From Zygnema cylindricum (taxonomy: Eukaryota; Streptophyta; Zygnematophyceae; Zygnematales; Zygnemataceae), in contig JBBHKE010002506.1 of assembly GCA_037447655.1 (NCBI GenBank), positions 197,650-261,649 on the forward strand: a stretch of 64,000 bases of DNA, given 5' to 3'. Positions 1 to 64,000 of the stretch are shown piece after piece. The notes below the pieces were generated by a model, which was given only the letters and a program-made list of their open reading frames with translations, was not told where the DNA came from and ran no database searches. Made by a program: the position numbers and the translations under genes. Position 1 is the first letter of the stretch. The number at the start of each line of letters is the position of its first letter.

Positions 1-1560
1 ACCACACTTCTCCCTCCAGAAAATTAGCTCAGGGGAAGGCACAGTTTGGTCATCATATCTGCTACCATCTCGCTATCTAGTCTCTACTCTAAACCGATTA
101 TTTTGTCTTCTACCTTCTTTTTAACAAATTTGGGTATAATGTCCATGTGTTTGGCTTTAAAATGATGTTTAGGATTGGCAGCAATAGCGATTGCAACCTG
201 ATTATCACAAAAAAAAATTTGCACACGACTCTTAAGGTGACAAAGCTCACCAAGCAAAGACTTGACCCACATCAATTCTTTTACAACAGAGCAAAAGGCC
301 ATATCTTCAGCCTCTATGGTGGACTAAGAAATAACCTTTTGGTGTTTGCTACTCCAGCAACAAGCCCCATCACCCACATACAATACATATCCAGAAGTAC
401 ATCTCCTCATCGGAGCATCACCATAACTACCATCACTCCAAGTAGTGATGTCACTATTCACCCCACCCAAAGGCAACCATAGATCCCTAGTTCCTATCAA
501 ATATCTAATGAATCTCTTAGTTGCCTCCCAATCTCTCTTAGTGGCAGCATTTAGACTTCTACTTAGCACTCTTATAGCTGCAGCTAAATCTGACCGGGTA
601 CAATTCATAAAATATATTAGGCTTTCCACTACTTGCCTGTAAAGAATAGTCTACATGAACTTATGTTTTTCAAGACCTAATTCCTTGTCTAAGATTATGA
701 CTCCTTCCACACTCCCCTCACTTCCCTTTTTCAACTCCATTCGAGTTGTACAACTATTAGCCTTATCGATTTGAAACTTTTCCAACATGTTCCTTATTGC
801 TTCTTTCTCAGTTAGTCTTATAATCTTTCTTTCTCGTTTTGTTTCTGCTTGAATTCCCAAAATATATCTTGCCTCTCCCATATCTTTCATCTCAAATCTC
901 CCTTTAAGAGTCGTTTTCAGTTTATTAATTTTGTTCGTTGATTTACTTAGAACAAACAAATCATCAACATAAATTGCAATAAAAATAACACCTTCCTCAT
1001 CTTCAAAAACATAGATTGAGTGACCAGAGCTGATCTGGATACATCTTAGACCAGTTGAAATTTATCAAGCTTCTTATTTAACTCTCAGGGAGCATGTTTC
1101 AAACCATAAAGATATTTAATTAGCAGGTATACCTTACTCTCCTCTCCTTGCTCCAAAAATCCGTTGAGTTGTCACATGAAGATCTCCTCTTCTAATTCTC
1201 CATGCAAAAAAGTTGTCTTGATGTCTATGTAGTGCACCTCGATGTCTTCCGCTGCTGCCAGACTGAGAAGTACGCAGATAGAGGGAAATTTTATGACGGG
1301 GCAAAGGTTTCCTCATAGTCAATTCCCTCTTTTTCTGTAAATCCTTTTGCCACTAACGGGGCTTTGTAGCGCTCAATGATGTTATATGGGTTCAGTTTTA
1401 ATTTGAACACCCACTTACAACCGATTAGTTTTTCGGTTAGGTGGACAATCCACGAACTCCCAAGTATCGGCTGCCATAATTGAGGCCATCTCCTCATTGG
1501 TGGTTGCCTTCTTCCGGTTGCTTTCTAGATTTCATCGCCTCTCCATAAGTCCGAGGTTCA
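1..1560 (-). pseudogene. copia RT and RNase H remnant (element A)
   Basis: The frame pieces at 1291-1497, 651-959, 324-629 and 84-302 follow one another on the minus strand. They carry copia RT and RNase H landmarks: IGCKWVFKLKLN at the RT start, DMGEARYILGIQ, FMNCTRSDLAAA, DITTWSDGSYGD, and a CDNQ...NPKHHFKAKHMDI stretch near the RNase H end. Frameshifts and stops separate the pieces, and the segment around 1000-1290 that should carry the YVDD motif is in another frame. In a live element this would synthesise cDNA in virus-like particles. It is a pseudogene. Confidence 0.85.
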
Positions 1561-1639
1561 TCCGGATGAGATAGTTTTGTTACCTTGATATTAACTTTTT
1601 TTTCTTACTACCTTTTGATACTTCTCCTTCCTCCCTCAA

Positions 1640-2790
1640 AATCTGTTGCTGGACTAGATGGTTTCCGTGGGTTTCTTTCGAACAATCTCGGCTTCTCCCT
1701 TGTCCCTTGATTCCAAATCAATTTCCAACACGATTTCCGCTTCGGGTAGAGTTATTTCTAAAGTTTCCACAGCCAAGCCCTTCTCGGTCTGATTTGTACC
1801 TGCAAAAATGCCATATTTTCAGAAACTTGGATAGTTAGGAAGCTCAAAGTCATCGAAATTTCTTGACTCAAATCTGATTTTTACTGACTTTGTAAACTTG
1901 AAGGGATCCACAAACTTTCTTTCATCCATAACTACTAGGTGCTTTACTAAGATTATATCTTCCCTTTTTAGATCATAAAACTCTCTATCCTTTTAGATCC
2001 TCATCATATCGTAACAACTACCTCGGTTTTCCTTAAGGATATAGCTTCAAATTTTACCGATCTGTATATCTAGACTGAACAGTTGACAGCCGAAAAACTT
2101 TAAGTGAAATATGTCTGGTTTCCAGCTAGTCAATCTCTTATAACATGTTTGGCATTTTACCGTTGAACTAAGAACTCTATTTACTGAGGTAATTAGCATA
2201 GTTCATTGCCTTGGCTCAAAATAATTTTTTTATCATGTTATCTGACAACATACTTCTAGCAATATCACTTAGTGTCCTATTTAATCTTTCAGCTACCCCA
2301 TTCTGTTCTGGGTTTTCACGAACTCTCTTTTGGTGTTGTACTCCATCTTCTCTCAAAAAATCCTCAAACTGGTAAGAGGAATACTCTCCACCATTGTCAC
2401 TCCTTACTCTGTTGATTGGGTTTTCATGGAGTTTTCCTCTCCATGCCTAATGTTGTCTAAAACATTCCTGAGCCTCTGACTTATTTTTCAAAAAATACAC
2501 CCTAGAATACAGAGACCAATCATCCGTGATAGTCATCATAAATATTTCCCCCCTTTGTGAAGGCACTTTGGCCAGTCCCCTAATATCTGTGTGTACTAAA
2601 TCTATAATCTTTTCTCCCTTATAGGTGGCAATTTTGGTAAGGGTAACCTGTGTGCTTTAGCTTGAGCACATCCACTTCAATCACTTAGATTATTACTCTC
2701 ACCGAACTGCATCCTTTCCACTACTCCCGTCTTTTTCATCTCTCTTAACTTATCTAGATTCACATGCCCAAGCCTCTTATGCCACAACAT
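1640..2790 (-). pseudogene. copia integrase remnant (element A)
   Basis: No long frame survives. Three-frame reading on the minus strand still gives integrase core phrases around 2250-2330 (the PEQNGVAER-type region with the catalytic Glu), the first catalytic Asp region near 2560-2620, and the zinc-binding N-terminal part near 2650-2790. The linker toward RT (FEGGRR-like) lies at 1600-1700. The function would have been cDNA integration. Decay is heavier here than in the protease next to it. Confidence 0.75.
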
Positions 2791-3240
2791 TATATCATGA
2801 ACACCACCATAGTAAAGTTTCTTATTTTCATTGTTAGATTTAGCCTAAATATCCCTTGGCTACCTTTTTTAGCAGTGAAATAAACTTCCTCCTCAAAACT
2901 AGTAGTAAAGACTCTTTTACTAATGCTAGTATCAAAACCCTTATCATCTAATACAGATGTAGAGATGAGGTTTTTGTTCAACCCCGGAAAAAAGAAAACA
3001 TCGGAGAATGTAACTATGGATGTCTTTTTTTAAGTACACTTTCAAATTTACCGATCCTACAAGAGTAGTAGTGACTATCCTCCCATCCCCAAACTCTATC
3101 TCTACGGAGGGAATCTTTCTTATCTTAGTGAAAAGGTGTTTATCCTTACACATGTGCAGGGAGGCACCTGAATCTACAATCCTGCGTACTTCACCTTTCA
3201 ATCCACGGAAAGCACATTTAAGCTTTTGTGGAATTTTGAC
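2790..3240 (-). pseudogene. copia protease and gag-pre-integrase domain (element A)
   Basis: The piece at 2944-3201 encodes an aspartic protease segment with the active site VDSGASLHMCKDKHLF, then VEIEFGDGRIVTTTLVGSV. The adjoining piece at 2790-2981 is the gag-pre-integrase domain (NLISTSVLDDKGF). The catalytic DSG triplet is intact. A frameshift near 2980 breaks the link between the two pieces. Confidence 0.8.
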
Positions 3241-3379
3241 CTTGTTTTCCCCTCCAACTCCTCATCCATTTCGTCCTCGTCCTCAGATTCCGCCTCATGT
3301 ACCTGTGTCACAAGGGCCTTTTTTTACCTCAGGGGGGTCCACCGGTCTGCCCCTCCTCTAACCGAAGTTCGGTTAGCTT

Positions 3380-4317
3380 AGTACACTTATATAGATATAT
3401 AGTGTCTTGGTTTTTTGCAAAAGTGACACTACCACTTTGAGACCCTCGGTCCGGATTCATCAGACTGAGTTTTCTGTCCTTCTCCTCCCTAGTTTCCTAC
3501 TGATTTTTTGGGATCCTTGCTCGTCCAATCAGTTCTTATTGCCAAAGCTTGTCCACTCTTCCCTCCCCTACGGATCTCTATTGTATTCTCTCGGACGAGA
3601 ATCATCCCTACCACAAAATTCCAGATTCACCTAGAATCCGACAAATCTTGCACATGGTTGACTATGTTTTCATAGTCACCGGGTAACTTCATGAGCAGGC
3701 AATTAACCTTCATCTTTTCTGTTTTTTTTCTGTTTCTACATGACCAGCAATCTCTAGTTCCATGAAAAGGGTTGCTAGCTCTTTACAAAAGTCTAGCATT
3801 TCCCCCTTTTTGTATGTATATTTATCTATCTTTTGATTAGCTGATTGCTGTTGCTGAACAGTACCACTCCGGTACATCTCTATGAGGGCAATCCACAGAT
3901 CAGATGCCCTTCCCACTTGCAAATGAGGAGTACATGTCTTTGAGTAAGATGGCGGAGAATGAAGTGCTTTGCCGCCATATTGTTGTAGTTCGAAGTTTCA
4001 ATATCATTCTCCTCATTCCTCAAAATATGTGACCTGAACGCTGAACGGGTTGCGAAAGGTGTTGCTATCGGTGTAGCTGTCTCCTTATCTTTCCCTTTTT
4101 CCATCACAATGCTCTTCTCGTCCTTGAATCCTCCGGTGGAGCTAGATATGCTCTTTTGGTAAACTTGCTTCCCCGAAACTGTGGAGGAATGGTTGAACTA
4201 GATGGACGCCTCACTCGTCCACTTAGTATCCCCTAAAACCTCTTTTCACATAGAGCCCCTGTCATCATACTTTCCCAATATATGAAGCTTGTTACATTAA
4301 TAATCAGCAGCCTAGAG
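3380..4317 (-). pseudogene. copia gag remnant (element A)
   Basis: The pieces at 3880-4107 and 3710-3922 match the gag helical region of the neighbouring elements (AAKHFILRHLTQ; then DLWIALIEMYRSGTVQQQQ and GEMLDFCKELATLFMELE). The zinc knuckle near 3395-3425 keeps CHFCKKPRH but the last Cys is lost by frame disruption. Gag would have formed the particle shell. Confidence 0.75.
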
Positions 4318-4332
4318 GGTGGGCCCATAACT

Positions 4333-5388
4333 TGCAATTGTGAGACCTCGATTGGTCCTCATAGTAGGCAGCTCACTCAAAGCCCCTAGGATAACCTTGA
4401 CTCCTTTGAGTTTCCACAAGAATAACTGCCACCCTGAGAGATAAAAACCTGACCAACTTCACCTTTGTCAAGAGAAGTCTCCCCTGAGTCGATATTAAAA
4501 AGGACCTCTGAATTTGGTCCCTTGAGCAGTAAGGTATGATGGGTCAAAATTGACCTTTTGTACAAGAGCTCTCTGGGAGAGAGGGGTCTACCTACCAAAT
4601 ATTCAAAGTCCTAAATCCCTCTCTAAACCCTATACTATTAGAGTATGACACCAATCAGATTACTGTGTTGTACATAAAAGTACAATGCAGAAATACTTTT
4701 TGTACGACCATCGTACAACATGGCCAAAATGTCGATGCCTGCCATATCCAGATTCGTTCCCGTATTCTCGGGAGATGCCGCAAGCCAAGGTGGTTGTGCC
4801 ACGTGTTACTTGACGTGACGATGATCGAAAAACGCCAAAGCGCCCATTCTGCGATCTCGGCATCTATCGCGGCCGTTTGATCAAGATCGACTTTTAATTC
4901 TAGCCGTCGAAAATAATTGCGTGGTATTTGTTTCGCAATCAAAACAAATGCACGGTATTAATTTTGTGGAGTACCGTACACCGTATATACAAAACTGTAT
5001 CTATGTCTTAAAAATCTGTTCATGCCGTTAAATAAAATTATCTACGTATACATCTATAAGTAATTATGAAACCCTGCATACCTGATCACTAATCATAGAA
5101 TAATAAGATAAAGCTACCAGCTACTGGTGACTTGACGGACGACAGGTACTAAGATCAAATCCTGGGTCCATCAAGTCCCCTTTTGGTAAACCTACCAAAC
5201 TACTACCTGTCTCCCTCTGGAGATCATAGGCAACCATGGCTCTAGCTCCCTCTCCAACCTTCAATGAGTGCGAGTAGTGTGGGAGTTGAAGAGAGGAGTT
5301 AGAGGCAAACTGCCTTTGCTTCTTTTCTGCACTCTATCTTTACAAGTTTAAACGTAGAAAATACTAAAAAGAACCTTTAGTTTCTACA
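4333..5388 (-). repeat. 5' LTR of element A, with half-tRNA PBS at 4318-4332
   Basis: The repeat begins TG (4333) and ends CA (5388) and is 1,056 bp. It is bordered on the element side by a PBS that reads GTTATGGGCCCACC on the minus strand. It aligns by eye with the LTRs at 29088, 45954 and 60024. It carries an ACGT-core motif near 4798-4820 and an antisense tRNA-like stretch at about 5120-5185 ending in TTTTGGTAAA. Confidence 0.85.
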
Positions 5389-5455
5389 AAAGCCTTAGAC
5401 TATGCCACACTAAAGGCTGAAAAAACGAATATTGTATATAAGCGCCAGATGGTAT
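5389..5455. other. unassigned spacer
   Basis: Sixty-seven bases lie between LTR A and the broken LTR C. I recognise nothing in them. They may be the flank into which A inserted. Confidence 0.4.
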
Positions 5456-5790
5456 TGTAACTCTGAGACCTCCATTGACCCTCAAAGTAGGAAGCGCACT
5501 AAAAGCCCCTACGATAACCCTAACCCCTTAGAGTTTCCAAAAAAATAACTGCCACTTGACAGATAAAAATTCTAACCAACTTCACCTTTGTGAAAACAAG
5601 ACTCTCGTTAGTCGATAGCAAAAAGAATCTCTGAATTTGTTCCCCCCTGAGCCTTAAGTTAAGAAGGGTCATAGTTGACCTTAAGCACAAGAGCTCTCTG
5701 GGAGAGAGGGGTCTTCCTACCACAATTTCTAAGTCTTAAATCCCTCTCTAAACCCTATACTACTAGAGTACGGCACCAATCAAATAATTG
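5456..5790 (-). repeat. LTR C, left fragment
   Basis: The fragment starts TGTAACTCTGAGACC, like the ends of the other minus-strand copia LTRs, and runs to CACCAATCAAATAATTGTGTCG. Element B interrupts it there. A short continuation appears on the far side of B at 10163-10218. No internal region is left beside it. Confidence 0.75.
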
Positions 5791-6964
5791 TGTCGTATCT
5801 GTGTGCTCCATTGCCCATAGAAATCGCAGATCCAAAAGAAGCTTATCTAGATAGTGCCGACTCCAAGTTGATATAAACCCAAATGACTAACCCCTTGACA
5901 ATCACAAACCCATTATAGCTTCACCCCTGTGAAATACGACTTTCAGTGTGCTCAGTTCCACCACAGAATGCAAAGTTAGAATATGAGTTTTGGACACATT
6001 CACCCACTTTGACTTTCCCTTAGAAATGAAGCAAACCTGGCAGGCAAAAACTCTGACCGACTACTCTCCTGCGTAGCCTTGACTCCCCTGAGTCCGCAGC
6101 AAAAAGAATCACTAAAAATGGACAAGTAAATTTATAGTTATGGCTGGCCAAAGTTTGCCATTTATACAAGGTGCTCTCTGGGAGAGGCAGCTACCTACCC
6201 AAAATTTTCTAAGTCCTATTCCCCCTCTAAAACTCTATCTACTGAAGTACGGCACCAATCAAATTACTGTGTTGTACATAAAAGTACAGGTGCCGGTGTA
6301 CTTTCTATACGGCCATTGTACGACATGGCCAAAATGTCGACACGTGTCAAATCAGGATTAGTTCCTGTAATCTCCGGAATTCTCGTAATCTAATGTTATC
6401 ACGCCACGTGTCATCTGACGTGGCAAAGACCGTAAAACGCCAAAAGTACCTTTTCCGTGATCGCGGCGCCTATCGCGGCCGTCCGATCAAAACCGGCTAT
6501 AATCCTAGCCGCTGAAATTCGACGCGCGATATTTGTTTCGCTATTTAAACAAATGCGCGGTATCCGTTCCGTCCCCATACCGTACTTCGTACTAAATCAA
6601 ATTGTATCTATGCACTAAGTATCTATTCGCCGTTAAACGAATTAATCTACATGTTACGATTTATATATTTATCGAACCTTACATATCGTAATATGTGTCC
6701 TAGACTTAACGGTTAGAGCTAACTGCTATTGTAACTTGACGGACGGCAGGTACCAGGATCCATTCTTGGGTCTGTCAAGTAACTTTTGGTAAATCTATCT
6801 AATCCACCACCTGTCTTTTCTAGTGAGCTTAGGCAGCCATGGCTCTAGCTCCCTATCAAGCCTTTAGTGACTAGAACAAGTGTGGGGGCTTGGAGAAGGG
6901 AGTCAGGGACAGACTGCCTTTGCTCTTTTTCTATAAAGACCTAGAAAATACTCAAATATCAACA
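5791..6964 (-). repeat. 3' LTR of element B
   Basis: The LTR ends CA at 6964, and the minus strand starts TGTTGATATTTGAG. It holds a palindromic G-box GACACGTGTC (6339-6348), a GCCACGT/ACGTGGC pair 8 bases apart (6403-6424), and an antisense tRNA-like module (6703-6787). The left edge is uncertain by about 6 bases: 5791 assumes TGTCGTATCTGTG corresponds to TGAAACTCTGTG in the other LTR. Confidence 0.8.
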
Positions 6965-7204
6965 CTCCTTTTATTTTCTAGTCTACTTTTTCAACTCTTA
7001 CAAACAAATAAACAAACACTCCTTCCCCTATTTCCTTTTTTTTTTTTTTCTTTTCCTTTTATAAAACTTAAGAAAAATACTCTCGTATTTAAAACAATGC
7101 ATTAGACGAACTGAAATAATAATTGCATCACACATTTAATTTAGTACCCCACTTATCATAAATCCGATCAAAGAGTTTATCCACCTCCTCCCTTTTTCAT
7201 CCAA

Positions 7205-7947
7205 CTAGAATCTACTTTCCCTTTTGCATTTCCAACAGTCAGCCCCATCCCCATCCTGCAACACATACCCGGATGATAACCCTTTTACAGGCACATTTTC
7301 ACAAGCGACATCACACCAAGTAGTGATGTCAAATCCATCCACCCCCAAATTTTCCCAAAAAACACTAGTCCCCACTAAGTTCCTCATAAGATCTACATCT
7401 TCCGTACTCATATTTTTATCCATGATAATTATCTCATTTTCTGAACTTCCCTCACTCTCTCCCATGGAATTCTTTCCACCATCACTTTCTAATTTAATTC
7501 CCAATAAATATTTCTTCTCCCCTAAACCTTTAATCAAATATTTCTCTTCTCCCCTATCCTTTATAGCCTCTTCGAGTTTCACTTCTCCCCTTTCCTCGGA
7601 ATCCGTTGAAGTCTCCCTTTCCAACCAGTTTTCTGTTCCCTATTATCTATAAAATTATTCTCATTAATTTTATCTTTCCCGTTTTCACTTATGAATCCTA
7701 GATCTGACTTTCTCATTTCTAAGTCATACACTCTACACTCCTCAACATCCTCAAGTACCTCCTCTCTCTTTACTTCCCTTATACCTCCAAAAACACACTG
7801 TTGCTTTCGTGGAATTTCTGTGTGCTTTTCTCTCTTCCCTATACTACTAATCCGGAGAAGCTCTAAAAAATCTTCATCCTCTTTCTCCTCTTCCCCTTCT
7901 TCCTCCTCATCCACATTCCAACTTCTAAGTTTTTCAAACAAGGGCAT
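7205..7947 (-). pseudogene. collapsed pol tail of element B
   Basis: Two frames (7579-7947 and 7205-7624, frameshifted to each other) continue from gag. First comes an acidic stretch (DEEEEGEEEKEDED), then the linker that in full copia elements lies just before the protease (EIPRKQQC). It passes directly into phrases from late RT (LGEKKYLLGIKLE) and RNase H (GFDITTWCDVACENVPV...SSGYVLQDGDGADCW). The protease active site, integrase and the RT catalytic core are missing. Element Y has the same arrangement, so the deletion predates both copies. Confidence 0.75.
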
Positions 7948-8726
7948 TCCTTCATATAATGACCCGGTTCCCTACAAAAGAAGCAAACCCCCTTTTTCAA
8001 AGCTCCACTTTCTTTTCCTCTCCCTCTCTTTCCACCAAAGTTCCGATAAGGTTTACCTTTGTCTTTCTTCCCCTCATCACGCTTTCGCTCGTCACCACCG
8101 TTCCTCTCATCACGCTTCCGCCAATCACCGTCGTTCCTCTTATCATGCTTCCGCCAATCACCACCAGCTGTAAATGCATTCACCCTGTCACTTCCCCTAC
8201 GAAGCTCCAAAGTGCTTTCCCTCACAATAATTATCCCCATGGTAAAGCTCCAAGTCCACGAGGAGCCATCCATTGCCTGCATACGACAAATGATGTTTTC
8301 GTACTCATCTAGGAGTTTCATAAGTAGTGTATTAATCTTCCTCTCCTCAGATTCTACATATCCTGCACTAGCAAGCTCAACATATAGCGCAGCAATATCA
8401 TTGCAAAATTCTATCATGCTACCGCCTTTATAAACATAGGCATCTATTTCTTGTTTTACTAATTGCTGCCTCTGAATAGTCTCACTCTTATAAATCTGAC
8501 TTAGTGCTTCCCATATCTCTGAAGACTTCGTTAGACTTAAAAGAGTGATAGCTATGGACTTAGACACATATCTAAGTATGAGATGTTTTGCTATAGTGTT
8601 TTTGTATTCCCATATTTTTCTGTCATTTTCTTCAGTTTTAATCCCTACAAGTGGTACCATAGCTGAGAGCCTAGCTCCCCTCACCAAAGGTGTCCATTTT
8701 TCCTTCTCCCCTATTTCCTCATCCAC
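7863..8726 (-). CDS. gag-like protein of element B (287 aa open frame)
   Basis: The product is a copia-type Gag that would build the particle and bind RNA. Residues about 35-180 are the helical gag region (NDRKIWEYKNTIAKHLILRY; GGSMIEFCNDIAALYVELAS). Residues about 190-227 hold three copies of an 11-residue Arg-rich repeat (GDWRKRDERNG type). Residues 248-261 are a zinc knuckle, CFFCREPGHYMKEC, matching CX2CX4HX4C. The listed ATG at 8726 is internal: relatives start gag in the LTR, and the matching ATG at 8978 is followed by an in-frame stop. The frame ends 40 residues after the knuckle begins, through a shift near 7940; the ancestral frame ran on into the acidic pol remnant. Confidence 0.7.
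   Translation of the reverse strand: MDEEIGEKEKWTPLVRGARLSAMVPLVGIKTEENDRKIWEYKNTIAKHLILRYVSKSIAITLLSLTKSSEIWEALSQIYKSETIQRQQLVKQEIDAYVYKGGSMIEFCNDIAALYVELASAGYVESEERKINTLLMKLLDEYENIICRMQAMDGSSWTWSFTMGIIIVRESTLELRRGSDRVNAFTAGGDWRKHDKRNDGDWRKRDERNGGDERKRDEGKKDKGKPYRNFGGKRGRGKESGALKKGVCFFCREPGHYMKECPCLKNLEVGMWMRRKKGKRRKRMKIF
8070..8168 (-). repeat. 33-bp tandem repeat inside gag of element B
   Basis: Three imperfect 33-bp units (about 8072-8102, 8103-8135 and 8136-8168) encode an Arg-rich 11-residue repeat just before the zinc knuckle. Element Y has about two units at 63165-63240. Confidence 0.75.
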
Positions 8727-8958
8727 GGAAAGGTTTTTCCCTTCACCTTCCGTTGCATTTGAACTCCGGTTGATACTCTAGGCAGCCCCATATGATTCTC
8801 CATAGTATGCTCCTCCAAAGCCAGGTGGCGGACATCTCACTTGTCCCGAAACAATTCCCCATAAGTGCTTCTCGAAAAGCAATCCCTCCATTGTAAACTC
8901 TCAATAAGTGAAGCTTGTTTCATCAAACATAGGCACCCTAGATGGTGGGCCCATAACC

Positions 8959-10162
8959 TGAAACTCTGTGTGCTCCATTGCCCACAGAAATCGCAGATCC
9001 AAAAGAAGCTTATCTAGATAGTGCCGACTCTAAGTTGATATAAACCCAAATGACTGACCCCTTGACAATCACAAACCCATTATAGCTTCACCCTTGTGAA
9101 ATAAGACTTTATGTGTGCTCAGTTCCACCACAGAATGCAAAGTTAGAATATGAGTTTTGGACACATTCACCCACTTTGACTTTCCCTTAGAAATGCAGCA
9201 ACCCTAGCAGGCAAAAACTCTGACCGACTACACTCCTGTGTAGCGTGGACTCCCCTGAGTCCGCAGCAAAAAAAATCACTTAAAATGGTCAAGTAAATTG
9301 ATAGTTATGGCTGGCCAAAGTTTGCCATTTATACAGGGTGCTCTCTGGGAGAGGCAGCTGCCTACCCAAAATTTTCTAAGTCCTATTCCCTCTCTAAAAC
9401 TCTATCTACTGAAGTACGGCACCAATCAAATTACTGTGTCGTACATAAAAGTACAGGTGCCGGTGTACTTTCTGTACGGCCATTGTACGACATGGCCAAA
9501 ATGTCGACACGTGTCAAATCAGGATTAGTTCTTGTAATCTCCGGGATTCCCGTAATCCAATGTTATCACGCCACGTGTCATTTGACGTGGCAAAGACCTT
9601 AAAACGCCAAAAGTACCTTTTCCGTGATCGCGGCGCCTATCGCGGGCGTCCGATCAAAACCGGCTATAATCCTAGCCGATGAAATTCGACGCGCGGTATT
9701 TGTTTCGCTATCGAAACAAATGCGCGGTATTTGTTTCGCTATCGAAACAAATGCGCGGTATCCGTTCCGTCCCCATACCGTACTCCGTAGTAAATCAAAC
9801 TGTATCTATGCACTAAGTATATATTTGCCGTTAAATGAATTAATCTACATGTTACGATTCATATATTTAACGAACCTTATATATCGTAATATGTGTCCTA
9901 GAGTTAACAGTTAGAGCTAACTGCTATTCTAACTTGACGGACGGCAGGTACCAGGATCAATTCCTAGGTCCGTCAAGTAACTTTTGGTAAATCTATCTAA
10001 TCCACCCCTTGTTTTCTCTAGTGAGCTTAGGCAGCCATCGCTCTAGCTCCCTATCAAGCCTCCAGTGACTAGAACAAGTGTGGGGGCTTGGAGAAGGGAG
10101 TCAGGGACAGACTGCCTTTGCTCTTTTTCTACAAAAACCTAGGAAATACTCAAACATCAACA
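8959..10162 (-). repeat. 5' LTR of element B, with half-tRNA PBS at 8944-8958
   Basis: The LTR starts TGAAACTCTGTGTGCTCC and ends CAACA; it is 1,204 bp. The PBS reads GGTTATGGGCCCACC on the minus strand. Inside are a G-box (9506-9515), a GCCACGT/ACGTGGC pair (9570-9591), a 31-bp tandem duplication of a hairpin (9691-9721 and 9722-9752), and an antisense tRNA-like module with an 11-bp perfect stem (9932-9942 with 9968-9978) followed by TTTT at 9982. Confidence 0.85.
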
Positions 10163-10218
10163 TGAAGGTGCTGAAGTACTTTTTATACGGCTATCGTACA
10201 GTATGTCCAAAATGTGGA
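10163..10218 (-). repeat. LTR C, right fragment
   Basis: The bases resemble the stretch that follows the break point in other LTRs (GGTGCTGAAGTACTTTTTATACGG... TGTCCAAAATGT). The match stops at about 10218, where RNase H coding sequence of fragment D begins. Confidence 0.6.
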
Positions 10219-12690
10219 CTCTCTTAGCTGCCCTCCAAACTCTTTTAGTGATAGCATTAAGATTTCCTCTTAGCACTCATACAGCTGCAGCTAAATCCGG
10301 CCGGGTACAATTCATAAAATTGATTAGGCTTCCTAGTACGTGCCTGTAAGGAATAGTCTATATGAATTTCTGTTCTTCAGGGCCTAGTTCCTTGTCTAAG
10401 ATTATGTCTCCTTCCACACTCCTCTCACTTCCCTTCTTTAACTCGATTGGAGTTGTACTACTATTAGCCTTATCCATCTGAAACATTTTCAACTTGTTCC
10501 ATATTGCTTCTTTCTGAGCTAGTCTTATAATCTTTCTTTCTCTGTCTTTTTCTATTTGAATTCCCAAAATATATCTTGCCTTCCCATATCCTTCATCTCA
10601 AATCTCCCATTAAGATCCGTTTTCAGTTTATTAATTTTGTCCATTGATTTACTTAGAACAAGCAAATCATCAACATAGATTGCAATAAAAACAACACCTT
10701 CTTCTTCTTCTTCAAAAACATAGATTGAGTGATCTGAGCTGATCCGGATATATCCCTGACCAGTAAAAAACTCATCAAGCTTCTTATTCGACCGTCGGGG
10801 CGCCTGTTTAAAACCATAAAGAGATTTAATCAGCCGTCATACCTTACTCTCCTCTCCTTCCTCCACAAATCCTTCGGGTTGTCGCATGAAGAGTTCCTCT
10901 TCCAATTCTCCATGCAAAAAGGTTGTCTAGATGTCCATCTAGTGAACCTCTATGTCTTCCGCTGCTGCCAAACTGAGAAGTATGTGGACAAAGGGAAATC
11001 TGATGACCGGGGTAAAGGTTTCCTTGTAGTTGAATCCCTCTTTCTGTGTAAATCCTTTTGCCACTAACCGGGCCTTGAATTGCTCAATGGTGTTATCTGA
11101 GTTCTGTTTTAATTTGAACACCCACTTACACCCGATTAGTTTTCGATTAGGTGGACAATCCACGAGCTCCTAAGTATTCGCTGCCATAATTGAGGGCATC
11201 TCCTTATTGATGGCTGTCTTCCACCGGTTCCTTTCTAGACAATTCATCGCCTCTCCATAAGTCTGAGGTTTATCCGGATGAGAGAGTTTTATTACCTTGT
11301 TATTAACTTGTTTTTCTAGCAACCTATCGCTACTTCTCCTTCCCCCCTCAAAATTTGCGGCTGAAATAGATGGTTCCCGTGGGTTCTTTCGAACAATCTC
11401 GGCTTCTCCCTTGTCCCTTGATTTCGAATCAATTTCCACCACGTGTTCCACTTTCGGTAGAGATGTCACTGGAGTTTCTGCCGCCGAGTCCTTTTCGGTC
11501 TGATTTGTATCTGCAAGAATGTCAACTTTTCTGAAGCCTGAATAGTTAGGACGCTCAAAGTCATCATAATTTCTTTACTCAAATCTGATTTTTACTGACT
11601 TTCTATACTTCAAGGGATCCATAGACTTTCCTTCATCCATAACTACTGGGTGCTTTACTAAGATTATATCTTCTCTTTTTAGATCATAAACTATCTATCA
11701 TTTTACATCCTCATCATATCGTAATAAGTACCCCTGTTTTCCTTTAGGATCTAGCTTCCAATTAGACTGATCTGTATCTAGACTGAACACTTGACTACCA
11801 AAAGTGGGATATGTCTGGTTTTCGGCCGGTCCATCTCTCATAAGGTGTTTGGCCTTTTACCGCTGAAGTAAGAACTCCATTTTTGAGGTAATTAGCACAG
11901 TTCATTGCTTCGGCCCAAAACCTTTTTCCTATCTTCTTATGCGACAACATACTTCTAGCACTATCACTGAGTGTTCTATTTAATCATTCAACTACCCCAT
12001 TCTGTTCCGCGTTTTCTGGAACTATCTTTTGGTGTTGAACTCCATCTTCCCTCAGGAAATCCTCAAACTGGTTAGAGGTATACTCTCCACCATTGTCACT
12101 CCTAACACTCTTGATTGGGGTTTCATGGAGTTTTTCACTCCATGCTTTATATTGTCTAAAACAATCCTAAGCCTCTGACTTATTTTTCAAAAAATACACC
12201 ATGGAATACCGAGCCGAATCATCAGTGATAGTCATCATAAATCTCTTCCCCCCGGGTGAAGGCACTTTGGCCGGTCCCCAAATATCTGTGTGTACTAAAT
12301 CTAGAATCTTTTCTCCATGATAGGTGGCTATTTTTGGGAAGGGTAACCTGTGTGCTTTACCTTGAGCACATCCACTACAATCACTTAGATTCTCACTCTC
12401 ACCAAACTGAATCCCTTCCACTACTCCCATCTTTTTCATCTCTCTTAACTTATCTAGATTCACATGCCCAAGCCTCTTATGCCACAACATTATATCATGA
12501 ACACTAGCATGACAAAGTTTCTTTTTTTTTGCCTTAAATCAGCCTAAACATCCCTTGGCTACCTTTTTGACATTGAAATAAACCTCCTCAACATGGCTAC
12601 CTTTTTCGGTGAAATAAACTTCCTCTCAAAACCGTGAGACTTTTTCCTAATGCTAGTATCAAAACCCTTACCATCTAATAAAGATAAGTC
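10219..12690 (-). pseudogene. copia pol fragment D (RNase H start, RT, integrase)
   Basis: Minus-strand pieces appear in pol order: gag-pre-integrase and integrase N-terminus at 12167-12490 (LWHKRLGHVNLDKLREMKK; zinc-site DCSGCAQGKAHRLPFP; HTDIWGP), integrase tail and linker at 11170-12166, RT start at 10939-11163 (GCKWVFKLKQN), and late RT at 10358-10567. There is no LTR on either side. Both ends are abrupt: one at LTR C (10218) and one where RNase H of element E begins (12690). The 12530-12690 stretch looks scrambled, with a short repeated CTACCTTTTT segment. Confidence 0.8.
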
Positions 12691-13215
12691 TTATGTCCAT
12701 GTGTTTGGCTTTAAAATGATGTTTAGGATTGGCAAAAATTGCGATTGCTGCTTGATTATCACAAAAAACTTTCTGCACACCACTCTTAAGGTGACCAAGC
12801 TCACCAAACAAAGACTTGACCCACATCAATTCTTAAACAGTATATCAAGAGGCCATATACTCAGCCTCCATGGTGGACTGAGCAATAACCTTTTGCTGTT
12901 TGCTACTCCAACAACAAGCTCCATCACCCACATACAATACATATCCAGAAGTACATCTCATCGGAGCATCACCATGACTAGCATCACTCCAAGTAGTGAT
13001 GTTAGTATTCCCTCCACCCTAATGCGACCATAGATCCCTAGTTCCTATCAAATATCTAAAGACTCTCTTAGCTGCCTCCCAATCTCTCTTAGTGGGAGCA
13101 TTTAGACTTCTACTCTGCACTCCTACTGCTGCAGCCAAATCCGGTCGGGTACAATTCATAAACATATTAGGCTTCCCACTACTTGCCTGTAATGAATAGT
13201 CTACATAAACTTATG
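12691..13215 (-). pseudogene. RNase H remnant of element E
   Basis: Reading the minus strand in pieces gives the landmarks of copia RNase H: an ITTWSDASYGDAPMRC-like stretch, CWSSKQQKVIAQST-like bases near 12880-12910, and the CDNQ / KHHFKAKHMD end near 12700-12760. Several frameshifts and stops are present. The real C-terminus is lost at the 12690 junction. Confidence 0.7.
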
Positions 13216-14091
13216 TTATTCCGGAACTAATTCCTCATCTAAGATTATGACTCTTTCTTCCACACTCCCCTCACTTCCCTTCTTCAACTCCATTAGAGTG
13301 GTACAACTATTAGCCTTATCCATCTGAAACTTTTCCAACATGTTCCCTATTGCTTCTTTTTGAGTTAGTCTTATAATCTTTCTTTCTTGGTCTCTTTCTA
13401 CTTGAATTCCCAAAATATATCTTGCCTCCCCCATATCCTTCATCTCAAATCTCCCCTTAAGATCGGTTTTCAGTTTATTTATTTTGTCCATTGATTTACT
13501 TAGAACAAGCAAATCATCAACATAAATTGCAATAAAAATAATACCTTCCTCATCTTCAAAAACATAGATTGAGTGATCTGAGCTGATCTCGATATATTCC
13601 ACACCTGTAAGAAACTCATCAAGCTTCTTATTCCACTGTCGGGGCGCATGTTTCAAACCATAAAGAGATTTAATCAACCGGCATGCCTTACTCTCCTCTC
13701 CTTGCTCCACAAATCCTTCGGGTTGTCGCATGAAGATCTCCTCTTCCAATTCTCCATGCAAAAAGGCTGTCTTGATGTCCATCTGGTGCACCTCTATGTC
13801 TTTCGCTGTTGCCAAACTGACAAGTATGCGGACGGAGGGAAATCTCGCGACCGGGGCAAATGTTTCCTTGTAGTTGATTCCCTCTTTTTTTGTGAATCCT
13901 TTAGCCACTAACCAGGCCTTGTAGCGCTCAATGGTGTTATCTGGGTTCAGTTTTAATTTGAACACCCACTTATAACCAATTGGTTTTCGCTTAGGTGGGC
14001 AAGCCAACAACTCCCAAGTATCGACTGCCATAATTAAGGCCATCTCCTCATTAACGACTGCCTTCCACCGATTCCTATCTGGACAATTCAT
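13216..14091 (-). pseudogene. reverse transcriptase of element E (291 aa open)
   Basis: This is the best preserved RT in the window. It runs from MNCPDRNRWKAVVNEEM through GYKWVFKLKLNPDNTIERY, HQMDIKTAFLHGELEEEIFM, SLYGLKHAPRQWNKKLDEF, the catalytic FIAIYVDDLLVLSKS, and DMGEARYILGIQVERD. The MDIKTAFLHG and YVDD motifs supply the expected catalytic Asp residues. RT copies element RNA into cDNA. In a live copia it is part of a single polyprotein, so this open stretch is a surviving fragment and not a gene with its own start. Confidence 0.85.
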
Positions 14092-14737
14092 TGCCTCTCC
14101 ATAATTCTGAGGTTCATCCTAATGAGAGAGTTTTGTTACCTTGTTATTAGCTTGTTTTTCTTGCAACCTTTTGCTTCTTCTCCTTCCTCCCTCAAAATCT
14201 GTGGCCAAAATAGATGGTTCCTGTGGGTTATTTCGAACAATCTCGGCTTCTCCCCTGTCCCTCGACTCCGAATCAATTTCCATCACGTCTTTCGCTTCGG
14301 GTGGAGTGTCACTAGAATTTCCATGGCCAAGTCCTCGGTCTGATTTGTTTTTGTAAGAATGTCATCTTCTCTGAGACCAGAATATTTAGGAAGCTTAAAG
14401 TCTCGGAATTTTCTGACTCAAATCTGATTTTTACTGACTTTATATACTTGAAGGGATCCACATACTTTTCTTCATCCATAACTACTAGATGCTTTACTAA
14501 GATTATGTCTTCCCTTTTTAGATCATAAACTCTGTATCCTTTTCCATCCTGATCATATCCTAATAAATACTGCGGTTTTCTTTTAAGATCTAGCTTCTAA
14601 TTAGACCAATCTGTATCTAGACTAAACACTTGACTACCAAAAGCCTTTAAGTGGGATATGTTTGGTTTTTGACCGTTCTATATCTCATAAGGTGTTTGGC
14701 CTTTTACCGCTAAAGTAAGAACTCTATTTTTGAGGTA
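14092..14737 (-). pseudogene. integrase C-terminal part of element E, left of the array
   Basis: The sequence covers the integrase-RT linker (FEGGRR region near 14160-14200, DPFKYIK near 14430-14460) and the integrase tail (KNRVLTLAVKGQTPYEI, 14678-14760 on the minus strand). Coding continuity is cut by the array insertion, whose target duplication begins at 14738. Confidence 0.7.
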
Positions 14738-14742
14738 ATTAG
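14738..14742. repeat. target-site duplication of the array, left copy
   Basis: ATTAG stands directly before the first base (TGTTGT) of the first array LTR. The same five bases follow the last LTR at 26964-26968. In uninterrupted relatives (fragment D near 11888) this site is a single AATTAGCACAG, which confirms the insertion point. Confidence 0.95.
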
Positions 14743-15927
14743 TGTTGTTTTGAAAACTTAGTTTCGTGCGTACTACACACTTTGTGCGCACGCGACGTTT
14801 CGTGCGTAATTTGTTAAATGAATTTACTGTGGAGGTTCGAATGGATTCGCGGATTGGGGGAGTGAACATACAGATATATTGTTCTGGGACGAACGAAATA
14901 GTAATTGAGTGGCTCGGAATACGTTTGCAAATGGACGGCGGATCGTGAAGCGATCCGTTGTGAAATGTACGAAATGTTGAATATGTACGCCGCCGGTACG
15001 GAGCGTCTTATTTAGACAGGTGTACTTCATTTGCGACACGCTCATTTAATGCAAAAGACGCATGTTCAGTACGGAAAAGATTTTGAAGGTACGGTTTAAT
15101 TTCGGCAAGTGGGTCATGGTACATTTGGAGGGCGGACGGCGTCCGCCGATATTTTTCAAGGAATCGCAATTTTGATGACGTGGTATCAAGTGAACCGTAC
15201 GTATGTGATGTCGGTTCAATACGTGGTTTCGTCCACGAGTGAATAATCAAGTTGATACTCAGTACGCGGATTTTATGGAAGCGTCGGTGTAAACATTTTG
15301 ATTTAACATTGTTTTGTCTTTTTGTGCATTAATTATTAGTGTAGAATTACATTTTCTGACATACCTTGAATTATTCAAGTATACTCACATTAATTTAAGT
15401 AGATGGTAAATTACGTACGGCTGGTATGCCTCCGTACATTTAGTAGTAAGCCTGAGTGTATATATTGTAGAACTTAGTCATTTCAGGGCATAGGAACTTT
15501 CTGTACCAAAAACTGTTTATGATCATTTTTGGTAATTTTGTCTGAGTATTGCTCTCAGATCTGATGTCAGAATTATCTGAAATTCTGCATGTGTGTTCCT
15601 CTTTGTATTTTTAATATTATCACAGATTTGCAGGTCTATTGTGTGCCTGGTCTGTGTTTTACTTCATTGTGAAGTTAGTCTGTTTAATCAAAGTTCTGGC
15701 AGACTGTTTTTCTGCAACTTTGACTAGATGATGTGATCACTCTGATTATTATTTTTGTCTGAAACTTTGTGAGGTTATTCTATAGCCTATATACTATCTG
15801 TAAGTGTAGTTCCAGGTTATTTTGTTAATTCTGTTGAATTCTGTGTGTATCCAAAGTAGGCTGCTTTTGGGGTAGTCTGTGGTGCTTCCGAGGGTGAATC
15901 CATGGCTAGAAATGGCTATGGACAACA
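14743..15927 (+). repeat. array LTR 1
   Basis: The 1,185-bp repeat has perfect 6-bp inverted ends (TGTTGT / ACAACA). A TATA-like TATATATT lies at 15459-15466. An inverted repeat GGATCG(T)GAAGCGATCC sits at 14940-14956; here the base at 14946 is T where the other four LTRs have C. The last 26 bases contain the gag ATG, in the good context CCATGGCT. Confidence 0.95.
15459..15466 (+). promoter_or_regulatory. putative TATA box of array LTR 1
   Basis: TATATATT lies 717 bases into the LTR in a locally AT-rich setting, with about 440 bases to the gag ATG. Its position fits a U3 promoter, but no other core element can be proven. Equivalent sites occur every 2,759 bp in LTRs 2-5. Confidence 0.45.
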
Positions 15928-17185
15928 GGTTATGGGCCCACGCCCATGGCTACCCATACTGGATGAATCGTATTTACCCATATTTGATGGAACTGAATAT
16001 TATTGTTGGAGGAGTATTATGGAGAGCTACTTCAAGTTGAGGGAGCTTATGGATGTGGTGGATGGGACATGTGTCGAAACATCGGCTGAATGGGAGGAGA
16101 AAAACCTGGAGTGCTTGAGGATCATCAAGCTATCTATGACTGAGGAAATTGTAATGAGTTACCTTGATGTGAAGAGTGCAGCTGAATTGTGGAAGTGGTT
16201 GCAACGTATTTATCAAAAGACTTCTGTGTATCACTGGATGATTAGTGCTACAAAAATATTTGAGTATAAGTATGTTGGAGGTAGTGTGTTGAAATATTGC
16301 CTTAGTTTGCAAAGATTGTTTGCAGAAAATGATATTGCAGGAGGAAATTTTACGAATGTTCAAAAGGCTCTCATTTTAATGAAAGGATTACCTAAGGAAT
16401 ATAGGTGTGCGTTTGATAGATTAAACCAAGTTGATAAAAAGGATTGGAACTTACCATTAGCAATCAGATTTGTTTTGGATGTAGTAGATGATAAAAAGGC
16501 TTTAAAGGATAAGGGGGATTTTGAAGGTGTTAGATCACAGTTTCGGAAAAATAGAAAAAGTTGCAAATCAGAAAATTGCTTTTACTGTAATGATTTAGGA
16601 CATACTTTTAGAGTATGTCCATTATATAAAAGTGCATGTGTCACAGGAAATTTCAGAAACGGATGGGATGACGATCGAGTTCGACCCCCCACACGAAAGG
16701 ATACACTTCCAGTCGATAAATTTGTATACTTGCCGACTGTTGTTTTTCTAAATATGGAAAATGAGGAAGGAAGAGAAAAATTTGGTGTCACTGAAAATGG
16801 AGTGGAGAAAGAGGAAGAGGTGACAGACAATGATCTGGTTTCTGTCAATTTTTCCGACGACAGATTGGTGAGTGAAAAAGATTTACAGGAAGAAGAGGTT
16901 AATGTAGTGAGGATAGCTGGAGAGAGTGACGGTCAATTGGAAGTGGAAACTGAAAATAATTTGCACGAGGAGATTACTGTACCTAAAGAGAGAGAGAGAA
17001 AAAGTGCTCAGAAAATTGAAGTAGGAGAGGAAGATTATAATATTGGAAAAGAAAACAAATGTTCAAAAATTGAGAAAATACCAAAATTTATTAAGAAAGC
17101 AAAGAAAAGAAGTAGAAGTCAAAGGATAAGCCGTAGAAGAAAACATGTGCAGAAAATGGTCAAAAGAAAGCATCGTGAAAAATAA
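15902..17185 (+). CDS. gag: gag of array unit 1 (427 aa)
   Basis: The product is a complete, uninterrupted copia-type Gag, which would form particles and package RNA. The start ATG lies inside LTR 1: residues 1-9 (MARNGYGQQ) come from LTR bases plus the junction, and the next codons (VMGPR) are the PBS. Residues about 20-200 are the gag helical domain (PIFDGTEYYCWRSIMESYFK; AAELWKWLQRIYQK; LKYCLSLQRLF). Residues 226-239 are one zinc knuckle, CFYCNDLGHTFRVC (CX2CX4HX4C). The rest has no pol homology: an acidic stretch (about 285-385) and then a strongly basic tail of about 40 residues (KKAKKRSRSQ...KRKHREK) that could be a nuclear or RNA-binding signal. The start choice rests on the match of the upstream LTR-coded residues with the LTR-started gags of the other elements. 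Confidence 0.9.
   Translation: MARNGYGQQVMGPRPWLPILDESYLPIFDGTEYYCWRSIMESYFKLRELMDVVDGTCVETSAEWEEKNLECLRIIKLSMTEEIVMSYLDVKSAAELWKWLQRIYQKTSVYHWMISATKIFEYKYVGGSVLKYCLSLQRLFAENDIAGGNFTNVQKALILMKGLPKEYRCAFDRLNQVDKKDWNLPLAIRFVLDVVDDKKALKDKGDFEGVRSQFRKNRKSCKSENCFYCNDLGHTFRVCPLYKSACVTGNFRNGWDDDRVRPPTRKDTLPVDKFVYLPTVVFLNMENEEGREKFGVTENGVEKEEEVTDNDLVSVNFSDDRLVSEKDLQEEEVNVVRIAGESDGQLEVETENNLHEEITVPKERERKSAQKIEVGEEDYNIGKENKCSKIEKIPKFIKKAKKRSRSQRISRRRKHVQKMVKRKHREK
15928..15941 (+). promoter_or_regulatory. half-tRNA primer-binding site, unit 1
   Basis: GGTTATGGGCCCAC begins at the first base after the LTR. It is complementary over 14 bases to the anticodon stem-loop of plant initiator tRNA-Met, not to the tRNA 3' end. 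Equivalent sites are at 18687, 21446 and 24205. Confidence 0.8.
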
Positions 17186-17369
17186 TTTTAGAGGAGTGAC
17201 TATCTTTTACATTAAGTAATCTTTTTGAGGAATTTCCAATTTAAAACTTTGAATTTTGAAATTGTGTGAGAAGGAAAGTTTTTACTTTTGAAGACCTAGA
17301 AAGAGGTAGTGGAAGCAATGGTGTGTTTAAGAAGGAAGGATTTTGGAAGACATGGCAGCAGGCAGTGGG

Positions 17370-17427
17370 AGCAGTGGTGACGTCAGCGGAAACAGTGGTG
17401 ACGTCAGCGGAAGCAGTGGTGACATTT
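17370..17427 (+). repeat. three 21-bp repeats with TGACGTCA boxes, unit 1
   Basis: The units share GCAGTGGTGACGTCAGCGGAA. Perfect palindromes TGACGTCA occur at 17378-17385 and 17399-17406, and a decayed TGACATTT at 17420, each 21 bases apart. The palindrome is the classic core for TGA/CREB-type bZIP factors. The cluster lies about 75-120 bases upstream of the next LTR and recurs in units 2-4. Confidence 0.75.
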
Positions 17428-17494
17428 GAACGAAATGTACAGTTACATTTCAAACGCGGTATATTTTACTATGGGTGCACGAAACTAAATTTTC

Positions 17495-17501
17495 GGGGGA
17501 G
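17495..17501 (+). promoter_or_regulatory. polypurine tract, unit 1
   Basis: GGGGGAG directly precedes LTR 2 and would prime plus-strand DNA. The same tract is at 20254, 23013 and 25772. Confidence 0.8.
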
Positions 17502-18686
17502 TGTTGTTTTGAAAACTTAGTTTCGTGCGTACTACACACTTTGTGCGCACGCGACGTTTCGTGCGTAATTTGTTAAATGAATTTACTGTGGAGGTTCGAA
17601 TGGATTCGCGGATTGGGGGAGTGAACATACAGATATATTGTTCTGGGACGAACGAAATAGTAATTGAGTGGCTCGGAATACGTTTGCAAATGGACGGCGG
17701 ATCGCGAAGCGATCCGTTGTGAAATGTACGAAATGTTGAATATGTACGCCGCCGGTACGGAGCGTCTTATTTAGACAGGTGTACTTCATTTGCGACACGC
17801 TCATTTAATGCAAAAGACGCATGTTCAGTACGGAAAAGATTTTGAAGGTACGGTTTAATTTCGGCAAGTGGGTCATGGTACATTTGGAGGGCGGACGGCG
17901 TCCGCCGATATTTTTCAAGGAATCGCAATTTTGATGACGTGGTATCAAGTGAACCGTACGTATGTGATGTCGGTTCAATACGTGGTTTCGTCCACGAGTG
18001 AATAATCAAGTTGATACTCAGTACGCGGATTTTATGGAAGCGTCGGTGTAAACATTTTGATTTAACATTGTTTTGTCTTTTTGTGCATTAATTATTAGTG
18101 TAGAATTACATTTTCTGACATACCTTGAATTATTCAAGTATACTCACATTAATTTAAGTAGATGGTAAATTACGTACGGCTGGTATGCCTCCGTACATTT
18201 AGTAGTAAGCCTGAGTGTATATATTGTAGAACTTAGTCATTTCAGGGCATAGGAACTTTCTGTACCAAAAACTGTTTATGATCATTTTTGGTAATTTTGT
18301 CTGAGTATTGCTCTCAGATCTGATGTCAGAATTATCTGAAATTCTGCATGTGTGTTCCTCTTTGTATTTTTAATATTATCACAGATTTGCAGGTCTATTG
18401 TGTGCCTGGTCTGTGTTTTACTTCATTGTGAAGTTAGTCTGTTTAATCAAAGTTCTGGCAGACTGTTTTTCTGCAACTTTGACTAGATGATGTGATCACT
18501 CTGATTATTATTTTTGTCTGAAACTTTGTGAGGTTATTCTATAGCCTATATACTATCTGTAAGTGTAGTTCCAGGTTATTTTGTTAATTCTGTTGAATTC
18601 TGTGTGTATCCAAAGTAGGCTGCTTTTGGGGTAGTCTGTGGTGCTTCCGAGGGTGAATCCATGGCTAGAAATGGCTATGGACAACA
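17502..18686 (+). repeat. array LTR 2
   Basis: This copy equals LTR 1 except for C at 17705, which restores the perfect hairpin GGATCGCGAAGCGATCC (17699-17715). It serves at once as 3' LTR of unit 1 and 5' LTR of unit 2. Confidence 0.95.
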
Positions 18687-19944
18687 GGTTATGGGCCCAC
18701 GCCCATGGCTACCCATACTGGATGAATCGTATTTACCCATATTTGATGGAACTGAATATTATTGTTGGAGGAGTATTATGGAGAGCTACTTCAAGTTGAG
18801 GGAGCTTATGGATGTGGTGGATGGGACATGTGTCGAAACATCGGCTGAATGGGAGGAGAAAAACCTGGAGTGCTTGAGGATCATCAAGCTATCTATGACT
18901 GAGGAAATTGTAATGAGTTACCTTGATGTGAAGAGTGCAGCTGAATTGTGGAAGTGGTTGCAACGTATTTATCAAAAGACTTCTGTGTATCACTGGATGA
19001 TTAGTGCTACAAAAATATTTGAGTATAAGTATGTTGGAGGTAGTGTGTTGAAATATTGCCTTAGTTTGCAAAGATTGTTTGCAGAAAATGATATTGCAGG
19101 AGGAAATTTTACGAATGTTCAAAAGGCTCTCATTTTAATGAAAGGATTACCTAAGGAATATAGGTGTGCGTTTGATAGATTAAACCAAGTTGATAAAAAG
19201 GATTGGAACTTACCATTAGCAATCAGATTTGTTTTGGATGTAGTAGATGATAAAAAGGCTTTAAAGGATAAGGGGGATTTTGAAGGTGTTAGATCACAGT
19301 TTCGGAAAAATAGAAAAAGTTGCAAATCAGAAAATTGCTTTTACTGTAATGATTTAGGACATACTTTTAGAGTATGTCCATTATATAAAAGTGCATGTGT
19401 CACAGGAAATTTCAGAAACGGATGGGATGACGATCGAGTTCGACCCCCCACACGAAAGGATACACTTCCAGTCGATAAATTTGTATACTTGCCGACTGTT
19501 GTTTTTCTAAATATGGAAAATGAGGAAGGAAGAGAAAAATTTGGTGTCACTGAAAATGGAGTGGAGAAAGAGGAAGAGGTGACAGACAATGATCTGGTTT
19601 CTGTCAATTTTTCCGACGACAGATTGGTGAGTGAAAAAGATTTACAGGAAGAAGAGGTTAATGTAGTGAGGATAGCTGGAGAGAGTGACGGTCAATTGGA
19701 AGTGGAAACTGAAAATAATTTGCACGAGGAGATTACTGTACCTAAAGAGAGAGAGAGAAAAAGTGCTCAGAAAATTGAAGTAGGAGAGGAAGATTATAAT
19801 ATTGGAAAAGAAAACAAATGTTCAAAAATTGAGAAAATACCAAAATTTATTAAGAAAGCAAAGAAAAGAAGTAGAAGTCAAAGGATAAGCCGTAGAAGAA
19901 AACATGTGCAGAAAATGGTCAAAAGAAAGCATCGTGAAAAATAA
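18661..19944 (+). CDS. gag: gag of array unit 2 (427 aa)
   Basis: The protein is identical to that of unit 1 in all 427 residues, including the LTR-encoded start, the zinc knuckle at 226-239 and the basic tail. The frame is fully open. The PBS equivalent is at 18687-18700 and the 21-bp TGACGTCA cluster begins at about 20129. Confidence 0.9.
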   Translation: MARNGYGQQVMGPRPWLPILDESYLPIFDGTEYYCWRSIMESYFKLRELMDVVDGTCVETSAEWEEKNLECLRIIKLSMTEEIVMSYLDVKSAAELWKWLQRIYQKTSVYHWMISATKIFEYKYVGGSVLKYCLSLQRLFAENDIAGGNFTNVQKALILMKGLPKEYRCAFDRLNQVDKKDWNLPLAIRFVLDVVDDKKALKDKGDFEGVRSQFRKNRKSCKSENCFYCNDLGHTFRVCPLYKSACVTGNFRNGWDDDRVRPPTRKDTLPVDKFVYLPTVVFLNMENEEGREKFGVTENGVEKEEEVTDNDLVSVNFSDDRLVSEKDLQEEEVNVVRIAGESDGQLEVETENNLHEEITVPKERERKSAQKIEVGEEDYNIGKENKCSKIEKIPKFIKKAKKRSRSQRISRRRKHVQKMVKRKHREK

Positions 19945-20260
19945 TTTTAGAGGAGTGACTATCTTTTACATTAAGTAATCTTTTTGAGGAATTTCCAATT
20001 TAAAACTTTGAATTTTGAAATTGTGTGAGAAGGAAAGTTTTTACTTTTGAAGACCTAGAAAGAGGTAGTGGAAGCAATGGTGTGTTTAAGAAGGAAGGAT
20101 TTTGGAAGACATGGCAGCAGGCAGTGGGAGCAGTGGTGACGTCAGCGGAAACAGTGGTGACGTCAGCGGAAGCAGTGGTGACATTTGAACGAAATGTACA
20201 GTTACATTTCAAACGCGGTATATTTTACTATGGGTGCACGAAACTAAATTTTCGGGGGAG

Positions 20261-21445
20261 TGTTGTTTTGAAAACTTAGTTTCGTGCGTACTACACACTT
20301 TGTGCGCACGCGACGTTTCGTGCGTAATTTGTTAAATGAATTTACTGTGGAGGTTCGAATGGATTCGCGGATTGGGGGAGTGAACATACAGATATATTGT
20401 TCTGGGACGAACGAAATAGTAATTGAGTGGCTCGGAATACGTTTGCAAATGGACGGCGGATCGCGAAGCGATCCGTTGTGAAATGTACGAAATGTTGAAT
20501 ATGTACGCCGCCGGTACGGAGCGTCTTATTTAGACAGGTGTACTTCATTTGCGACACGCTCATTTAATGCAAAAGACGCATGTTCAGTACGGAAAAGATT
20601 TTGAAGGTACGGTTTAATTTCGGCAAGTGGGTCATGGTACATTTGGAGGGCGGACGGCGTCCGCCGATATTTTTCAAGGAATCGCAATTTTGATGACGTG
20701 GTATCAAGTGAACCGTACGTATGTGATGTCGGTTCAATACGTGGTTTCGTCCACGAGTGAATAATCAAGTTGATACTCAGTACGCGGATTTTATGGAAGC
20801 GTCGGTGTAAACATTTTGATTTAACATTGTTTTGTCTTTTTGTGCATTAATTATTAGTGTAGAATTACATTTTCTGACATACCTTGAATTATTCAAGTAT
20901 ACTCACATTAATTTAAGTAGATGGTAAATTACGTACGGCTGGTATGCCTCCGTACATTTAGTAGTAAGCCTGAGTGTATATATTGTAGAACTTAGTCATT
21001 TCAGGGCATAGGAACTTTCTGTACCAAAAACTGTTTATGATCATTTTTGGTAATTTTGTCTGAGTATTGCTCTCAGATCTGATGTCAGAATTATCTGAAA
21101 TTCTGCATGTGTGTTCCTCTTTGTATTTTTAATATTATCACAGATTTGCAGGTCTATTGTGTGCCTGGTCTGTGTTTTACTTCATTGTGAAGTTAGTCTG
21201 TTTAATCAAAGTTCTGGCAGACTGTTTTTCTGCAACTTTGACTAGATGATGTGATCACTCTGATTATTATTTTTGTCTGAAACTTTGTGAGGTTATTCTA
21301 TAGCCTATATACTATCTGTAAGTGTAGTTCCAGGTTATTTTGTTAATTCTGTTGAATTCTGTGTGTATCCAAAGTAGGCTGCTTTTGGGGTAGTCTGTGG
21401 TGCTTCCGAGGGTGAATCCATGGCTAGAAATGGCTATGGACAACA
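20261..21445 (+). repeat. array LTR 3
   Basis: Reads as identical to LTR 2, directly after the GGGGGAG tract at 20254-20260. Confidence 0.95.
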
Positions 21446-22703
21446 GGTTATGGGCCCACGCCCATGGCTACCCATACTGGATGAATCGTATTTACCCATA
21501 TTTGATGGAACTGAATATTATTGTTGGAGGAGTATTATGGAGAGCTACTTCAAGTTGAGGGAGCTTATGGATGTGGTGGATGGGACATGTGTCGAAACAT
21601 CGGCTGAATGGGAGGAGAAAAACCTGGAGTGCTTGAGGATCATCAAGCTATCTATGACTGAGGAAATTGTAATGAGTTACCTTGATGTGAAGAGTGCAGC
21701 TGAATTGTGGAAGTGGTTGCAACGTATTTATCAAAAGACTTCTGTGTATCACTGGATGATTAGTGCTACAAAAATATTTGAGTATAAGTATGTTGGAGGT
21801 AGTGTGTTGAAATATTGCCTTAGTTTGCAAAGATTGTTTGCAGAAAATGATATTGCAGGAGGAAATTTTACGAATGTTCAAAAGGCTCTCATTTTAATGA
21901 AAGGATTACCTAAGGAATATAGGTGTGCGTTTGATAGATTAAACCAAGTTGATAAAAAGGATTGGAACTTACCATTAGCAATCAGATTTGTTTTGGATGT
22001 AGTAGATGATAAAAAGGCTTTAAAGGATAAGGGGGATTTTGAAGGTGTTAGATCACAGTTTCGGAAAAATAGAAAAAGTTGCAAATCAGAAAATTGCTTT
22101 TACTGTAATGATTTAGGACATACTTTTAGAGTATGTCCATTATATAAAAGTGCATGTGTCACAGGAAATTTCAGAAACGGATGGGATGACGATCGAGTTC
22201 GACCCCCCACACGAAAGGATACACTTCCAGTCGATAAATTTGTATACTTGCCGACTGTTGTTTTTCTAAATATGGAAAATGAGGAAGGAAGAGAAAAATT
22301 TGGTGTCACTGAAAATGGAGTGGAGAAAGAGGAAGAGGTGACAGACAATGATCTGGTTTCTGTCAATTTTTCCGACGACAGATTGGTGAGTGAAAAAGAT
22401 TTACAGGAAGAAGAGGTTAATGTAGTGAGGATAGCTGGAGAGAGTGACGGTCAATTGGAAGTGGAAACTGAAAATAATTTGCACGAGGAGATTACTGTAC
22501 CTAAAGAGAGAGAGAGAAAAAGTGCTCAGAAAATTGAAGTAGGAGAGGAAGATTATAATATTGGAAAAGAAAACAAATGTTCAAAAATTGAGAAAATACC
22601 AAAATTTATTAAGAAAGCAAAGAAAAGAAGTAGAAGTCAAAGGATAAGCCGTAGAAGAAAACATGTGCAGAAAATGGTCAAAAGAAAGCATCGTGAAAAA
22701 TAA
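21420..22703 (+). CDS. gag: gag of array unit 3 (427 aa)
   Basis: The protein is identical to that of units 1, 2 and 4. The frame is open from the ATG inside LTR 3 to the TAA. The PBS is at 21446-21459. Confidence 0.9.
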   Translation: MARNGYGQQVMGPRPWLPILDESYLPIFDGTEYYCWRSIMESYFKLRELMDVVDGTCVETSAEWEEKNLECLRIIKLSMTEEIVMSYLDVKSAAELWKWLQRIYQKTSVYHWMISATKIFEYKYVGGSVLKYCLSLQRLFAENDIAGGNFTNVQKALILMKGLPKEYRCAFDRLNQVDKKDWNLPLAIRFVLDVVDDKKALKDKGDFEGVRSQFRKNRKSCKSENCFYCNDLGHTFRVCPLYKSACVTGNFRNGWDDDRVRPPTRKDTLPVDKFVYLPTVVFLNMENEEGREKFGVTENGVEKEEEVTDNDLVSVNFSDDRLVSEKDLQEEEVNVVRIAGESDGQLEVETENNLHEEITVPKERERKSAQKIEVGEEDYNIGKENKCSKIEKIPKFIKKAKKRSRSQRISRRRKHVQKMVKRKHREK

Positions 22704-23019
22704 TTTTAGAGGAGTGACTATCTTTTACATTAAGTAATCTTTTTGAGGAATTTCCAATTTAAAACTTTGAATTTTGAAATTGTGTGAGAAGGAAAGTTTT
22801 TACTTTTGAAGACCTAGAAAGAGGTAGTGGAAGCAATGGTGTGTTTAAGAAGGAAGGATTTTGGAAGACATGGCAGCAGGCAGTGGGAGCAGTGGTGACG
22901 TCAGCGGAAACAGTGGTGACGTCAGCGGAAGCAGTGGTGACATTTGAACGAAATGTACAGTTACATTTCAAACGCGGTATATTTTACTATGGGTGCACGA
23001 AACTAAATTTTCGGGGGAG

Positions 23020-24204
23020 TGTTGTTTTGAAAACTTAGTTTCGTGCGTACTACACACTTTGTGCGCACGCGACGTTTCGTGCGTAATTTGTTAAATGAAT
23101 TTACTGTGGAGGTTCGAATGGATTCGCGGATTGGGGGAGTGAACATACAGATATATTGTTCTGGGACGAACGAAATAGTAATTGAGTGGCTCGGAATACG
23201 TTTGCAAATGGACGGCGGATCGCGAAGCGATCCGTTGTGAAATGTACGAAATGTTGAATATGTACGCCGCCGGTACGGAGCGTCTTATTTAGACAGGTGT
23301 ACTTCATTTGCGACACGCTCATTTAATGCAAAAGACGCATGTTCAGTACGGAAAAGATTTTGAAGGTACGGTTTAATTTCGGCAAGTGGGTCATGGTACA
23401 TTTGGAGGGCGGACGGCGTCCGCCGATATTTTTCAAGGAATCGCAATTTTGATGACGTGGTATCAAGTGAACCGTACGTATGTGATGTCGGTTCAATACG
23501 TGGTTTCGTCCACGAGTGAATAATCAAGTTGATACTCAGTACGCGGATTTTATGGAAGCGTCGGTGTAAACATTTTGATTTAACATTGTTTTGTCTTTTT
23601 GTGCATTAATTATTAGTGTAGAATTACATTTTCTGACATACCTTGAATTATTCAAGTATACTCACATTAATTTAAGTAGATGGTAAATTACGTACGGCTG
23701 GTATGCCTCCGTACATTTAGTAGTAAGCCTGAGTGTATATATTGTAGAACTTAGTCATTTCAGGGCATAGGAACTTTCTGTACCAAAAACTGTTTATGAT
23801 CATTTTTGGTAATTTTGTCTGAGTATTGCTCTCAGATCTGATGTCAGAATTATCTGAAATTCTGCATGTGTGTTCCTCTTTGTATTTTTAATATTATCAC
23901 AGATTTGCAGGTCTATTGTGTGCCTGGTCTGTGTTTTACTTCATTGTGAAGTTAGTCTGTTTAATCAAAGTTCTGGCAGACTGTTTTTCTGCAACTTTGA
24001 CTAGATGATGTGATCACTCTGATTATTATTTTTGTCTGAAACTTTGTGAGGTTATTCTATAGCCTATATACTATCTGTAAGTGTAGTTCCAGGTTATTTT
24101 GTTAATTCTGTTGAATTCTGTGTGTATCCAAAGTAGGCTGCTTTTGGGGTAGTCTGTGGTGCTTCCGAGGGTGAATCCATGGCTAGAAATGGCTATGGAC
24201 AACA
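23020..24204 (+). repeat. array LTR 4
   Basis: Reads as identical to LTRs 2 and 3, following the purine tract at 23013-23019. Confidence 0.95.
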
Positions 24205-25462
24205 GGTTATGGGCCCACGCCCATGGCTACCCATACTGGATGAATCGTATTTACCCATATTTGATGGAACTGAATATTATTGTTGGAGGAGTATTATGGA
24301 GAGCTACTTCAAGTTGAGGGAGCTTATGGATGTGGTGGATGGGACATGTGTCGAAACATCGGCTGAATGGGAGGAGAAAAACCTGGAGTGCTTGAGGATC
24401 ATCAAGCTATCTATGACTGAGGAAATTGTAATGAGTTACCTTGATGTGAAGAGTGCAGCTGAATTGTGGAAGTGGTTGCAACGTATTTATCAAAAGACTT
24501 CTGTGTATCACTGGATGATTAGTGCTACAAAAATATTTGAGTATAAGTATGTTGGAGGTAGTGTGTTGAAATATTGCCTTAGTTTGCAAAGATTGTTTGC
24601 AGAAAATGATATTGCAGGAGGAAATTTTACGAATGTTCAAAAGGCTCTCATTTTAATGAAAGGATTACCTAAGGAATATAGGTGTGCGTTTGATAGATTA
24701 AACCAAGTTGATAAAAAGGATTGGAACTTACCATTAGCAATCAGATTTGTTTTGGATGTAGTAGATGATAAAAAGGCTTTAAAGGATAAGGGGGATTTTG
24801 AAGGTGTTAGATCACAGTTTCGGAAAAATAGAAAAAGTTGCAAATCAGAAAATTGCTTTTACTGTAATGATTTAGGACATACTTTTAGAGTATGTCCATT
24901 ATATAAAAGTGCATGTGTCACAGGAAATTTCAGAAACGGATGGGATGACGATCGAGTTCGACCCCCCACACGAAAGGATACACTTCCAGTCGATAAATTT
25001 GTATACTTGCCGACTGTTGTTTTTCTAAATATGGAAAATGAGGAAGGAAGAGAAAAATTTGGTGTCACTGAAAATGGAGTGGAGAAAGAGGAAGAGGTGA
25101 CAGACAATGATCTGGTTTCTGTCAATTTTTCCGACGACAGATTGGTGAGTGAAAAAGATTTACAGGAAGAAGAGGTTAATGTAGTGAGGATAGCTGGAGA
25201 GAGTGACGGTCAATTGGAAGTGGAAACTGAAAATAATTTGCACGAGGAGATTACTGTACCTAAAGAGAGAGAGAGAAAAAGTGCTCAGAAAATTGAAGTA
25301 GGAGAGGAAGATTATAATATTGGAAAAGAAAACAAATGTTCAAAAATTGAGAAAATACCAAAATTTATTAAGAAAGCAAAGAAAAGAAGTAGAAGTCAAA
25401 GGATAAGCCGTAGAAGAAAACATGTGCAGAAAATGGTCAAAAGAAAGCATCGTGAAAAATAA
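24179..25462 (+). CDS. gag: gag of array unit 4 (427 aa)
   Basis: This last full gag is again residue-for-residue identical to the others. The PBS is at 24205-24218 and the polypurine tract at 25772-25778 leads into the terminal LTR. Confidence 0.9.
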   Translation: MARNGYGQQVMGPRPWLPILDESYLPIFDGTEYYCWRSIMESYFKLRELMDVVDGTCVETSAEWEEKNLECLRIIKLSMTEEIVMSYLDVKSAAELWKWLQRIYQKTSVYHWMISATKIFEYKYVGGSVLKYCLSLQRLFAENDIAGGNFTNVQKALILMKGLPKEYRCAFDRLNQVDKKDWNLPLAIRFVLDVVDDKKALKDKGDFEGVRSQFRKNRKSCKSENCFYCNDLGHTFRVCPLYKSACVTGNFRNGWDDDRVRPPTRKDTLPVDKFVYLPTVVFLNMENEEGREKFGVTENGVEKEEEVTDNDLVSVNFSDDRLVSEKDLQEEEVNVVRIAGESDGQLEVETENNLHEEITVPKERERKSAQKIEVGEEDYNIGKENKCSKIEKIPKFIKKAKKRSRSQRISRRRKHVQKMVKRKHREK

Positions 25463-25778
25463 TTTTAGAGGAGTGACTATCTTTTACATTAAGTAATCTT
25501 TTTGAGGAATTTCCAATTTAAAACTTTGAATTTTGAAATTGTGTGAGAAGGAAAGTTTTTACTTTTGAAGACCTAGAAAGAGGTAGTGGAAGCAATGGTG
25601 TGTTTAAGAAGGAAGGATTTTGGAAGACATGGCAGCAGGCAGTGGGAGCAGTGGTGACGTCAGCGGAAACAGTGGTGACGTCAGCGGAAGCAGTGGTGAC
25701 ATTTGAACGAAATGTACAGTTACATTTCAAACGCGGTATATTTTACTATGGGTGCACGAAACTAAATTTTCGGGGGAG

Positions 25779-26963
25779 TGTTGTTTTGAAAACTTAGTTT
25801 CGTGCGTACTACACACTTTGTGCGCACGCGACGTTTCGTGCGTAATTTGTTAAATGAATTTACTGTGGAGGTTCGAATGGATTCGCGGATTGGGGGAGTG
25901 AACATACAGATATATTGTTCTGGGACGAACGAAATAGTAATTGAGTGGCTCGGAATACGTTTGCAAATGGACGGCGGATCGCGAAGCGATCCGTTGTGAA
26001 ATGTACGAAATGTTGAATATGTACGCCGCCGGTACGGAGCGTCTTATTTAGACAGGTGTACTTCATTTGCGACACGCTCATTTAATGCAAAAGACGCATG
26101 TTCAGTACGGAAAAGATTTTGAAGGTACGGTTTAATTTCGGCAAGTGGGTCATGGTACATTTGGAGGGCGGACGGCGTCCGCCGATATTTTTCAAGGAAT
26201 CGCAATTTTGATGACGTGGTATCAAGTGAACCGTACGTATGTGATGTCGGTTCAATACGTGGTTTCGTCCACGAGTGAATAATCAAGTTGATACTCAGTA
26301 CGCGGATTTTATGGAAGCGTCGGTGTAAACATTTTGATTTAACATTGTTTTGTCTTTTTGTGCATTAATTATTAGTGTAGAATTACATTTTCTGACATAC
26401 CTTGAATTATTCAAGTATACTCACATTAATTTAAGTAGATGGTAAATTACGTACGGCTGGTATGCCTCCGTACATTTAGTAGTAAGCCTGAGTGTATATA
26501 TTGTAGAACTTAGTCATTTCAGGGCATAGGAACTTTCTGTACCAAAAACTGTTTATGATCATTTTTGGTAATTTTGTCTGAGTATTGCTCTCAGATCTGA
26601 TGTCAGAATTATCTGAAATTCTGCATGTGTGTTCCTCTTTGTATTTTTAATATTATCACAGATTTGCAGGTCTATTGTGTGCCTGGTCTGTGTTTTACTT
26701 CATTGTGAAGTTAGTCTGTTTAATCAAAGTTCTGGCAGACTGTTTTTCTGCAACTTTGACTAGATGATGTGATCACTCTGATTATTATTTTTGTCTGAAA
26801 CTTTGTGAGGTTATTCTATAGCCTATATACTATCTGTAAGTGTAGTTCCAGGTTATTTTGTTAATTCTGTTGAATTCTGTGTGTATCCAAAGTAGGCTGC
26901 TTTTGGGGTAGTCTGTGGTGCTTCCGAGGGTGAATCCATGGCTAGAAATGGCTATGGACAACA
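25779..26963 (+). repeat. array LTR 5 (terminal)
   Basis: This complete LTR ends CAACA at 26963 and is followed by the second ATTAG. It includes the gag ATG (26938) and eight complete codons, after which the frame runs into antisense integrase sequence of E. Confidence 0.95.
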
Positions 26964-26968
26964 ATTAG
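26964..26968. repeat. target-site duplication of the array, right copy
   Basis: ATTAG matches 14738-14742. Confidence 0.95.
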
Positions 26969-27600
26969 CACATTTCATTGCTTCGGCCCAAAACCTTTTT
27001 CCTATCCTCTTATCCGACAACATACTTCTAGCACTATCACTTTGTGTTCTATTTAATCATTCATCTACCCCATTCTGTTCCGGGTTTTCTGGAACAGTCG
27101 TTTGGTGTTGGACTCCACCTTCCCTCATAAAATCCTCAAACTGGTTAGAGGGATACCCTCCACCATTGTCACTCCTTACTCTCTTGATTGGGGTTTCATG
27201 GAGTTTTTCACTCCATGCTTTATATTGTTTAAAACATTGTTGAGCCTTTGACTTATTTTTCAAAATATACACCTTCGAATACCGAGACCAATCATCACTG
27301 ATAGTCATCATAAATCTCTTCGCCTTGGGTGAAGGCACTTAGGCCGGTCCCCAAATATCTGTGTGTACTAAAACTAGAATATTTTCTCCCTTATAGGTGG
27401 CAGTTTTTAGGAAGGGTAACCTGTGTGCTTTACCTTAAGCACATCCACTACAATCACTTAGATTCTCACTCTCACCAAACTGAATCCCTTCCACTACTCC
27501 CATCTTTTTCATCTTTTTTTACTTATCTAGATTCACATGCCCAAGCCTCTTATGCCACAAAATTATATCATGAACACCAGCATAATAAAGTTTCTTCTTT
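26969..27600 (-). pseudogene. integrase of element E, right of the array
   Basis: The minus strand gives RFWAEAMKCAN next to the insertion, then the core: PEQNGVDE (27057-27338 frame; normal relatives read PEQNGVAE), RVRSDNGGGYPSNQFEDFM, and DDWSRYSKVYILKNKSKAQQCFKQY. The HTDIWGP-like first Asp region and the zinc-binding part follow to 27600. Stops interrupt the N-terminal half. The core Asp and Glu of the DDE set are visible in SDNG and PEQNG. Confidence 0.8.
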
Positions 27601-28160
27601 TCATTGCTTAAAATCAGCCTTAACATCCCTTGGCTGCCTTTTTGAGCAGTGAAATAAACTTTCTCCTCAAAACAGCAGTAAAGACTCTTTTCCTTGTGCT
27701 ACTATTAAAACCCTTGTCATCTAATACTGATGTAAAGATGAGGTTTTTGTTCATCTCTCGAATAAACAATATATCGGAGAATGTCACTATGGATGTCTTT
27801 CCTTCTACTAACACTTTCACATCTATCGATCGTAGAAGAGTAGTAGTGACTATTCTTCATCCCCGTACTCTATCTCTACGGTGGAAATCTTTCTTATCTT
27901 AGTGAACAAGTGTTTATCCTTACACATGTGCATAGAGGCACCTGAATCTACAATCTAGCATGCTTCACCTTTCAATCCACCGAAAGCACATTTCTACTTT
28001 AGTGGAATTTTGACCTCGTTTTTCGCCTCCAACTCCTCATCCAATAGGAGCTCATTGTCCTCGTCCTCGAATTCCGCCTCATGTACCTGTGTCACAAGGG
28101 CCTTTTTCTTTCCTCTCGATGGTCCACCGATCTGGCCCTCCTTTAAACGCAGCTCGGTTA
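27600..28160 (-). pseudogene. protease and gag-pre-integrase domain of element E
   Basis: The piece at 27620-27820 encodes KTSIVTFSDILFIREMNKNLIFTSVLDDKGF. The protease site near 27905-27960 reads IVDSGASMHMCKDKHL with an intact DSG, but a stop lies just before it. The acidic linker before the protease lies at about 28010-28100. Confidence 0.75.
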
Positions 28161-29107
28161 ACTTAGTGCACTCGGCGATATAGTGCCTTGGTTTCTTACA
28201 AAAGTGTCACAAACCGTTGGGAGCCCTTGGTCCGAACTCGTCAGTCTGATTTATCTGCCCCCCCCCCCCTACATAATTTCCGACCGATTTCTCGGAATCA
28301 TTGTTCCTCCAATTGGTTCTGCTGCCAAGGCTTTCCCACTCTTTCCTCCCCTTCGGATCTCAATTGTATTCTACCAAACGTGAATCATCTCTACCATTAA
28401 ATTCCATATCCATATTGAGTCGGGCAAGTCCCGCACACGGTTGATTATGTTCTCGAACTCATCTAGTAACTTCATGAGCAAATAGTTAACCTTCATCTTT
28501 TTAGTTTCAACCTGTCCAACACTCTCTAGCTCCATAAAAAGTGTTGCAAGCTCATTACAAAAGTCCAACATCTTTCCCCCCTTGTATTCATATGTGTTAA
28601 TTTTTTGATCAGCCAACTGCTGTTGCTGAATCGTACCACTTCCGTACATCTCTATGAGAGCCACCCAAAGATCGGATGCCCTCTGTACCTGCAAATGAGG
28701 AGATGCAAGCACTTAGTATCACGGCAGAGGATGAATTTCTTTGCCGCCATATTGTTGTAGTCCCAGGCATCAATATCATTCTCCTCGTTCCTCGGAATAG
28801 TCGACATGAATGTCGAACCTGTTGCTATTTGTGTGACTGTCTCCTTTTCCTTTCCTTTGTCCACCACCTCCCCTTCCTTTGTCTTTTCCGTTAGAGATGG
28901 ATCTGCATCTTTGGTGAATCTGTTTCCTGTAAACCTTGGAGGGATCCCAAGACTGGATGGACGCCTCACCCGTCCACTCACTATTCCCCAAAACCTTTTC
29001 TCACATAGAGCTCCTATCATCATAATTTCCCACTATATGAAGCCAGTTCCATTGAAGATGGGTACCCTAGAGGGTGGGCCCATAACGTGCAACTCTGAGA
29101 CCTCCAT
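28160..29107 (-). pseudogene. gag of element E
   Basis: The frame should start at the ATG at 29107, inside the 5' LTR, and read through the PBS. Surviving pieces are 28652-29023 and 28371-28712 (DLWVALIEMYGSGTIQQQQ; GGKMLDFCNELATLFMELES). The zinc knuckle at about 28185-28225 has its first Cys codon changed to the stop TGA (then HFCKKPRHYIAEC). Confidence 0.8.
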
Positions 29108-30269
29108 AGGTCCTCAGAGTAAAAAGCTCACACGAAGCCTCTAGGATAACCCTGACCCCTTTGTGTTTAAGCAAGAATAACTGTCACCATGACAGAGAAA
29201 AACTCTGACCACCTTCACCCCTATGAAGGCAAGACTCCCTTGAGTCTATAGCAAAAAGAATCTCTGAATTTGCTCTCTTGAGCAGTAAGTTATGGGTGGT
29301 CAAAAATGACCTTTATATTTACAAGATCTCTTAGAGAGAGGTACCTCAATATAACTAAGTCTTGGTTTCCCTACTCACGACTACCTACTACTAAACCCTT
29401 GTCCAATTGGAACACTATATATTAGAAGAAGGTACAATGGGCGATGTACTTATTGTACGTCTATTGTACGACATAGTCTACAAGGTAACACTTCTCAAAT
29501 TGGGAGCCATGGTTCCTCCTCCCATCTTCTCCGGTATCAAATAATGCGGCGCAACGTGGCACCGCGTGACGCTATCTCTGAATGCCTCCAAAAGCTCACT
29601 TTGGATGGCGGCTACAATGTTGGCCGTCCGATCTAAACATATTTTACACGGTTCAGATTCACGTACGTGAATGAATTGTTCCTCTTCGTTAGTTTGGTGA
29701 AAATTAGCCGGTTCGTTAATATTTATATATCTTTGAAATCCGTCACGTCTATCGTTTTGTTGCGTCTTAATGATTAAGGCATCTGGCTATATAAAATCTA
29801 GAGGTCGCAGATTCAAATCTGGACTTAGGCAATATTTTGGTAAAACATCATCTACTTCAAAATCTCCCTCCTTTCTAAATATGGCGGTAGCCATGGCGTG
29901 CCATTGATCCTCACTCTCTCTCTCTTTAAAGTATAACTAAAATAGAGAAATGAACTATTAATTACCTCTTTTCAACAAGAACTATCTGTCTCTCTCTAGA
30001 AAGCACAAGCAGCCATGGCTATTGCTCCCTCATCAACCTTTAGTGAGTGCGACAAGTGTGGGAGTTCAAGATAGGAGTTAGAGGGAGAATACCTCAACTA
30101 CCTTTCTACATTTCATTTTAGATCTAGAAAATACTAAAATAACATCAACCTTTAGTGAGTGTGACAAGTGTGGGAGTTCAAGATAGGAGTTAGAGGGAGA
30201 ATACCTCAGCTACCTTTCTACATTTCATTTTAGATCTAGAAAATACTAAAATAACCAATTATTTCTACA
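29088..30269 (-). repeat. 5' LTR of element E, with PBS at 29073-29087
   Basis: The LTR starts TGCAACTCTGAG and ends CTACA; it is 1,182 bp. The outer end contains a 112-bp tandem duplication (30031-30142 and 30143-30254). An antisense tRNA-like stretch lies at about 29760-29842, with B-box-like GATTCAAATCTGG and a TTTTGGTAAA run after it. Confidence 0.85.
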
Positions 30270-30975
30270 CATTCATCCAATATTTCATTATCCCCAAACT
30301 GAATGCCTTCTACTACACGAAGCTTCTTCATTTCCCTCAGCCTATCAAAATGTACATGCCCCAACGGCTTATGCCAAATCATCAACTTTGGAACACCAAC
30401 ATAATAAGCATTTTTCTTTTCATTACTCAGGTGAAGCCTAAACCTTCCTTGGCTACCCTTATCTGCTGTGAAGTAGACTTCATCCCCATACTCAGCTGTA
30501 AAGACTCCCTTTCTAGTGAAGGTATCAAACTCTATGTCATCTAACACTGATATAGAGACAAGATTTTTACTCAGCTGAGGAATGTAGAGTACATCTTAGA
30601 AGGTGAGTATATAAGTCTTACCCTCCACTAAGACTTTTAGATCTACCGACCCCACTAGATCTGTTGTTACCACTCTCCCATCCCCATACTCTATCTCTAC
30701 AGTAGGGATATTTCTTAGCTTAGTAAAGAGGTCTTTATCACGACACATATGCATGGATGCACCTGAGTTTATGATCCATCTTTCTTGTGGAGCTTCCCGA
30801 ATTGCTCCGAGAGCACACTTTTGTTTTTGAGGGATCTCTGGATCTTTCTTAGCTTAGTAAAGAGGTCCGTACCACGACACATACGCATGGATGCACCTGA
30901 GTCGATGATCCATCTTTCTTGTGGAGCTTCCCGAATTGCTCCGAGAGCACACTTCTGTTTCTAAGGGATCTCCTT
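30270..30975 (-). pseudogene. gag-pre-integrase and duplicated protease of element F
   Basis: The piece at 30236-30547 encodes VLDDIEFDTFTRKGVF... LMIWHKPLGHVHFDRLREMKK (gag-pre-integrase). Upstream in coding sense, a 133-bp tandem duplication carries the protease active site twice. The 30845-30975 copy reads IIDSGASMRMC, and the 30712-30844 copy reads IINSGASMHMC, with the catalytic Asp changed to Asn. Confidence 0.75.
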
Positions 30976-31924
30976 CTCCTCCAGACTCTCGTCAAGAAGA
31001 AGCTCCCCATCCTCCTCCTCACAAGACTCATCCTCGGTTTCTCCTTTCACTTTTGTAACCACAAGTGCCTTCTTCTTCCCTCCAGAAAAGCCCCCTCCAC
31101 ATTCTCTTGAAGCCTCAGCTCACACAGTTTGACACAATCCGCTATGAAGTGTCCCGGATTTTTGCAAAAATGGCAAAGACCCTTTGGGGACCTCAATCCT
31201 CTAGACTGATCTCTCTCTCCTTTGAAAGGTTTCTTCGGATCCTTACCCCATCAATATCCTCTTGTAGCTAGAGCTTGAATGCTCTTCCCCCCCCTCCTAA
31301 TCTCAATTGTGTTTTTCTGCACAAGTATCATCCAGACCACTGTGTTCTACTTCCATAAACTGTCATTCATTTTCTGTACTCAGTACACTATGTTTTCATA
31401 TTCGTCGGTTAACATCATTATGAGAGTGTTAACTTTCATCTTCATTGTACTTGTCCACCCAGCACTCTCCATCTCCATATACAAACAAGAGAGATCATTA
31501 CAATAGTCTAACATCTCTCCCCCTTTGTAAGTATAATACCCAAACTTGTGTTCGGCCAACAAGAGCTCTTGAATAGTACCATCTCTATAGATTTCCACCA
31601 AACTCACCCACAACTCCTCAGCCTTGTAAATGTGAAGACGGGGGGTTGCTAAAGCCTGAGTGAGGTGTCTTAGAATGAAGTTTTTGGCAACCATGTTGAT
31701 GTCTGCCCACGTTTGGGTGTCGTTCTCCGCAATCTTCACGGTCGCCGCTTCTGGTGCCGTGGTAATAGGAGCAATTGGAGTAAGAGGCGTCTCCTTCTCA
31801 TTCCCAATTTCGGACACAGTGTTGTCACCATCATCTGCCTCCTCTGCTGTCCCCGTCATCTGCCTCCTCTGTTGCAGCAAAGGTTGCTGCAACAAACCTT
31901 ATTCCACCAAACCCTGGTGGAGTT
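30976..31924 (-). pseudogene. gag of element F (main part)
   Basis: The open piece at 31380-31895 (171 aa) has the gag helical region (DINMVAKNFILRHLTQ; KAEELWVSLVEIYRDGTIQ; GGEMLDYCNDLSCLYMEMES). The zinc knuckle near 31140-31180 reads CHFCKNPGHF and continues CX2CX4H. An acidic linker lies at about 30980-31040. The N-terminus is separated by element G and resumes at 38135. Confidence 0.75.
31920..31924. repeat. target-site duplication of element G, left copy
   Basis: GAGTT precedes the 5' LTR of G and recurs at 38130-38134 after the 3' LTR. Confidence 0.9.
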
Positions 31925-32810
31925 TGTTGAAAAGAATTAATAAATATTCAATTCTTAATTTAGACTCAAGAGTGAAAGGAGAGAGAGAGAGTCACCATGG
32001 CTTCCGCCATAGTCAGAAAGAAACAGGCAGACAGACTAATAGATTGCCAAAAGGTTGCCCTGATCGAGATTTGAACCTAGGTCTATATAGTATTACATAG
32101 ACGCACGCCTTAACCATTAAGGCATTAACGAAACGATGCATGTATTTAGTTTGCAATGTATTTAAAGTGTTAAAAAACGTCCCTTTCATTAAAACAGACC
32201 AAAATTGACGAAACGACATCTATAGTCAAACAGCACTCGCGAACACGAATCTAACCGTGTATTATCGGACGGACGTCTTCGCCCCCGCCAAACCCGAATG
32301 AATCTTTGGCGGCTTTTGAACATAGCCGCGCGCTGTGCCACGTGGCGCCACATCATTGGACGTTGAAAAGTATGGGAGGAGGAACGATGGCTCCCATGTT
32401 GACAAGTGTTAACGAGAAAGCCATGTTATACAATGGCCGTACAAGAAGTACAATCGGCCACTGTACCTTCTTGTACTATACACCCTTTTGATTGGCCGAG
32501 GGAAAAATAGTAAGTAGTTATGAGTAGGGGTTAAGGGACTTAGCGTGTTTGAGGCGCCTCTCTCCAGGTGACCTTTTGTATTTATAGGCCATCTTTGGCC
32601 AGCCATAACTTACTGCTCAGGGGAGCAAATTTAGTGATTCTTTTTCCGTTTGACTCAAGGGATTCTTTTCCTCACATTGGTGAGGGTAGTCAGAATATTT
32701 GTGTGCCTGGGCGGCACTTATTCAGTGGGAAAGTGAAAGGGTCAAATATTATTCTAGAGGCTTTACATAGGATGCTCATTTTGTGGGTTAATGGAGACCA
32801 CTGAATTTCA
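31925..32810 (+). repeat. 5' LTR of element G
   Basis: The LTR starts TGTTGAAAAG and ends TTTCA. It contains a palindromic GCCACGTGGC (near 32338), a GA microsatellite near 31980, and an antisense tRNA-like module (A-box-like inverted repeat at 32107-32123, B-box-like at 32066-32077, A-run at 32049-32052, which is TTTT on the other strand). The gag ATG is at 32791. Confidence 0.88.
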
Positions 32811-33900
32811 AGTTATTGGCCCACCCTCTAGGGTGCCCATATTTAATGGATCAGACTTTCTCTATTGGGAAATGATGATGGAGGGAGAAATTTTTGAGAA
32901 GCACCTATAGGGCACAGTGTCCGGGGAAATTTGATGCCCACCTCCACCTGGGTTTGGAGGAACACGTTTTCCTGGCACCTCCGTCACAACAACTGTTAAA
33001 ACATCAGCCACCATCACGAACGATTACGAGGAAGGGGAGTAAATAATCATGGAAGGAGAAAAGGGAGGAGTTGCTTCAGGAGGGACTCCATTGTCAAGGA
33101 CGATACCGGTAGCAGCACCACCAGCAATGGTGACACAGAGTCAGACGAAACGGTCAGAATATGAAAATTGGAACTAAAAGGACAAGGTGGCTAAGCTCTT
33201 AATTCTCAAAAGTGTAATGAACGGTATTGCCATTCCACTTATGCATGTTAGATCTTCCTCTCTGATTTGGGTATCTATAGTAAACAAATTTAAGAGTGGG
33301 TCATTCTAGCAGCAACAGCTGGCAGAAAATATGATTTCAGCATATACTTACAAGGGAGGAAGTATGAATGATTATTGCAATGACTTAGGAGCATTATTTG
33401 GAGAACTAAAAAGCACAAGTAACTCATGCGCTGAGAGACAAATAGTAAATGCACTGATTATGAAAATAGCTGAAGAGTATGAGAATGTCATAAATCGGTT
33501 GCAAGATCTAGGTGATACCAATTGGAATTGGGATGATACAGTGGGGATGATTTTATTGAAAGAGAGTACCATAGAACTTAGGAGAGATAGTCTGAGTGTT
33601 CAAGCATTTGGTGCATGATCTGATTGGCAAAAGCGTGATGAGAAAAGGGGAAAGGATCCCCATCGAAAATTTGGAGGAAAAAGACAAGGAGGTGGTAGAT
33701 ATGATCGACAAAGGAGAGGAGCTCCTCGAGGTGGATTATGTCACTTCCTCAAGAAACTAGGACATTATATGGCAGATTGTGTCAAGCTTGTAGATCTCTG
33801 ACTGAAAGATGGACAAGGTTCCTCAAAAGATGGATGAAAGAAAAAAGCTTTTCTAACAAAAGTTCATGACGAGGAATAAGATGACGTAACCGAACTGGAA
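32791..33900 (+). pseudogene. gag of element G
   Basis: The frame begins METTEFQVIGPPSRVPIFNG with the ATG 20 bases inside the LTR; the PBS encodes VIGPP. It stops early, then resumes in the 33331-33618 piece (95 aa: ISAYTYKGGSMNDYCNDLGALFGELK). The zinc knuckle at about 33735-33780 reads CHFLKKLGHYMADC, with the second Cys replaced by Leu, which should abolish zinc binding. Confidence 0.8.
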
Positions 33901-34300
33901 GAGGAGCTTCAAGAGCTTCTTCTTAAACCAAATACCACTGAGAAGCATGTAGACATTCTACGGAGACAAAATTATGCTTTCGGAGGAAAGTGGGATCCAC
34001 CTGAGGATGGGCGGATCATTGACTCAAGGGCCTCAATGCACATGTGCAAAGATAAGAGGTGGTTTACTAAATTAAAAAAAAATCCAACAGTTGAGATAGA
34101 GTGTGGAGATGGTAGAGTATAAACCACAAGTCTTGTTGGATCGGTTGATTTAAAAGTTATAGTTCATGGAAAGGCTTCAATTGTAACACTCTCAGGTGTT
34201 CTTTACATTCCACAGCTTAGCAAGAATCTAGTCTTTACAGCTGTTCTAGATGAAAAAGAGTTCGAAACAAGAACTAAGAAAGGAATCTTCACAGCTAGCT
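33900..34300 (+). pseudogene. protease of element G
   Basis: An acidic linker precedes the active site at about 34014-34035, which reads RIIDSRASMHMCKDKRWF. The DSG triplet has become DSR. A stop follows in GDGRV*TTSLVGSVDLK. Confidence 0.8.
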
Positions 34301-35210
34301 TAGATAATGAGGTTTATTTGATACTTGAAAAGGGTAGTCAAAGAATGATCAGAATTGTACTTTGCAATGAAAAAGGTGTTCTCTACTCGTGTGAAAGTGA
34401 TATGATGCTTTGGCTAAAGAGGTTGGGGCATGTGAATCTAGATAGGTTAAAAAAAATGAAGAAAAAGGGAATAGTGGATGGAGTTGACTTTGGAGATGAT
34501 GAGACCTCAGATTATTATAGTAGATGTGCCCAAGGGAAGATTCATATACTTCCATTTCCAAAAGGCATCCACATTTAGAAGAGAGAAAGCATTAGATCTA
34601 GTTCACACTGATGTTTGGGGACCAGCTAGGTATGTTTCACATGGGGGGAAAAGATGGATACTAACCATTCCAGATGATTAGTCTAGATACACTAAGGTAT
34701 ATTTTCTTAGACATAAGTCAGAGGTATTAAGATGTTTCAAATAATACAAAGTATAGAGTGAAAAATTATATGAAACCTCAATAAAATAGATAAGAAATGA
34801 TAATGGGAAAGAATACACCTCAAAGGAATTTGAAGAATTTCTCAAAGAAGAAGGAATCCATCATGAGAAAACTGTTCCTTATAATCCGGAACAAAATGGA
34901 GTAGCGGAAAGAGTGAATATAACTTTAGGAGATATGTCCAAAAGTATGTTAACAGATAAAAGAACAGGATTGCAGTTTTGGGTTGAGTCTTTGAACTATG
35001 CTAACTTCATCAAAAATAGAGTGCTAACTTCGGCAAATAAGGAGGAAACTCCATATGAAAGGTGGACGGGAAGAAAACCAGATTTGTCTAGTTTGAGAGT
35101 GTTTGGAAGTCAAGTCTACAAACAGGATTCCGATAAGACTAAATCGAAGTTAGAGGGAAGAGGGAAACCAAGGTATCTTGTAGGATATGATGAGAGCACA
35201 AAATGATATC
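34300..35210 (+). pseudogene. integrase of element G
   Basis: The pieces at 34318-34578, 34478-34681 and 34913-35206 cover the zinc-binding N-terminus (LWLKRLGHVNLDRLKKMKK; RCAQGKIHILPFP), the first Asp (LVHTDVWGPA), the second Asp (RNDNGKEYTSKEF) and the Glu (PEQNGVAERVN), then the tail (TPYERWTGRKPDLSSLRVFGSQV). All three DDE residues can be read, but stops and a frameshift near 34570 break the frame. Confidence 0.85.
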
Positions 35211-35212
35211 GA

Positions 35213-36500
35213 GTGTATGATTTGAAAAAGAGAGATATCATTTTGGTAAAACACATAGAGGTGATAAATGAAGTAAAGTCTATTGATCCATTCAAATATA
35301 ACAAAGAATTCAAAATAAGATTTGAATCGGGTCAGTATTTTGTTTTTGACTTGGGAAATGAAAAGAAGGAAGACGGGGAGAAGGAAAAATCTGCAAATGT
35401 ACCAAAGGAGAAAGAAGAAAACACAACATCCGAGGTAACACCACAATACAAAATGGAAACCGACGAGGAACTTGATCAAACACCAGAATTGGAAGATAGG
35501 GGAGATGAAAATCTTCCTAAACGAAACGCGAGGATACCTTCCATACCGGTGTCAGATTTTGAAGGAGGAAAAAGAAGTAGTAAACGGCTTCAAGAAAGAC
35601 ATGTTAATAACAAACTCACAAATATGTCTCACCCAGAAGAACCTCAGACATACTTCGAGGCCATAAATACCCCAGAAGCAGCTGGTGGATCACTACCATC
35701 AATGAAGAAATGGCCTCTATCATGGAAGTCAATACATGGGAGTTGGTAGATTGTCCACCGGACATAAAATCGATTGGATGTAAGTGGGTTTTTAAGCTTA
35801 AACTAAACCCAGATAATACCATTGAAAGATATAAGGCTAGGTTGGTTGTTAAAGGTTATACTCAAAAAGAAGGAATAGACTATGAAAAAACCTTTCCACC
35901 CGTAGTCAGATTCCCTTCTGTCAGAATCCTCTTAAGTTTAGCCGCAACAGAGGATATGGAAATACACCAGATGGATATTAAGACCCCCTTCTTACACGGA
36001 GAGTTGGAAGAAGAAATCTACATGAGGCAACCGGAAGGATTCGTGGAAAGTGGAGAAGAAAGCAAGGTGTGCAAACTGAAAAAATCACTTTATGGCCTTA
36101 AGCAAGCCCCAAGGCAATGGAATATAAAATTGGACGAATTTCTGACAAGTTTGGGATACATTTAAAAAATTTAGATCACTCCATATATATATTTGAGGAT
36201 GAAAATGAAGTGATATTTATTGCTATTTATGTTGATGATTTGTTAGTCTTAAGCAAGTCCTTAGATATGATTAACAAACTCAAACAGGATCTGAGAAGTC
36301 GGTTTGACATGCAAGATCTCGGCGAAGCAAAATAAATTTTGGGGATTAAAATGGAGAGGGATAGAGGGAATAGAATTATAAAACTCACTCAGAAAGAAGC
36401 GATGGGTAATATCCTAGAAAAGTTTCTGATGGAGAAAGCAAATAGGTGTACCACTCCCATGGGTCTAAAAAAAGTATCGGAGGGGAGTGAAAAATGAGGG
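35213..36500 (+). pseudogene. linker and reverse transcriptase of element G
   Basis: The 35213-35749 piece is the integrase-RT linker (SIDPFKYNKEFKIRF; FEGGKRSSKRLQERHVNNK). RT follows in 35710-36165 (GCKWVFKLKLNPDNTIERYKARL; HQMDIKTPFLHGELEEEIYM; SLYGLKQAPRQWN). A frameshift near 36150 leads to 36117-36335, with IFIAIYVDDLLVLSKS and DMQDLGEAK. The catalytic Asp residues are present. A stop replaces the Tyr after DLGEAK. Confidence 0.88.
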
Positions 36501-36503
36501 ATA

Positions 36504-37219
36504 TTGATTTTGAATGATGAGATGGATGAGGAAGAAAAGAGGTTTATGGAAAGAATTCCTTATCAGAAAATTGAAGGCAGTTTAATTTACTTTATGAATT
36601 GTACACGTCCGGACATAGCTGCACCTGTAGGTGTTCTCAGTAGAAGTCTAAATGAACCCAGGAAAAAAGACCTGGAAGCAGCCAGAAAAGTGATGAGATA
36701 TTTGTTGGGAATAATGGAATTTTGGTTGCATTTGGGAGGGGAGCACACTGACATCACCACTTGGAGTGATGCCAGTTATGGGGATGTGCTTTTGAGACAA
36801 TGTACAACTAGATATGTGTTGCAAATTGGATCTAGTGCATGTTGTTCGAGTAGCAAATAGCAGAAAGTAGTTGCTCAGTCCACTATGAAGGTTGAGTACA
36901 TGGCTTCCTGTGCTGCCACTAAAGAAAAAATATGGGTAAAATCCTTGAAGAACTTGGGTTCATGAAATCTGGCACTCAGAATGTCATTTGTGATAATCAA
37001 GCTTTTATCTCTATCGCAACTAATCCTAAACACCATTTCAAAGCTAAACATATAGATATAAGACTAAGCTTTGTCATAGAGAAGGTTGAGAATAAAATAA
37101 TTAAACTAGTTCATAAAAGTGACAAAGAGTTGATTGCAGACATGATGACAAAACCGGTGCCTTCGCCTAAGTTAAAATTTTGCAAAGAAAATTGTGGACT
37201 TAAATTAAAAGTTGACTAA
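36504..37219 (+). pseudogene. RNase H of element G
   Basis: The pieces 36504-36860 and 36932-37219 encode SLIYFMNCTRPDIAAPVGVLSRSLN, DITTWSDASYGDVLLRQCTTRYVLQ, and after a stop the C-terminal CDNQAFISIATNPKHHFKAK and DMMTKPVPSPKLKFC. The frame ends TAA about 14 bases before the 3' LTR. Confidence 0.85.
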
Positions 37220-37232
37220 GAATCAAAGAGAG

Positions 37233-38129
37233 TGTTGAAAAGAAGTAATTAATATTCAATATTAATTTAGACTCTAGAGTGAAGGGAGAGAGAGAGAGAG
37301 TCACCATGGCTGACGCCATAATCACAAAGAAATAGGCAGAAAGCCAGACAAACTAATAGATTATCAAAAAGTAGCCTTGATCGAGATTTGAACCTAGGTC
37401 TACATAGTATTACATATACGCACGCCTTAACCATTAAGGCGTTAACGAAACGATACATGTATTTAGTTTGCTATGTATTTAAAGTGTTACGCAAAACGTC
37501 CCTTCCATCAAAACATACATAAATTGATAAAACGGCATCTATAGTCAAACGCCGCTCATGGACGCGTATCTAACCGTGTATTATCGGACGGACGTCGTCG
37601 CCCCCGCCAAACCCGAATGAATCTTTGGCGGCTTTCGAACATAGCGGCGCGTTGTGCCACGTGGCGCCACATTATTGGAAGCCGGAAAGGATGGGAGGAG
37701 GAACGATGGCTCCCATGTTGAGAAATGTCAACCAGAAAGCCATGTTGTACAATGGCCGTACAAAAAGTACAATCGGCCACTATACATTCTTGTAATATAC
37801 ACCATTTTGATTGTCCGAGGGTAGATAAGTAAGTAGTTGTTAGTAGGAGTTAAGGGACTTAGCGTGTTTGAGGCGCCTCTCTCCAAGTGACATTTTTTAT
37901 TTATAGGCCATCTTTGGCCAGCCATAACTTCCTGCTCAAGGGAGCAAATTCAGTGATTTTTTTTGAGTTTGACTCAAGGGAGACTTTTCCTCACAGTGGT
38001 GAGGGTGGTCAGAATATTTTTGTGCCTGGGCAGCACTTATTCAGTGGGAAAGTGAAAGGGTCAAATATTATCCTAGAGGCTTTACATAGGTTGCTCATTT
38101 TGTAGGTTAATAGAGACCATAGAATTTTA
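37233..38129 (+). repeat. 3' LTR of element G
   Basis: The LTR starts TGTTGAAAAG and is 897 bp. Its last bases are TTTTA instead of TTTCA. The antisense tRNA-like module shows a 19-bp perfect inverted repeat with a 3-base loop (37423-37441), B-box-like GGTTCAAATCTC on the minus strand (37383-37394) and TTTTT (37366-37370). Confidence 0.88.
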
Positions 38130-38134
38130 GAGTT

Positions 38135-38290
38135 CCCTAAGGTGGACGTTTCACTTGTCCACTAACAATACCCAGTATCGTTTTTGCACAAAGCCCCCAT
38201 CATCATGGCTTCCTTAAAGATGAACCCTCATCAATTGAAGGTGGCCACCCTAGAGGGTGGGCCCATAACCTGCTATTTTGTGTCCTCCAT
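38135..38290 (-). pseudogene. gag N-terminus of element F
   Basis: The region between the right end of G and the PBS is the start of F's gag. The ATG at 38290 lies in the LTR, but a stop follows after a few codons. The PBS (38256-38270) encodes the same VMGPP as in relatives. Confidence 0.7.
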
Positions 38291-39272
38291 TGAACTACAG
38301 AATTTAGGAAGCCTTTAGATAACTTTTAACTAAGCCATTTCAAGCCAAAACCAATGCTGCCCAAGAGGGCAAACTGACAATCTGACTCCACCCCTCTGCA
38401 GCCTAGACTCCCTTGAGTCCGTAGCAAAAAGAATCACTGAAAACGGCCAACCAGCCGATAAGTTATGAGGTGGCAAAGATTCCAATTTATACAAAGCTCC
38501 CAAGGGAGAGGTGATTGTCTAAAAAATATTATAAGTCCTACTTCCCTCTTACAACCTCTATCTACTAATGTACGACCAAATCACATAACTGTAAAGTACA
38601 GAAAGGTATTACGCGCGATATCCTTTATGTACGGCCTGTGTACGACAAGGCCGCTGACATGAGGACTGTCAACCTTTCACTAGTTTGTACGCTCCCCGAA
38701 ATTCCTACGACCAATTGTTATCCCTCCTCGTGGCGCCAGGTCATGCCACGTTTATAAACGCCAAAGTGACCATTCCGGGATCCCGGCAGCTATATATATG
38801 GCGTAGGATTAAAATCTGACATTGAATTTTAGCCGTCGAAACAAATGTCCGATTCACTTGTTTTGTGCGAATTAAGGTCCGCCCAAAACTTTAACTATTT
38901 TTATGTTCCTTTGTTTATATCTTGGTTAATCGGTTTTAGGACTGTTTATTAGTTTAAATAGATATCAAACCCTATGTATCTTAACAGACTTATACAATAG
39001 ACTGGTAAGAGCTACGGCTACGCCCTGCTTTGCCGGTCCTGGGTTCGAGTCCTGCCGGACTCAACCTTTTGTTGAGAGTGACTTAAGTCACTCTTTAGTC
39101 CTGCCTATGGAGCTGAGGCAGCCATGGCTCCATCACTCTCTCTCTCTTTCAGTGACTACAACAAGTGTGGGGGTGAGAGAAGAGATGGAGGCAGGTTGAT
39201 TGCACTTTTCTTATATTTTTCAGCTAATCTATTTAGACCTAGAAAATACCCAAAAATCTAGTTATTTCAACA
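38271..39272 (-). repeat. 5' LTR of element F, with PBS at 38256-38270
   Basis: The LTR starts TGCTATTTTGTG and ends CAACA (39272); it is 1,002 bp. It holds an antisense tRNA-like stretch (about 38995-39070) with a consensus B box GGTTCGAGTCC at 39042-39052 and TTTT at 39067-39070. Confidence 0.85.
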
Positions 39273-39567
39273 GTTTGTTTTTTATTCGCTGTGTGGGCGG
39301 TACTTGAACTAAAATCACCCCCTCGAGGTGATTTCTGATGAAGTTTTTTTTGGGCAGGATTCTCTTGCCCTGGGGTCTAAAAGGGGAAAACCCCAAAATG
39401 TGTTCACATGACGACAAACACGCCATACATCCAAAGTATGAATTGACGTTTACTCTACTTTGGTAAAAATGATTTTCTCGCACGGCTAAAGTTTTTGTCA
39501 AAGTTCCCTGCATTTTAGGGCAAAAAGGCAGAGAAAAGTAGATACTTTAATACATCGGAACGTACCA
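39273..39567. other. unassigned intergenic DNA
   Basis: There is no gene and no LTR match. I notice only local inverted repeats, such as AAATCACC...GGTGATTT near 39307-39330 and GGGGT...ACCCC near 39373-39396. This appears to be the flank into which F inserted. Confidence 0.4.
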
Positions 39568-40170
39568 TTAAGATTTGTAAAATCGTACGAAAATGTCAAA
39601 ATGGTTAGTGGATGGCAAAAAAAACGTGAAACAATATCCTCTGTCAAAGATTTTATTGCGGCTTCCGGTGGCCTCGCATCCTTCGTGGCGGAAGGCACAT
39701 GCCATATGTGACGTGTACCCACCTTGTCGTGTGGTTGTCGTAGATGTTTGTTCACCTTTTTACGAGGCACGATGTTATTCGTTCAGGTGTTTAAAATTGA
39801 CCTACTTCGAGTCAAGGTATGTCCCCATGTAATTGTAACTTAGCAAACTTACTTTGTATTTTAGGGGCGGATCCGTCGGATCCGATTTTCTGGTGTCCCT
39901 ATGCGTAAGAACGTAATCGTAACTTAAGTTTGTGACGATTGTATACGTCGACAATACCTATCACGACTGTCAACGTCTACAATATGTGTTGTCGCACGTT
40001 ATTTTTTGGAACTGCTTGTGACGTCGCATGTCTTACCGTGACATTAGAGACGTAACGCATTCCAGCCTATGCAATTTCTAAGTTGAAGAAGATGTGTTTT
40101 GCTTTTGGGTCTCCTGTCTGGTCGATGTGAAATGGCATCGGAATTTCGAGACCCCTGCAAAAAAACAAAT

Positions 40171-40242
40171 GTGTACTGAATGAAAACCGACAAAACCAAA
40201 CAAATTGTGTACTGAATGAAAACCGACAAAACCAAACAAATT
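40171..40242. repeat. 36-bp tandem pair
   Basis: Two adjacent 36-bp units begin GTGTACTGAATG at 40171 and 40207, and a partial third begins at 40243. No coding function is supported. Confidence 0.85.
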
Positions 40243-41064
40243 GTGTACTTCTTTTCGTCGTATTGAACGCAAACGGACAAAACATAGCAAATTCTGTACT
40301 TTTCTTTGTCTTTAGAAATCGTATGAAAATTTTCAAAATTTACGGCAAGTGCAAATATATGTTCCTATTTGTTTATGGAAAATACCTAATTTTAAAACAC
40401 ATCACGCATATGTTTTAAACATAGTTTTGAAAATGACGTTTTTTGGTCGTGGAAGTGGATCGAAAAACACAAGACGACAAATTTTCGTACATCCTAAGTT
40501 CGAGGATGATGCAAATTGTACTCCTCAAATTTGCGATTCCTTTGTATGGTTGCAACTTAGGCAGTACAGCGCTAAGTTTTACAAGAAAACGACAGAAAAA
40601 ACCCTTCCTTATGCAGATTGGGACATACCCTCAGGGCGTGTTCCCATGTAACGGAAACTTTGAAACGTTACTTTGGATTTTAGTGCAGATTTTATTGTGT
40701 ACTTTTCAAAGTGTTCCTATGTCAATCATTACTTGCGCCTTCATTACTTCAAATATGTGACAGGTGTAGACGTCTACAAAATATGCGACAGCCTACGATA
40801 GTACGAAACAAAATGTAGACGACTACGAAACTTCCTAAAATTGGTGACGTGTACAAAAACGGCGACGGTTGTAGACGTCGAGGTTTTGTGACATCGTAGA
40901 TGTTTAGGGTTTTATGACATCGCGAAGTCATGCTACTTTGCGAAGTCATGCTACCTTGTGAGGTCATCAACACGTAAACTTTCTGCCATGGCTTCCTGAT
41001 TTCTTTTTCTTACCATTTATCATTCGATACGCTATCAAAATGAGATCAAAAATATTATAAAAAA

Positions 41065-41068
<4 letters not shown>

Positions 41069-41096
<28 letters not shown>
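41069..41096. repeat. AT microsatellite
   Basis: An uninterrupted run of alternating T and A of about 28 bases. Confidence 0.85.
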
Positions 41097-41105
<9 letters not shown>

Positions 41106-43378
41106 ATATATATCTTTCATTCGATACTATTATTGTTGTATTTCATTCAGAGATGAGAGAAAGAGGAGCGGTCTAATGAAAAAGATGGGGAGAGACGAGG
41201 ACGTTGTAAATTTTTGCAAAGGACCCATGAATGAAAGTGGGGGTCCAAGACCCCAACGATTTTTTTCCTGTACATGCTTGTCATTTTTGTACGTACATGC
41301 GCGTGACGAGCATGGAAAATAATAGCGTGTACGCTCCCTCGTTCAAAAAATTTCGAAGACTTTCATGCGTGTAATACCTGCTTTCTATTCGTCGACAGGG
41401 TGTTATTTTGGTTAAAATCAGATCACGATTTGATTCCATTACAAGTGTGAAGATGAGCTGGAAGTGTGTCGCGATGGTAATAAGTTAATAAAGCCAAATT
41501 GCCGTACCTTCCAAGTTCAAAGAGGACGCAAAATGTACTTGTGTTTTTGCCCATTTTTCGTACGGTATTAGATTTTCTCGTTGGAAGTCCCATTTTCTGT
41601 GAAAACGACGGGAAAAAACCCTTACTGGAACACATGGGAACACGCCCTCACTTGTTGCGAACTGAAAGTGTCAGACGATGGCGTATACGATTATGCATCC
41701 GACGGCCCACGTTTACGACCATAATAGTGGAGAATCAAATCCCTCATCCAGTACACCGCGAATCGTTATTAGAGTAATGAAAAAATTAGAGTACAAAAAC
41801 TAAAAAAAACAAATAGAGTACTGAACGCTAATTTATGTGATATAGCTGTTTAAACTATGAAGTTTACTCTAATTTATTTAAGTACTCTAATTTGGCACGC
41901 TAATATCCTCTACTGTAAATAAGGTATTTGTACAGAATTTGGCAAAACGTACAGTTTATCGTCACTATGACGTTTGCACTACGCGGTTTGTTAAAACGTA
42001 GTTACATGATAACGGCCTGTATTAAATCATTCTTTGTACTTTTTTACTTATAAAGTACAATACTTCACGGTTGGAGGTCGTCCGTACTCCACACTATTTA
42101 AAACGAACCTATATTAGAATTAAAAACGCAAATTAAACTTTACCTTAAATAGAATAATGAAAAAATTAGAATCATTTACTCTATTTTATATGATAAAGTC
42201 AAAATTTCGAGCGATCGAATTAGAGTAATTTACTCTAATTACGATTCGCGATGTAGAGGACATACACCGTGAATCACTATTACTATTATTAACAGTATCA
42301 GGCTTAAACTATAATAAATATAACTGTTTTTTTCTTTAAAATAAAATAGGGACGGTTTATTTACTGTAGTGTTGTTTATCCGATAAACAAAAGTAGACGT
42401 TTTTATGGTAGGCCTCTGGTCGGCGCCTTTATCGTAAGTTATGTTAAGGGCTATTCATGTGATATTTTTAGATCGCTACTTTGATCAACGAACGTCCGAT
42501 GTCCAAATCTGACGGTGTAAATAAATATTTTTGGTTCGAATGCTTTAATTGGTCCAATTATTGGTCCAAATGTTTCAATTGGTTCGAATTGGTCCGAACA
42601 CACTATTGGTCTTAAGGACATATTCTATGTTTTGCATACAATATGCATATTGTATGGACCTACTTTCACCTACTTTTGAACTATGGTTTATCGAGAAGAG
42701 AGGTCGCAAAAGTCAAAATTTCAAAAACCCGAATCCAACATTTTTTTTTTCAAAATCTGATCACCCGAAATCCGGCCAGATTATTGCACTTTCCTATATT
42801 GCTACCAAGTACCTGATACGCCTTTACGAAAAAAAAAGTTAGCCGAAACTCGATTTCTCACGAGTACCCGTCCCGCCCGTACCCAATCATACCTTAACAA
42901 GTACAAAATTAGTGGTACATCTCCCTTAGGGTGAGGTTCCATTAGGGGAAAAATGCCGATGTTTACTGAAAGTCGTAATGTTTTGTACACTAGCATACCA
43001 AAAAAAAAAATGTCATAAAAACAAGCCTACTGAATGATGAATTTGATTCTCTATATTTGTGGGCGTAAAAATGGACCGTCGGATGCATAATTGGATACAT
43101 CATCATCTAACACTTTCAGTTCGCAATAGGTGACTTGGAGTAGGTGAATACTACGCGCCTGAACGAATACCATCGTGCCTCATGGAAAAGTGAAAAATAT
43201 CCACGATGACCGCGCGACCACGTGGGTACACGTCGCATATGACATGTGTCTTCCGCCAGGGAGGATGCGAGGCCAGCAGAAGCCGCAAGAAAATCTTTGA
43301 CGACGGATATTGTTTCACCCTCCTATTGTCATCCACTAACCATTTTGACATTTTCGTACGCTTTTACAAATCTTAAGT

Positions 43379-43632
43379 TGTTGATATTTGAGTATTTTCT
43401 AAGTATGTTTTAGGATATAAAATGGTAGAGGGAGCATGCCTTTGACTCCCATTATCCAAGCCCCCACACTTGTTCTAGTCACTGAAAGGCTGGATAAGGA
43501 GCTACAACTTTAGCTACCTAAGCTCTCCAAAGAGACAAGAGTAGACAATGGTAGGTTTACTAAAAAGGTATTTCACGGACCCAGGATTTGATGCTAGTAC
43601 CTACCGTCCGTTCAACATCCTGTAGCCGTTAG
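43379..43632 (+). repeat. 5' LTR of element Y, left fragment
   Basis: The first 254 bases of a B-type LTR include the conserved CCCCCACACTTGTTCTAGTC stretch and the antisense tRNA-like module (about 43550-43632). The gypsy LTR begins right after it. Confidence 0.8.
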
Positions 43633-45154
43633 TGTAATATGATGTCTTACCTCTTAGGAAATCCCATTGCTACATCAAATTTCAACCACACATTCCACAA
43701 ATTGGAAAATTACACATTCTCATTAGAAAGCACTCACATAAAGAAATAAACTTTAAATTAGAAGAAGCTCCTGTACACATAACATTAGCTTTGTCTCTTG
43801 CCCTCGTGGCTCAACCCTTCTTAATAAAGTATTTCCAATGCTCTCCACTCTTAAATAGTTTTATCGCTTAACTACTAAAACGCTACTTACTTTGTAAGTG
43901 ATTTCAATGCCAAAATGTCTATACTCCAATTTGGTTTTAATCGCTCAGGACCAAGATCAGTCATAATTTCCACAAGCTTTTCCCAAGGAAAATATGTAAA
44001 CTCTCCTCTTACACTTCACTATTTATCCCTCATTGCTCGACTAGCCAGGCCAAAAACAACGCTCCGTTTCAACAGGCTTTTACCTGGGCCAATCATTGAT
44101 CAGTTGGGACTCGGACTAACCAATGCAAAAACGTGCGGAATCTCTTACTAAGTACTTAGCACTTTACTAACCAATCAAACGCTACGTTTCACTACGTAAC
44201 ATTTACGTGCAAAAGTGCGCGCCAAACGAAACGCGACTTCGCACGGTCGTGCGTCACAAATTTCGCACGCGAAACCTCTTGCTAAGGGCACTTTCCCATG
44301 TGCTAACGTTACAGTTATGTTTTGTCGTTTTCCTTTATAACTTGGAAAAAAAGGAATAAAATTTGCAGTTGTACCAAAAAATTCAAATTACCACCATGCA
44401 AGTTGCGTTCCATTAAAACTTTAGTTGTACCGAAGTTTGTCGTCTATCGCGATGCAGTTTATCGTTTAGCGAGACTCGACCCACTTTCGCGTCCTTCCAT
44501 ATCATCTTCAAACTTTAAATAAAATCACTTCGCGAGGTGATTTTAAATAAAGTTCCACGAAACGTAACTCTAAGGTGAACGATTAGACTACCAGTTAGTG
44601 AAGAAATTCCGTTCCCACTAACGAGTGTGATCAAAATATGAAGATTTTATTTTTTTACCGCAAAGTTTAACGCGAAAAACTTGCAAACTGCGTTATATGT
44701 AATTTTATTTTGTTTTTTTATGTACGGAATAGTACGGAGGTAAATTCATTAACGATTTTTTGCGAGTTGATCAAAAGGTTCAATGCGTTTGTTACGTATA
44801 ATTCGTCGCGTACGGTACGTTCCCACTAATCGTCGTGAACAACTATGAGTGAAAGTGTCGTTTCGTACTAAAAATTATACGAAACAACCACAGTGCATAC
44901 TAAACGTTTCATTATAACTTTATGAAACGTTTTCGCAAAATTTCGGTACTAATTTGACCCTTAACCCGTTTCAACGATACCCGCTTGTTATTTATACCCC
45001 GCGCTGTTGCCTAAATACACCAATCGCTATAACTTTTGATATATAACTCCAAATCGCGTGAATTTTTCGCGGACGTTTACCAAATTTAGTACTCTATAAT
45101 TATAACACCTAAAAACCCATTTACAAACAAGTTCGATCCGCTGTAAGTGTTACA
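43633..45154 (-). repeat. 3' LTR of element H
   Basis: The LTR starts TGTAATATGATG and ends GTGTTACA, next to a purine tract (AAAGAGGGGATGA on the minus strand). At 1,522 bp it is about 550 bp longer than the other LTR; the extra segment is roughly 44277-44850. Confidence 0.8.
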
Positions 45155-45244
45155 TCATCCCCTCTTTATTTTTAACTAACCATAGTTAAAACACCATTCA
45201 TTCTCAATACGTGATTTCTAAGTTATTATCCCTCCAATACCTTT

Positions 45245-45733
45245 CTAAAAACTCAGAACTTTTACTTCTAAAGTCAACTCATCTTTTGGCCTTCCTAGAT
45301 TGTGTACCTGCCAAAATATAGTGTTGCTGACTTTGAATTGTTGACCAACCTTATCTATTACCCATATGTGGACTTCAGATTCTATAGTTATTAAGGGATC
45401 CAATTCTAATTCTCCTTCAGTTGGTCGAAGATTCGTTGGTTTCAATTGGATGATATGTATTACTGGATGAATTTTTGTTAAAGGCGGAAAGTCCAATTTG
45501 GCAGCAACTGACAATATCATCTCGATTACAATAAATGGTCCGATGTACTTAGAAATAAATTTCCGCGTAGGATCCGATTGTCTCTCGATCTTGCACCTAT
45601 AATTCGTTTTAGAAAGCCAAACCCTGTCACCAATGCGTAACACCCAATCACCTCTTTTGCGGTTAACATTTAATTCTTGCCTCTTTTGTGCCTCTAGTAA
45701 TGCATTCCGGGTTATCCAAAAACGTATTCCCAA
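45245..45733 (-). pseudogene. integrase C-terminus with chromodomain-like tail (element H)
   Basis: The open piece of 162 aa carries the GPF/Y module of gypsy integrases (KFISKYIGPFIVIEMI... AAKLDFPPLTKIHPVIHIIQLKP). It is followed by a segment that fits a worn chromodomain (ESEVHIWVIDKV...FWQVHNLGRPKDELTLE, where the family has a YLVKWKG..ExTWE pattern). Such tails steer integration to chromatin marks. The aromatic cage residues are only partly recognisable. Confidence 0.75.
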
Positions 45734-45953
45734 AACTCTGTTCCAAAACCTTTATAATCTTTAGTGACCCTTGTTATTAAGTGTAATGCTTCTCTAGGTT
45801 GGTATCCCTATGCAACTTCAAATGGCGAGAATCATGTACTAGCATGTTTACATGAATTGTTGGCAAATTCCATTAATGGCAGCTTAGATTCCCATGTATT
45901 ATGAACCCCACCGCAAACATTCATAAGCATTTCCTCCAATGTACTGTTATCCT
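45734..45953 (-). pseudogene. integrase core, distal piece (element H)
   Basis: The end of the catalytic core (TLEEMLMNVCGGVHNTWESKLPLMEFANNS) lies just left of the solo LTR. It continues the QTERTE phrase found on the other side at 47003. Confidence 0.8.
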
Positions 45954-47002
45954 TGTAGAAACTAATGTTTTTATTAGTATTTTCTAGGTCTGAGAAGAAA
46001 TATAGAAGTCGAGGCAGTCTATCTCTAACTTCTCTCTCCAACTCTCAAACTTGTCGAAGTCACTGAGAAATCGGAGAGGAAGCTAGAACCATGGCTACCT
46101 TGGCTATCCTGAGGTTTACGGGAATTTTATATTAGGGTTTATTTATTTATTTAAAAGGTATGTGCCGGCGGCAGGATTTGATCCTTGTACCTGCCGGCCG
46201 GCAGACAGGAAATAGCCGGTAGCCTTAGCCGTTAAGTCTAGCGGTAATGTTACGTAGTATATAGTTTGATATTTATTTAAATATGTATACGTGCGATAAA
46301 CCATTTAACTGAAATGAATTACGGGATACATAGATCCAGTAATATATAATGTACGAATTACGGTACGGACAAAAATCAGTACCGCGCATTTGTTTCGTAA
46401 GTGAAACAAATACCGCGCATGTATTTATTACGGCTACGATTAAATCCGAATTTAATCGGACGGCCGGGATTAGCGCCGAGATCGCGGAGGAAGATTTCGG
46501 CGGTTTGTGGCCATCGCCACATCGGATGACGCGTGGCGAAATTCCGTTGGATTGTGGAATCTCCGGAGATTATGGCACCGAATCCGGATTTGACATGTGT
46601 CGACATTTTGGCCATGTCGTACAATGTCCGTACATAAAGTACACCGGCAGCTGTACTTTTGCGTACGGAACTCAATTCTGATTGGTTCCGTACATCAGTA
46701 GATAGAGTCTGTGAGAGAGATAGGACTTAGAAAAATTAGAAGATAGGACCCCCTCTCCCAGAGAGCTTCTGTACAAAAGGTCAACTTTGACCCTCCATAA
46801 CTTACTGCTCAGGGGAGCAAATTCAGAGATTCTTTTTGCTACCGACTCAGGGGAGTCTTGCCTTTACAGGGGTGGAGGTGGTCAGGGTTTTTGTCTGCCA
46901 GGGTGGCAGTTATTTTTGCTGGAACACAAAGGGGTCAGGATTATCCTAGAGGCTTCTTGGAAGCTGTCTATTCTGAGGACTCATGGAGGTCTCAGAGTTT
47001 CA
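45954..47002 (+). mobile_element. solo copia LTR in H integrase
   Basis: One LTR of 1,049 bp (TGTAGAAACTAATG... GAGTTTCA) stands alone between two parts of H's integrase. The flanks are ATCCT (45949-45953) and GTCCT (47003-47007), a duplication with one change. It is an A/Z-type LTR in plus orientation. It has the hairpin GCGC...TTTGTTTCG...GAAACAAA near 46383-46420 and the antisense tRNA-like module at about 46160-46245. Solo LTRs arise by recombination between the two LTRs of one element. Confidence 0.88.
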
Positions 47003-47785
47003 GTCCTTTCTGTCTGTCCATGTGTTTGAGGATGATAAAAGATACTCATTTTGATTTCAGAGCCTAAATTTTGCTGTAATTCTTTCCAAAATGCAGACGT
47101 AAATTTAGAATCAATATCATTGACAATAGACATAGGGACTTTATGATGTCTGACCACGTTGTCAAAACATAACTTTGCAATATCTACAACTAAATGAGTA
47201 GTTTTGTAAGGGATAAAGATTGCTATTTTACTGAACCTATGAACTACGACCATGATACTGTTGTAGGTGGCAAATTGAAAATAAAATTCATACTGACAGA
47301 TTCCTATGGTCTTTCGCTGATCTCCAACGGCTTTAAGAGACCCCTAGGTTTTTGGTTTCCAGGTTTGCTCTACTGGCAATGGACATCACTTTCCACGTGT
47401 TTCGACGCCCCTTTTGCCATCCCAGGCCAAAACAATCTAATTCGCAAGCTGCTTAGAGTTTAATCTTGACCTAGATATCCCAAATGCTCATGAGCTTCTT
47501 GTAAAAGTTGTTTTCGTAATTCCCCCACTTCATGAATGCATAATCTATCCCCTTATTGCAAATACAATAAACCGTCATCGAGTCAGAAGTTTTTTACATG
47601 CCTCTCATTCAAGGGGTCAGATTTCCCTCGCGAAATATAATTGCAAATCACACCAAAACTGGATCTTTATCATTACCATTTCTAACATAATTTAAAAACA
47701 ATTCATCCTGAACCATAACATTATTTCAAAACATCTACTTAAAGGATTTTCGACTACATTTGTCTTTCCAAGAATATGTTTGACA
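47003..47785 (-). pseudogene. integrase core and zinc-binding part (element H)
   Basis: The 46981-47253 piece reads VVVHRFSKIAIFIPYKTTHL... NDIDSKFTSAFWKELQQNLG... YHPQTHGQTERTE. Around 47280-47460 three-frame reading gives KPRGLLKPLEI and CQ*SKP, the usual stretch before the core. The second catalytic Asp is in NDIDSKF. The HHCC region to 47785 is badly broken. Confidence 0.8.
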
Positions 47786-48220
47786 TTAAATTTGAAATAT
47801 GCAAATTTTTTGCATCCACCTAACTTGTCGGTCAATCATAAACTGTGCATCACTTAATCTTTGTAGAGAGGAGAGTGCCTTATTATCAAAATGAACTCTA
47901 AATTCTTTATTATGCAAGTAACAACGCCATTTCACTAATGCATGAACAATTACAAGTAATTCCTTTTCTTGAGTTGGATAGTTCTTTTCAACATCATTGA
48001 ATTTTCTGGACTCAAAAGCAATAGGATGAAAGAGTTTGCCAAATTTCTGACTTATGACTGCACCTAGATCTTTATCAGATGCATTTGAAATGATCAAAGC
48101 TTTAAATTCCCCAACATAATCAAGATACACCAAAGTAGGGGCAGAGGTTAATTTCCCATTTAGTTCTTCAAATGCTCTCTCTTGATCAGCTCCCCACACA
48201 AACGTCTCATTCTCTAGTAG
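47786..48220 (-). pseudogene. RNase H of element H
   Basis: The 137-aa open piece covers FEELNGKLTSAPTLVYLDY, SNASDKDLGAVISQ, and YPTQEKELLVIVHALVKWRCYL. Gypsy RNase H normally has an Asp where this copy has Asn in SNASD, so a catalytic residue seems lost. Confidence 0.85.
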
Positions 48221-49054
48221 TTAATCCGCCAAAGGTGGTGCGACGATCATATTGAAGTTCTTGATATATTTCCAGTAATAAATAGCCAATCCCAAAAATG
48301 ATCTAATTTCTGTGACATTAGTAGGCTGCTTCCAATTTTGGATTGAAGCGATTTGGGATAGATCTGTTTTAACACCTTTCCCACTAACTATGTGTCCAAA
48401 AAATAATTGTTCACTTTTAAGAAAACCGGATTTTGACATTTTTCTATTCAATATTCTTTCCCTTAACCTTTCCAACACTTTTTTTAAATGAATTACATTA
48501 CGCTCTCTAGATTCATTGTAAATTAGAATATCATCTAGAAACACTTGAACAAACTCATCTATGTAATACGGAAAGGTTTGGTTCATTAATCTTTGGTAAG
48601 TAGGCGGTGCATTCGTTAAGCCGAATGACATCACTATCCATTTAAAATGACCCACCCTTGTCTTGAAAGCAGTTTTATCAACATCTTCAGTTTTAATTGG
48701 CACTTGATTAAAGCCAATAGGCAGATCAATCAACGAAAAAAAATTTAGCACCTTTTAAACGATCTATCATATTATAAGTTAAAGGTAACGGATACTTATC
48801 TTTCATCGTAATCTTGTTCATACTACGATAGTCGACACACATTCCCAACGTTCCGTCCTTCATTTTGACGAAGAGAATCGGTGCTCCGTACGGTGATTTT
48901 CTGGGTTGGATATGTCTTTTCTCCAAAAGCTCCTTTATCTGTTCCTTTAACTCTTCTTGCTCAAAGAAAATGTGCTTATAAATTAATTTGACAGGAGGAT
49001 TAGATCCAGTTTCAAGGTTAATAGCATGTTTTACATCTTAGTAAAGTGGCATTC
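48221..49054 (-). pseudogene. reverse transcriptase of element H
   Basis: The pieces at 48726-48926 ([35 protein letters not shown]) and 48221-48751 ([47 protein letters not shown]) cover most of the RT. FLDD stands for the catalytic YVDD. A frameshift in an A-run near 48740 separates them. The N-terminal lead-in ([13 protein letters not shown]) reaches the solo LTR at 49055. Confidence 0.88.
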
Positions 49055-50254
49055 TGAAATTTCATGGGCTCCATCGCCACATACAATTTGCAGATCCAAA
49101 GATGCTTATCTAGATAGTGTCGACTCCAAGTTGATACAAACCCAAATGAATGACACCCTGACACTCAAAACCACAATATAACTTCACCTCGTGAAAATAA
49201 TACCTTCTGTGTGCTCAGTTCCACCACAGAATGCAAAGCCTGAACTTGTGTTTTAGACAATATTTCCCACTTTGACTTTCCTACTGAATAAGTACCACCC
49301 TGACATGGAAAAACTCTGACCGACTACAACATTGTGTAGCTTGGACTCCACCGAGTCCGCAGCAAAAAAAAATCATTGAATTTGCTCACCTGAGCATTAA
49401 GTTATGGTTGGTCAAAGTTGACCTTTATAGTTACAAGCTCTCTTAGAGAGAGGTACCTAAATATCACTAATTGTTGGTGTGCCTACTCTCGAATACCTAC
49501 TACTAAACCCTAGTTAAATAGGAACACTATAAAGTACAAAAAGGTATAATGGGCGATGCACTTATTGTACGACCATTGTACTACATGGTGTACAAGGTGA
49601 CAAATTGGGAGCCATGGTTCCTCCTCCCATCTTCTTTGATATCGAATAATATGGCGCCACGTGGCACCGCGTGAAGCTATCTCCAAATGACGCTAAAAGC
49701 TCACTTCGCGTGGCGGCTACAATGTCGGCCGTCAAATCAAAAGCTTTTTTACACGGTTCAGATTCGCGTATATGCATAAATTGTTCCTCTTCATTAGTCT
49801 GGTGTAAAGGTTTATATATCTTTAAAACCTAATGCGTATATCGTTTTGTTAACGCTTTATTGGATAAGGCATACCACTAAAAATATTTCCATAGACCTTT
49901 GTTCAAAAATCGGTGTAGAGGAGCCAACTTTTGGTTATTTGTTAGTTTGGTAGAATTTTGTACTTGTACACTTCTAAATACCTATTGTACCCCACGTACT
50001 TCACCGTTGACTCTAAGCTATAGGCTAAAGCTAACGGCTATTAGAGAATGGTAGGTGTCAGGATCGAATTCTGATTTCGGCAGTTCATTTTGGTACAAAC
50101 TACGATTTAACCTATCCTCTTTAGACAGCCATGGCTCGGCTCTATCTGGTCTTCAGCAACAAGTAGGGACCGGAGAGAGTTGGGCGAAGCAGGATGCCTT
50201 GGTTAATCTATTTATATTTCTAATACAGACTTAGAAAATACATAATTTTCAACA
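49055..50254 (-). mobile_element. solo copia LTR (B type) between H protease and RT
   Basis: The LTR starts TGAAATTTCATGGG and ends CAACA; it is 1,200 bp. The flanks are CATTC (49050-49054) and CTTTC (50255-50259), a duplication with one change. It shares the ATCCAAAGATGCTTATCTAG stretch with the LTRs of B. The tRNA-like module (about 50014-50100) is antisense to the LTR as elsewhere. Confidence 0.88.
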
Positions 50255-50441
50255 CTTTCTTGAGGGTAAATCACTTGGAAAAACATCTCGAAATTCAAAA
50301 ATCAAATCTTTAACCACAACATCAGATCTATTAATGTCAATTACAAAATTAGATTTTAGTTATTCGAAAGTTTTAGTGGTGTCTGATTAAGGGATGACAT
50401 GAATGTTAGTGTTTTCTCCCCCCCCTTCACCAGTAACTGCC

Positions 50442-51092
50442 TCAATTACTAATAAGAAGAAAACATGATTTGTTTTGTCTGAAAACATGATTTGTTTTGT
50501 CTTTTAAGTGCTTCTTAAATTGTTTAGCAGAAATCAAACTCTCTACTCCCAATCGGTTTATATTTTTTCCATGATTTCTATGCAATTTTTTAGATGATAA
50601 CGATTGCAAAACCTTCCAACCATTTTCAGATTTCACTCTCAAAGTGTTAATTTCCCAATTAATTTGAGGATTATGTTCAGTTAACCAAGGCTTTCCCATA
50701 ATTAGTTCCTCACCTCCCAAATTCATTATTTCACACACAATTTTCATTTTATAACCCAGGATATCAACATCAATTGTGTCACTTTGTAAGTCTAATGTGG
50801 ACTTATTACCATATGCCACTTGAACATGTAAAGGTTTTTCCTTTATGACTGTAGGAAGTCTATTTTCCTCTACAAACTTATGTGGAATAAAATTATGTGT
50901 GGCACCTGAATCAACCATTACTCTTAATGGTTTTTCCTCCACTAAAGACTCAAATCTAATCAAACTGTGTTTGGTGTCATCATTACTTAACTCTCCTAAC
51001 ATAGGTCTGAGAATTTCTTCAGAATGATTCTTCAAACTATGCACTGTACTGAGAATCATAATGAATTCAACTATTCTAACCTTCCCATTCAT
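50442..51092 (-). pseudogene. aspartic protease of element H (216 aa open)
   Basis: The piece contains VEEKPLRVMVDSGATHNFIPHKF, with the intact active site DSG, then DVDILGYKMKIVCEIMNLGGEELIMGKPWL, the typical second half of a gypsy retropepsin. It would cut the polyprotein. The frame ends at 50442, before the RT. Confidence 0.88.
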
Positions 51093-51632
51093 TTATTTGC
51101 CTCCCAAAGTCAACGCCTTAGCATCTGGTTTTGGTTGACTCAACTGAGGACTTTCAGTTAGTCCTTTCCGTTTCCCACCTCTTGGGCTTCCGCTCAGCTT
51201 GGTATAATGCAATATTTTCGTCAAAAACTTCATTGACATCGACTGTTTTGCGAGAACCTTTATCTGTACAGTCCTTAACGTAATGATTTGGACTTCCACA
51301 TTTGAATCAAGTGACCTTCTTTTTGGGTTTTGTGCACTCCCTACTCAAATGTCCCTCCTCTTCACAGTTATAACAATTATTCTTCTTTAATTCTGCACAC
51401 TCAAATGCTCTATGACCCCTTTTATGACAGATAGTACTGGTGGGTATGTTAAGGTTAGGTTTTTGAATATTAATGCTTGGTTTTGGACTTTTGATGTATC
51501 CCCCTCTATTTTTAAATTTGTTTCTTACATTAACACTCTGTCCACCTCTCTAATTTCCTCTTAAAATATTCTGCCTCTGTCCACCTCTCTAATTTCTTAT
51601 GAAAATATTTTGCCTATTCACCAAATCACCAT
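51093..51632 (-). pseudogene. nucleocapsid part of gag, two zinc knuckles (element H)
   Basis: Three-frame reading shows CYNCEEEGHLSREC (51334-51375; CX2CX4HX4C). A second knuckle downstream is partly decayed (KCGSPNHYVKDC, about 51260-51305). Frames are shifted relative to each other and to the capsid part. Confidence 0.75.
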
Positions 51633-52493
51633 TCAGACCCTCTCGGATACTTCATTCATATTACCCCAGTGTGATCGAGTTTCCTGATTATACCCCAACT
51701 GGTCCTCTAATTCAAATGAATTAACTTGTAATTCCTTCAAATTATTAAAATTTCGATGTTTTTGTTCTGATTTCGGTAGAGGATTAAGATAGTTCACGAA
51801 ATGTAACTTAGCCATTTCATTAGTCAGACCAATGACATGAATACTTGATGAGTCAAATTCCACAATATAATCCTTCACAGATGCAGTTTGCTTACAGTTC
51901 AACCATTTTTCTTCCATTCTGGATTTAAAAGCGACTGACAAGAAACGCGATTTGATCGCGGTTTTAAAAGTTTCCCAATCAGCATTATCCGGAATCAATT
52001 TAGACTTTCTCTGAGTGTAATACCAAATATAAGCATCACCTTTTAGACAACTAACAGCAAAAGAAGTGTAATCGTTAGGATCACAATTTTTGGATTCCAA
52101 ATAATACACTATATGAAAAATCCACGCATCCATCTCATCAATCTTTTTTCCATCAAAAGATGGTATCTCACTAATAGACAATATCAAATCTTTTATCTTT
52201 TTAGGCTTATCATGATCATCTTCCCTAAAATTGGCATTTTTTTTACTACTTTCACCCAATTGGTCATTAACATCATTCTTAGTCCGTATTAAATTAATGA
52301 GCTGATCCAACTTGGCATTTGAACCATTTCCATTTTCTTTAGCAATTTTCAATTCACTTTTCAATTCTGAAAATGTTTCATCTAGAACAACAACATGATT
52401 ATTAAATCTTTTGACCAATTTCACAGTACGTTTCCTCAAAACATTCAAAGCATTCTCCATTTCATGTTTCCATGCAGTGTGTGGCATTATCAC
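51633..52493 (-). CDS. gag capsid region of element H (286 aa open)
   Basis: The N-terminal 100 residues are charged and partly helical (FNNHVVVLDETFSELKSELK). Residues about 125-250 match the gypsy gag fold pattern: DAWIFHIVYYLESKNCDPNDYTS, AVSCLKGDAYIWYY, WETFKTAIKSRFL, and SVKDYIVEFDSSSIHVIGL. The start at 52493 is plausible, since about 700 bases of leader separate it from the PBS. The frame is open up to the missing zinc-finger half. Confidence 0.8.
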   Translation of the reverse strand: MIMPHTAWKHEMENALNVLRKRTVKLVKRFNNHVVVLDETFSELKSELKIAKENGNGSNAKLDQLINLIRTKNDVNDQLGESSKKNANFREDDHDKPKKIKDLILSISEIPSFDGKKIDEMDAWIFHIVYYLESKNCDPNDYTSFAVSCLKGDAYIWYYTQRKSKLIPDNADWETFKTAIKSRFLSVAFKSRMEEKWLNCKQTASVKDYIVEFDSSSIHVIGLTNEMAKLHFVNYLNPLPKSEQKHRNFNNLKELQVNSFELEDQLGYNQETRSHWGNMNEVSERV

Positions 52494-53201
52494 ACAATAG
52501 GATTAAACAAAAGAAAGATAGAATAAAATTTCCCCAAAGAAATTTGCTGCAGATTTGAAGTCCTCAAATTGCTCTAATCCAAGACTTGTTCTCTTTCACA
52601 AATCCTTCAAAAATGTCAAAAGATGAGAAATCAAAAAGGCATTGAAAGTAAGTTAATGTCAATTCAATTCTACAATTTCCTCAAAATTGAAACAAAAAGG
52701 TAAAAATTTCCGCACAAATTTTTCAACACCATAATAAAAAGACAACCAAAGATAACAATTTAAGGTTTTAAAAGTTTTAAGTCATTTGTGGACTCTTTTG
52801 CTCTTGAAGAAGTTAAGTGCTCCACTTTCTTTCTCCACCATTAGCGAATTTCCCATTTCCCACTACATCAAGATCTTTTGTTCTCTAATCCTCACATTCT
52901 CACCCTTCATGGCTTCAAGCCCTCCCTCTACACATGAATCATTGTTAAGAGAAGGCAAGTTTGTTTGGCCTCTAGGTAATTTGAGTGAGCTTCAGCGGTG
53001 GCTACACTGCCCACCCCGCCTTAGTCATTAGCACCTTAACACGCCCCACATCTAACCAACGGCCGCTGGCAGTGTAGTCACTTAGCTTCCCTCCAATCCC
53101 CTACCACTTCACATTGTGGTTTCAGCGACACTGGTCAGAGCACCCTCGTTTTTGGGTGAGAAAACTTCTATTTGGTTTCTAACTGAAGCTTTGATACCAT
53201 A
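52494..53201 (-). other. untranslated leader and PBS of element H
   Basis: About 700 bases without a supported frame lie between the LTR and gag. The PBS, TGGTATCAAAGC on the minus strand, is at about 53188-53199, two bases from the LTR. It pairs with the 3' end of initiator tRNA-Met, with one change from the common TGGTATCAGAGC. Confidence 0.8.
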
Positions 53202-54173
53202 TGTAATAGGATCTCCTACCTCTCAAAAAATCCCATTACTACAACCAATTTCAACCACACATTCCACACATTGGAAAATACACATCCATATTGGAAAGCA
53301 CTCACATAAAGAAATAAACTTTAAATTAGAAGAAGCTTCTGTCCACATAACATTAGCTTGGTCACTTGCCCTCTTGGCTCAACCCTTCTTATTAAAGTAT
53401 TTCCATTGCTCTCCACTCTAAAAATATTTCTATCTCTTAACTACTAAAACACTAGTTAGGTTGTAAGAGATTTCAATGCCAAAATGCCAATGCTCCAATT
53501 TGGTTTTAATCGCTCAAGACCTAGATCAGTCAGAATTTCCCCAAATTTTTCCAAAAGAAAAGATGTCTACTCTCCTCTTACACTTCACTATTTATCCCTC
53601 ATTGCCCTAGACTAGCCAGACCAAAATCAACGCTCCGTTTGAACAGGCGTTTACGTAGGCCAATCATTGATCAGTTGGGACTCGGTTTGACCAATGCAAA
53701 AACGTGCAAAATCTCTTACTAACTACTTACCACTTTACTAACCAATCAAATGCTACGTTTCACTACGTAACATTTACGTGCAAAAGTGCGCGGCAAACGA
53801 AACGCGACTTCACACGATCGTGCGTCACAAATTTCACCCGCGAAACTTCCTTTGAAATTCCCTTTAGTGAAAGTGACGTTTCGTACTAAAAATTGTACGA
53901 AACGAACCACAGTGCATAATAAACGTTTCATTAGAACTTTATGAAACGTGCACGCGAAATTTTGGTACTAATTTGACCATTAATCCGTTTCTATGATACC
54001 CGCTTGTTATTTAGACCCCCCGTTGTCGCCTAAATACACCCATTGCTATAATTTTTTATATAAAACTCCAAATCGCGTGATTCTTTAGCTGATGTCTAAC
54101 AGAATTAGTACTCTAAAACCATAACACTTAAATACCCCTTTACAAACAAGTTAGATCCGCTATTATTGTTAAA
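53202..54173 (-). repeat. 5' LTR of element H
   Basis: The LTR starts TGTAATAGGATC; its outer end, near TATTATTGTTAAA, is imprecise by a few bases. It aligns with 43633-45154 apart from the extra segment there. Confidence 0.8.
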
Positions 54174-54478
54174 GCAATCAAAAGAGGCTAGGCTACATAG
54201 GGGTGTAGTCGGTTAGAGTTTTTTCCTACCAAGGTGGCTACATTTTTCAATGGAAAGTCAAAGTGGGGAATGCTATCTAAAACTTTTATTCTAACTTAGC
54301 ATTCTCTAGTGGAATAGAGCACACAAAAAGTCTTATTTCACAAGGGTGAAGCTGTAATGGGGTTTTTACTGTCAAAGGGTTGATTATTTTTGTTTATACA
54401 AAGTTGGAGTCGACACTATGTATATTAGCTTACTTGGATCTGCGAATTCTGTGTAGCAATGGAGCCCATAGAATTTTA
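54174..54478 (+). repeat. 5' LTR of element Y, right fragment
   Basis: The last 300 bases of a B-type LTR include CTACATAGGGGTGTAGTCGG and TTGGAGTCGACACTATG. The gag ATG at 54459 is inside it. The PBS (54479-54493, GGTCATAGGCCCACC) follows. Confidence 0.75.
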
Positions 54479-54605
54479 GGTCATAGGCCCACCATCTAGG
54501 GTTCCTATGTTTGATGGAAAAGACTTCACTTATTAAGAGATTACGATTAGGGATTGTTTTTCGAAAAACAATTGTGGGGAATTGATTTGGGACAAGTGAG
54601 TTGTA

Positions 54606-55672
54606 TCAAACTCTGAGACCTCCATAAGTCCTTAGAATGGACAGCTTCCAAGAAGCCTCTAAGATAACCCTGACCCCTTTGTGTTTCAGCAAGAACAACT
54701 GCCACCTTGGTAGACAAAAACTCTGACTACCTTCCTCCTTGTGAAAGCAAGACTCTTGTGAGTCAATAGCAAAAAGAATCTCTGAATTTGCTCCCCTGAG
54801 CAGTATGTTGTGGAGGGTCAAAGTTGACCTTTTGTACTTCAGCTCTCTAAGAGAGAGGGTCCTATCTACTAATTTTTCTAAGTCCTATCTCTCTTATAGA
54901 CTCTATCTACTGATATACGGAACGAATCATATTGCACTTCCGTACACAAAAGTACAACTGCCGGTGTACTTTCTGTACGGACATTGTACGACATGACTTA
55001 AAAGTCGACACATGTCATATCCGGATTCGGTGCCGTAATCCCCGAAGATACCGCGATTCAACGTAATTTCGCCACGAGTCATCCGATGTGGCGATGACCA
55101 TAAACCACCGAGAATCTCTTCCGCAATCTCGGCTTTCTTCCCGGCCTTCCGATTGAATGCAAATTTCAATCAGAGCCGTCATAAATACATGCGCGGTATT
55201 TGTTTCGTTAAAAAAACAAATGCGCGGTACACGTTTCGTAACCATACCGTAATCTTTACTTTTACATTACTGGATCTATATATCCTGTAAACAGTTTCAG
55301 TTAAATGAATTATCATACGTGAAAACATTTAAATAATTATCAAACCATATAGTGCGTAACACTAGTTCTAGACTTAACGGATAAGGATACTGGCTACTTG
55401 CTGTTTTCAGACCGGTAGGTACCAGGATCAAATCCTGGGTGCAACATACATCCTTTTAGTAAATAAACCCCTAATGGTAAATAAAATAATTCATTTACCG
55501 TAAACTTTTGTATAACCTAGGTAGCCATGGCTCTAGCTTCCTCTCCAATTTCTTAGTGATTGCGACAAGTGTGAGAGTTGGAGAGAGAAGTTAGAGATAG
55601 ACTGCCTCGGCTTCTTTCTATATTTCTATTTAGACATAGAAAATACTTAAAAACAGACCATCAATTTCTACA
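54606..55672 (-). repeat. 3' LTR of element Z
   Basis: The LTR is 1,067 bp, starting TCAAACTCTGAG (TG changed to TC) and ending CTACA. The adjacent purine tract is AACGGGAG on the minus strand. The antisense tRNA-like module at 55371-55457 has a perfect T-arm shape, CCAGG-ATCAAAT-CCTGG (55422-55438), and TTTT at 55454. Confidence 0.85.
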
Positions 55673-57640
55673 CTCCCGTTATTTTCTAGTCAATCTTTAA
55701 TTTCAGACCACACTTCTCTATGCAGAAAATTAGCTTAGGGGAAGGCACAGGTTATGTCATCATATCTGCTACCATCTCACTATCTGGTCGATACTCTAAA
55801 CTAATTATATTGTTTTCTACTTTCTTTGTAACAAAACTGTGTCTAATGTCCATGTGTTTGGCTTTCAAATGATGTTTAGGATTGGCAGAAATAGCGATTG
55901 TTGCCTGATTATCACAAAAAGTTCTTTGCGCATCACTCTTAAGGTGTCCAAGCTCACCAAGCAAAGACTTGACCCACATCAATTCTTTTACAGTAGAGGA
56001 AGCGACCATATACTCAACCTCCATGGTGGACTGAGCAATAACCTGTTGCTGTTTGCTACTCCAACAGCAAGCCCCATCACCCACATATAATAAATATCAA
56101 GAAGTACATCTCCTCATCGGAGCATCACCATACCTAGCATCATTCCAAGTAGTGATGTCAGTATTCTCCCCACCGAAATGCAACCATAGATCCCTAGTTT
56201 CTATCAAATATCTAAGGACTCTCTTAGCTGCCTCTCAATCCTTCTTAGTGGGAGCATTTAGACTTCTACTCAGCACTCCTACAGCTGCAGCTAAATCCGG
56301 CCGGGTACAATTCATAAAATAGATTATACTTCCCACTACTTGTCTGTAAGAAATAGTCTGCATAAACTTCTGTTCTTCAAGAGATAATTCCTTGTTAAAG
56401 ATTATGACTCTTTCTTCCTCACTCCCCTCACTTCCTTTCTTTAACTCCATTGGAGTTGTACAACTATTAGCTTTATCCATCTGAAATTTTTCAAGCATGT
56501 TCCCTATTGCTTCTTTTTGAATAGATCTTATAATCTTTCTTTTTCGATCTCTTTCTACTTGAATTCCCAAAATATATTTTGCTTCCCCCATATCGTTCAT
56601 TTCAAATCTCCCCTTAAGATCGGTTTTCAGTTTATTAATTTTTTCCATTGATTTACTTAAAACAATCAATTCATCAACATAAATTGCAGTAAATATAACA
56701 CCTTCCTCATCTTCAAAAACATAGATTGAGTGATCTGAGCTGATCCAGATATATCCCTGACCGGTAAGAAACTCATCAAGCTCTTATTCCACTGTCGAGG
56801 CGCCTGTTTCAAACCATAAAGAGATTTAATCAGCCGGCATACCTTACTCTCCTCTCTTTCCTCCACAAATCAATTTGGTTGTCGCATGAAGATCTCCTCG
56901 TCTATTTCTCCATGCAAAAAGGCTGTCTTGATGTCCATCTGGTGCACCTCCATGTCTTCCGCTGCTGCCAGATTTAGAAGCATGCGAACGGAGGGAAATC
57001 TGACGACTGAGGCAAAGGATTCCTCGTAGTCAATTCCCTCCTTTTGTGTAAATCCCTTTGCCACTAATCGGGTTTTGTAGCGCTCGATGGTGTTACCCCG
57101 AATCAGTTTTAATTTGAAAACCCACTTTCAACCGATTGGTTTTCGGTTAGGTGGACAATCCACCAGCTCCCAAGTGGTGGCTGCCATAATTGAGGCCATC
57201 TCCTCATTGATGGCTGTCTTCCACCGGTTCCTTTCTGGACAAGTCATCGCCTCTCCATAAGTCTGAGGTTCATCTTCATGAGATAGTTTTGTTACCTTGT
57301 TATTAACCTGTTTTTCTTGCAATCTTTTGTTATTTCTCCTTCCCCCCTCAAAATCTATGGCCAAAGTAGATGGTTGTCGTGGGTTCTTTCGAACAATCTC
57401 GGCTTCTCTCCTATCCATTGATTCCGAATCAATTTCCACCACGTCTTCCGCTTCGGGAAGAGTTGTCACTGGAGTTTCCTCAGCCGAGTCTTTTTCGGTC
57501 TGATTTGTACCTGCAAGAATATCATCTTCTCTAGAACCTGGATAGTTAGGAAGCTCAAAGTCATCGGAATTTTCTGACTCAAATCTGATTTTTACTGACT
57601 TTGTATACTTGAAGGGATCCACAGACTTTCTTTCATCCAT
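55673..57640 (-). pseudogene. RT and RNase H of element Z
   Basis: The pieces 57128-57640 (linker: DPFKYTKSVKIRF; FEGGRRNNKRLQEKQ), 56870-57064 (AKGFTQKEGIDYEESF; HQMDIKTAFLHGEIDEEIFM), 56666-56866 (SLYGLKQAPRQWNK), 56235-56669 (DMGEAKYILGIQVERD; SIIYFMNCTRPDLAAAVG) and 55752-56084 (CWSSKQQQVIAQST; CDNQATIAISANPKHHLKAKHMDI) follow in order. The YVDD region, around 56680-56700, is out of frame. The reading frame is broken at least four times. Confidence 0.85.
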
Positions 57641-58751
57641 AACTACTAGATACTTTACTAAGATTATATCTTCCCTTTTTAGATCATAAACTCTATATCC
57701 TTTAAAATCCTCATCATATCCTAATAAGAATCATGGTTTTCCTTTAGGATCTAGCTTCCAATTAGACCGATCTGTATCTAGACTGAATACTTGACTGCCA
57801 AAAACCTTTAAATGAGATATGTCTGGTTTCCGGCCTGTCCATCTCTCATATGGTGTTTGATCTTTTATAGCTGAAGTAAGAACTCTTTTTTTGAGGTAAT
57901 AAGCACAGTTCATTGCTTCTTCCCAAAACCTTTTTCCTATCTTTTTATCTGACAACATACTTCTGACACTATCACTTAGTGTTCTATTTAACCTTTCACC
58001 TACCCCATTCTATTCCGGGTTTTCTGGTACTGTCTTTTGGTGTTGGACTCCATCTTCCATCAGAAAAATCCTCAAACTGGTTAGAAGTATACTCTCCACC
58101 ATTTTCTTTCCTTACTCTCTTGATTGGAGTTTCATGGAGTTTTTCGCTCCATGTTTTATATTGTCTAAAAAAATCCTAAGCTTTTGACTTGTTTCTCAAA
58201 TAATACACCTTGGAATACCGAGACCAATAATCAGTGATAGTCATCATAAATCTCTTCCCCCCCGGTGAGGGCACTTTAGCCGGTCCCCAAATATTTGTGT
58301 GTACTAGATCTAGAATTTTTTCTACCTTATAGGTGGTTATATTAGGAAAGGGTAATTTGTGTGCTTTACCTTGAGCACATCCACTACAATCACTTATATT
58401 ATCACTCTCACTGAATTGAATCCCTTCCATCACTCCCATCTTTTTCATCCCTATTAACTTATGTAGATTCACATGCCCAAGCCTCTTATGCCACATCATA
58501 ATATCATGAACACCAGCATAATAAAGTTTATTTGTTTCATTACTTAAAATGAGCCAAAACATCCCATGGCTACCTTTCTCGGCAATGAAATAGACTTCCT
58601 CCTCAAAACTAGCAGTAAAGACTCCTTCCCTAGTGCTAGTAAAAAAACCCTTATCATCTAATACAGTTGTAGAGATGAGGTTTTTGTTCAGCTCCGGAAT
58701 AAACAATACATCGGAGAATGTTACTATGGATGTCTTTCCTTCTACTAACAC
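57641..58751 (-). pseudogene. integrase of element Z
   Basis: The 58176-58751 piece (191 aa) joins the protease end (KTSIVTFSDVLFIPELNKNLIST), the gag-pre-integrase domain (MMWHKRLGHVNLHKLIGMKK), the zinc site (DCSGCAQGKAHKLPFP) and the first core Asp (LVHTNIWGPA, where relatives have HTDIWGP, so Asp is Asn here). The tail is at 57731-57958 (RFWEEAMNCAYYLKKRVLTSAIK). The Asn would inactivate it. Confidence 0.85.
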
Positions 58752-58920
58752 TTTCAGATCTACCGATCCTACAAGAGTAATAGTGACTATCTACCCATCC
58801 CGTACTCAATCTCTACGTTGGGAATCTTTCTTATCTTAGTGAACAAGTGCCTATTCTTACACATGTCCATAGAGGCACCTCAATCTATAATCCAGACTGT
58901 TTCACCTTTCAATTCACCGT
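58752..58920 (-). pseudogene. protease of element Z
   Basis: The active-site region lies at about 58860-58900 on the minus strand. The preceding frame ends GELKGETVWIID, just where relatives read VDSGAS, and a stop interrupts the Ser-Gly. The rest (VEIEYGDG-like) is visible in another frame. Confidence 0.7.
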
Positions 58921-60043
58921 AAGCACATTTCTGCCTTCGTGGAATTTCGACCTCGTTTTTCTCCTCCAACTCCTCATCCAAAAGGAGCTCATTGTCCTCG
59001 TCTTCGGATTCCGCCTCATGTAGCTGTGTCACAAAGGCCTTTTTCTTTCCTCTCGAGGTTCCACAGGTCTGCCCTTCTTTTAATCGAAGCTCGGTTAGCT
59101 TAGTGCACTCTGCCATATAGTGTCCCGGTTTCTTACAAAAATGACATAAACATTTGGGAGCCCTTGGTCCGATCTCGTTAGTCTGATTTTTCTGCTCCCT
59201 CCCTCCATAGTTTCCGACCGTTTTTGGGAATCCTTGTTCCTCCAGTCCATCGCAGTTGCCAAGGCTTGCCCACTCTTTCCTCCTCTTCGAATCTCAATCG
59301 TATTCTCCCGAACGAGAATCACCCCTACCATTGAGTTCCGTATCCACCTTGAGTCCAGCAATTCTTGCACATGGTTGACTATGTTCTCGAACTCATCGGG
59401 TAACTTCATCAGTATACGGTTAACCTTTTCTTTTTCACTAAAATCTTTTCCTGCACTCTCTAGCTCCATGAAGAGTGTAGCAAGCTCATTGCAAAAATCC
59501 AGCATCTTCCCCCCTTTGTATACATACTCCTTAACTTTTTGATCAGCCAACTGTTGTTGCTGAATCGTACCACATCGGTACATCTCTATGAGAGCCATCC
59601 AAAGATCGGATGCCCTTTCTACCTGCAAATGAGGACATGCAAGTCCTTGAGTAATATGGCGTAGGATGAAGTGCTTTGCCGCCATATTTTTGAAGTTCCA
59701 AGTTTGAGTATCACTCTCCTCGTTCCTCGAAAAAGGTGACATGAATGCTGAACCAATTCCTATTGGTGTGGTCGTCTCTTTCTACGCTCTTTTCTCCACC
59801 ACCTCTCCTTCCTTTGTCTCCTCCGTTGACGGTGGATCTGCTTTCCTTGTAAATGTGCTTCCTCCAAAACCCTAAAGGAATTCCAATACTTGATAGACGC
59901 CCCACTCGTCCACTCACTATCCCCCAAAACCTTTTTTTGCATAGAGCTCCTATCATCATACTTTCCTAGTATATGAAACAAGTTCCTTTAAATATTGGTA
60001 CGCTAGAGGGTGGGCCCATAACCTGAAACTCTGAGACCTCCAT
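58880..60043 (-). pseudogene. gag of element Z
   Basis: The frame starts at 60043, 20 bases inside the LTR (MEVSEFQVMGPPSSVPIF), and stops early. The 215-aa piece 59095-59742 holds the helical region (AAKHFILRHITQGLACPHLQ; GGKMLDFCNELATLFMELES). The zinc knuckle near 59100-59160 is split by a frameshift but can be read as CHFCKKPGHYMAEC. The acidic linker (SEDEDNELLLDEELEEKNE) and EIPRRQKCAYG follow in 58880-59116. Confidence 0.85.
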
Positions 60044-62499
60044 AAGTCCTCAGAATGGACAACTTCCAAGAAACCTCTAGGATAACCCTGACCCCTTTGT
60101 GTTTCAGCAAGAACAACTGCCACCCTAGCAGACAAAAACTCTGACTACCGTCACCCATGTGAAGGGAAGACTCCCCTGAGTCGATAGCAAAAAGAATCTC
60201 TAAATTTGCTCCCCTGAGCAGTAAGTTATGGAGGGTCAAATTTGACCTTTTGTACTGAAACTCTCTGGGAGAGAGGGTCCTTTCTACTAATTTTTCTAAG
60301 TCCTATCTCTCTCACAGACTCTATCTACTACTGTACGGAACTAATTGTTGATTTTGGAAGATTAAGTTTCGTACGTGCGTGCGCATGTTTGCGTGCGTAT
60401 GTAATTATCTAATATACTGTGGAGGTTCGAAAGGATTTGCGGATTGGGAAATTAATGTACGAGTTAAATTAATGGAGTAATTGAGTGGCGCGAACATTAA
60501 TTGGAAATGGACGGCGGATCGCTTCGCGATCTGATATGAAATAATTGTTAGAAGCGTACGAAAGTACAAAACGAGTGACGCGAACATATGCACAGGAATT
60601 AAGAAATGCGTTGGAGATGTAGACGGCGGATCGCTTTTGCGATCCAATGTGAAAATGTTTGAAATTGGACTCCGACCGTACGACAGATAATGCGACAGAC
60701 GATATTTATCAAATGGGACGCCGCCTGTACGGTGCGTCTTATTTGACAGGTGTACCTTATTAGCAACGGGCGACAGGTGTGGCGAAACGACATGTACTTT
60801 AAATGTGAAAAGCTGCATTTATTGAAGTGGACGCGGTTTTTCGTACCGAATGGAATTCGAAAAGTACGGTGGCAATTCAACAAGTAGTTCGAGCTACACG
60901 TGGAGGGCGGACGACGTCCTTCGATATTTCCAAGGGATCGTATTGTTTGATGACGTGTTTTTAAGTGGACCGTACATATGCGATGTCGGTTCACTACGTG
61001 GACTTATCGACAAGTGACTAAGCAAGTTGTCACTTATGACGCAGATTTGTGGATGCGTCGGTGTAAATATTTGAAGAAACATTTTCTTGTCGTATATGTA
61101 TTAATAAATTAGAGTTGATTATGATGTTTATATTTAAGTGATCAATTAGGGTTTTCGATAGTTTAATTTGTGTGTGTACGATGTCGTACTTGTAGACAAG
61201 TGTACGCTTACGATTGCTTGACTCTCAGGTGTACGCTTACGATTAGTTTGATTTAGTGACAGTTACGTAATGTATGTTGGTTATTTTGACACTTAGTGAT
61301 TCATTGACAGCTCACAAGTGTATATATAGGAATGAGCTTTGTTAGGAATAAATCATCAATGCTGGTTAGTAGAGTGGGGACCAAAGATGTAGTATTTTAG
61401 GGTTGTCGAGTAGGTCATGCACTTTGAATGATATAATGATTATTTGATTATACTTTGATTTTACTCTTGTTTATGTGTGATGCATTTGTTTTATTATTTA
61501 TTTATGTTATTTTATATATGTTTGATATGCATTGTTTATGCATTTGTCCTAGGGTTTGTTTATGTCGATTATTCCATCAAACCTTAGATGATGTCATAGG
61601 GTTTATTTATGTTGATTATTTCATGAAACCCTAAATGTTGTTGTATGTTAAATGGAGGTGCATTTCAAATGATTGTTCGTCGACCTATTTTTACTTAGCT
61701 TCTTGCATGATAGTTTGGGTGGCTTCTGCGGTCTATTTTAGACCAAAGAACAACACTAATCATATTGCACTTCCGTACACAAAAGTACAGTTGTTGGTGT
61801 ACTTTCTGTACTGACATTGTACGACATGGCCTAAAAGTCGACACATGTCATATCCGGATTCGGTGCCTTAATCCCGACAGATACCGCGATCCAACGTAAT
61901 TTTGCCACGTGTCATCCGATGTGGCGATGACCATAAACCGCCGAGAATCTATTTTGCGATCTCGACTTTCTTCCCGGCCGTCCGATTGAATGCAGATTTC
62001 AATCGGAGCCGTCATAAATACATGCGCGGTATTTGTTTCATTAAAGAAACAAATGCGCGGTACACGTTTTGTAACCATACCGTAATCCGTACTTTTACAT
62101 TACAAGATCTATGAATCGCGTAAACATTTTCAGTTAAATGAATTATCCTACGTGAATATATTTAAATAATTATCGAACCATATAGCACGTAACACTAGTT
62201 CTAGACTTAAAGGATACCGGCTACCGGCTGATTTCAGACCGGTAGGTACCAGGATCAAATCCTGGGTGCAACATACATCCTTTTAGTAAATAAACCCCTA
62301 ATGGTAAATAAACTAATAAATTTCCCGTAAACCTTTGGATAGCCTAGGTAGCCATGGCTCTAGCTTCCTCTCCAATTTCTTAGTGACTGCGACAAGAATG
62401 AGAGTTGGAGAGAGAAGTTAGAGATAGACTGCCTCGGCTTCTTTCTATATTTCTATTTAGACCTAGAAAATACTTAAAAACATACCATCAATTTCTACA
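60024..62499 (-). repeat. 5' LTR of element Z, interrupted, with PBS at 60009-60023
   Basis: Without the nested solo LTR and its 5-base duplication, this LTR is 1,061 bp (60024-60345 plus 61761-62499). The PBS is GGTTATGGGCCCACC. It aligns with 54606-55672. The tRNA-like module is at about 62207-62285. Confidence 0.85.
60346..61755 (+). mobile_element. solo LTR related to the array LTR
   Basis: The 1,410-bp unit starts TGTTG and ends CAACA, flanked by perfect CTAAT duplications (60341-60345 and 61756-61760). It shares with the array LTR the stretch ACTGTGGAGGTTCGAA.GGATT.GCGGATTGGG and the ACGGCGGATCGC hairpin, which occurs twice (60516-60531 and 60628-60645). It is a second, longer member of that LTR lineage. 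No gag or pol is attached. Confidence 0.88.
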
Positions 62500-63747
62500 T
62501 TCTATGCCACCGAGCTTTGGTGGAACTCACTAAAGAGATTCATCTTGGGTTTCCCAAAAAACCAACCGGATTTTAGATGCAACGGAAGGTGAAAGAAAAA
62601 TCACTACCATGGGAGGGGGAAAGGGGGAGAAGGGAAAATGAACACTTATGACGAGGGGAGATAGGCTCTCGACTACAATTCCACATGTAGGGATTATAAC
62701 TGTACCAAAAACTGAAAAAAATGATAGAAAAATTTGGGAGTATATAAACACTATAGCAAAACACCTCATACTTAGATATGTGTCTAATGTTATAGCTATC
62801 ACTCTTTTAAATATAACCAAGTTTTCAAAAATGTGGGAAACACTAAGTCAGATCTATAAGAGTGAGACTGTACAGAGGCAGCAATTAGTAAAAATATAGG
62901 CATATGTTTATAAAGGTGGTAGCATGATAGAGTTTTACAATGAAATTGTTGCTTTATATGTTGAGCTTGCTAGTGTAGGGTATGTAGAATCTAAGGAGAG
63001 AAAGATTAACACACTAATCATGAAACTCCCAGATGAGTACGAAAACATAATTAACTGTATGCAAGAAATACATCGCTCCTCATGGACTTCGAGCATTACT
63101 ATGGGGATGATTCTTCTGAGGGAAAGCACTTTGGAGCTTCTTAGGGACGTGACAGGGTGAATGCATTGACAGTTGGTGGTGAGTGGCGGAAGCATGATGT
63201 GAGGAATGATGGTGGCTGGCGGAAGCGTGATGAGAGGAAGAAAGACAAAGGTAAACCTTATCAGAACTTTGGTGGCAAAAGAGGGAGACGAAAAGAAAGC
63301 AAAGCTTTAAAAAAAAGGGTTTGCTTCTTTTGTAGAGAATTGGGTCACTATATGGAGGAGTGCCATTGTTTGGAATAACTTAAAATTTGGAATGTTAATG
63401 AGGAGGAAGAAGAGGAACAGGAGAAAGAGGATGAAGATATTTTGGAGCTTCTCCACATTGGTAGTATAAAGAAGAGAGAAAAGCACACAGAAATTCCACG
63501 AAGGCAACAGTGTGCTTTTAGAGATAAAAGGGAAGTAAAGAGAGAGGAGGTACTTGAGGATGTCAAGGAGTGTAGAGTGTATGACTTAGAAATGAGAAAG
63601 TTGGATCTAGAATCTATTAGTGAAAAAGGGAAGAATAATATTAATGAGGATAATTTCATACATATTTCAAAAACTGAAAACTCGTCGCAAAGGGAGACTT
63701 CAACGGATTCTGAGGAAAGGGGAGAAGTAAAACCAGAGGGGGTTTAA
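62500..63747 (+). pseudogene. gag of element Y
   Basis: This is the plus-strand counterpart of B's gag. The pieces 62648-62899 (NDRKIWEYINTIAKHLILRY), 62924-63160 (GGSMIEFYNEIVALYVELAS) and 63157-63378 (WRKHDVRNDGGWRKRDER; CFFCRELGHYMEEC, a complete CX2CX4HX4C knuckle) are separated by a stop or shift each. After one stop (63376) the same frame continues as 63442-63747, with the pre-protease linker EIPRRQQCAFRD and a charged stretch. The N-terminal 40 residues are cut off by element Z. Confidence 0.8.
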
Positions 63748-64000
63748 AAAGATGGGGAAAAAAAGGAATATTTAATGAAAAATTTAGGGGAGGCGAAATA
63801 TTTTTTGGGAATAAAAATAGAAAGTGATATTGGAAAGAATTCCATGGGAGAAAGTGAGGAAAATTCAGAAAAAGGGGTAAATATCATGGATAAATTTATG
63901 AGTTCGGAAGATGTAGTTTTTATGAAGAACTTAGTGGGGACTCTTGATTTAAAGATTAACTTGAGGGGTAATGGATTTGACATCACTAATGGGAGTGATG
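63748..64000 (+). pseudogene. collapsed pol tail of element Y (runs off window)
   Basis: In the same frame after a stop, the sequence reads YLMKNLGEAKYFLGIKIE (late RT), then FMKNLVGT and FDITNGSD (RNase H start). Protease core, integrase and RT core are missing, as in element B. Confidence 0.75.

Follow-up and report, generated by a model that had tools for sequence, protein, structure and literature searches.

A five-LTR, four-unit tandem array of a putative gag-only copia-type retrotransposon at one insertion site in Zygnema cylindricum

A single retrotransposon insertion normally has two LTRs, and an insert with five LTRs between one pair of target site duplications (TSDs) raises the question of how it acquired the others. 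Such an insert lies in a 64,000-nucleotide stretch of Zygnema cylindricum DNA (contig JBBHKE010002506.1, positions 197,650 to 261,649), hereafter the window. As assembled, the 12,221 bp from 14743 to 26963 consist of five LTRs of 1,185 bp alternating head-to-tail with four internal regions of 1,574 bp (Table 1). When the window was aligned to a copy of itself shifted by 2,759 bp, 14741-24204 matched with a single mismatch, at 14946, which makes the whole array periodic and bears out the four LTR-internal units plus LTR, of exactly this period, proposed in an earlier, sequence-only reading. The period is not due to chance: between 14 and 28 kb identity was 76% at this lag and at most 29% at lags other than multiples of 2,759. 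All five LTRs open with TGTTG and close with CAACA. The single ATTAG pair described before was found again, and none of the 13 further occurrences of ATTAG between its two members adjoins an inner LTR, each of which has GGGAG before it and GGTTA after it. With n internal regions, n+1 LTRs, shared inner LTRs and one TSD pair, the array has the structure that defines a tandem LTR retrotransposon.

Table 1. Positions of the array, its components and related features in the window
Feature	Position	Strand	Remarks
5' TSD, ATTAG	14738..14742	.	direct reading; ATTAG-like target single in paralogues
LTR1, 1185 bp	14743..15927	+	TGTTG...CAACA; bears the only variant of the array (14946 T); periodicity, reading
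LTR2	17502..18686	+	periodicity, reading
LTR3	20261..21445	+	periodicity, reading
LTR4	23020..24204	+	periodicity, reading
LTR5	25779..26963	+	last 26 nt = first 26 nt of gag; periodicity, reading
3' TSD, ATTAG	26964..26968	.	direct reading
Internal region 1, 1574 bp	15928..17501	+	copies 18687-20260, 21446-23019, 24205-25778
gag ORF 1, 427 aa	15902..17185	+	Retrotran_gag_2; start inside LTR1; ORF list, Pfam
gag ORF 2	18661..19944	+	ORF list
gag ORF 3	21420..22703	+	ORF list
gag ORF 4	24179..25462	+	ORF list
Putative primer binding site (PBS)	15928..15941	+	directly after LTR, in gag frame (codes VMGP); copies 18687, 21446, 24205
Three 21-bp direct repeats	17363..17425	+	non-coding tail of internal region 1
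Inverted repeat, 18 nt, 17/18 paired	17477..17528	+	16-nt loop = polypurine tract + LTR start
Polypurine tract GGGGGAG	17495..17501	+	direct reading; copies before LTR3, LTR4, LTR5
Host copia element, left part as compared	13000..14742	-	RT ORF 13216-14091 (RVT_2)
Host copia element, right part as compared	26969..29500	-	gag remnant 28371-28712, PBS at 29087, then LTR
Empty-site paralogue	11836-11955		96%, no gap
Empty-site paralogue	57844-57963		88%, no gap
Empty-site paralogue	2136-2256		82%, one 1-nt gap left of junction
Empty-site paralogue	34942-35030		73%, no gap
Diverged solo LTR, 1,410 bp	60346-61755		TGTTG...CAACA, flanked by CTAAT; inside LTR of copia element D

After removal of the array and one ATTAG, the joined flanks (60 + 60 nt) were searched against the window at E<=1e-8. 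The junction was crossed in all four paralogous stretches found (Table 1). Since these host stretches lack the insert and the array has one TSD pair, the array occupies one insertion site, as had been claimed. The host is a copia element, which must be older than the array that sits inside it. Compared over greater lengths, it shows 82-88% identity to three further copies in the window (449-4584, 10217-12591 and 56156-60276) and about 67-70% to an inverted copy near 34.0-36.8 kb. When its RT was used in a protein search, 5,019 of 5,484 candidates matched at E<=1e-3; among the 120 matches listed identity did not exceed 52%, and the 16 organism-named rows of that list were, counted by eye, 14 seed plants, one Phytophthora and one Acinetobacter.

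The four gag frames (427 aa each) are intact and identical, in agreement with the sequence-only reading. Their product matches Retrotran_gag_2 at 5e-15, is basic at its C-terminal end and contains a CCHC-like knuckle read by eye (CFYCNDLGHTFRVC), with no zf-CCHC match at E up to 10. In a phmmer search of the PDB sequences the Copia VLP protein 8s41 was the only chain with E<=1 (0.022, residues 26-185). The AlphaFold model, built from three sequences, is of low confidence (mean pLDDT 51.7, pTM 0.35); only one PDB entry matched it in Foldseek at E<=0.001, namely 8vvw, the capsid of Drosophila Copia (E 3.3e-4, rmsd 7.8, TM-score 0.48 by target length). Identity to two other copia gags of the window is 26% and 25%, so that the array gag is a separate, old lineage.

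The unit has no second ORF of at least 180 aa, and the internal region extends about 316 nt beyond gag. Of 25 stop-to-stop frames (at least 45 aa, overlapping the unit), eight, gag included, were given to Pfam, and no pol was found in these eight; the non-gag matches among them, Ty3_capsid in an antisense frame (E 0.019) and THSD1_N (E 0.028), fell below the curated cut-offs. The TG...CA LTRs, the 5-bp TSD and the copia-type gag are those of a Ty1/copia-type element, and the PR-IN-RT-RH pol of that type was not seen in the eight frames scanned. LTRs with one intact gag ORF and no pol are the marks of a TR-GAG, the lack of pol being judged from 8/25 frames. Since no pol was seen in the frames scanned, the unit appears to be a non-autonomous element, assigned to the copia type by its gag only, and to this extent the gag-only element of the earlier reading was confirmed. 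Classification as a TRIM was rejected: the LTR-internal-LTR unit measures 3,944 bp and has a 427-aa ORF, whereas TRIMs are described as very short and non-coding in the part of PMC4528315 consulted. In the window we saw no autonomous partner whose LTR or gag is close to that of the array. Searches for relatives elsewhere, which need shared 5-residue words and miss distant gags, gave 0 of 2,875 candidates at E<=1e-3 with the array gag and 0 of 4,132 with a three-gag alignment, and among viral contigs ten stretches fitted a pattern, with none confirmed.

From the ATG on, the first 26 nt of gag lie in the LTR, which thus contributes eight whole codons and two bases of the next, and because gag starts inside the LTR, the putative PBS (GGTTATGGGCCCAC) falls within the coding frame. 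Neither feature was mentioned in the earlier reading. Translation may instead begin at an ATG that lies two codons inside the internal region and encodes the M of VMGP. We take GGTTATGGGCCCAC to be the complement of the anticodon arm of the initiator tRNA-Met, its fourteenth base presumably suiting a plant rather than an animal tRNA. A half-tRNA primer derived from initiator tRNA-Met is known from Drosophila copia, whose PBS core we assume to be the same as that of the array, and the start of the Ty1 gag frame in the LTR is a precedent for the gag start observed here; Drosophila Copia and yeast Ty1 are autonomous, unlike the array unit. Outside the array, the 13-nt PBS core occurs in the window without mismatch at 60023, 38270 and 8958, with one mismatch at 29087 and 4332, and with two mismatches at four sites: 32811 and 54479, which are copia-like starts, and 26995 and 11922, which share one paralogous internal position and are probably chance matches. 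After omission of the last two, seven of the nine non-array sites were translated. All seven read VMGPP or VIGPP at the PBS, suggesting that the PBS doubles as gag codons in this copia group. Just before the PBS an in-frame Met-Glu is present in the LTR at six of the seven sites (4332 has Ile-Glu), and at four of these six the frame is open through to the PBS; further downstream all seven run into a stop, as decayed copies.

The sole variable column of the array is 14946, in CpG context, with T in LTR1 and C in LTR2-5. Thus the identity of the copies, as claimed earlier, holds for the four gag frames, and the units differ by this one C/T. With substitution rates of 1.3e-8 and 7e-9, one variant in 12,221 bp corresponds to an age of approximately 6-12 thousand years, with 35-65 thousand as the 95% upper bound, whereas LTR1 compared with LTR5 gives about 32-60 thousand years (upper bounds 181-336 thousand). 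If exchange homogenises the units, the whole-array figure is the date of the last homogenisation. The low divergence supports the youth implied by the recent expansion that the sequence-only reading had suggested. CpG content was abandoned as a clock because observed/expected values (array LTR 1.24, related solo LTR 1.63, array internal region 0.65) do not track age. The 14946 variant was equally uninformative for dating the expansion relative to the insertion: in a simulation of exchange (gains only, up to four units) a T variant older than the expansion ended in LTR1 alone in 14,041 of 20,000 runs, so its confinement to LTR1 cannot tell the two events apart in time.

Taking these observations together, we consider it probable (roughly 0.6) that a gag-only copia-type (TR-GAG-like) element inserted once and that homologous exchange between misaligned LTRs then took it from one unit to four. 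The element would have entered an old copia element, and exchange between sister chromatids or homologues would have added units in probably two or three steps; gain-only simulations reached four units by two events in 6,694 and by three in 13,306 of 20,000 runs. That one LTR is shared between adjacent internal regions indicates homologous joining and not end-joining; LTRs of 1,185 bp should offer ample homology for such an exchange. The length of the LTRs, the shared inner LTRs, the single TSD pair, the empty sites, the rice and maize parallels (see below) and a solo LTR in the same window all favour unequal exchange. This solo LTR, with its own TSD, is a sign that LTRs of this group have recombined with one another. 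Globally aligned, it shares 61% identity with the array LTR (20 shuffles: mean 43%, maximum 46%), rising to 74% over positions 279-603 of the array LTR, and both have a TATATA-like box (position 717 in the array LTR, 976 in the solo LTR); it is a diverged cousin of the array LTR, not an allele. Each inner LTR could serve as the 3' end of one unit and the 5' end of the next, and the locus is therefore expected to act as four overlapping elements, each a potential source of gag mRNA and of genomic RNA. To move, such an element would have to borrow protease, integrase and RT from an autonomous relative whose LTR ends, PBS and polypurine tract match its own.

The near-identity of the units fits equally well with single-step insertion, by integrase, of a multimer formed beforehand through LTR-LTR recombination of cDNA, one-LTR circles, template switching or a read-through tandem transcript. 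Such an insertion would also leave one TSD pair, and the array LTR has no AATAAA, which is weakly consistent with read-through; plants do not need an exact AATAAA signal. Simple end-joined cDNA is ruled out by the presence of one LTR at each junction where two are expected, so that of the cDNA concatemer proposed earlier as an alternative only a recombined form stands, and this requires an additional recombination, template-switch or read-through step. Routes of this kind are named in the available parts of PMC11899658 and PMC7215508, and we hold multimer insertion to be a possible but clearly less probable origin. Unequal LTR exchange, put forward in the sequence-only reading, fits the array and is the likeliest explanation, although the sequence cannot separate it from a recombined multimer and 14946 does not help.

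It is rather unlikely that the copy number is an assembly error and that the real allele has one, two or some other number of units. The units are told apart by one variant only, but the TSD is clean at both edges, beyond which the host sequence runs on just as in the paralogues, and 12.2 kb is within ordinary long-read length. Published cases point both ways: the reference missed one copy of an Arabidopsis tandem copia pair, an example of mis-assembly at this type of locus (PMC8704663, in part), whereas a rice tandem locus was confirmed by four spanning reads (PMC11899658, in part). The array sequence gives no support for the idea that further copies of the element inserted, nested or independently, into its LTRs; with the exact period and no TSD at the inner LTR edges this idea can be dismissed almost entirely, barring later gene conversion.

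The degree of surprise expressed in the sequence-only reading was overstated, because tandem LTR retrotransposons with one TSD are already common in plants, according to the parts of PMC11899658 consulted. There, tandem elements with TSDs are frequent and polymorphic in rice and occur also in Arabidopsis, almond and cotton; the rice pangenome yielded 266 candidates (IDENTAM set), and Nipponbare 28 clear cases, ten of which have perfect 5-nt TSDs. At one rice locus solo, single and tandem alleles are all found, and the choice between exchange after insertion and multimer insertion was left undecided. The rice loci detailed, TLI1 and TLI2, resemble the array in their shared inner LTRs, short single TSD and high identity, but have two units and three LTRs instead of four and five, and the rice tandems of that study are mostly gypsy whereas the array is copia-type and gag only. 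Among 89 intact maize Wukong elements, eight have three LTRs, five have four, and two have six and seven; these share the multi-LTR structure with the array, but Wukong is a 532-bp non-coding TRIM with 230-bp LTRs, its multi-LTR copies do not all have TSDs, and the array codes for gag (PMC4528315, in part). Long head-to-tail LTR/internal arrays are likewise formed by Cassandra, with recombination and template switching both proposed as origin, and at least 4,600 such structures are cited for barley BARE1; unlike the array, Cassandra is a TRIM that lacks gag and carries 5S rRNA sequence in its LTRs (PMC7215508, in part). The TR-GAGs also combine LTRs with a single GAG ORF. One Arabidopsis member transposes in ddm1 and has a close autonomous relative, whereas for the array none was seen in the window, and a tandem TR-GAG array such as this one is not described in the available part of PMC8704663. 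Among the papers listed by a limited literature search, judged by titles and the starts of abstracts, none described a four-unit tandem TR-GAG array. The array is thus a clean, young example of known tandem insertions and not a new kind; its notable points are the four copies in a gag-coding element and the near-identical units. Its youth, its four short units, the single variant and the empty sites in paralogues make it well suited for deciding between exchange and multimer origin; if transcribed, it could further show whether other elements are fed or restrained by gag-only copies.

An inverted repeat around the polypurine tract was not noted in the earlier reading. Its arms, GCACGAAACTAAATTTTC (17477-17494) and GAAAACTTAGTTTCGTGC (17511-17528), pair at 17 of 18 positions, and the loop consists exactly of GGGGGAG and the LTR start TGTTGTTTT. 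By the exact period, the hairpin is repeated at all four internal/LTR junctions; LTR1 has no such hairpin at its outer edge (z 0.48), nor was one seen in the single other element examined, D, whose corresponding junction folds no differently from shuffled sequence (z -0.64). That the hairpin acts in reverse transcription or recombination is speculative. We give little credence to the wider idea that tandem growth is a habit of the family, with the inverted repeat as a hotspot of breakage or template switching and the multi-promoter gag array as a store of Gag that drives or, through an excess of Gag, restrains the element itself and its relatives. Across the 2,818 bases examined, no other inverted repeat had 17/18 pairs with a 3-40 nt loop, and a comparable one arose in none of 60 first-order simulations. 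At the junction, fold z-scores were -3.9 (131 nt) and -4.5 (76 nt) for RNA and -7.1 for DNA.

Every internal/LTR junction of the tandem array carries an 18-nt inverted repeat, with the polypurine tract (PPT) lying within its loop (17477-17528, and again at +2759, +5518 and +8277); no counterpart of this PPT inverted repeat was found in element D, another copia element of the window. The non-coding tail of the internal region contains three 21-bp repeats (17363-17425), which include two CRE/bZIP-like TGACGTCA palindromes.

The core of the putative primer binding site (PBS) is common to the array and seven other copia sites, where it is located inside a gag-like frame, in VMGPP or VIGPP. The match was exact at three of these sites; two had one mismatch and two had two mismatches.

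Features of the window outside the array
Feature	Position	Strand
PBS-core sites (putative)	4332, 8958, 29087, 38270, 60023	minus
PBS-core sites (putative)	32811, 54479	plus
Frames for a Ty3/gypsy-type gag (Retrotrans_gag) and for an aspartyl protease (RVP_2)	50442-52493	minus
Copia element D	about 54608-62502	minus
Element D 3' LTR	about 54608-55675	minus
Element D 5' LTR, interrupted by the solo LTR	about 60026-62502	minus
Solo LTR, kin to the array LTR	60346-61755	

The two LTR pieces of element D match at 90-91%. The solo LTR has the target site duplication CTAAT, the reverse complement of the ATTAG of the array, and at a guess this pair, representing only two sites, might reflect a target preference.
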